Below are positions 1-31,204 of a stretch of 31,204 nt of DNA, piece after piece. The notes beneath the pieces are model-generated. The model was given only the letters and a program-made list of their open reading frames with translations. It had not been told where the DNA came from and did no database searches. Source of the stretch: a virus; the IMG/VR virus record IMGVR_UViG_3300037110_000037, positions 1-31,204 of that record; one strand, given 5' to 3'. Positions within the stretch are counted from its first letter, which is position 1. The number at the start of each line of letters is the position of its first letter. The position numbers and the translations under genes were made by a program.

Positions 1-114
1 ATTTGCATTGGCTTGGTCAATGCAACCACTATATTATAGTGGTTGCAAAATGAATGTTTTGTTCCATAAATTAGCAGATTTTTCCAAGTTTTAGGTCAAC
101 GGCTCGCAACCCCT
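1..114 (-). repeat. IS200/IS605-type left end, cut by the window edge
   Basis: Positions 76-114 match 8369-8407 at 37 of 39 bases. The second copy is the outer tip of the TnpB element at 7062-8406, upstream of its gene. Here the tip faces right, so any matching TnpB gene would lie left of the window. In the complete copy the TnpB start is about 116 nt from the tip, which places the expected start just outside position 1. Two hairpins follow in tandem: an 8-bp stem at about 3-25 and a 10-bp stem at about 24-44. Subterminal hairpins are typical of IS200/IS605 ends. It could also be a solo end left by decay. Confidence 0.6.
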
Positions 115-217
115 CTACGATACCTCTGGTTTCGATAATCGGGACCATCCTTTGTATCACATGTCTATGTCCGCAGATCAGATAACCTATCTTGATTTGC
201 TGCCGCAGAAGTTTCAT
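115..217 (-). pseudogene. Possible gene remnant cut by the IS end
   Basis: An open reading frame starts at an ATG (complement of 215-217) and reads about 34 codons before running into the IS tip, where it soon stops. The product begins MKLLRQQIKIGYL and I do not recognise it. No good ribosome binding site is visible. The two copies of the IS tip differ at positions that would change amino acids, so the repeat itself is not coding. The simplest reading is a gene truncated at its 3' side by the insertion. A chance open frame is equally possible. Confidence 0.25.
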
Positions 218-245
218 TGGAAGAACTTCGATAAGACGAAGGCGT

Positions 246-284
246 AAAAAAAATGCCCGTTGCGGTTGGTGTTCCGCAACGGGC
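246..284 (-). terminator. Rho-independent terminator after the tRNA-like gene
   Basis: A perfect 11-bp GC-rich stem (255-265 with 274-284) with an 8-nt loop is followed on the reverse strand by eight U residues (246-253). It lies 43 nt downstream of the tRNA-like gene. Confidence 0.85.
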
Positions 285-326
285 TCCATGACCCGAACTC
301 CCAAAGAGAATGAGAAGAGGGGATTA

Positions 327-420
327 AGCTGCGGCGGGAATCGAACCCGCATCTACCGATTTCAGAATCGGTCGTGAAGCCGATTTCAGGATCGGCATTC
401 ACCCAGTAAACTCTCGCAAC
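327..420 (-). tRNA. Atypical tRNA-like gene with two anticodon-arm-like hairpins
   Basis: The 3' half is a normal tRNA: a T arm with a 5-bp stem and TTCGATT loop, a 4-nt variable loop, and a preceding stem-loop (355-372) whose loop contains CTG, as in tRNA-Gln. The 5' end starts GTTGCG and pairs with CGCAGC at the 3' end (six pairs, one G-U). Residues that fit G10, A14, G18-G19 and A21 can be placed in the D region. Between the D region and the Gln-like arm there is an extra hairpin (379-396) that is nearly identical to the anticodon arm, with outer pairs extending it to 374-402. Both loops read as 8 nt if the stem is 5 bp, one more than the usual 7. It may be a degenerate tRNA, one with a duplicated arm, or one with non-standard decoding. 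The isotype is uncertain. Confidence 0.5.
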
Positions 421-521
421 ATATTCAGGTCGCCGACAACTTTGGGCGAGACGCTATGCACGCCCATGTTTCCATTTGAACAAAAATGGAGAAGTTAAGC
501 CAGTCTGTTTTAGGGGTGAAA

Positions 522-662
522 TCATCTACTAAGGATGGTTCGCAAAGCGGTGATAGCTTGGTCATAACCACGAATCAATCCAAGATTATAACCAATCAAG
601 CCGCCTACGGCCAAACCAGTTACTAAGGTCCAGAACCAAACACGTTTCAGTACAGTTATCAT
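522..662 (-). CDS. Small single-span membrane protein (46 aa)
   Basis: This short gene starts at ATG (complement of 660-662), which overlaps the stop of the upstream 168-aa gene as ATGA, a strong sign of translational coupling. The product has a short basic N-terminus (MITVLKR), one hydrophobic segment at about residues 8-30 with a glycine-rich LAVGGLIGYNLG stretch, and a polar C-terminal tail. The topology looks like N-in single-span. Glycine-zipper spacing suggests helix packing. It could be a phage accessory membrane protein or a lysis-related protein, but no family is recognised and there is no muralytic gene next to it. Confidence 0.6.
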   Translation of the reverse strand: MITVLKRVWFWTLVTGLAVGGLIGYNLGLIRGYDQAITALRTILSR

Positions 663-1165
663 ATATGGTAATTCAATTCTTGGCTGCTCTTACGCCTGTA
701 GCGACAATCGTAATCGGCGCAATAATCCCAATCCTCGTCCTCGGGGTCGTACTCCGGCCTCTTTGATCGGGGCGGGATTTTCGTTATCTTCACTTTCGGC
801 TCCGATATTATTTCTTGGGCGAGGCTATTCATCTGGGAGTCGTCCTCTACTAGCCACCAATCAGGAATTTCTCTATGCTCGATGCAGCGAGCTTTTGCCC
901 ACTTTTGGGCCTCTTCTAATTGGTCGGCTTGGAAGGTAGGGTATTCAGCTTCTTCGCCAAATACATAGGCGGTTTCCGGCATATATCGCATGATTTTGAT
1001 TTTGCCGCCAACGAAGAAGTCAGTAACGAATCCTTCCCGACGATCTCTCAGGAGAATGAAACAGTATTCATCCATCTTGCGGTCGTAGACCAGGATGCGG
1101 TACTCTTGTCCGGGATCAACTTCTTGCCCGTCCCCGTTAAGTTTTTCGCTTCGTCTATTCTTCAT
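659..1165 (-). CDS. Hypothetical acidic protein (168 aa)
   Basis: I do not recognise this protein. It is cytosolic in character, with no signal or membrane segment. The N-terminus is basic and charged (MKNRRSEKLNGDG), the middle looks like a mixed alpha/beta domain with many aromatic residues, and the C-terminus (about residues 135-168) is low-complexity, rich in Asp, Glu and Tyr, with two Cys (DYCADYDC). It is translationally coupled to the 46-aa membrane protein downstream. It is divergent from the gene at 1264, with about 98 nt between them that must hold promoters for both directions. Confidence 0.6.
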   Translation of the reverse strand: MKNRRSEKLNGDGQEVDPGQEYRILVYDRKMDEYCFILLRDRREGFVTDFFVGGKIKIMRYMPETAYVFGEEAEYPTFQADQLEEAQKWAKARCIEHREIPDWWLVEDDSQMNSLAQEIISEPKVKITKIPPRSKRPEYDPEDEDWDYCADYDCRYRRKSSQELNYHI

Positions 1166-1263
1166 CTTGAAGTGCCGTGGTTTCGTTCCGCCTCTACTTT
1201 TTGACTATCGTCATAGTGGGGAGCGATCTTTAACTTTTATCGCCTATATACACGGGAGGACGA

Positions 1264-1596
1264 ATGGGCGATTACGGTTGGGGGGTGACGGGGCGAACCT
1301 TTGTGAGCAATACTCCGCTGTTCGGGGTCGGGAACAGGGCTTGCTCTGTCTATGCGGCGTCCCACGGTCAATTGGAGGACATCTACATCAAAGAGGTAGT
1401 ACAAATCCAACCTAATTATGCCGTCACTGTTACTTCCAACGCCGCTGACACAACGGTGTTTGATGTAACAACTAACCCTAGCAATCTGTTGTTCTATTAC
1501 AACTACATTGATACGAATAACGAGATGTGGATGGATTGCGAGTTAGTGACATATAGTGTGGCATCGGCCATGATAGCGGGATATACCATATCTTGA
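1264..1596 (+). CDS. Hypothetical protein, possibly virion or tail related (110 aa)
   Basis: The start is supported by a strong ribosome binding site (GGGAGG, six bases upstream) and an AT-rich TATATA a little further upstream. The product is rich in Thr, Asn, Tyr and Val and poor in charge (TVTSNAADTTVFDVTTNP), a composition common in beta-rich phage structural or fibre proteins. There is no signal peptide. The last residues (AMIAGYTIS) are hydrophobic. It sits alone ahead of the UvsW-like helicase, which has its own promoter-like sequence. A structural role is only suggested by composition. Confidence 0.6.
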   Translation: MGDYGWGVTGRTFVSNTPLFGVGNRACSVYAASHGQLEDIYIKEVVQIQPNYAVTVTSNAADTTVFDVTTNPSNLLFYYNYIDTNNEMWMDCELVTYSVASAMIAGYTIS

Positions 1597-1640
1597 TAAT
1601 TGCGCCCGGTTAATATCAATTTACGATGGTAGTTTGCCGA

Positions 1641-1650
1641 TATAATATGC
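1641..1650 (+). promoter_or_regulatory. TATAAT box four bases before a start codon
   Basis: A consensus TATAAT (1641-1646) lies only 4 nt from the ATG at 1651, and no ribosome binding site fits between. This spacing implies a leaderless or nearly leaderless transcript for the helicase. No clear -35 box is seen. The same arrangement occurs at 4149-4158, 6926-6935 and 27725-27735. Confidence 0.4.
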
Positions 1651-3078
1651 ATGGGGACACTTCTCAAGTTAGGTACTGTTTACTCTCGGCTTGGCACAGA
1701 CAATGACCGGCTGAAGGAAACTCTCTGGAAGGCATTTCGTTTCAGAGACCCAGATTGCTTTCATAATGCCGCATACCGAATGCGACGGTGGGATGGCTTC
1801 AAGAGCTTTTTCACTAAGGAGGCTGGACAATTCTTAACCGGGCTCCTACCGGAAGTTCAGTATGCCTTAAAGATGATGAAGATGCCGTACACGATAGTGG
1901 ATAACCGGCAGCCTCTTAACTTTCTTAGAACCGAGATCAATGAGGACTTCTTGTGGTGCCGGGACCACGATAAGCCTGTTGTTTTGCGAGATTATCAAAT
2001 TGATCTAACAAACCAAGCCTTAAAGCATAAGCGTGGGGTCATTCAAGCCGTTACAGGTGCGGGTAAGACTTACATTATGTTAAGCCTATTGAAGTGTCTG
2101 CCTCCTAAGACTCATGCTTTGGTACTTGTTGATACAAAAGAACTGGTTTGGCAGAACTACGAGGAGATCAAGAAATTTGGTTTTAATGACGTGGGAATGT
2201 TCTACGGAGAGGTGAAGGAACCTAATTATATTACGGTTTGCCTTATCAATAGTGCCCCGAAGCTTGCCGAATACTACCCTAAAATCAAATGTTTGTTAGT
2301 GGATGAAATCCATTCTATGATGGCCCCTCGCAACATCCGGCTCTACAAGCAACTTTCAAAGGCGGATATACGTATCGGCTTCTCCGCAACCCCATTTACC
2401 TTTGGTGGGAAAGACGAGATTCAAAAGTTCAATGTTAAAGGTCATATAGGCCCGGTTCTGGTGACTGACTCTGTGGAAGGTGGGAAACTAACTACTGCTG
2501 TAATGCAAGAAAGAGGTGTTTTGTCATCCGATAGCTGCGTGTTTTATGTCATAGATAAACCTCAACGGCCGTATGACATCTATGGCGATGCCGTTACCTA
2601 TGGTATCGCCCAAAACGACCACTTGAACCAAGCGGTAGCTAAACTAGTCAACACCAAGTTGAAAGGGAGGACATTGCTTGTTGTGGATCGTATTGAACAC
2701 GGCGAAAGGTTGATGCAATTGATCCCTGGGGCTTTTTGGCTACATGGAAACCAGAAGAAGAACATCCGAACCGAGACAGTTGAGAACCTGAAACATTTTG
2801 AAGGCGACTTCGTTGGCATTGCGATTGATAAGATCGTCAACAAGGGATTGAACGTTTTTATCCACAACCTTGTGAATTGCGCCGGGGGGAAGGCCGACCA
2901 CTTGGTTATTCAAAGAATGGGTCGTGGTTTACGAACCGCCGATGATAAGGAAGGCTTGACTTACATTGACTTCTATTTCAAGATAAATCCATACCTAGAG
3001 AAACATTCAAAAGAACGTATGAGGATTCTTGAAAAGGAAGGGCATGTTATTGAGATCAAAGAGAGCTTTGATTTCTAG
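1651..3078 (+). CDS. uvsW: UvsW-like superfamily 2 DNA helicase
   Basis: An ATP-dependent helicase of superfamily 2, resembling T4 UvsW, which processes recombination intermediates and stalled forks and unwinds R-loops. Visible motifs: Walker A VTGAGKT at residues 134-140, DEIH at 218-221 (motif II), SATP at 245-248 (motif III), and QRMGRGLR at 421-428 (motif VI). The Q-motif-like LRDYQ is near 112-116. Length (475 aa) is close to UvsW. The N-terminal ~105 residues would correspond to the accessory DNA-binding domain. The gene is a single forward unit and its stop overlaps the stop of the convergent gene at 3075. It likely works with the family-A polymerase and the DnaB-type helicase encoded elsewhere in the window. 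Confidence 0.85.
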   Translation: MGTLLKLGTVYSRLGTDNDRLKETLWKAFRFRDPDCFHNAAYRMRRWDGFKSFFTKEAGQFLTGLLPEVQYALKMMKMPYTIVDNRQPLNFLRTEINEDFLWCRDHDKPVVLRDYQIDLTNQALKHKRGVIQAVTGAGKTYIMLSLLKCLPPKTHALVLVDTKELVWQNYEEIKKFGFNDVGMFYGEVKEPNYITVCLINSAPKLAEYYPKIKCLLVDEIHSMMAPRNIRLYKQLSKADIRIGFSATPFTFGGKDEIQKFNVKGHIGPVLVTDSVEGGKLTTAVMQERGVLSSDSCVFYVIDKPQRPYDIYGDAVTYGIAQNDHLNQAVAKLVNTKLKGRTLLVVDRIEHGERLMQLIPGAFWLHGNQKKNIRTETVENLKHFEGDFVGIAIDKIVNKGLNVFIHNLVNCAGGKADHLVIQRMGRGLRTADDKEGLTYIDFYFKINPYLEKHSKERMRILEKEGHVIEIKESFDF

Positions 3079-3815
3079 CCTTCTATTCCGTTGTATTGAT
3101 GGATGAACTTAATAGCCTCTCGTAGCGACGACATAACACGCTCGTAGTTATCTTCCATGTTGACGACGCTTACCCCAGATACCTTGCGAGTAGATTGACG
3201 TAAGCTATGTTTGCTGGCATCAAATGGGCCGCTTACTGTCTTGCCCCTAGAATCAATCTTATGTGTAGTTCCACCATAGCCGACATTCGTTCCTTGATAC
3301 TTTGACAAGAGAAATCCCATGTACTCCACTTGGCCTTCTTCGGGTAGCGACCTTGGTGGCACTTGGGATTCAAACCATATTCTATGAGCCATTTGCATCT
3401 GTTGCTGCGGCGGAGGGGCACCTCCCATACTCATATCCGGCTGTGGCTGTTGTTGTGGCGTAGCGGGGTCTTGTTGTTGTTGGGGCTGCTGTTGTGGTTT
3501 TTTGTTCTGTTGCTGGTCCTCTGAATTATCCGGGATGTCTAGCGTTCTAATGAAATCAATAACTTGCTGGATTGTCGTCGGGCCGTTCCTCTTGGAGTTC
3601 AACCAACCGGTGATTTCGGAAGCGTGGGTTTGAAGCTCCGCCATCCCCGCTAGTTTCTCTGCAAGGTGTGGATACGCCTTGATCTGGACTCCCATTACGT
3701 CATTAGCGGCCTTGTGGTCGTCGGAGGGGACATCGATAGCGTTCAAGACCAAGGCTCTCGCTTTGTCGTTGTTCATTACGTCCTCAAACCAAATTTTGAA
3801 TCTTCTATGTCTCAT
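3075..3815 (-). CDS. Leader-bearing Q/P-rich protein with a second internal leader motif
   Basis: No known family is recognised. The N-terminus MRHRRFKIWFED carries the F-[KR]-x-[WF]-[LF]-[EQ] leader shared with the genes at 4159, 5300, 6936 and 27736. Residues 14-95 look helical. Residues 100-141 form a low-complexity linker of Gln and Pro. Directly after it comes a second leader-like motif, MAHRIWFES (142-150), and then a C-terminal domain of about 95 residues with basic patches. The protein looks like two leader-plus-domain units joined by a linker. By analogy with T4 internal head proteins the leaders could be cut by the prohead protease; this is inference. The start overlaps the stop of the lipoprotein gene upstream as ATGA. 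Confidence 0.6.
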   Translation of the reverse strand: MRHRRFKIWFEDVMNNDKARALVLNAIDVPSDDHKAANDVMGVQIKAYPHLAEKLAGMAELQTHASEITGWLNSKRNGPTTIQQVIDFIRTLDIPDNSEDQQQNKKPQQQPQQQQDPATPQQQPQPDMSMGGAPPPQQQMQMAHRIWFESQVPPRSLPEEGQVEYMGFLLSKYQGTNVGYGGTTHKIDSRGKTVSGPFDASKHSLRQSTRKVSGVSVVNMEDNYERVMSSLREAIKFIHQYNGIEG

Positions 3816-4141
3816 GGGTAAAGGTATGGGTTGTAGGGTTGCCAGGGGACGTAATTGCTAAACGGCCTGGGTTGCTGGATAACTTGTGGGTAGTATTGTC
3901 TAACCGGTGGTGGATAGTAGTACGCTGGGGGTTGATAGTAGGGCGTTGGTGGTTCTGGCATCATTGGAATATATTGGATTCTGACCGGTGGGGGTGGCGG
4001 TATGTACGGCGGATTAGGCGTACTAGGTGCTGCTGGCTGTGGATAATTATGAGGTGCGATCTGTTGCGGCGGCACCAGCACCGCTTGCGGCCGACAACCG
4101 CAAAACATAGCCAATATGATTCCCAAAAGTAAAGCTCGCAT
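3812..4141 (-). CDS. Proline/tyrosine-rich putative lipoprotein (109 aa)
   Basis: The N-terminus MRALLLGIILAMFCGC is a short signal peptide with a lipobox-like FCGC, so the mature protein would be lipid-anchored at the cysteine near residue 16. The rest is almost wholly low-complexity, with Pro runs and PYY, PPYIPP and YYPP motifs, suggesting an extended, disordered spacer outside the membrane. No enzymatic domain is present. It is translated together with the leader-bearing gene at 3075. It is divergent from the gene at 4159, with only 17 nt between the two starts. The role may be envelope modification or superinfection exclusion, but the sequence does not decide. Confidence 0.55.
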   Translation of the reverse strand: MRALLLGIILAMFCGCRPQAVLVPPQQIAPHNYPQPAAPSTPNPPYIPPPPPVRIQYIPMMPEPPTPYYQPPAYYYPPPVRQYYPQVIQQPRPFSNYVPWQPYNPYLYP

Positions 4142-4148
4142 GATGAGA

Positions 4149-4158
4149 TATATACCGT
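4149..4158 (+). promoter_or_regulatory. TATATA box four bases before a start codon
   Basis: TATATA (4149-4154) lies 4 nt upstream of the ATG at 4159, with no ribosome binding site. The whole space between this start and the divergent start at 4141 is 17 nt, so transcription of the forward gene is probably leaderless unless the promoter lies inside the neighbouring gene. Confidence 0.4.
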
Positions 4159-4959
4159 ATGCGATTCAAAACATTTCTACAGAACGAGGGAAACAACATC
4201 TTTGGGTTTGATAACGCTGACCAGGATGATATAAAAACAAGGAGCCCTAACATCGCACGGGATGACGGTCTTGATATGCCGATGCGCCGGTTGGATACAG
4301 GCCGCATAGCTAACCTACTTTGTCAGACTAACCTCGGCGAAAAACAACCCCTAAGACTATTCTTCGATTCGATTCGTTGGGGGCAGGGACCGGGATCGGT
4401 AAGAATAAAGTTCGGGACTCGTTACAGCGTAATGATCGAGAGGATGAATTACGATTTGGTCGGACAGCCAATTTGGGTGACGAAACGAGTCTTTGATGTG
4501 AATAATGAGAAGTTTGCTGGTAAAGAGGAAGGAATCTCACTTGAACTTAAGAAGGCTCTCAAAGAGGTGGATCAAAGCGACGTAGACTCGCCAATTAACA
4601 ATTACGATTGTTTTGATCGGCTGGCGAAGTCTATTGCATACAAGACCGGCAGGGTGTGTAACGACCCGTTGTTCTTCGAGACGGTCCAAAAGTTAAACGA
4701 GCATGAGTATATTATCAAGTTCGGGTTGAAGGGCCAGGGGATTCAGGCAAGGAATCAACATAGGGTGGAGCAAGTGGAGGTCCATTTGGTCTACCATCGT
4801 AAGCAGGGAACGATCCAAGCTATGCGCTTGAATGTAGAGTCTAGGTTGGGATGCCACGATTGGCTGTTACAGCCTAACGATTTTGAGTTTTGCTTCGTGC
4901 CAACACAACCACATGAAGAGATTGTGGATTGCCTATCAACCGTTATGAAGTATTACTAG
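4159..4959 (+). CDS. Leader-bearing protein of unknown function (266 aa)
   Basis: The product begins MRFKTFLQNEG, a clear example of the shared leader motif. After a polar, probably flexible segment (residues 12-60), the remainder looks like one or two alpha/beta domains with no recognised catalytic motif. It contains four scattered Cys and a C-terminal segment ending VMKYY. No signal peptide is seen. It is first in a forward unit with the lipoprotein at 4968 and the leader-bearing gene at 5300. Being coded beside other leader proteins supports a shared destination, perhaps the phage head interior. Function is unknown. Confidence 0.6.
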   Translation: MRFKTFLQNEGNNIFGFDNADQDDIKTRSPNIARDDGLDMPMRRLDTGRIANLLCQTNLGEKQPLRLFFDSIRWGQGPGSVRIKFGTRYSVMIERMNYDLVGQPIWVTKRVFDVNNEKFAGKEEGISLELKKALKEVDQSDVDSPINNYDCFDRLAKSIAYKTGRVCNDPLFFETVQKLNEHEYIIKFGLKGQGIQARNQHRVEQVEVHLVYHRKQGTIQAMRLNVESRLGCHDWLLQPNDFEFCFVPTQPHEEIVDCLSTVMKYY

Positions 4960-4967
4960 GAGATAAT

Positions 4968-5300
4968 ATGCTAGATTCAAATGCCCAACTATTCCTTCTG
5001 TTCCTGATAGTGCTACTCTTAGTGGGGTGCCGTGCAGATTGTAAATGCCACCAAAAGCCCGAGCCCGAAAAAAAATTACGGTCTGTTCATTGGGTGGAAG
5101 TCCAGTGCAGTGATTGTAAGGGGACCGGTAAGGTTCACTGCCCGTTGTGCGATGGCACTAAGATCATAAAAAACCTAGACCCAGACCACAACGGTAAGCC
5201 TTGTCATATGTGTGGCAAAGAGGGAGAGTTATACGATTGTGGTATTTGTGGCGGCTGTGGTAAGATGATGCAAGAAGTTTATGATGACGAGAAAGAATAA
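4968..5300 (+). CDS. Lipoprotein with DnaJ-type cysteine-rich zinc domain (110 aa)
   Basis: The start at 4968 is chosen because AGGAG lies six bases upstream. Residues 1-20 are a hydrophobic signal peptide ending in the lipobox LVGC. The mature part holds repeated CxxCxG-type units (CSDCKGTGK, CPLCDGTK, CHMCGKEG, CGICGGCG), the pattern of the zinc-binding domain of DnaJ/Hsp40. There is no J domain, so it is not a chaperone partner of DnaK in the usual sense. An exported zinc-finger lipoprotein is unusual for a phage. It overlaps the next gene at the single base 5300. Confidence 0.65.
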   Translation: MLDSNAQLFLLFLIVLLLVGCRADCKCHQKPEPEKKLRSVHWVEVQCSDCKGTGKVHCPLCDGTKIIKNLDPDHNGKPCHMCGKEGELYDCGICGGCGKMMQEVYDDEKE

Positions 5301-5920
5301 TGGGGCGATTCAGACTGTTTCTCGAAAGAGCCAAACTCAATCAGGCTATGTACGACCTCACTACTCCGCAAGGACGTAAAGAGTACGAGGATGATCTAGC
5401 TGATCTGGAAGCACGGCAAGCGGTGTGGGCTAATAAAAAAGAAGTGAAGCGAGAGCCCCATCAAGAGCCGATTATTCTCACATGTTGGACTGGTATGGAT
5501 GAGTCCCACTTGGATCGCCTAACGAAGCAACAGGGCCGGGGATTTAGGATGCTAGACCCCGGTATCAGCCGAAGCAAGGCCCTTTGGTTTTCTTTTAACA
5601 TGCAAGAAGGCATAGGTAATCCGAAGCAATATGCCGTAGATCACGCCAACGGAATTTTGATAACATATCCATTAAAGTGCAACTCATACTACGATGTTGT
5701 CACTTGGAGTGATGGGGACGTTAGGGCAGAACCGGACGAGAAGATGTCTCAATACTGCCACCGTATGATGGAGTCCCCTATGACGATTGCGGGGGGTAAA
5801 GTCATCGAGCCGCCCCAGGGGTGGGTCTTTGCGGATTTAGGGCATCTACTTTGTACCATACCCATACGGATTGATGATAGTATGATAACTAGAACCCAAG
5901 CACCCGTTGAGTCCAACTAG
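5300..5920 (+). CDS. Leader-bearing protein of unknown function (206 aa)
   Basis: The N-terminus MGRFRLFLERAK is the third copy of the shared leader. Residues 13-55 are charged and helical. The region around 60-125 (CWTGMDESHLDRL, then MLDPGISRSKALWFSF) has a faint look of ADP-ribosyltransferase folds of the Tpt1/ART kind, in which a short strand, an Arg/His and a later hydrophobic strand surround the NAD site. This is weak: no complete H-Y-E or R-S-E set is visible. T4 packages an ADP-ribosyltransferase (Alt) in its head, so a structure prediction would be informative. The 3' end overlaps the convergent metallopeptidase-like gene by 32 nt. Confidence 0.55.
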   Translation: MGRFRLFLERAKLNQAMYDLTTPQGRKEYEDDLADLEARQAVWANKKEVKREPHQEPIILTCWTGMDESHLDRLTKQQGRGFRMLDPGISRSKALWFSFNMQEGIGNPKQYAVDHANGILITYPLKCNSYYDVVTWSDGDVRAEPDEKMSQYCHRMMESPMTIAGGKVIEPPQGWVFADLGHLLCTIPIRIDDSMITRTQAPVESN

Positions 5921-6908
5921 GGCTAAGGTAGCTTTTCGTAAATTCTCTAAGGGCCGCAACGTCTGGATCAGTGGAGGCTCGTAGTGTATTCAACACTTGA
6001 GCGGCTTTTGCAGACTGCATGTTAGTTCCTTGGGTCTGCTGGATGACCCCGGCGACACGCTCTATCTGCCATCGCAGATACGCCTTGAAACTCTGGTCGT
6101 CGTATTGGGCTGTGACTACCTCTCCCTCGTGAAATTCTGGCTCGCTGGCAGTTGGGTGCATAATCTCTGGCCCCTTCGGTCCTTCAACAACCCTCGACTT
6201 CTCTTTTTCTACGATTGTAGGAGGCACGATCACCATCCCTGTTTGATGTATCTCACTATTTGCGCTGTGTGTTGCCTTAGCAAGGCATAAGGCGTAAACC
6301 GCAAACTCTGCCATGTACTGCCCTGACTCTCCACGATTGAGATTGTTCTCGATGCCTACCATCGTTCCATGTGTGTAGGCGTCAAATTCGTCCAGGCAAT
6401 ACAGGGCATCGTCGTCCCAATATCTCACCTGATCTACAAAATAAAGCTTGTAAACATCCCCCCGCAAAGCTCGGGGGACGGATTGGGCGACAGTGGTTAA
6501 TCGCAGGGGCGGCTTTTTGAGGGTAACGGCTCTGTTCTCTAAACAATAGTAGCCATCCATACCTTGGAACTTCTGCCGAATAGCACTATTGATTCCGTGC
6601 GTGCTTTCATGTCCGCTTGTCGCTAGATCAGCGTCCTCGTAGATGTTACCAGCGGGAAGGTGGGAGATAATATCAGACAGAATTTTCCCACCCTTATTAG
6701 CTTGCCTTACCGCTGGGAAATCAACAAAAGTTGGCAACGGGTAAGTTTCTGTTGGTGGTTGTGAAGGCGGCGGTGTATCAACTACCGGTGGCCCTACCCT
6801 TGGGGAGATGGGAGGCGTCACAATTTGGTTGTGCTTCTTTTGGTAAACTACAAAAACAACCAATCCTACAAGAACGGCTAGTGTCAGTGTTTGAAATAAT
6901 TGTCGCAT
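5889..6908 (-). CDS. Membrane-anchored HExxH metallopeptidase-like protein (339 aa)
   Basis: Residues 7-23 form an N-terminal membrane anchor, followed by a Pro-rich stalk (about 30-60). The main domain holds HESTH at residues 100-104, matching the zinc-binding HExxH motif. A plausible third ligand is Glu174 in LDEFDAYTHG, 70 residues later, as in gluzincin-type peptidases. The rest (about 180-339) has no recognised domain. If active, the enzyme would sit outside the cytoplasmic membrane and cleave envelope or extracellular protein. The gene is divergent from the interrupted gene at 6936, with 27 nt between the starts. Enzymatic activity is inferred from the motif only. Confidence 0.55.
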   Translation of the reverse strand: MRQLFQTLTLAVLVGLVVFVVYQKKHNQIVTPPISPRVGPPVVDTPPPSQPPTETYPLPTFVDFPAVRQANKGGKILSDIISHLPAGNIYEDADLATSGHESTHGINSAIRQKFQGMDGYYCLENRAVTLKKPPLRLTTVAQSVPRALRGDVYKLYFVDQVRYWDDDALYCLDEFDAYTHGTMVGIENNLNRGESGQYMAEFAVYALCLAKATHSANSEIHQTGMVIVPPTIVEKEKSRVVEGPKGPEIMHPTASEPEFHEGEVVTAQYDDQSFKAYLRWQIERVAGVIQQTQGTNMQSAKAAQVLNTLRASTDPDVAALREFTKSYLSPSWTQRVLGF

Positions 6909-6925
6909 GTAATAAGTTAGTTACA

Positions 6926-6935
6926 TAGATAGAAC
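6926..6935 (+). promoter_or_regulatory. TAGATA box four bases before a start codon
   Basis: TAGATA (6926-6931), a weaker -10-like hexamer, lies 4 nt before the ATG of the interrupted gene at 6936. The spacing equals that at 1641 and 4149, and no ribosome binding site is seen. Confidence 0.3.
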
Positions 6936-7061
6936 ATGCAATTCCGAGTATGGCTAGAATCTGAATGGGGTGAGGGAGTAGAAATCAATCCAGACTCCGA
7001 CCCGGCACTTACCAAGGCATATGGGCCTATCTTAAATGCCTTTATTCAGAGTCACCGTTCC

Positions 7062-7250
7062 TTAAAATGTGGAAAAATCTCCCCATTCAAAGTTTGAACC
7101 AAAAATCACCCGACTACCGTTTTACGCAGTCAGTTTTAATGGATTGATGGTTACTGGCATTGCGGCAATGCTCCTATCAAGGAAAGTTTCGTAAACTTTA
7201 TCCCCGATTACTTTTCTGCCAATGTTCAAACTCCCATTTACATCAGCGTG
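7062..7250 (-). ncRNA. Predicted omega (guide) RNA region of the first TnpB element
   Basis: In TnpB elements the guide RNA covers the 3' end of tnpB and the right end, and its guide is the flank beyond the right end. Here the right end is at about 7062, so the guide would be host-gene sequence read leftward from there (GGAACGGTGACTC...). Limits are inferred from family knowledge, not from a recognised RNA fold. Confidence 0.35.
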
Positions 7251-8291
7251 TATTGGTCGGAATGTCTTGTACATCCCTCGCTTCACTCTCTTGCCACTAA
7301 ATTGTGGCACGGCTTCTCCATACTTCGGCAACGGATCGTGGTCAAGGAAACTTGCCTTACTTGTATATGCCTCTTCCGTGAAAATCACTTCAATGCCTTC
7401 CATTGCTGCCTTGTACTTGATTTTCTCAAATAATCGGTAATATGGCACATACTGAAATGCTTGTCTTGTTTCCCTACGCATCTTCATTGCTTGCTTCCAC
7501 CCATCGTTCTTGCCAATGATGATTTTGCCAATACCAAAAAATACGCAATTAGCAACGATCATCTTGGAAACATGATGAAAGTAATTCTCCAACCTCCAAT
7601 ACCTTTTCCTGCCGTTCCGCTTGCTCGGATGCTTGTTGAACCACTGGTTGATACTCTTGATTATGCGACCATTGACCAATACGGGAGCGTGTTGGTCGGA
7701 AGTTATCGCACAAAGCGTGTTGAGTCCAATGTCAATGCAACAGACACCTTTTGCCTTGCTTTTACCTTTTTTAAGTAATTCCTCATACTGAACCTCAATC
7801 ACGAAGCCACTGGTCTTCGGCGTAATCACCACTTGTTTGAACTTGCGGACGCTCTTGATTTCAAAGCATCCATTAGTCGGCGTGATAATTCCTTGTTTCA
7901 ATGGCTTCTTCTTGATGGTTTCGTTATAAAAAATAACTTGTGCAAGTCGTTCCTTGTAATGTGGTGGTCTTGGCTTTTTTTCAAAACCACTCGGATCACG
8001 ATTAAATGCTTTGAGTGCTTTTTTGAAGGTCCACCAGTCGGTAATTACCTTGCGGACGGTTTGCTTGGCAGTTTTAGTATTATGGAGGTTTTTGAAACAA
8101 TCTTCCTCATGCACCAGTTGGACGAGCATATTCAAGTCAGGCATTGGAGTAGTCCAGTCACTTGTTTGTAATGACTTGAACCACCAATGTCTCATGTAGT
8201 AATTGCATTTGTTGTAGAGTTCTTTGCTTGTGTGGCAAAGTTCTATAATTTGTGGATTACCTTTTGTGTAGTGTCGTTCAACGAGTAGCAT
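7122..8291 (-). CDS. tnpB: TnpB-family RNA-guided nuclease with shifted RuvC glutamate
   Basis: 389 aa, full length for TnpB. The N-terminus MLLVERHYTK is typical of one large TnpB group. RuvC motifs: Asp187 in CCIDIGLN, then IIIGKN (257-262) where the usual Glu is replaced by Gly260, and Asp350 in HADVNGSLNI. Glu306/307 in TEEAYTSKASFLD may supply the missing acid; this rearranged catalytic layout is known in a TnpB branch. The four Cys of the usual zinc finger are absent and replaced by SKASFLDHDPLP, also typical of that branch. The start codon is 116 nt from the element's left tip. Likely active in RNA-guided DNA cleavage that favours retention of the element. Confidence 0.85.
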   Translation of the reverse strand: MLLVERHYTKGNPQIIELCHTSKELYNKCNYYMRHWWFKSLQTSDWTTPMPDLNMLVQLVHEEDCFKNLHNTKTAKQTVRKVITDWWTFKKALKAFNRDPSGFEKKPRPPHYKERLAQVIFYNETIKKKPLKQGIITPTNGCFEIKSVRKFKQVVITPKTSGFVIEVQYEELLKKGKSKAKGVCCIDIGLNTLCAITSDQHAPVLVNGRIIKSINQWFNKHPSKRNGRKRYWRLENYFHHVSKMIVANCVFFGIGKIIIGKNDGWKQAMKMRRETRQAFQYVPYYRLFEKIKYKAAMEGIEVIFTEEAYTSKASFLDHDPLPKYGEAVPQFSGKRVKRGMYKTFRPIHADVNGSLNIGRKVIGDKVYETFLDRSIAAMPVTINPLKLTA

Positions 8292-8368
8292 ACCTTATAT
8301 AAGGGTGCTACCCTCAATTTTTCATCAAAAAACCAACTATTTTGCAAAATAATTTTCCAAGTTTGGGT

Positions 8369-8407
8369 AGATTTTTCTAAGTTTTAGGTCAACGGTTCGC
8401 AACCCCT
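8369..8407 (-). repeat. Left tip of the TnpB element, second copy
   Basis: 37 of 39 bases are the same as 76-114. The two differences (C/T both times) lie inside the repeat. The outer edge here coincides with the point where the interrupted gene resumes. Confidence 0.8.
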
Positions 8408-8807
8408 TAGCTCAAAAGTTATGTAAGCTGAATTCGGTCCAAGATGCGAAGGGTGAATGCGATTCCATCGCAAAAGACTTAGCCAAATTCCTTAACGACC
8501 ATGATGTGCCAGCCAGGGTTATTGGGGCGACGGGGTTCAAGAACCAACTACCAGATGATGCGCACGGAGAATGGCGGGGCTTTATAGGCGGCGATCCTTC
8601 CAACTACCAATACTTATGGCACGCAGTAGTACAAACGCAAGATGCAATAATAGACATCGCTGGTGGGCAGTATGGGGCGAAGTATGGAGGGGTCAGAATC
8701 TTAACCCCCGCTCAGTTTGAGGCGGAATGGAAGTCCTTTAAGACCCACCCAGAAGATTACACGAAGATCAAGCCAGTTAGTTCCTTGTCTAAGAAATTCA
8801 AAGTTAA

Positions 8808-9260
8808 TTAGACCGGGGCGACTAACCTCCCAAGTTTTCCCTCATGCAGAACCTGTTTGGCGTACGCAACAGACTTTCTAAGCTCCTCCATGATCTCTGC
8901 TAAGCCTGGATCGCCTGCAAGATATGGGTTCTCTTCTAATGCAGCTTCCATGTTCTTCAGGTTTTGATCTGCGGAGTCGACGATGTTTTGTAGCACACGT
9001 TTTGGTAACACGGGGTCTGGTCGGCCCCAACAAACAGTCGCCCGCTCTTCTTCAAAGTCATTAAAAATGGCATGACTAGGCTCCACAGAGAACACAGTCT
9101 TACACTTCCAGCACTTGATCGCATCAATCTCGTATTCGCTGATGTTGTATGGATTACGACCTACCGCCCAATTGATAGCTTCGCACTTCGGGCAATACCG
9201 GGACTCAAAGGGGCAATCGGGATCGCCGATATGCTTAGATTTCATACGGAAAGTTGGCAT
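8808..9260 (-). CDS. Zinc-ribbon protein with helical tail (about 150 aa)
   Basis: I place the start at the ATG at 9260 (MPTFRMKSKHIG); a longer frame reaches 9314 and a shorter start lies at 9245. All would overlap the end of the gene at 9235. The N-terminal half has two Cys pairs, CPKC and CWKC, about 27 residues apart, preceded by another Cys: a zinc ribbon that may bind nucleic acid. The C-terminal half is acidic and helical (about residues 75-145). It is the last gene of a reverse unit that includes 9235 and 9951. Its stop overlaps that of the split gene by 4 nt. Specific function unknown. Confidence 0.6.
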   Translation of the reverse strand: MPTFRMKSKHIGDPDCPFESRYCPKCEAINWAVGRNPYNISEYEIDAIKCWKCKTVFSVEPSHAIFNDFEEERATVCWGRPDPVLPKRVLQNIVDSADQNLKNMEAALEENPYLAGDPGLAEIMEELRKSVAYAKQVLHEGKLGRLVAPV

Positions 9261-9951
9261 GGTAGAAGCTTTGCACCTCTGGGGTGATAGCAGGCCGGTA
9301 TAGCTCAAAATCAAGGTTGAACATGGAATCCAGCGTTAGGTTATGCTCTTTGAGCCACTTGTTCAATACCAATGACATGATAGCGTAATACGGACTTATT
9401 TGCTTCGTAGCAACCCACCGGAGCATAGCCCGACCTTCAATGGCCTGAGTCACCGATTCCGCCGTTAGCTCCGGTATTTTAGATACAAGGAATGTCTTGT
9501 CTTGTCTTAGCTGGGCAATCACTAGTTCATAACGATTTGGATCAACCCCCGCTTCCGCCGCTGTGTCGGCCTTACGCTCCAATGTTTTGTCATAAATCTT
9601 CTTCCAAACACACCAGCGTGCCCACGCCTTTTCGCCAACTATACAAGCCGGAGAAATATGAGCGTCCTTCCCGTGGGCTTCGGTATTTCGTCTTATGATG
9701 TCCAACTGTGCAATGACATATAAAGGGTAATCTGAGTCTGTGATTGGATGAGTCGTATCCCCAGCGAGCTTATAGCAGACTTTGAACAAGTATGACTTCC
9801 TGGGGTCGCCTTTGGGGTACCGAATGAAGAAGTCTGGAAAGATGCGTTTAACAGACTCGATGTAAATACAGAGTATCTTATATGACTTCGCTTCATGGGC
9901 GGTCATGTTGTAATCCAAGATCGTCTCTAAACACCGGATGGCTAGGTTCAT
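9235..9951 (-). CDS. Hypothetical mostly helical protein (238 aa)
   Basis: I do not recognise this protein. It is cytosolic, with no signal peptide and no membrane segment, and rich in predicted helix. Aromatic residues cluster in YIESVKRIFPDFF and WARWCVWKKIYD. It has several Arg/Lys patches but no zinc motif, P-loop or known active site. It overlaps by one base with the 99-aa gene upstream and by about 25 nt with the zinc-ribbon gene downstream, so the three probably form one transcript. A role in DNA metabolism is possible from its position but unproven. Confidence 0.6.
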   Translation of the reverse strand: MNLAIRCLETILDYNMTAHEAKSYKILCIYIESVKRIFPDFFIRYPKGDPRKSYLFKVCYKLAGDTTHPITDSDYPLYVIAQLDIIRRNTEAHGKDAHISPACIVGEKAWARWCVWKKIYDKTLERKADTAAEAGVDPNRYELVIAQLRQDKTFLVSKIPELTAESVTQAIEGRAMLRWVATKQISPYYAIMSLVLNKWLKEHNLTLDSMFNLDFELYRPAITPEVQSFYHANFPYEI

Positions 9952-10250
9952 TATTCCAGATTTATAGTAACGGTGATTTCTACCACATTATCACCCATTT
10001 CGTAGATAATGTCAAGACGAGATCGTTCTGGGGTGTGGTAGAGTTTAGAAGTGAGATCAAAGTCATCCACGAAGCCTTCCCTCTTGAAGAACTCAAGAAC
10101 CTCTGCGACTTTCACGTAAGCATTGCGTGGCTTCTTAGTTGTATGTGTGTTCATGCCTAGTTCTGCGGCCCGTTCGATGCATTTTGATATGAACTTTGCC
10201 TTGAACTCGTTACTACAACTACGTATGTTGTCTAATGCTTCTTGTAACAT
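9951..10250 (-). CDS. Hypothetical small protein (99 aa)
   Basis: No family is recognised. The N-terminal 40 residues look helical (MLQEALDNIRSCSNEFKAKF). The middle contains a basic segment and a helix (VAEVLEFFKREGF), and the C-terminus ends in beta strands (DIIYEMGDNVVEITVTINLE). The pattern is compatible with a small winged-helix or regulator fold, but no DNA-binding motif stands out. It is the first clear gene of a reverse unit, its stop overlapping the start of the 238-aa gene by one base, and lies 9 nt downstream of the HNH gene. Confidence 0.6.
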   Translation of the reverse strand: MLQEALDNIRSCSNEFKAKFISKCIERAAELGMNTHTTKKPRNAYVKVAEVLEFFKREGFVDDFDLTSKLYHTPERSRLDIIYEMGDNVVEITVTINLE

Positions 10251-10259
10251 ATTTTACAC

Positions 10260-10811
10260 TTACCCGTTCTGCGAACGTCGGTCTTTCAATACACGATTCG
10301 CATCTCCAAGACTAACCTTACAATCATCTGAAAACTCTATCGTATAATGGCAGTTGTTGTTGATGGGAACCAATCCATGCAACGTTTCCCCTAGAAGGTT
10401 AGCCTCTGTATAGGTCTTGTGGTGAACTTGATTGGCTGCTTTACCACATCCGCATATACAGGCGGCTTCTTCCAATACCCTAGCCCTAATAGACATCCAT
10501 AAGCTCGATTGTAAGTAAGTAGCATAATTCTTATATCCATATGCCTTTAACACAAAGTTTCGCTGCGTCTTACCGAGGCTCATTGTTGAATATTCATTAT
10601 TTTGAGGATATACGCATTTAGGTAGATGCGGAGCAAGCCATTCAGTAAACGGGCCGAGTGTGAGTCTTATTCTCTTACGTTTATTGCTCCTGCTTGGGTT
10701 TGTGGGATGTGATGGCGGTCCTAAATGACGGCAGCTTCTACATCTACTCTTAGATCGACCTATCATCTTTTGTTGGCCGCAATCGGAACATACCTTCAAA
10801 TACATACTCAT
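10260..10811 (-). CDS. HNH homing-type endonuclease (183 aa)
   Basis: The N-terminus has a small zinc finger with CSDCGQQK and CRSCRH. A basic linker follows (residues 35-55). The C-terminal third carries the HNH nuclease: CICGCGKAANQVHHKTY, then LHGLVPINNNCHYTIEF. The paired His in VHHKTY is the metal and catalytic site, and Cys pairs hold the fold. Free-standing HNH endonucleases are common selfish genes in large phages, cutting alleles that lack them. The gene starts next to a 568-nt non-coding stretch, and no split host gene or intron is visible around it. Confidence 0.75.
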   Translation of the reverse strand: MSMYLKVCSDCGQQKMIGRSKSRCRSCRHLGPPSHPTNPSRSNKRKRIRLTLGPFTEWLAPHLPKCVYPQNNEYSTMSLGKTQRNFVLKAYGYKNYATYLQSSLWMSIRARVLEEAACICGCGKAANQVHHKTYTEANLLGETLHGLVPINNNCHYTIEFSDDCKVSLGDANRVLKDRRSQNG

Positions 10812-11379
10812 AATTTATATTATCGTCAGAATATCTGATCTCCCCTTAACTCTTTTTCCGATAATAGTACATTACTTCCTAGACTTATCATTTACTTCCA
10901 TCTACACACCGAGTATTCCCTCCGTTGGTCAAGCTCCATTGAGACGGGCTAGTGGCAACACTAAGCAATAAGGGTTGTGATGAACAACCAAAACGTGAGC
11001 GAGAGTTCCATAGATTACATATTACTCAGCTATGGTCGTTGTAAGAATGAAGAAACATTGCACCAGAGAGTGTAAAGTGAACAAAGGGCATTCTGAAGTG
11101 TTAGGAAGAAATGGTCTCCTCATGGGAGTTCCCAGTAAGGTTATAATTCGTAGATTATTCAACCGGTGGTATCGCTGGGTCAACACTAAAGTTAATCAAA
11201 TTAAAACCATGTCAATTCCGAAATGCTGATAAGGTTTACCTATCCTCGATCAGCCCCACACGCAACATAATACTCAAATGGGAATCAGAACGCCGCCTCC
11301 CCTATTTTTAGTAGGGAAGCCACCGGTCTGCGCAGAGGTCACCTACAAGATCATAAAAAGCCTCCTCATCTTTTGAATC
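10812..11379. other. 568-nt gene-poor stretch with several RNA hairpins
   Basis: No long gene lies here, between the divergent HNH gene and DNA polymerase. Strong local structures include a stem with GCAA tetraloop at about 10950-10968, a 6-bp hairpin at about 10973-10990 with an ATG in its loop, and an imperfect hairpin at about 11296-11320. A possible broken small gene is listed separately (10980-11229). Promoters for both neighbours must lie here, but no consensus -35/-10 pair is clear. The polymerase start at 11380 or 11401 has no ribosome binding site. Confidence 0.5.
10980..11229 (+). pseudogene. Possible frameshifted small helix-turn-helix gene
   Basis: An ATG at 10980 follows AAGGG at a good distance and opens 31 codons (starting MNNQNVSESSIDYILLS) that stop at 11073-11075. 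An overlapping frame one base ahead then reads to 11229, giving SKVIIRRLFNRWYRWVN, a helix-turn-helix-like, basic-aromatic segment. A single frameshift before 11073 would join them into about 80 residues. It could be a decayed regulator, a programmed frameshift or a sequencing error. Neither part alone matches anything I recognise. Confidence 0.3.
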
Positions 11380-12693
11380 GTGCTTGCCGATGAGTCTTGT
11401 ATGGCTGAATTGAATAAGATAACGAGCTTTGTGACCGAACCTGTGGTTTACTTTCGTTGCGATCCACCTATTAGTGATTTCACGAAGAAGTATGATGGAA
11501 GTTATATCATATCAAGTACCACACAAGCGGTAACGATCAAAGCTTCTGAGGTCGGCCGGTTCGGGAGCTTCTATCACGCCTTGCGACGGAGCATCTTCGC
11601 AGAAGGTCACACCGTCCTTACTTGGGACATTAAGAAGTTTAACAGCTATCTCCGTCATAACCTAAAGACCACGATAGAGCCACCAGGAGCGAAGGTAATA
11701 GACTTAAAGTATGGACTGGCATATCTGGGCCAAAGAACAGACGAGGCTCCTAAAACAACCGTACAGAGCTTGGAAGTGGCTAAGTTGCTGATCTCTGATG
11801 ATGGTTGGCAAAAGGCTCATAGGCACTTGCATCGTCCTCTCGCTTGGAGTGTCCTGCCCGAGTTAGAGAACCGAACGGTTGTAGACGAGCAGAAGCTGGG
11901 GTGGCTGTATTCTTGCTACGAGATTGAAGGGCAGACTAATGGCCGGTTGTTGTGCCACAAGGCGTCCAATCGGTATTTGACCGTACATTCATTAGCACCA
12001 GCACAAAAGGCTGTTTTACTTCCGAAAGACTACCTTTCCGACGATTGGTATTTCCTGTTACTGGACTATCAACACATGGAGGTGTCGGTCCTCGCTTGGC
12101 TGGCGCAGGACGAGGCCCTAACCGCTGCTCTCGCCGACCCTGCCGAATTTTATGCTTCCCTGGTGACTTTTGAGTGCGACCCGGCCGAACGCCGGAATAT
12201 CGGCAAGCTAATCTTTCTTCCTACGATTTATGGACAACAATCCAAAAATCTGGCAGAACGATTAAAGTTGGAACAAACGGTAGCCGATGGTTTACTTGAC
12301 GGCCTAAAGAGTCGATTTAGCAAATCTTTCCAATGGGTGGAGTCAAAGCAGGCTGCGTTAGCAACTAACCCCATAGCTTCCGATTACTTCGGCCGCAAAA
12401 GGAACTTTGCTGACGAGCCAGCATACAAGCGACGTAATTTCGAGGTCCAATCGCCAGCCTCTTTCATTTGCTTAGAGCGGTTGTGCGCATTGCACCAAGC
12501 GTTGCCTAGCCACGTTCAGTTTAGCGTACATGACGGTTATATCTTGGTGGCCCGCAAGAAAGAGTGTGCGGAGATCATTCGCACGGCTAAGAAGATACTG
12601 GAATCTGAATCACCTATATTCCCTGCTTTGAAATTGAAGGTCAGTTGTCAATACGGGAAACGATTAGATCAGATGAAGAAGCTCGATGTTTAA
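11380..12693 (+). CDS. polA: Family-A DNA polymerase, short and exonuclease-poor
   Basis: Replicative or repair polymerase related to DNA polymerase I. Motif A is LLLDYQHMEVSVLAW with catalytic Asp229. Motif B is RRNIGKLIFLPTIYGQ (271-286), with Arg, Lys and the Tyr-Gly pair. Motif C is FSVHDGY with His384-Asp385, where the usual Glu is replaced by Gly. At 437 aa it is shorter than most family-A polymerases. Residues 1-160 are too divergent to call; VLTWDIKKF at 79-87 may be a relic of a 3'-5' exonuclease motif, but the acidic DxE triad is not seen. The first start is GTG at 11380; an ATG at 11401 is an alternative. The end overlaps the next gene. Confidence 0.8.
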   Translation: MLADESCMAELNKITSFVTEPVVYFRCDPPISDFTKKYDGSYIISSTTQAVTIKASEVGRFGSFYHALRRSIFAEGHTVLTWDIKKFNSYLRHNLKTTIEPPGAKVIDLKYGLAYLGQRTDEAPKTTVQSLEVAKLLISDDGWQKAHRHLHRPLAWSVLPELENRTVVDEQKLGWLYSCYEIEGQTNGRLLCHKASNRYLTVHSLAPAQKAVLLPKDYLSDDWYFLLLDYQHMEVSVLAWLAQDEALTAALADPAEFYASLVTFECDPAERRNIGKLIFLPTIYGQQSKNLAERLKLEQTVADGLLDGLKSRFSKSFQWVESKQAALATNPIASDYFGRKRNFADEPAYKRRNFEVQSPASFICLERLCALHQALPSHVQFSVHDGYILVARKKECAEIIRTAKKILESESPIFPALKLKVSCQYGKRLDQMKKLDV

Positions 12694-13024
12694 GGTCAAA
12701 TTTGTTAACGATATTCGTAACGTCCTATCCAAGAAGCATAGGGGAGTAATCTCTATGCATACTAAGGGCATCTACCTGTTTTACAACGAGAGAATCTACA
12801 TTTTGAAGAGGCTCTCTGTCTCTGCGAAACTGGTTTGCCTCTTTCATGAACTGATGCATTGGGTGTTTGACAAATGCTGCATGGGCCACATGCGGGTCCA
12901 GTATTGGTGGGATATGTTATGGGCTTACGGTTGCCCTCACACAATGAAGGTTTATCGTAGGAGTTACCAAAAAATGAGGGAGAAGCTCCCTTTCACAATT
13001 AGTGGGAAAAACTACAAATGGTAG
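12686..13024 (+). CDS. Small HExxH metallopeptidase-like protein (112 aa)
   Basis: HELMH at residues 54-58 lies in a helix-like context (KLVCLFHELMHWVFD), the signature of zinc-dependent peptidases and of small metal-binding domains such as ImmA/IrrE relatives. The preceding beta-rich part (MFKVKFVNDI, YLFYNERIYIL) fits the strand-helix order of such mini-peptidases. No certain third ligand can be named; candidates are His and Asp around residues 68-80. No signal peptide, so cytosolic. It overlaps the polymerase gene by 8 nt and the next gene by 7 nt. Confidence 0.55.
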   Translation: MFKVKFVNDIRNVLSKKHRGVISMHTKGIYLFYNERIYILKRLSVSAKLVCLFHELMHWVFDKCCMGHMRVQYWWDMLWAYGCPHTMKVYRRSYQKMREKLPFTISGKNYKW

Positions 13025-13317
13025 AACTAAAACCTTCACAAAACAAACTTGTTGAGACGGCCAACGTCATCAATTCTGATACCTTTGAGGAACTGATGGA
13101 CGAGGTCCGGTTCCGTTACATCGATCTTGTCGCTCGTGGGAGTGGCAAGTCGTGGCTGAATAACGAGAACACAGTCGTATTCGAGCTTCGCTCACCGGCG
13201 ATGGGTGAGCTTGTGGCTCTGACTAGCATCATCGCAAAGATGCGACCTACCAGCCTGGACTACATGTATGGGACTGGCGAGCATTGCATCGTCTACACCC
13301 TTACGTGGGGAGGTTAA
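13018..13317 (+). CDS. Hypothetical small protein (99 aa)
   Basis: Unrecognised. The product is a compact alpha/beta protein: a helix (TFEELMDEVRFRYIDLVARG), strands (NTVVFELRSP, HCIVYTLTWGG), and no catalytic motif, signal peptide or membrane segment. Its start overlaps the HELMH gene upstream, and the next gene begins 2 nt after its stop. Co-translation suggests a partner or accessory of a neighbour, which the sequence does not specify. Confidence 0.55.
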   Translation: MVELKPSQNKLVETANVINSDTFEELMDEVRFRYIDLVARGSGKSWLNNENTVVFELRSPAMGELVALTSIIAKMRPTSLDYMYGTGEHCIVYTLTWGG

Positions 13318-13318
13318 T

Positions 13319-13795
13319 ATGAAATGGATTTATGGCCTACTAATCGGGGCCGTGTGCTTGGCGGCAACGCCTGCCAAAGCTGATATTTGGTACCACGCAT
13401 CAACCGCCCAAGAGGGCTACTGGCGTGGTTACGCAGACTGGATGAGAGGTTGCGGTGAATGGTTGCGAGGTCTTGGCGAATACCAAAATCTGTACCAACA
13501 AGCTTACCGGCAATCCACGGAGAATTGGGCAAACGACGTGCGGACCAAGTGGTCGATTCAGGATGAATACAAAGCCCGGAACCGTGGTCCGAATTACTTG
13601 GACTTGTGGCAAAAGGGCATGGACAATGCGGAACGTCGTTATGCTCTAAGACAGCATGAGAATGAATTGATCCGCAAGGGTGTATTAAGTCCCCGACCGG
13701 AACCATACATAATGATTAAGGGCGTGAAGTATAAGTCGTTCCAAGAATACAAAGCCCTCCGGGACGCAGGCCAAATTAAGGAGATTAAACAATGA
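13319..13795 (+). CDS. Secreted protein of unknown function (158 aa)
   Basis: The start at 13319 is chosen over the longer frame because GGGGAGG lies just upstream and because it gives a signal peptide: MKWIYGLLIGAVCLAATPAKA, cleaved after AKA. The mature protein is rich in Trp, Tyr, Arg and Gln (YWRGYADWMRG, WLRGLGEYQNLYQQAYRQ) and looks helical. A short VKYKSFQEYKALRD segment is near the end. No enzymatic motif is seen. It would act in the periplasm or outside the cell. Its end overlaps the membrane thioredoxin by ATGA. Confidence 0.65.
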   Translation: MKWIYGLLIGAVCLAATPAKADIWYHASTAQEGYWRGYADWMRGCGEWLRGLGEYQNLYQQAYRQSTENWANDVRTKWSIQDEYKARNRGPNYLDLWQKGMDNAERRYALRQHENELIRKGVLSPRPEPYIMIKGVKYKSFQEYKALRDAGQIKEIKQ

Positions 13796-14346
13796 CTCGT
13801 AATACCCTATTCTTGATGGCTATTGCCTTTTGTGTGGGTTTCCTTATTATGCCAGCCGTGAACTACGTATCAGGCGGCAAGGGGATTTTACAGACTCGCC
13901 CTTATATCTCTGGGCCGAATCAGGAACCAAGTCCCCCAGCCAGTCCCCCCACGCAACCGCCCGGCCAGCCCCCAATCGTTCAGCCGCCAGCTAAGCCGCA
14001 ACCGCCTATTGTATTACCAGAACCAAAGACGTTTGCCGAAGCTGTTACCCAATCAAGGCAATCCAAGAAGCCTCTCTTTATGATCTTCTCGGCTCTTTGG
14101 TGTGGCCCATGTAATGAAATGAAGACAGGAACATGGCCCGATCCGCAAGTGCAAGCGGCTCTTAAAGGATTCGTTGTCTATCATGTAAATGTTGATAGGG
14201 AGCGTGCCTTGGCGAATCAATGTGGCGTTAGGACTATTCCCACTTACGGAACCTATGATGTGAGCGGGGATACGATCAAAGCCGTGAAAGTTACTTCCGG
14301 CGCAAGGTCGCCACAAGAGTTCATAAGCTGGCTCGGCCAGAATTAA
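13792..14346 (+). CDS. Membrane-tethered thioredoxin-like protein (184 aa)
   Basis: Residues 5-25 are an N-terminal membrane anchor or uncleaved signal. Residues 42-78 are a Pro-rich stalk. The C-terminal domain is a thioredoxin fold with active-site WCGPC at 103-107 and a cis-Pro in RTIPTY. The pattern resembles thiol-disulfide proteins that act outside the cytoplasmic membrane, reducing or forming disulfides in exported proteins. The stalk composition is like that of the HExxH membrane protein at 5889, suggesting common design. It is co-translated with the secreted protein upstream, a possible substrate. A terminator follows. Confidence 0.8.
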   Translation: MTRNTLFLMAIAFCVGFLIMPAVNYVSGGKGILQTRPYISGPNQEPSPPASPPTQPPGQPPIVQPPAKPQPPIVLPEPKTFAEAVTQSRQSKKPLFMIFSALWCGPCNEMKTGTWPDPQVQAALKGFVVYHVNVDRERALANQCGVRTIPTYGTYDVSGDTIKAVKVTSGARSPQEFISWLGQN

Positions 14347-14370
14347 GACACTCCAAAAGTCGTCGAAGTA

Positions 14371-14406
14371 AAAAAGCCCGTCATGCACAGCATGACGGGC
14401 TTTTTT
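14371..14406. terminator. Bidirectional rho-independent terminator
   Basis: A perfect 10-bp stem (14376-14385 with 14391-14400), loop CACAG, flanked by A's on the left and T's on the right. It ends the thioredoxin unit (+) and the small membrane gene at 14409 (-). Confidence 0.9.
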
Positions 14407-14408
14407 CG

Positions 14409-14618
14409 TTAGCGGGCAATGGGGATTAGGAATTTCTTAAACTCGAAGCGACAAGCCCCTTCCTTATCACAACTATATTCGGCGACTCCGGCCTTGACAG
14501 CGGCTTCTTGTACGGCGGCTCTCCCATCATCGACCCCAAACATGTAGCCCAATGAGGCCGAGGTAACACCCAACAACACGACTGACACGGCCAACAGAAC
14601 GGCATGTACTATTCTCAT
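14409..14618 (-). CDS. Small membrane protein (69 aa)
   Basis: A strong GGAGGA ribosome binding site supports the start. Residues 4-28 are a hydrophobic anchor with a glycine-containing turn (GVTSASLGYMFG). The rest (29-69) is soluble, with two Cys near CDKEGACRF that could form a disulfide and a basic end (FKKFLIPIAR). If the soluble part faces outside, the membrane thioredoxin nearby could act on it; this is speculation. No family is recognised. It is a single-gene reverse unit. Confidence 0.6.
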   Translation of the reverse strand: MRIVHAVLLAVSVVLLGVTSASLGYMFGVDDGRAAVQEAAVKAGVAEYSCDKEGACRFEFKKFLIPIAR

Positions 14619-14645
14619 AATTTTCCTCCGGCCTATTTATCCTCT

Positions 14646-14753
14646 GCGGCGTAAAACCCCTCCATCGCTAGATGCTTGACCTGTGAGGGCGAGTGAGCGT
14701 AGCGAACGAGACTGAACTAGGTCAAGCCCTTTAGGGGTGGGGATGTAAGCCGC
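14646..14753. other. 108-nt long hairpin, possible structured RNA or IS scar
   Basis: Nested pairings: GCGGC (14646-14650) with GCCGC (14749-14753); ACCCCT (14656-14661) with AGGGGT (14733-14738); CTTGACC (14675-14681) with GGTCAAG (14720-14726). The right flank (CCCTTTAGGGGTGGGG) resembles the right-end hairpin of the second TnpB element at 16332-16354. It could be a remnant end of a related element or a structured RNA. Confidence 0.5.
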
Positions 14754-14874
14754 TTAGTCCAATTTAGTTAGACTACCTTTTGGAAAAATAATTCCGCTAA
14801 AAATCCGATGAAAAATGTTTTTGGGACGCTTATATAAGTTATACGAAAGCAGTCTTTTTGTATAAGGAGAAATC
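14754..14874 (+). promoter_or_regulatory. AT-rich promoter region and strong ribosome site
   Basis: Contains TTATATAAG near 14830, TATAAGGAG before the start, and little else. The ribosome site AAGGAG is 6 nt from the ATG at 14875. A -10 box is plausible; the -35 is not clear. Confidence 0.35.
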
Positions 14875-15174
14875 ATGGAACAGACAATGGTAGGGAAAAA
14901 GGTGTTTTACATCCGACGTAGCGATTATGAGTTGAAGGACAGCATCGCACAACATACATCCTGGCGGGTTTCAGAGGGATTGGTCGTGAACATTGGTAAT
15001 GATATGGTGTTCATTTTGGATAAAGGAACTGCACATCCATATAATGAACTTTTGGCGGTTGAGATGGATTTTGTTGGCTACACGAAAGACGAAGCCAAGT
15101 CATTCATTCCTGCCGATTGGACAGGCAGGGTCTACGACAACTGCCAAGATCACAAACGAGACGAATTAGCATAG
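14875..15174 (+). CDS. Hypothetical small protein before TnpB (99 aa)
   Basis: Unrecognised. A compact beta-rich N-terminal part (VGKKVFYIRRSDYEL, GLVVNIGNDMVFILD) is followed by an acidic stretch and a polar tail. There is no signal or membrane segment. It has a strong ribosome site, and its stop is 7 nt before the TTG start of TnpB, whose own ribosome site overlaps its end. The close coupling suggests the TnpB element landed just after a phage gene and uses its transcript; whether this gene belongs to the element is not known. Confidence 0.55.
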   Translation: MEQTMVGKKVFYIRRSDYELKDSIAQHTSWRVSEGLVVNIGNDMVFILDKGTAHPYNELLAVEMDFVGYTKDEAKSFIPADWTGRVYDNCQDHKRDELA

Positions 15175-15181
15175 GAGGCAC

Positions 15182-16345
15182 TTGGCTCATTACACTTACA
15201 AGTTCAGGCTTTGCCCAACTGATGAACAGAAGCAAACGATGGCTAAACACTTCGGTTGCCAACGCTTCATCTACAACTACTTCCTGAACAAGCGTAATGA
15301 GCGATACCTTGCGAACGAGTCCTCCACTTACAATAAGGATGCAGGCGACCTAACTCACCTGAAAAACGAATTTGAATGGTTGCGAGAACCCCTCTCCCAA
15401 TCACTCCAACGAACACTCCGAAACTTGGACACCGCCTTCAACAGATTTTTCACCAAGAAGGCAAAGTTCCCCAAGTTCAAGAGCAGGAAATCAAAGCAAT
15501 CATTCTGCATCCCTCAAAACACGAAAGTTGAAAACAAAAAACTCTACATCCCCAAGTTCAAGGAAGGCATTGACATTCGCCAGCACCGTGAGGTTGAAGG
15601 CGAAATCATCAACGCCACCATCAACAAGCGACCATGTGGGCATTACTATGTCTGCATTGTTGTGGAAAGAAACTTGAGGAAGTTAGAGCCAAACGGAAAA
15701 TCAGTCGGTATTGACTTGGGCATCAAGGACTTAGCGACCTGTAGCGACGGGACGAGGTTCAAGAACATCAAGCCATACCGAACACTGGAAAGGAAACTGG
15801 CATTACTCCAACGCAGCCATAGCCGTAAGGTGAAGGACAGCAAAAACAGGGAGAAAGCCAGACTGAAACTTGCTCGGTTGTATGAAAGAATTGGCAACAT
15901 ACGGAGTAATCACCTACATCAAATAACTCACAGGATTGTTAGTGAAAACCAAACTATCGTTCTTGAGGACTTGAACATTCGTGGGATGATGAAAAATCGT
16001 AGATTGGCAAAAAGTATAGCCGATGTATCGTTGTATGAATTTGTGAGGCAGATAACTTACAAAGGAGAGTGGGCTGGAAGAACCATCTTGTTCGTTGATA
16101 GGTGGTATCCTTCGTCAAAGACCTGTTTCCATTGTGGGTTTGTAAATCAAAACTTGACCTTGAATGACCGTGAGTGGGAGTGTCCTGGTTGTGGTCGTAT
16201 CTTGGACAGGGATTTCAATGCTTCGCAGAACATAGAGCGAGAAGGACACAGAACGGTAGGAAATACCGAGTTAGCCTGCGGAGAGGACATTAGACTTTCG
16301 GCTAGAAAGCGGTCTTCGATGATGCAGGAAGCCCCGACCCTTTAG
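15182..16345 (+). CDS. tnpB: TnpB-family RNA-guided nuclease, canonical form
   Basis: 387 aa, start TTG at 15182 with AGGAGG upstream. All TnpB signatures are intact: Asp178 in VGIDLGIKD, Glu262 in IVLEDLNI, a zinc finger with Cys315, Cys318, Cys334 and Cys337 (CFHC, CPGC), and Asp344 in RDFNASQN. It is therefore a different branch from the TnpB at 7122. It should cut DNA next to a short target-adjacent motif under guidance of its omega RNA. No TnpA gene is nearby. The stop codon lies inside the right-end hairpin. The gene sits between a phage-like small gene and the CAP-domain gene, whose stop is 15 nt further on. Confidence 0.9.
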   Translation: MAHYTYKFRLCPTDEQKQTMAKHFGCQRFIYNYFLNKRNERYLANESSTYNKDAGDLTHLKNEFEWLREPLSQSLQRTLRNLDTAFNRFFTKKAKFPKFKSRKSKQSFCIPQNTKVENKKLYIPKFKEGIDIRQHREVEGEIINATINKRPCGHYYVCIVVERNLRKLEPNGKSVGIDLGIKDLATCSDGTRFKNIKPYRTLERKLALLQRSHSRKVKDSKNREKARLKLARLYERIGNIRSNHLHQITHRIVSENQTIVLEDLNIRGMMKNRRLAKSIADVSLYEFVRQITYKGEWAGRTILFVDRWYPSSKTCFHCGFVNQNLTLNDREWECPGCGRILDRDFNASQNIEREGHRTVGNTELACGEDIRLSARKRSSMMQEAPTL

Positions 16346-16358
16346 GGTCGTGGGTAAT
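16150..16358 (+). ncRNA. Predicted omega RNA and right end of the second TnpB element
   Basis: A stem CGACCC/GGGTCG (16335-16340 with 16345-16350, loop TTTA) is extended by three more pairs, 16332-16334 with 16352-16354, around a bulge. It lies at the very end of tnpB, a place and shape typical of IS200/IS605 right ends and omega RNA 3' parts. The 5' limit is arbitrary. The guide would be the sequence just beyond, reading into the end of the CAP gene. Confidence 0.45.
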
Positions 16359-16359
16359 T

Positions 16360-16857
16360 TCACTGCCTTACCTCTGGTTTTCCGAAGACCACACACCAGT
16401 ACAGTTGGCCTCGGTTGTTGGCAACGATGGCTACTCCCACATCTTGGTAGTCTCCAAGTAGGTTTCGGCGATGGCCTTCGCTATTCATCCAATCGGTCAT
16501 CACCTCTTCGATGGTTTGTTGCCCAAAGGCGATGTTTTCAGCAACGCCCCAATACAGATAACCCTCTTTTGTCACCCGGTCAGATGGGCGGGATAGTCCT
16601 CGTCCGTAGTGACTCAAACGGTTTGTGCTTGCCATGTATTCAGCGTGGTGTTGTGCGGCTAGCGAAAGTTTTTCGTTGTAGTGGACGCTTGATAGGCCAC
16701 GGGAGTTTCTGATTTTGTTATGAGCATCTATGAGGTCTGTCGCCATCTCTTCTGTAACTGCCGTATAGAAGATTTGCGGGCAGTAATGCTTACAAATCAC
16801 ATAAGAACTCATCAACACACACAAACCCACTAATAGTGTGGCGATCAGTTTATTCAT
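16360..16857 (-). CDS. Secreted CAP/SCP-domain protein (165 aa)
   Basis: The start follows GGAGGA. Residues 1-24 are a signal peptide or anchor, with Cys13, Cys22 and Cys26 around its end. The rest is a full CAP domain: the HNKIR start, LSLAAQHHAEYM, ENIAFGQ, WMNSEGHRRNLLG and YWCVVFGKP. Two His and two Glu of the conserved cleft are present. Bacterial CAP proteins are extracellular and bind or modify surface or lipid ligands; activity is usually unknown. In a phage it may alter the host envelope or be a morphon. The second TnpB element ends 15 nt beyond its stop. Confidence 0.8.
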   Translation of the reverse strand: MNKLIATLLVGLCVLMSSYVICKHYCPQIFYTAVTEEMATDLIDAHNKIRNSRGLSSVHYNEKLSLAAQHHAEYMASTNRLSHYGRGLSRPSDRVTKEGYLYWGVAENIAFGQQTIEEVMTDWMNSEGHRRNLLGDYQDVGVAIVANNRGQLYWCVVFGKPEVRQ

Positions 16858-16902
16858 GGTCCTCCTCCAAATATCACTGATATTTAGAGGATAATATTTC
16901 TT

Positions 16903-17382
16903 TTAGTTGTTATGTTCATGCTCTATGAGGTAATTGATTGCGGATTTTAAGAATTCTTTGTTTTCCTTAAATAGGCCCAACCCTAAATTACAGCTATTAC
17001 ATAGTAATTTGCGTATTTCGTTCGTGTTATGGTTGTGGTCAACTCCTAATGTTTCGCATGGTTGTTGACAAATATAGCATAATCCATGTTGGCTATCATA
17101 CATATTTTGGAATTGTTCATTAGACAACCCGTATCGATGTTTTATTGGTTGTATTTGTTTTATGGCTGCTGAATGCGTTTCGCAATATGCCCGGCCATTT
17201 TGTTTAGCCTTACAACCGTTCCAAAGACATAGACCTTTAGCTTTTCTTTTTCTGCGGTTGTCGCTTTGATACCTCCTTTGTTTTTCCAAATGGTCTTCAC
17301 AGGAGGCTCGTCCATTTATTGCTGGCTTATCACAGAAAACACACAAGCCAGCAGCTTTTCGTAATTGATATCTTGTTGTCAT
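16903..17382 (-). CDS. HNH endonuclease of the endonuclease VII type (159 aa)
   Basis: The N-terminal half holds three small Cys-based fingers (CVFCDKPAI, CLWNGCKA, CETH) with basic linkers. The C-terminal half matches the recombination endonuclease VII fold: HRYGLSNEQFQNMYDSQHG, CYICQQPC, GVDHNHNTNEIR and LLCNSCNLGLG. His in VDHNH is the catalytic site, and two Cys pairs bind zinc. T4 gp49 resolves branched DNA, but many such proteins with extra fingers are homing endonucleases, and this layout fits the latter. A TATAAATA motif lies 16 nt before its ATG. Confidence 0.75.
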   Translation of the reverse strand: MTTRYQLRKAAGLCVFCDKPAINGRASCEDHLEKQRRYQSDNRRKRKAKGLCLWNGCKAKQNGRAYCETHSAAIKQIQPIKHRYGLSNEQFQNMYDSQHGLCYICQQPCETLGVDHNHNTNEIRKLLCNSCNLGLGLFKENKEFLKSAINYLIEHEHNN

Positions 17383-17398
17383 TTTCTATTATAGTAAA

Positions 17399-17406
17399 TA
17401 TTTATA
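17399..17406 (-). promoter_or_regulatory. T4-late-promoter-like TATAAATA
   Basis: On the reverse strand the octamer matches the T4 late promoter consensus exactly, 16 nt before the endonuclease gene start. I saw no other exact copy in the window, so chance in an AT-rich gap is possible. Confidence 0.3.
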
Positions 17407-17506
17407 CAATATTTCTTTGCGTCGGATAGGAATATTTTGTAATTTATTAAAGAATGGGCATAGATACAGTCGTTAATATAAGTGACCACCTTTATTAGGA
17501 GATAGA

Positions 17507-18223
17507 ATGACAGACAAAGTGATTTGGCCAAAAGAGCAACCCATTTATAAGTTGCTGACGCATTATGTGGGACATCATACCCATCAAGAGTTGATGGGTT
17601 CAGAGCAGTATTGCGCCATCACCCAGCAATTAGCTAGGCAAGGTGTAGTGTTGATGACGGTTGGCGTTAAGGAACCGGGGTTCGTCCCTCGGATTGAGGT
17701 GGTTGATCTTACCGACTTGGTGTATTTGCGGGAGTCTTCGGGATATAAGTCCGAGGGGGAAGACGATGGGTGGGAATCAGAAGCAGATTTTCTCAAGAGG
17801 CAGAAGCACAAGATTGATTCGGTAGAAGAGCTTGCGGCTATCTTTGGCCGTCCGCTATCGGATGTGGAACAAGAGGAGCAGCTAGCGAGGCTATCGAAGT
17901 GTTGTGAGCCTCACGAGCCTTTCGTTGTTCGTGTTAAGGATGAAGTGGATGCAATAGGAGCCCATGAGCGTATTGATAGGGCCGAGAAATTAGTACCACC
18001 ACAACCCGTTCAAGTTAAGTCGCCGCAACCCATCACCGGTGGGTTATGGGCTGCTGGAAAGTATTTTCAGGAGGCTTTTCCGGCCGCTGCCGTGAAAGCT
18101 CCACACCAGTGCTGTGGTAAGGGCACTTGTCATCCAAAGGCAGAGGTTGTTGAAGCAATCGAACCTGATTGGGTGAAGGATTTTAGAAGCATGGAAGGTG
18201 TCGAAATTGAGATTGAAGAATAA
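17507..18223 (+). CDS. Hypothetical acidic protein (238 aa)
   Basis: A good ribosome site (AGGAG) is 5 nt upstream. The product begins MTDKVIWPKEQPIYKLL. Residues 1-75 look like an alpha/beta domain; 80-130 are highly acidic. The last part includes a Cys-rich HQCCGKGTCH motif near residue 200 that could bind a metal. No known family. It is first in a forward run with the sigma-like gene (18232) and the methyltransferase (18804), spaced by 8 nt each. Confidence 0.6.
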   Translation: MTDKVIWPKEQPIYKLLTHYVGHHTHQELMGSEQYCAITQQLARQGVVLMTVGVKEPGFVPRIEVVDLTDLVYLRESSGYKSEGEDDGWESEADFLKRQKHKIDSVEELAAIFGRPLSDVEQEEQLARLSKCCEPHEPFVVRVKDEVDAIGAHERIDRAEKLVPPQPVQVKSPQPITGGLWAAGKYFQEAFPAAAVKAPHQCCGKGTCHPKAEVVEAIEPDWVKDFRSMEGVEIEIEE

Positions 18224-18231
18224 GGAGACTT

Positions 18232-18795
18232 ATGGATTATATCTTAAGTAACTTTGGTGTTACCGATGACGAATACGAGCAGATTAAGGATTTGTTTGAT
18301 GATCTGTGCCATTACGCATCATGGCAACTCATTCAGAAGAATGTAAAGAACAATCATACCGACGATCAAGAAGATATTGTACAGGAAATCCGTTGGGCCA
18401 GCATCAAAGCCGCAGCCTATTTTAAGCGTCAGGTTTATCTCGAAAGCTGCATGAATGTTGCTCGTAGTTATGTTAAAGACCCAGACGTAATTGCTGCCTT
18501 AGACAAGCTGGAGAGCTTGTGGCATAACCGCACAAAGCATGGTGCGAACAAGCAGAAGTTTGGCGAGCCGCAGGAGCAAGAGTTGGAAAGGATCATAGAT
18601 CGGTATGTGCCGGATAGTGATCGTCCTAAGAAGCGGCAACCATTGCAGTTCAATAGGAAGTTCGTCACTTACTGTAAGGCGATTATCTGGAACCGCCAGA
18701 AGAGCCTAGGTAAGAAGATCACTAAGGAGAAGGCAATCCGATCAGGCCAAGTAAGCCTCTCCGAGTATGACTATTTAAGCCAAACGAAGTTTTGA
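18232..18795 (+). CDS. Possible phage sigma factor (gp55-like, 187 aa)
   Basis: The segment about residues 28-80 (TDDQEDIVQEIRWASIKAAAYFKRQVYLE) resembles sigma-factor region 2, with the DIVQE core helix and an aromatic-rich second helix, as in phage late sigma factors related to T4 gp55. The later part is charged and helical with basic C-terminal residues, but there is no region-4 helix-turn-helix. Such factors direct host RNA polymerase to late promoters. The length is close to T4 gp55 (185 aa). The call rests on short motifs and could be wrong; a generic helical protein is the alternative. Confidence 0.5.
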   Translation: MDYILSNFGVTDDEYEQIKDLFDDLCHYASWQLIQKNVKNNHTDDQEDIVQEIRWASIKAAAYFKRQVYLESCMNVARSYVKDPDVIAALDKLESLWHNRTKHGANKQKFGEPQEQELERIIDRYVPDSDRPKKRQPLQFNRKFVTYCKAIIWNRQKSLGKKITKEKAIRSGQVSLSEYDYLSQTKF

Positions 18796-18803
18796 GGTGA
18801 TCT

Positions 18804-19370
18804 ATGAGTGGTGAGGATAATGGTAGACTCATTATTTTCTATGTAGCTCTTACCATCTCTTTGATTGGAGCGAGTCTTTTCGGTTGGCAAGCCTATGATG
18901 ACGGAGCTAAGTCACCTGTGCTTGTGCGGGATCGGATGATGATTGTGAAGAAGAATCTGAGCCACAGGACGGCGATAGCAAGAAGTAAGCCTTCGGCTCC
19001 GACGTTGTTCTTGAAGACCAATGGCGACATCAAGGGTAAGGTGCTGGATTACGGCTGTGGCCGTGGCCGTGACTGTCAATTCTTAGAATGTGATGGTTAT
19101 GATCCGCACTACCGACCTGAGATGCCGACTGGTAAGTACGATACAATTCTTTGTAATTACGTATTGAATGTTATCCCGTCCCGGAAGGTGCGTCAACAAG
19201 TCCTTGATAAGATCGAGGACTTGTTAGCACCTGATGGTTCTGCTTATATCACAGTGCGGCGAGGTAAGGGATTGAATGGTTGGACCAGCATAGGGACGTA
19301 TCAAACCCTCATTGAATTGGATTTGCCAATCCATCATCGCACAAGTGCGTATGCCATTTACAAGATATAG
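18804..19370 (+). CDS. Membrane-tethered SAM-dependent methyltransferase (188 aa)
   Basis: A GAGGTG ribosome site lies just before the ATG. Residues 8-30 are one hydrophobic segment, followed by a linker. The rest is a class I methyltransferase: motif I VLDYGCGRGRDC at about 79-90, an acidic GYDPHY strand end, CNYVLNVIP (motif IV region) and ITVRRGKG. The catalytic part alone, starting near MMIVKKNL, is a common soluble phage protein, so the N-terminal anchor looks like an added or fused piece. The substrate is unknown. The 3' end overlaps the convergent glycosyltransferase gene by 13 nt. Confidence 0.75.
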   Translation: MSGEDNGRLIIFYVALTISLIGASLFGWQAYDDGAKSPVLVRDRMMIVKKNLSHRTAIARSKPSAPTLFLKTNGDIKGKVLDYGCGRGRDCQFLECDGYDPHYRPEMPTGKYDTILCNYVLNVIPSRKVRQQVLDKIEDLLAPDGSAYITVRRGKGLNGWTSIGTYQTLIELDLPIHHRTSAYAIYKI

Positions 19371-20080
19371 GAAGGTACTATGTCGTCGGGGCCTGTCACG
19401 ACTTGCGATTGATACTTTTCAATGAACTCACGCCGCCTGATCTCCCAAGGTATAATATCCTTTGCTCCTAGATGTAGTATAAGTTCTCCCGGCTGCCAAC
19501 CTCTTAATATCTGGCCTCCATCTTTGGGGGTCATTATTGTCCAGCCAGATACCCCTTCATTTGTAACTGCGGGCCAGCCGCCTCCCACTTCCGCTGGATA
19601 CCATAACTGCACGCCAGCGAATTGGCTTTCTAAAAGGGTTTGGTTAATGACTTCCTGTTCCCAAGGATGTTCCCAAGGATCGGACATTTTGGATTTATCT
19701 TCTATCTCCTTAAAGAAGTCTACAGAGGTTTGATTAACTCTGATAACTAACAGACAAGAACATAACTGTAATCCGCCAGAACCAATGAATTCTTTACAGG
19801 CCCCCATCCAGAAGCTATCACGAAGAAGTGTGGTTGCTTCAATGTTGAAATCCATGAAGACACAGTCCATATCTGCCCAAACTAAAAAGTCGTAATCCAT
19901 AAGCAAGAACTTATTTAGCACAGAGATTTTCTCCCATGCTGGTGCCCTGTCTTTTCTCGTTTGATGCCCGCAGTAGAAATCATAGCCACGGTATCTGGCA
20001 TAATCTAATTTGTTCTTAGTGAACTCATCCGAGTATTTTGCGATCTCAGGTGATGCTATTGTAACTAAACATGTTTTCAT
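19358..20080 (-). CDS. GT34-like glycosyltransferase (240 aa)
   Basis: The protein opens with a Rossmann-like strand (MKTCLVTIASPE) and has the YRGYDFYCGH and WEKISVLNKFLL segments typical of the galactosyl/mannosyl transferase family 34. The metal- and nucleotide-sugar-binding DxD motif is DMD at residues 70-72 in VWADMDCVF. WYPAEVGGGWPAV and the LHLGAKD segment near the C-terminus follow the family order. It probably glycosylates DNA, a phage protein or a host surface component. It stands alone on the reverse strand between two forward runs. Confidence 0.8.
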   Translation of the reverse strand: MKTCLVTIASPEIAKYSDEFTKNKLDYARYRGYDFYCGHQTRKDRAPAWEKISVLNKFLLMDYDFLVWADMDCVFMDFNIEATTLLRDSFWMGACKEFIGSGGLQLCSCLLVIRVNQTSVDFFKEIEDKSKMSDPWEHPWEQEVINQTLLESQFAGVQLWYPAEVGGGWPAVTNEGVSGWTIMTPKDGGQILRGWQPGELILHLGAKDIIPWEIRRREFIEKYQSQVVTGPDDIVPSYIL

Positions 20081-20136
20081 AATGTTAAGAATTAAGGTTA
20101 GACGATCTAATAGGGGAGTAAACCAAAAGGGATATT

Positions 20137-20736
20137 ATGCTAACAGTTTATTTGCGGGATCGGCAACCTACAATGGTGTCGAATTGGGAAAAAGTGTTTG
20201 AAGGAATTGAGAACGTTTATATCTCTCAAGGGGATATTTTTGAGGGCTTTGGTATGAAGGTAGATGCTGTTGTATCCCCAGCGAACTCCTTTGGATTTAT
20301 GGATGGGGGCATTGATTACATTTACAGCCTTAAATTCGGCTGGGAGATGTCGGAAGCTTTGCGGAAGATCATTAACAAGGAGTATTACGGGGAATTGCCG
20401 GTGGGACAGGCTGTGGTAGTGGATATTCGTAAAACCAATCCAAAGACGAACATTCCATTCCTGATTAGTGCCCCAACTATGCGGGTGCCATTGGATGTCT
20501 CGCAAACAGCTAATGCTTACTTGGCTTTTAGAGCCGCCTTACGAGTGGCTGAAGATCACCCGGAGATTGAATCTATCCTGTGCCCAGGGTTGGGGACGGC
20601 CGTAGGTCAGATGCCGCACTATCGTTGCGCTCGCCAAATGTGGTCCGCCTGGAATCATCACAATCGTAAGCCAGAGGATATTGGCTATGCCGAACTTGAA
20701 CAACCATTCACTCTTCACCACTTGATGATAAGTTAG
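20137..20736 (+). CDS. Macro-domain protein (199 aa)
   Basis: A macro domain, the fold that binds ADP-ribose and related ligands. Visible: GDIFE, then AVVSPANSFGFMDGGID (ligand loop), GELPVGQAVVVDI, LISAPTMRVP, and CPGLGTAVGQMPHYRCARQM. The phage-encoded relatives often remove or sense ADP-ribose, or process ADP-ribose 1''-phosphate. It could counter NAD- or ADP-ribose-based host defence. The start (20137) has AAAGGG seven bases upstream. It precedes the replicative helicase run. Confidence 0.8.
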   Translation: MLTVYLRDRQPTMVSNWEKVFEGIENVYISQGDIFEGFGMKVDAVVSPANSFGFMDGGIDYIYSLKFGWEMSEALRKIINKEYYGELPVGQAVVVDIRKTNPKTNIPFLISAPTMRVPLDVSQTANAYLAFRAALRVAEDHPEIESILCPGLGTAVGQMPHYRCARQMWSAWNHHNRKPEDIGYAELEQPFTLHHLMIS

Positions 20737-20791
20737 TCAACTTCTGATCCCAAGAAGCCGATGAGTACGGTATCTTATATTGAGGTATCGT

Positions 20792-22264
20792 ATGGATAGA
20801 GAAATAGAAGTCCAAAATCTTATAAATCCCGACGAAGCAGAGCAGGAACATCAGTATGGCTTCACTGATGGTTTCCTGCAAAGCATCATCGGCTCGCTTC
20901 TTGTTGATAGTCATTTTCTTCTTCAGTGCATCAATCTAGTTAAGCCGGTGTATTTCAGGCACGAGGCTCACAAGATGATTTGTAAGGTCATCTTTGAGTA
21001 CCACGAGAAGTATAACGACCGGCCGAGCGTAACGGTCATTGAAGAAGAACTTACCGAACGGATTAAGGAGCCAGGAACCCTGGCTCTGTACTTGTCCGAG
21101 CTTGACGCCTGTTGTGAGTCTTTTGAGCCTGGGGTCGAGAAGCAGGAGTATTTCCTTGACAAGATCACAGAGTTTGCGAAGACACAAGCCTTGCGGGTCG
21201 CTTACACCGCCACGGTAGAAATCTTTGAGTCCAAGAGGAAAGACAAGGATAAGTGGTCCAAGATTCGTGAAATCCTCCAAGAGGCCCTATTGGTAGATCG
21301 TAATGTCGATCTGGGTCTTCCCTATCTGGATACCGTAGAAGAACGGTACAAGAGGATGATGGAGAAGAAGGGCAGGCAAGACTTCTTCCCCACAGACATC
21401 CCATCTATTGATGCGGCCCTTGAAGGCGGCTTAACCCGAGGTGAGATCGGGGCTTTTGCCGGAATGTCTAATTCCGGCAAAAGCTTGGCTCTGGTAAAGG
21501 TTGCGAAAGCTAACTTACAACGTGGCCGGAATGTCCTTTACATCTCTCTGGAAATGGATGAGGACAAGATCGCCGAGCGTTTTGACTCCATGTTAACGAC
21601 GGTTCCTATCCGGTCTCTTTACTTCGGAGAAGGTCCGAAGTTTGTTAAGGGGGCGTTGGAGGAAGGGGCTAAGGGCTGGGGGAAGATTGTTATCAAACAG
21701 TTCCCCGCTGGGGCCGCTGATGTTACGACATGTCGGGCATTCATCAACCAACTTAGTTTGCATGGATTTAAGCCAGACCTAGTTGTTGTTGACTATGTTG
21801 GCGAGATGCGAGATACGCCGGGCATCAAGACCTACGAAAGCCGTCAAAGGTTGATCCGTGATCTCCGTGGTATGGCGGTGGAGCTACAAGTCTGTGTCTG
21901 GACGGCCATGCAGATTAACCGTGGTGGCCGTGACGCTCTCAAAGAGCAGGAGTATATTGACGATGATTTGTTAGCTGACTCTGCCGGACAGAACCGTCCG
22001 TTAGACTTGCTTATAACGGTCTCGCAAACAGAAGTGGAATCTAAGGCTGGCGTGGGGACATTCTTCTTATCTAAGAACCGTAGCGGTAAGAGCAGATTTA
22101 TGGTTAAGTTTTCTCGTGATCCTGATACTTTAGAGATGAATGAAATATCCAACGAGCGTTGGAAGGTGGAGTGTTCTAAGGTTAAGGACAAAGTAGTTGA
22201 AGATGTTGTCCTGGAAGACTACGCCAAAGACACAGAGAAGTATTTTACGAGGAATAGAGCTTAG
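20792..22264 (+). CDS. DnaB-type replicative DNA helicase (T4 gp41-like)
   Basis: Hexameric 5'-3' helicase that unwinds the fork. The start at ATG 20792 is chosen for the GAGG ribosome site; a TTG lies 12 nt upstream. The N-terminal domain (residues 25-150) has the DnaB pattern IIGSLLVDSHFL. The motor has Walker A AGMSNSGKS at 223-231, ISLEMDEDKI, Walker B VVVDYVGEM (Asp334), and a later SKNRSGKSRF arginine-rich turn. At 490 aa it is full length. It begins the forward run of nucleotide, repair and restriction genes, with a 1-nt gap before the HAD phosphatase downstream. It would work with the family-A polymerase. Confidence 0.9.
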   Translation: MDREIEVQNLINPDEAEQEHQYGFTDGFLQSIIGSLLVDSHFLLQCINLVKPVYFRHEAHKMICKVIFEYHEKYNDRPSVTVIEEELTERIKEPGTLALYLSELDACCESFEPGVEKQEYFLDKITEFAKTQALRVAYTATVEIFESKRKDKDKWSKIREILQEALLVDRNVDLGLPYLDTVEERYKRMMEKKGRQDFFPTDIPSIDAALEGGLTRGEIGAFAGMSNSGKSLALVKVAKANLQRGRNVLYISLEMDEDKIAERFDSMLTTVPIRSLYFGEGPKFVKGALEEGAKGWGKIVIKQFPAGAADVTTCRAFINQLSLHGFKPDLVVVDYVGEMRDTPGIKTYESRQRLIRDLRGMAVELQVCVWTAMQINRGGRDALKEQEYIDDDLLADSAGQNRPLDLLITVSQTEVESKAGVGTFFLSKNRSGKSRFMVKFSRDPDTLEMNEISNERWKVECSKVKDKVVEDVVLEDYAKDTEKYFTRNRA

Positions 22265-22265
22265 T

Positions 22266-22583
22266 ATGTATAAAGTAGGTTGTGATATAGATGGGGTTCT
22301 CACCACAGGGTTCAGACCACCAGAAGATGATTACGTGATAATCTCAGGGAGGCTAGTGTCGGAATGGGCTAAGACTGTTGAAGAATTAGGAATCGGACAT
22401 CCGATATACTTGCGGCCATTCGGCGAGCATAACGACCCTTATTGCGCTGGGTCTTGGAAGGCTGGCATTATCTCTCATCTTGGGCTGAAGGTCTTTTATG
22501 AAGATGAAGAAATACAAGCTGAGATGATCCGGGATTTGAATCCAGATTGTGAAGTAATAATGATCGGAGGTAAGAATGAGTAA
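22266..22583 (+). CDS. Small HAD-fold phosphatase-like protein (105 aa)
   Basis: The start ATG 22266 is chosen; the frame continues upstream inside the helicase gene but has no site there. The DxD motif of HAD hydrolases is CDIDGVLT near residues 6-12, where the first Asp is the nucleophile. The rest is a small cap-less core: strands (PIYLRPFG, LKVFYED) and PDCEVIMIGG at the end. The length is short for an active HAD enzyme, so the activity may be simple or absent. The relatives dephosphorylate nucleotides. The last 8 nt overlap the next gene. Confidence 0.65.
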   Translation: MYKVGCDIDGVLTTGFRPPEDDYVIISGRLVSEWAKTVEELGIGHPIYLRPFGEHNDPYCAGSWKAGIISHLGLKVFYEDEEIQAEMIRDLNPDCEVIMIGGKNE

Positions 22584-22836
22584 GGCAGAATTTGAAGTTA
22601 AGACCTTAGAGCATAAAGGCGAAAAACTACAGGTCATTGTGGAGAAGACCAATGACGTTGAACGCCTTGATCGGATTGTTTTTAATGTGTTGGAGCGGAA
22701 GCAAATTGACGCTGGGCTTGATTACGTTGAGAAAGTTTGGATGTTATCACGTTTGCTATCTGCCCAATTATGTGCCATGTGGTTCCATGAAGATGTAGAG
22801 AAAGAGTTGCAACGTTACGAGGAGAAGAGACAATGA
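22576..22836 (+). CDS. Hypothetical small helical protein (86 aa)
   Basis: Unrecognised. Residues 1-35 have two short strands (AEFEVKTL, LQVIVEK). The remaining two-thirds is helical with a regular charged-hydrophobic pattern and ends with a basic tail. No motif of catalysis or binding is seen. It sits between two HAD-type genes with short overlaps on both sides (8 nt and 4 nt), so it is translated with them. Confidence 0.55.
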   Translation: MSKAEFEVKTLEHKGEKLQVIVEKTNDVERLDRIVFNVLERKQIDAGLDYVEKVWMLSRLLSAQLCAMWFHEDVEKELQRYEEKRQ

Positions 22837-23441
22837 AGAAAACAATAGCACTTGACGTAGACGGCACATTAGCCTTCTACAACGGATGGAAGGGGCTAGA
22901 TCACTTCGGTGATCCAATCCCTGGGGCCGTGGAGTTCACAAAGCAGCTTGCTAAGTATTACGACATCGTGATTTTCACTTGTCGTTGCACTCCTGACCTT
23001 CATAGGCTTTCTGCCAATTTGTTGGAAAATAAGGTAAAGGCATGGTTAGACGAGCATGGGTTTGTGTATCATCACATTTACTCAAGTCCAGGCAAGCCAT
23101 ATGCCGATGTGTACATTGATGACAGAGCGGTGTCGTGTCGCCCGCAAGACCACATAAAGGGCTTGGAATACCGGGAATATGATTCGGTTTTGAAAACCGT
23201 TGTAGCTTTATCACCCCCTCAAATTCCGATGGGATTTGATTTGAAGATCGAAAGCACAGAAGTTAAACCCAAACCCAGGGTTGCGATTTGCACATGTATT
23301 GTGCCGCAGTTTGAAGATACGGGTCCGTGCAAGCGATGTGGGAAGCCAATGACGTTTGATTACGAGGTGTCCCACGATTTGCCGGTAGTCCACAATTTTG
23401 ATCCTCGTGAATTATTGTATCAAAGGAAAGACTTATCATGA
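22833..23441 (+). CDS. HAD hydrolase with C-terminal zinc-ribbon-like part (202 aa)
   Basis: The HAD signature is LDVDGTLAFYNGW at residues 7-19 (nucleophile Asp8, acid Asp10). Motif II is IVIFTCR, and motif III/IV is YADVYIDDRAV with paired Asp. This set resembles phage 5'-nucleotidase or polynucleotide-kinase-type phosphatases. After residue 150 there is an added piece with CTC and CKRCGKP that may bind zinc. In this location a role in nucleotide scavenging or end repair is likely. Overlaps its neighbours by ATGA-type contacts. Confidence 0.75.
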   Translation: MKKTIALDVDGTLAFYNGWKGLDHFGDPIPGAVEFTKQLAKYYDIVIFTCRCTPDLHRLSANLLENKVKAWLDEHGFVYHHIYSSPGKPYADVYIDDRAVSCRPQDHIKGLEYREYDSVLKTVVALSPPQIPMGFDLKIESTEVKPKPRVAICTCIVPQFEDTGPCKRCGKPMTFDYEVSHDLPVVHNFDPRELLYQRKDLS

Positions 23442-23938
23442 AAGTAAAAGTAGGCGATCAGGAAGTGGTGCTTGATCCTAAGCACTTAGAAGTTAGCGAA
23501 GTCAGTATGAACGACTTCCTCAAGAACTTCGCAGCATTGTACAGTTACTACAACGCAATGTGGGCCAAGTCCCAATTCATTCAACATCTTACCGAGGATA
23601 AGTACGATCAGGTCGCTAGCGAGCGTTTCCAGCACTACAAGGAAAGCGAGGGCGGGAGTGATAAGCTAGTAGAGGCCAAGGTAACGGTAAGTGAGAAAGT
23701 TATCGCAGCCCGCCGAGCGGCCCGTGAAGCAAAGTATATCTGCCAGTTGCTATTCACATATCTTCGGGCGTTGGACAAGGCTCATGAAAACGCTTTGAAC
23801 CTTGGTTACAACATCCGTAAGGAGATTGACAAGATTTACCCGCAACACATTCACGGCGAGGCGGACGGCCTGGATAAGGATGGTCTGCCCCACGATGTTG
23901 ATAAGCAAGTCGAGAAGTTGGTAGAGGGAGAGCTATGA
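23438..23938 (+). CDS. Possible UvsY-like recombination mediator (166 aa)
   Basis: An all-helical protein. The order LYSYYN..., a charged helix with FQHYKESEGG, EAKVTVSEKV, and LLFTYLRALDKAHENALNLGYNIRKEID resembles T4 UvsY, which loads recombinase onto ssDNA covered with gp32. The match is to the spacing and a few positions only and was judged by eye. No UvsX recombinase is visible in this window. An acidic end (GLPHDVDKQVEKL) is not typical. If not UvsY, it is a helical phage protein of unknown role in a run of DNA genes. Confidence 0.4.
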   Translation: MKVKVGDQEVVLDPKHLEVSEVSMNDFLKNFAALYSYYNAMWAKSQFIQHLTEDKYDQVASERFQHYKESEGGSDKLVEAKVTVSEKVIAARRAAREAKYICQLLFTYLRALDKAHENALNLGYNIRKEIDKIYPQHIHGEADGLDKDGLPHDVDKQVEKLVEGEL

Positions 23939-24591
23939 TTGATCCGATCAATATGACCGAGTACGATGCCTCAGTCAATCGGTTAGAGGAGATCGCTCTA
24001 TTCTCCGTGCTTGTAGCAGCAAGTAATGCCATCGCAACCGCCAATGGATTAGATAGGTTCTTAAAGGGCCTGGGTTGGGGGACTTGGACATTCGGGCCGT
24101 TCATGACGATTAGGTTATGGTGCGGGAAGCCTAACAAGAGATCAATGGGTATGATGGCTGCCCAATTGAAACGGGCGGGCATCGGTAAGTTCACTAAGAA
24201 GGGGCGAGCAGTTGTCGAACTTGCGTTTAGCGGGCTCGATCTCAAAACATGCACTGTCAAAGACTTGGAGAAGATATACAACATCGGTCGTAAGACTTCG
24301 AGATTCTTTATTCTCCACACACGACCAGACGCAGAGGTCGCCGCAGTAGACACTCATGTGTTGCACTTTCTAAGGGATCATGGGCATAAGGTGCCTAAGT
24401 CATCGCCCGGCAGCGATAAGAAATATGACGAGCTTGCGGCGTTGTTTATAGGTTATGCGAAGAAGTCTGGTAAGTCCTTTGCCGACTTCGACTTAGAGGT
24501 ATGGAACCATTACTCAGGACATAAGAGACGTAGAGATGAAAAAGTGCAGAAGTTACGAAAAGTATCAGGGCAAGGTAGCTCCGAAGTGTAA
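23935..24591 (+). CDS. HhH-GPD DNA glycosylase, endonuclease III-like (218 aa)
   Basis: A base-excision-repair glycosylase/lyase. The helix-hairpin-helix is LEKIYNIGRKTSRFFILH at residues 111-128 with a Lys in the position of the catalytic lysine (GRKT, Lys120). The catalytic aspartate is in VAAVDTHVLHFL (Asp139). These match the Lys120/Asp138 pair of E. coli Nth. The C-terminus lacks the four Cys of the iron-sulfur cluster. The substrate (oxidised pyrimidine or other) is not determined. It overlaps the next gene by 56 nt. Confidence 0.75.
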   Translation: MIDPINMTEYDASVNRLEEIALFSVLVAASNAIATANGLDRFLKGLGWGTWTFGPFMTIRLWCGKPNKRSMGMMAAQLKRAGIGKFTKKGRAVVELAFSGLDLKTCTVKDLEKIYNIGRKTSRFFILHTRPDAEVAAVDTHVLHFLRDHGHKVPKSSPGSDKKYDELAALFIGYAKKSGKSFADFDLEVWNHYSGHKRRRDEKVQKLRKVSGQGSSEV

Positions 24592-24841
24592 CAAGGGGGA
24601 TGGGTGTGAAGCCTGTTGGGAACGATTCAGGTCACGTTGCTCGCATCCTTTGAAAGACCTCACGTTAATTGAGAAGAAGAACGAGTTTGGGGACACCTTT
24701 GTTTCTAGGAGTTACATTTTGCATTGCGGGCGTTGTTTGTCCCGTGTGCAGAATTGGGACAACAACATATTGTTCCTGTGGAAGAAGCTGTTTGAATTGA
24801 AGAGTAGTGTGACGACGCACACATACTCTGGAAAGAAATAA
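24536..24841 (+). CDS. Cys-rich small protein (101 aa)
   Basis: Starts inside the end of the glycosylase gene. It has Cys at CRSYEKY, CNKGDGCEACW, CSHPL and HCGRCLS, a spacing that would bind one or two zinc ions. No homologue is recognised. Basic and aromatic residues around the Cys suggest nucleic-acid binding, but this is not shown. About 19 nt separate it from the EcoRV-like gene. Confidence 0.5.
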   Translation: MKKCRSYEKYQGKVAPKCNKGDGCEACWERFRSRCSHPLKDLTLIEKKNEFGDTFVSRSYILHCGRCLSRVQNWDNNILFLWKKLFELKSSVTTHTYSGKK

Positions 24842-24859
24842 ATGTTTAGAGGATAAGAA

Positions 24860-25591
24860 ATGCGAAAACGCAGAACGGATTTGGTAAATGCGACAATGTT
24901 AGAACTAAGAGATTTGGTACGACAAATTCAGTTTGAGGAGGCATTGCGAGACTTTGGTAATCATGAATTAGGCATCTGGTATCGGTTACCGAGAGATACT
25001 AAGGTGATATCCAAACTGATCGAATCGCTGATTGACCCTGTTATAGAGAAGTTTGCAAAGAAATACAAGCTTAAGTTGCACTTCGGTCCACAAACCAAAT
25101 ACCCAGACTACTCGCTCTCTGGTGAGGCTATCGGCGTAAGTGGGGATGACTTTATCGCAATAGACGCTAAATCTAGCTATTTTGTTGATGCGATGAATAT
25201 TCGGGGGATGACTCTAGGCACCTATCAAGGAGGGTTAAGGAGTCCTAATACAACTCGGTACACGGTTTTGCCGTATAGGTGTTACAAGCAGCATTTATGT
25301 CTATCTGTGTTGTACGAGCGGCCAGCGAAATCAGATTCGAGAGCCGTATCTAATATAGAAGTGAACTTGCATCACAAGTATCAAATAGCAAGTGATAAGG
25401 TGGGGAGTGGTAACACAAAGAATATCGGTAGCGTTACAGATATTCTTCAACTGCGGGCGGGGACCGGTCCCTTCTCGTCGCTAGGGCAAAAGTGGTTCGA
25501 GGAATATTGGCGTAGTTATCCAAACCATCGCAGCATTGAGGATTACGCCCTCTCGAAGCGTCCTGGCAATATCTTACAATTAGCCGCATGA
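24860..25591 (+). CDS. EcoRV-like type II restriction endonuclease (243 aa)
   Basis: A type II restriction enzyme of the PD-(D/E)XK fold, close to EcoRV (245 aa). The catalytic set is YPDYSL with Asp83 and AIDAKSSY with Asp102 and Lys104, matching EcoRV Asp74, Asp90 and Lys92. The DNA recognition loop of EcoRV (GSGNTTNIGS) is nearly unchanged: VGSGNTKNIGS at 181-191. The GGLRSPNTT region corresponds to the Q-loop part. This predicts cleavage of GATATC with blunt ends. The gene has a GAGGA ribosome site and overlaps the methyltransferase by ATGA, as in a modification-restriction pair. Activity in the phage could destroy host or rival DNA. Confidence 0.85.
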   Translation: MRKRRTDLVNATMLELRDLVRQIQFEEALRDFGNHELGIWYRLPRDTKVISKLIESLIDPVIEKFAKKYKLKLHFGPQTKYPDYSLSGEAIGVSGDDFIAIDAKSSYFVDAMNIRGMTLGTYQGGLRSPNTTRYTVLPYRCYKQHLCLSVLYERPAKSDSRAVSNIEVNLHHKYQIASDKVGSGNTKNIGSVTDILQLRAGTGPFSSLGQKWFEEYWRSYPNHRSIEDYALSKRPGNILQLAA

Positions 25592-26247
25592 TTTTACAAA
25601 TGGTATTAAGAGATTTCAAAGAAGCACAGAAGGCGATAGGGTTTCATCAGTATCAAGAAGGAAGTAGTAGGCCAAAGGGCGACTTCTATGCCACACCAGC
25701 GCAGGCGGTCCACGGGCTTTTGTCGAAGGAAATCTTTGGCGAGACGATCCTAGAGCCATGTTGCGGGAATGGGGCGATTTCAAAGTTATTAGAAGCCCAT
25801 GAAGCTATTCTATCACAGGAATGGTTAGGCGGAGAGCTTGTCTCCCAAACTACTCGTAAATACAACGTCATCTCTCGTGACCTTTATGATTGGGGCTATG
25901 GTGAAACGGGAAAGGACTTCCTCACGGAACCGGTATCGGACGTGGACGCCGTTGTAACCAACCCACCTTTCAATCTTAGTATGGAATTTACCATTCGAGG
26001 CTTGGAATGCACAAAGGCGAAGAATGGTAAGGTGGCGATCTTAAATCGTATTGCTTGGCTGGAAAGTGCCAAGCGCAAGAAGTTATTCGAGGCAAATCCT
26101 CTGGCGACCGTTTGGATATTCTCTAAGCGGCTACCCAGGTTCAATAGGTTTGATTTTACGGGCAAGTCCAGCACGAGCTTAATTGGATTTGCATGGTATG
26201 TTTTTGATTGGACCCATGAGGGGCCACCAATATTAGGATGGATTTAA
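25588..26247 (+). CDS. DNA adenine-N6 methyltransferase-like protein (219 aa)
   Basis: A class I DNA methyltransferase. Motif I is ILEPCCGNGAIS (54-65), motif IV is TNPPF (124-128), preceded by an N-terminal GDFYATP segment as in phage N6-adenine methyltransferases. The LNRIAWLESAKR and FSKRLPRFNRF segments carry the target-base region. It sits between two nuclease genes and overlaps the EcoRV-like gene by 4 nt. It probably protects phage DNA from one or both nucleases. EcoRV methyltransferase is of the alpha (Dam-like) group, while this one has a gamma-like order, so the pairing is plausible but not certain. Confidence 0.75.
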   Translation: MILQMVLRDFKEAQKAIGFHQYQEGSSRPKGDFYATPAQAVHGLLSKEIFGETILEPCCGNGAISKLLEAHEAILSQEWLGGELVSQTTRKYNVISRDLYDWGYGETGKDFLTEPVSDVDAVVTNPPFNLSMEFTIRGLECTKAKNGKVAILNRIAWLESAKRKKLFEANPLATVWIFSKRLPRFNRFDFTGKSSTSLIGFAWYVFDWTHEGPPILGWI

Positions 26248-26248
26248 G

Positions 26249-27055
26249 ATGTTAGATTTTTGTCAAGCATTAGAAGAAGTTGCCTCGGAAGTAGAAGCCC
26301 AGAAGCCAGTGGAAGTTGTTCCTGGGAAGCCTTATCATTCTATGAAGGAGTTATTTGCCGACGTAGAGTTTGCGACCTATATGCGAACCCTTTGGCCCCT
26401 ATTCGCACAAACTGCTAACAACCTATGCTTACAGAACGGCAAGCTAGGTCAAGAGTGCGGTAAGATGCGTGAGCGGTTCTTGATCTACCTATTCGCTCGC
26501 TTCCTTGGCGAGGATGCGGAACGTTGCTATGTCGATGACTATTCTGTAGATGTTGTTGAGCGTGGCAAAGACGTTATTGTATTCGGCAGAGACGTTTCCA
26601 TCAAAACCATCAGCTTCGGCGGCAATAGCTTCAATCAACTGAAGATCAGTTGGATCGAGAACGAGAAGATGGCTAGCGAGGTGCAAGCCACCTGGAAGCC
26701 GGAGTTTGACCTTCTCCTGTGCCGTCTCCGATGGGGGTCCGACCAGGAAGGGCTTTACTACATCAGCAAGGAAGTCCAGGAAGCCGTAATGCTAGGTGAA
26801 GGGAGTCACTTGAAGACTTCTGGTGGGTATGGGAAGGGGACTTCGCTAACATCAGAGACGTGCGAAGCCCTCATTAACCATCCAGACACATTAAAGCTTG
26901 CGATTGCAATGCCGAAAGAGAACAGGGACGAGAATGTATTGAACCAATATTTGGATTGGCTGTATCTGAAAACATGGGCCGAAAAAGACAGGGAATGGGA
27001 CTCGGACGACGAGTGGATGGACGAGTTCAATAAGGCAATGAGAGAACTAGAGTAA
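26249..27055 (+). CDS. ThaI-like restriction endonuclease-like protein (268 aa)
   Basis: The central part (100-240) follows the layout of the ThaI restriction endonuclease family: DVSIKTIS (115-122), a helix with LKISWIENEKMAS, PEFDLLLCRLRWGS, GLYYISKEVQEAVM, and a GKGTS loop. The ThaI family cuts CGCG. The (D/E)xK pattern is VSIKT, with Asp101 or Asp115 as acid; this is not a textbook match. The first 90 residues are helical and the tail is acidic (WDSDDEWMDEF). It follows the methyltransferase by one base, so the three genes appear as one cassette with two different nucleases. Confidence 0.5.
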   Translation: MLDFCQALEEVASEVEAQKPVEVVPGKPYHSMKELFADVEFATYMRTLWPLFAQTANNLCLQNGKLGQECGKMRERFLIYLFARFLGEDAERCYVDDYSVDVVERGKDVIVFGRDVSIKTISFGGNSFNQLKISWIENEKMASEVQATWKPEFDLLLCRLRWGSDQEGLYYISKEVQEAVMLGEGSHLKTSGGYGKGTSLTSETCEALINHPDTLKLAIAMPKENRDENVLNQYLDWLYLKTWAEKDREWDSDDEWMDEFNKAMRELE

Positions 27056-27165
27056 AACTAGACGGTTCTTAATATATAATACAACTGGTGAGTTTAGGCC
27101 ACCGAAGAAGCCGGTACGGGTAAAACAGGTATATCCCGACCACAAACCAAAAAGGAGAAGTAGAT
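27056..27165 (+). promoter_or_regulatory. Promoter and long 5' leader of the Hsp20 gene
   Basis: TATAAT at 27075-27080 is a good -10. The transcript would have an ~80-nt leader with a weak CGGG/CCCG hairpin near 27115-27145, then AAAGGAG before the start. A thermosensor role is possible but there is no clear match to ROSE or fourU types. Confidence 0.5.
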
Positions 27166-27651
27166 ATGAATTCACTTATACCTTCAAGAGAAGCATTTTT
27201 TGCTCCCATTAACGAAGAGTTTAACAGACTTTTCGACAGACTTTTTTCAACTGACAGTCTTCAATCTGTTCGATCTAAGATTCGTTCTGGATACCCGAAA
27301 ATGGATTTGATTGAGACCACAACGGAATTTGTGGTAGAGGTAGAACTGCCGGGGGTCAACGAGGAAGATTTGACTTGTGAAATCTTACCGCCCAATGACG
27401 CTACGGCAGGCAGAAAGGTACTTAGACTTAACGGCAAGAAAGATTACAACTATCAATACCCCGAAGGAACTTCGTGGCACGTCAAGGAGTTGAGACGATC
27501 TCAATTTACTAGGGAAGTAGTACTTCCTGAAAACGTTGAGGACAGCCCCGAGGCCACGTATGACCGAGGGATACTAAGGTTAGTATTCAACAAGAAGGAA
27601 GCGGATAAGAAGCTAGAAGCTAAGCTTATCCCAATCGTTAAGAAGGCGTAA
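27166..27651 (+). CDS. Small heat-shock protein Hsp20 (161 aa)
   Basis: An alpha-crystallin-domain chaperone. The domain (about 40-150) has the MDLIETTTEFVVEVELPGV start, the GKKDYNYQ loop and the FTREVVLPENVE...ATYDRGILRL segment with the GILRL-type hallmark. The N-terminal arm (residues 1-40) has a FFAPINEEFNRLF aromatic part. It holds non-native proteins in oligomers, without ATP. Hsp20 is known in large T4-like phages and may help virion or host-protein folding. It has its own promoter, ribosome site and terminator. Confidence 0.9.
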   Translation: MNSLIPSREAFFAPINEEFNRLFDRLFSTDSLQSVRSKIRSGYPKMDLIETTTEFVVEVELPGVNEEDLTCEILPPNDATAGRKVLRLNGKKDYNYQYPEGTSWHVKELRRSQFTREVVLPENVEDSPEATYDRGILRLVFNKKEADKKLEAKLIPIVKKA

Positions 27652-27686
27652 AGCCTAAAAAATCCTGTAGCCTAAACAACTAGTCG

Positions 27687-27723
27687 AAAGCCGCAAAGAG
27701 ATGTTATCTTTGCGGCTTTCTTT
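27687..27723 (+). terminator. Rho-independent terminator of Hsp20
   Basis: A perfect 12-bp stem (27687-27698 with 27708-27719) with a 9-nt loop and the T-rich tail CTTT. It lies about 35 nt after the Hsp20 stop. Confidence 0.8.
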
Positions 27724-27724
27724 G

Positions 27725-27735
27725 TATATATGGGT
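27725..27735 (+). promoter_or_regulatory. TATATA box just before a leader-gene start
   Basis: TATATA (27725-27730) is 5 nt from the ATG at 27736, directly after a terminator. No ribosome site is seen. A promoter upstream of 27725 would overlap the terminator, so a leaderless start is plausible. Confidence 0.35.
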
Positions 27736-28182
27736 ATGAGATTCCCACGTTTCAAAGTATGGTTCGAGGCGGTACAAGGTCAACTTCAACAGCAGTTAAT
27801 GGCAATCCGACCGCAGTTAGCGGCAGCGGCCCAGCAAGTCTACGATGCCTGGGACCAGGACGAAGAAGGAATGGACGATGAATATGGCGGCGGTGGAATA
27901 TGCCATGACATCGCTGACGCTCTTGTGAATGTCGTTGATAGATTGATTCCGCAAGTTGAGGCCGCAACCATCCCGTGGTCTGGATCGGGCGAAGTGCATG
28001 TTTATAGTGTTGCCATCTTAGGGGAAGAAGCTTGTGAGGTAGATATACACCCTAGTACATACGAAACTGGCGGTGGTTACACATGGAAAAAAATCCCTAA
28101 TGTCCAATTTGACGCAAGCGACATCATTATTTATCCAATTAGTGTGGAGCAAGCGAGAGAGATATTGGAATACGACGGGTGA
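27736..28182 (+). CDS. Leader-bearing cysteine-protease-like protein (148 aa)
   Basis: The start at 27736 is preferred over 27730 because the sequence then opens MRFPRFKVWFEA, the shared leader. Residues 16-55 are Gln-rich and acidic. The domain has Cys57 in GGICHDIADAL, His89 in EVHVYSV and Asp103 in EVDIHPS: the Cys-His-Asp order of transglutaminase/papain-like folds. The interrupted protein at 6936 shows the same Cys-His-Asp set, so they are paralogues. It may be a cysteine peptidase, deamidase or similar hydrolase, packaged and injected if the leader works like the T4 capsid signal. This is inference. Confidence 0.65.
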   Translation: MRFPRFKVWFEAVQGQLQQQLMAIRPQLAAAAQQVYDAWDQDEEGMDDEYGGGGICHDIADALVNVVDRLIPQVEAATIPWSGSGEVHVYSVAILGEEACEVDIHPSTYETGGGYTWKKIPNVQFDASDIIIYPISVEQAREILEYDG

Positions 28183-28197
28183 TAGCTCATTTATTGC

Positions 28198-28818
28198 ATG
28201 GAGCTTCATTCGATAGTAGATGCGGTACACGTAGGTTTGGGTAAAGGGTTCGTCAATGTTCAATCATTGATGGCTCGGCTTCCGTACGTAACACCTACGG
28301 TGACTAATAAAGCTTTCTACACCGATCCTCGGTACTACCCGACATATTTTCACCTAGGCCGCAGCCTGAAGCCAAGGTCATTACTTTCTATGAGTCTCGG
28401 CGGCGGCTTATCAACAGCCTGTTTCTTGCTGGGAGATTCCGAGGCTCGGGATGTCTTAGCTTATCAACGGCCAATAGATGGGTACTACTCGCCACGCATG
28501 GCGAAGCACAATATAAGACAAGCTTACAAAAAGACGCTGGACGTATTTGTTGGGGACGCACTAAGTCAAGAGTTTCAAAATAAGCTAAGGGCAGACTCTT
28601 GGGAGGCTGTCATAATAGACGAAGAGTGTAAGTATGACGACTATCTTAGTCTTTTGCGAACGGTGTGGCCGCATATCTCGGAGAATGGTGTGATTGTTTT
28701 AGATCGGATTAACTATCATAAACCAGCGGGCCGTGCGTGCAAAGATTTTTGTAATGAGATCAACAGAAACTCGGCGTTCATTCACAGCAAATACGGGGTA
28801 GGTTTAATAGGGAAGTAG
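28198..28818 (+). CDS. Methyltransferase-fold-like protein (206 aa)
   Basis: The protein has a Rossmann-like order: LLSMSLGGGLSTACFLL as the motif I region, VFVGDALSQEF, WEAVIIDEECKYDDYLSLLRTVW, and ENGVIVLDRIN. The order and the WxAVIIDxxxxYDxxxxxLxxxWPHI segment resemble small class I methyltransferases (methyltransferase_24 type). The glycine motif is loose (SLGGGLST), so cofactor binding is uncertain. No clear ribosome site precedes the ATG. It ends 5 nt before the GIY-YIG gene. Confidence 0.5.
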   Translation: MELHSIVDAVHVGLGKGFVNVQSLMARLPYVTPTVTNKAFYTDPRYYPTYFHLGRSLKPRSLLSMSLGGGLSTACFLLGDSEARDVLAYQRPIDGYYSPRMAKHNIRQAYKKTLDVFVGDALSQEFQNKLRADSWEAVIIDEECKYDDYLSLLRTVWPHISENGVIVLDRINYHKPAGRACKDFCNEINRNSAFIHSKYGVGLIGK

Positions 28819-28823
28819 GCAAT

Positions 28824-29546
28824 ATGGGAAATCAAGGAGTTTATGCCATTAGGCATACCCATAGCGGCATGAACTACGTTGGCAGTTCGATGAATCTACA
28901 CCGTAGGAGAACCCAACACTTTGTTGATCTAAGGGGTTCTAGGCATTGTAATGTGCATCTTCAGAGGGCGTTTGATAAGTATAGCGAGGACGCCTTTGAG
29001 TGGATCGTGTTAGAGGAAGTTACCGATGCTGAAAATTTAATCGAGAGAGAACGGTTCTGGATCAATGAGTTGTCGGCTACAAATAAAGGTAATGGTTATA
29101 ACATAGCTCTTGACCCGATTGCTCCAATGCGGGGAAGGCGGTTTTCGAGTAAGACGAAGGCTAAGTTAAGTGATTTAAGAAAAGGTTCTCTACACCCGAG
29201 GGCTAAGATTAACGAATCAGATGTATTAAAGATTTGTGATATGCACAAACAAGGGAAATCTCAATGTGAAATATCTAATCTAGTTGGTGTAGATCAAACA
29301 AATGTAAGTCTGATACTACGTGATAAAGCATGGCGGCACGTTATCTCTGAGAGGAACCTACAAGCGGTTGCTACAAATAACACATCCGGTTGTACTGGTG
29401 TTTATTATGCAAGAAATGTTGGAAAATGGGTCGCTGAGATCATTAAAAATGGGGTCCACTATAGGCTGGGGACGTTCGTTGATCTTCAAGAGGCTATAAA
29501 AGCTCGTAAAGAAGCAGAGTGGAGGCTATCATCGGATACGAAATAA
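28824..29546 (+). CDS. GIY-YIG homing endonuclease with AP2-like domain (240 aa)
   Basis: The nuclease domain (residues 3-95) has GVYAIRHTHSGMNYVGSS with its GIY-YIG-type strands, a catalytic Arg near NLHRRRTQH, and Glu in ENLIERERFWI. Then a NUMOD-like segment (SSKTKAKLSDLRKG), a helix-turn-helix (INESDVLKICDMHKQGKS) and a C-terminal AP2-type DNA-binding domain (TSGCTGVYYARNVGKWVAEI). This is the classic layout of a phage homing endonuclease. It ends by overlapping the following gene by 28 nt. No intron or split gene is visible near it. Confidence 0.85.
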   Translation: MGNQGVYAIRHTHSGMNYVGSSMNLHRRRTQHFVDLRGSRHCNVHLQRAFDKYSEDAFEWIVLEEVTDAENLIERERFWINELSATNKGNGYNIALDPIAPMRGRRFSSKTKAKLSDLRKGSLHPRAKINESDVLKICDMHKQGKSQCEISNLVGVDQTNVSLILRDKAWRHVISERNLQAVATNNTSGCTGVYYARNVGKWVAEIIKNGVHYRLGTFVDLQEAIKARKEAEWRLSSDTK

Positions 29547-30664
29547 CAATCAATTTCTACGAAAAGAAGTCAGACGCCGAGGAATTCAATAAAGAAGAGT
29601 CGGAGTTAAAGACGAAAGTAATTAAGATCGGAGCCCCCGATGATGCGGTTCCTTTACAGAAGGTAGCCGCAACCATAATTCGGTCTTATACGGATCGTGA
29701 TAAATGGGTGGAGTCGGTGAGTGTAGAGGAGTGGACGAAGAAACCGCTGAAATGTGTTCAAACAAAGAATGGCGTCAAAATTGCCAACCAAGCATTCAAT
29801 CTTGGTTTGAATGAAATCATGAAATTGGCAGTAGACGACAGGCCCACACATCAGCAGCAACCGCAGCCTCAGTACGCTCCGCAACCGCAATACCAGCAAC
29901 CGCAGCCTCAGTATGCTCCGCAACCACAATACCAGCAGCCGCAGCCGCAGTATGTCCCACAGCCACAATACCAGCAGCAAGGCCCACAACTTATCCTGCC
30001 GCAGAGTGTTACCCAGCGTCAGGCCCCGATGCCCATGAACGAGCAAGTTCATACGGGTGAAATGGGAGCCCCGGTCATCACCTCGGCAGATCGTGATTTC
30101 CAGACGGGTATGCAACAGGGCACATATGCCTCTACTCCCGCACAAGCTCACCCTGGTTACGACTACCGTGAGGGCGAGCGAATTGTTAGACAACAGCCTA
30201 AGAAGTCTATGGCTGGATTGCAATATGGACAGCGTATAGAAGTGTGTGATCCGCCCCCAGAGTTAAGGAATGATGTACGAGGCTTGAATTTGACCATTGG
30301 TAAGAGATACCAAGTTATCTCTGAACAACTAGCTCCGAACGGTAGCGACTATGTGTATAAGATCGTAGACGATACCGGGAGGGAAAAGCTGGTCGGCTGG
30401 CATTACTTTCGCCAACCCCAAGCAGTCCGGCAGGAGGAGTCTTATTATGACCCTCGTTCGGGCCAGCTTTTCACGGCTGCACGTTATGTTGACCAAGCTG
30501 CTATGGAGTCCCGAGAATATGAGTCTCGCCCTCGATTGCTTTACGAAGGAGGCTCCGAGCCCCCAATGTACAGAAACGTTGCCTCCTCCTCCGCCGACCC
30601 AAACATGAATGGGATGTTGTCAAGAATGGATCAAGCAGTAAGACGTAGAACAGGTACAAGATGA
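29519..30664 (+). CDS. Q/P/Y-rich repeat protein, likely virion or scaffold (381 aa)
   Basis: The first start is GTG at 29519, inside the GIY-YIG gene; no ribosome site is clear, so the true start may differ. The N-terminal 100 residues are an alpha/beta domain. Residues 113-160 are a QPQYAPQPQYQQ repeat with three copies of a 13-residue unit. The C-terminal part (from about 235) has a small KRYQVISEQLAPNG-like SH3-style strand set (GQRIEVCDPPPE, YKIVDDTGREKLVGW). The end is basic (MDQAVRRRTGTR). A binding or structural role is likely. It overlaps the next gene by ATGA. Confidence 0.55.
   Translation: MEAIIGYEITINFYEKKSDAEEFNKEESELKTKVIKIGAPDDAVPLQKVAATIIRSYTDRDKWVESVSVEEWTKKPLKCVQTKNGVKIANQAFNLGLNEIMKLAVDDRPTHQQQPQPQYAPQPQYQQPQPQYAPQPQYQQPQPQYVPQPQYQQQGPQLILPQSVTQRQAPMPMNEQVHTGEMGAPVITSADRDFQTGMQQGTYASTPAQAHPGYDYREGERIVRQQPKKSMAGLQYGQRIEVCDPPPELRNDVRGLNLTIGKRYQVISEQLAPNGSDYVYKIVDDTGREKLVGWHYFRQPQAVRQEESYYDPRSGQLFTAARYVDQAAMESREYESRPRLLYEGGSEPPMYRNVASSSADPNMNGMLSRMDQAVRRRTGTR
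29864..29980 (+). repeat. Three tandem 39-nt coding repeats
   Basis: Copies at 29864-29902, 29903-29941 and 29942-29980. Each encodes a QPQYAPQPQYQQP-like unit of 13 residues. Synonymous changes between copies show they have diverged under coding constraint. Such repeats expand and contract by slippage. Confidence 0.85.
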
Positions 30665-31204
30665 CAAAGAAGAAACTCCAAGAACGTAAAGAGAAGAAGC
30701 GTAAGGAAAAGGCCAAGGCTACGGTTGAGGCCCGTCGTAAGAAGCTCCAAGAGATGCGGAAGGAAGCTAATGAAACTGCTAAGTTTCAGAAGCACTTTGG
30801 TCTTAAGGTGGCTCCATACCGCCGTGCGGCCGACCCAGCCTTATTGGAACCGGAACCAGCTATGACCAAGCAAACTAAGGTAGATGATCCAAGGAAGGTG
30901 GAATATATCAAAAAGAAGCTTGAACACAATATGGAGATTCTGAAAGCGTTGGAAGAGGAGTTCCAACGGGAGCAAGAGGAACGTGAAAAGAACCAAAAGG
31001 CTTTAGAGGCAGAGGGGGCTTTTACTATGCGTGAAAAGCTAGATTTAATTGCCAAGAAGACCGAAGATAGGATTGCCACGGGCGACCTATCATCCAGCGA
31101 AGAGCTTACATCCATGCCCTATGACGAGCACTTTTTTGATGGTGCGGTAGAGGCTTATATGGAGCCATATTCGCCTCTACCGCACCATCAAAAAAGTGCT
31201 CGTC
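30661..31204 (+). CDS. Lys/Glu-rich coiled-coil protein, 3' end missing
   Basis: The gene starts at ATG 30661, overlapping the repeat gene by ATGA. It begins MTKKKLQERKEKKRKEKAK, very basic, then a coiled-coil-like Lys/Glu/Arg-rich region to about residue 125. It is open to the end of the window (181 codons). From 31123 onward the frame lies inside a palindrome, so the last part may not be the true sequence. It may be a scaffold, a DNA-binding or a structural protein. No family is recognised. Confidence 0.5.
   Translation, partial: MTKKKLQERKEKKRKEKAKATVEARRKKLQEMRKEANETAKFQKHFGLKVAPYRRAADPALLEPEPAMTKQTKVDDPRKVEYIKKKLEHNMEILKALEEEFQREQEEREKNQKALEAEGAFTMREKLDLIAKKTEDRIATGDLSSSEELTSMPYDEHFFDGAVEAYMEPYSPLPHHQKSAR
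31123..31204. repeat. 82-bp near-perfect palindrome at the window end
   Basis: The arms 31123-31154 and 31173-31204 are exact inverted copies (32 bp). The centre adds six more pairs (31157-31162 with 31165-31170) around a 2-nt loop, with two mismatches. It ends exactly at the last base. A fold-back assembly or amplification artefact is the first explanation; a real hairpin is the second. Confidence 0.9.

Follow-up and report, generated by a model that had tools for sequence, protein, structure and literature searches.

ThaI-like restriction endonuclease genes and missing CGCG sites in a lineage of large phages

A type II nuclease encoded without its methylase would be expected to destroy its own genome, and type II enzymes have been reviewed as rarely occurring on phages (PMC4081073). 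The virus record analysed here is a genome fragment of 31,204 bases, spanned in full by the stretch under study (hereafter the window), and it bears two type II restriction endonuclease genes around a single DNA methyltransferase gene. How does such a phage escape its own enzymes, and what might they be for? The features on which the argument rests are as follows.

23935..24591, + strand: gene resembling a phage HhH DNA glycosylase (phrog_11575), a conserved neighbour by phrog match and synteny
24536..24841, + strand: 101-aa gene immediately upstream of the cassette, a homologue of which directly precedes ThaI in the related contig G002
24860..25591, + strand: EcoRV-family type II restriction endonuclease, 243 aa (PF09233, PDB, family alignments, AlphaFold)
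25588..26247, + strand: DNA methyltransferase of the PHROG 799 family, 219 aa (EPCCGNG and NPPF motifs)
26249..27055, + strand: ThaI-family restriction endonuclease, 268 aa (PF15514, 3ndh, relatives L002 and L003, synteny)
25006..25011, no strand: GATATC, the EcoRV site, within the EcoRV-like gene and one of only 2 in the window
17367..17372, no strand: second GATATC of the window, from the site count
1..31204, no strand: CGCG, the ThaI site, wholly missing (0 against 54 expected, Markov model)

The three reading frames of the cassette were found where they had been predicted, with a 4-nt overlap between the first two and a 1-nt gap before the third, and they probably form an operon. PADLOC called the first and third as type II restriction enzymes, and the family matches given below lie far outside what chance would produce. 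Other genes observed in the window include an HSP20-type small heat shock gene (27166-27651), which is kept beside the nucleases in the ThaI relatives, two genes for TnpB-like RNA-guided endonucleases (NF040570; 15182-16345 on the + strand and 7122-8291 on the - strand), and a GIY-YIG homing endonuclease gene (28824-29546) with C-terminal matches to AP2-like and HNH-family proteins.

The gene order of the window (helicase, small gene, HhH glycosylase-like gene, methyltransferase-24-like gene and others) is common to IMG/VR contigs of 28.7, 92.1 and 150.8 kb and to LR756511.1, an uncultured phage of 595,163 bases, which places the window in a clade of large phages. Nearest to it are the contigs G001 and G002, both of which have a ThaI gene at the same place. 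The EcoRV-like gene and the methyltransferase gene sit between two genes that in G002 stand side by side, so that the pair looks like a recent insertion and the EcoRV-like gene like a recent arrival.

Resemblance of the third gene to the ThaI family had been proposed from the letters alone, and the profile searches agreed (Pfam ThaI, PF15514, E 8.9e-23, 81.6 bits against a cut-off of 25; ThaI structure 3ndh, E 3.3e-18). Residues E75, D108 and S117-I118-K119 (the SIK motif) are invariant with ThaI and are predicted, on the strength of the motif, to be catalytic. Two relatives have orthologues in the corresponding position, 64% and 61% identical, with dN of about 0.33 and dS saturated. A structure prediction made from only three sequences was unusable (pLDDT 43.6).

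In cells, an SPPY methylase adjoins ThaI in 27 of 34 loci, and nine of these ThaI-linked methylases are at least 54% identical to each other. No homologue of them was found in the window or in G002. The methylase beside ThaI in G001 was considered as a retained partner and rejected, being only 23-28% identical to the ThaI-linked enzymes and about 50% identical to phage orphan methylases. It follows that all three phages appear to carry ThaI without its partner. Compared with the ThaI (3ndh) restriction-modification system, the window gene thus has the same nuclease family and conserved core residues but stands without an SPPY methylase, in a genome from which CGCG has been fully erased.

The first gene is a member of the EcoRV family (Pfam Endonuc-EcoRV, PF09233, E 1.5e-37, 129.8 bits against a cut-off of 25; PDB EcoRV structures, E 3.6e-15), and its AlphaFold model is a confident fold (pLDDT 85.5). 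The catalytic triad noted earlier, D83/D102/K104 (D74/D90/K92 in EcoRV), and the recognition loop GSGNT-x-NIGS, here GSGNTKNIGS, are both kept in family alignments. The middle gene is likewise the DNA methyltransferase it was taken for (phrog_799, E 5.8e-52, with EPCCGNG and NPPF both there), and its family is present in 488 sequenced phage records. It gave no match at E <= 1 to MethyltransfD12 (PF02086), the class from which EcoRV enzymes draw their partners, and it is not similar to the SPPY methylases found with ThaI in cells. Plasmid homologues do carry the adenine methylase partner. The window gene shares its nuclease family, catalytic triad and DNA-reading loop with the EcoRV system, but differs in being phage-borne, in adjoining a PHROG 799 methylase and not a D12 adenine methylase, and in that GATATC is partly purged from the window. 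Viral sequences were also scanned with the EcoRV-like protein and the middle methylase as single queries, and neither scan gave a match.

The original prediction was of a complete restriction-modification set. Two type II nuclease genes and a methyltransferase gene in a probable operon are indeed there; a complete self-protecting set is not supported, as the methylase is of the wrong class for either nuclease and there is no CGCG to protect.

The key observation on the ThaI-like gene concerns CGCG. The word was counted 0 times against 54 expected in the window, 69 in G001 and 196 in G002 (92 kb), and is found nowhere in the 152 kb of these three diverged contigs, which make up one lineage and in effect one event of loss. 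In none of the three carriers does any other 4- or 5-mer fall to 10% of expectation or less, and the 12 words that differ from CGCG by one letter lie at 0.87-1.43 of expectation. When synonymous codons of the coding sequences were permuted, with proteins and codon usage retained, 47 ± 6 CGCG appeared in the window, 55 ± 6 in G001 and 171 ± 11 in G002; the minimum in 100 shuffles was 33, 42 and 144, respectively, so that zero was never approached. The nearest syntenic phages without ThaI keep the word, with 265 of 378 expected in G005 (IMGVR_UViG_3300042453_005121, 151 kb; ThaI absent by profile search) and 735 of 1087 in LR756511 (ThaI absent on reading the homologous slot). Cellular ThaI loci with an adjacent methylase are near expectation (975 of 1148), and no case of zero CGCG occurred among 61 background loci of unrelated phages with enough expected sites. 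As far as these sequences go, complete erasure is confined to the phage carriers, and it looks like the outcome of strong, continuing selection. Since the phage has no CGCG, the ThaI-like enzyme would need no protective methylation.

Other words are also scarce in the window: GCGC stands at 16 of 60 expected and several 6-mers, for example TGATCA, AGATCT and CGATCG, at 0 each, which is probably due to avoidance of host restriction.

For the EcoRV-like gene the window itself is less clear-cut. Its two GATATC sites compare with about 8 expected, a depletion relative to its relatives with p about 0.02. Other viruses provide a wider comparison. Searching viral contigs with an alignment brought up 35 EcoRV-family loci. 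The 8 contigs without a D12 methylase have 0 GATATC against 226.7 expected, compared with 99 against 138 in the 11 with one, although contigs are often fragments and a methylase may lie outside them. The lone group includes contigs of 66, 457 and 517 kb, the two largest sampled over 240 and 200 kb, and Halovirus HGTV-1 (KC292026.1; 0 against 30 expected). GATATC ranks as the most depleted among 60 hexamers in G042 (0/107) and among 54 in G009 (0/21); G042 and G043 are tailed phages. The ThaI relatives, which do not have EcoRV, hold 66 of 67 expected sites and three other phages with no EcoRV gene 158 of 190. Among representatives, the site has been lost in 6 of 6 lone cases and 1 of 10 paired ones (Fisher p 0.0009), and the lone representatives also differ from background loci (p 5e-5). 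One D12-bearing contig, G013, is purged as well (1/26). On the EcoRV tree the lone genes do not form one group, the best tree requiring 5 changes and well-supported branches forcing at least 2; in a pairwise phylogenetic test the starred pairs were too few for significance. Judged from these sequences, the EcoRV viruses repeat, independently of ThaI, a split between lone genes with erased sites and paired genes with retained ones.

Gene 181 of HGTV-1 encodes, like that of the window, an EcoRV-like nuclease, here in a tailed virus and with no adjacent methylase. It differs in being already annotated in its record and in that the virus avoids nearly all restriction sites (GATC 0/576, CTAG 0/214, AGCT 3/408 and CCAGG 0), which makes its signal less specific; the use of HGTV-1 alone as proof of the EcoRV rule was dropped for that reason. 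The contig of locus L193 (IMGVR_UViG_3300021979_000001), from a huge phage with a lone EcoRV gene, also bears a PHROG 799 methylase gene far away; GTAC is missing from that 20-kb stretch.

Site loss is not restricted to genomes with a recognised nuclease. G002, G042, G043, HGTV-1 and LR756511 each erase about 20-29 palindromic 6-mers, and such broad avoidance weakens single cases in the first four. LR756511 has no CCGG in all of its 595,163 bases, when about 799 would be expected in 450 kb. Searches of LR756511 for the HpaII and MspI families gave no match, the MspI control itself having matched nowhere, and ten PD-(D/E)xK candidates from it gave TnsA-like and PDDEXK_1 matches and no restriction family. 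LR756511 therefore suggests that restriction by hosts can by itself strip a 4-mer from a whole genome. In G005, TCGA is reduced to 152 against 634 expected, and a search of that contig for the TaqI family found no match.

These genomes lend some weight to a host-driven explanation, in which CGCG disappeared from the phages as an escape from host systems that cut it, and one such host supplied the ThaI-like gene, which played no part in the loss. Phages are well known to avoid the restriction sites of their hosts (PMC6286503), and the many 6-mers erased by the relatives, with the CCGG of LR756511, fit this explanation. It is nonetheless unlikely. Both the ThaI phages and, again, the viruses with a solo EcoRV have lost the very word that their nuclease would be expected to cut; paired EcoRV carriers do not have the pattern, and the site of each nuclease is kept in relatives that do not carry it. 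In a host with its own CGCG already methylated, moreover, a phage ThaI would serve no purpose.

Less probable again is a working restriction-modification cassette of the kind first proposed, with the middle methylase shielding phage DNA from either nuclease or from both. The close packing of the three genes would suit it, and the two leftover GATATC sites, one of them inside the EcoRV-like gene itself, would need protection if that enzyme is active. Against it, besides the class of the methylase and the wide occurrence of its family in phages, is the case of G042, where a PHROG 799 methylase gene lies at a great distance from that for EcoRV and yet not one of 107 expected GATATC is present; CGCG needs no protection at all. 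That the nuclease genes are decaying, inactive relics is very improbable. The reading frames and active sites are intact, the ThaI orthologues remain about 60% identical with the dN and dS values given above, and full erasure of a site points to selection that continues.

The reading preferred here, to which we assign a probability of roughly 0.75, is that the ThaI-like enzyme is a lone type II nuclease fixed in this lineage, that the phage is immune to it through erasure of CGCG, and that the EcoRV-like gene and the methylase are a later insertion. We infer the activity, exact site, target and timing of the nuclease as follows. The ThaI-like enzyme would cut unmethylated CGCG in the infected cell, whether in the host chromosome, in plasmids or in rival phages, and phage DNA would be invisible to it, every CGCG having been removed and not methylated. 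Immunity of this kind would require neither a methylase nor timing. The EcoRV-like gene and the PHROG 799 methylase would have been inserted later, just upstream of ThaI and into the same operon, in the window's phage only. There the purge of GATATC would still be incomplete (2 of about 8), and it is possible that the methylase protects the two remaining sites.

That the nucleases cut host or rival DNA is plausible. A variant compatible with the preferred reading restricts the target to rival phages and plasmids, to the exclusion of the host chromosome (superinfection exclusion). Action on rivals has been proposed for giant-virus restriction-modification systems, where host DNA is not degraded (PMC7253447). 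This variant may be entertained tentatively, as nothing in the present data separates the two targets and host DNA would be equally unprotected unless the host methylates the sites.

Endonucleases II and IV of phage T4 degrade host DNA and spare that of the phage. They resemble the enzymes proposed here in being phage nucleases directed against host DNA, but T4 marks itself by modified cytosine and not by a missing site. Chlorovirus type II enzymes, also virus-encoded, are said to help degrade host DNA (cited in PMC7253447); chloroviruses differ in being eukaryotic viruses protected by their own methylases. Haloarchaeal tailed viruses purge or methylate motifs to escape their hosts, and some encode restriction-modification pairs (PMC8651126). 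Purging is there, as here, an alternative to methylation, but it was attributed to host enzymes and not to a lone nuclease encoded by the virus. Lone restriction enzymes in cells have already been surveyed (PMC3488263). In the open-access full-text literature searched, no report was found that ties lone viral type II enzymes to the erasure of their own sites.

Taken more widely, we lean towards a general viral strategy in which type II nucleases are acquired without their methylases by large phages and archaeal viruses, which become immune by erasing all of the sites from genomes of up to half a megabase, the lone enzymes serving as weapons of takeover or exclusion. Absence of the site would seem to be a third route to distinguishing self from non-self, beside methylation and base modification. 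The finding would qualify the reviewed statement on the rarity of type II enzymes on phages (PMC4081073), and it predicts phage tools for the destruction of host DNA. A missing word would also be an independent readout of nuclease specificity; if the strategy is indeed general, a 4-mer that a genome lacks altogether, as the 595-kb LR756511 lacks CCGG, could reveal the specificity of a phage nuclease that is as yet unrecognised.
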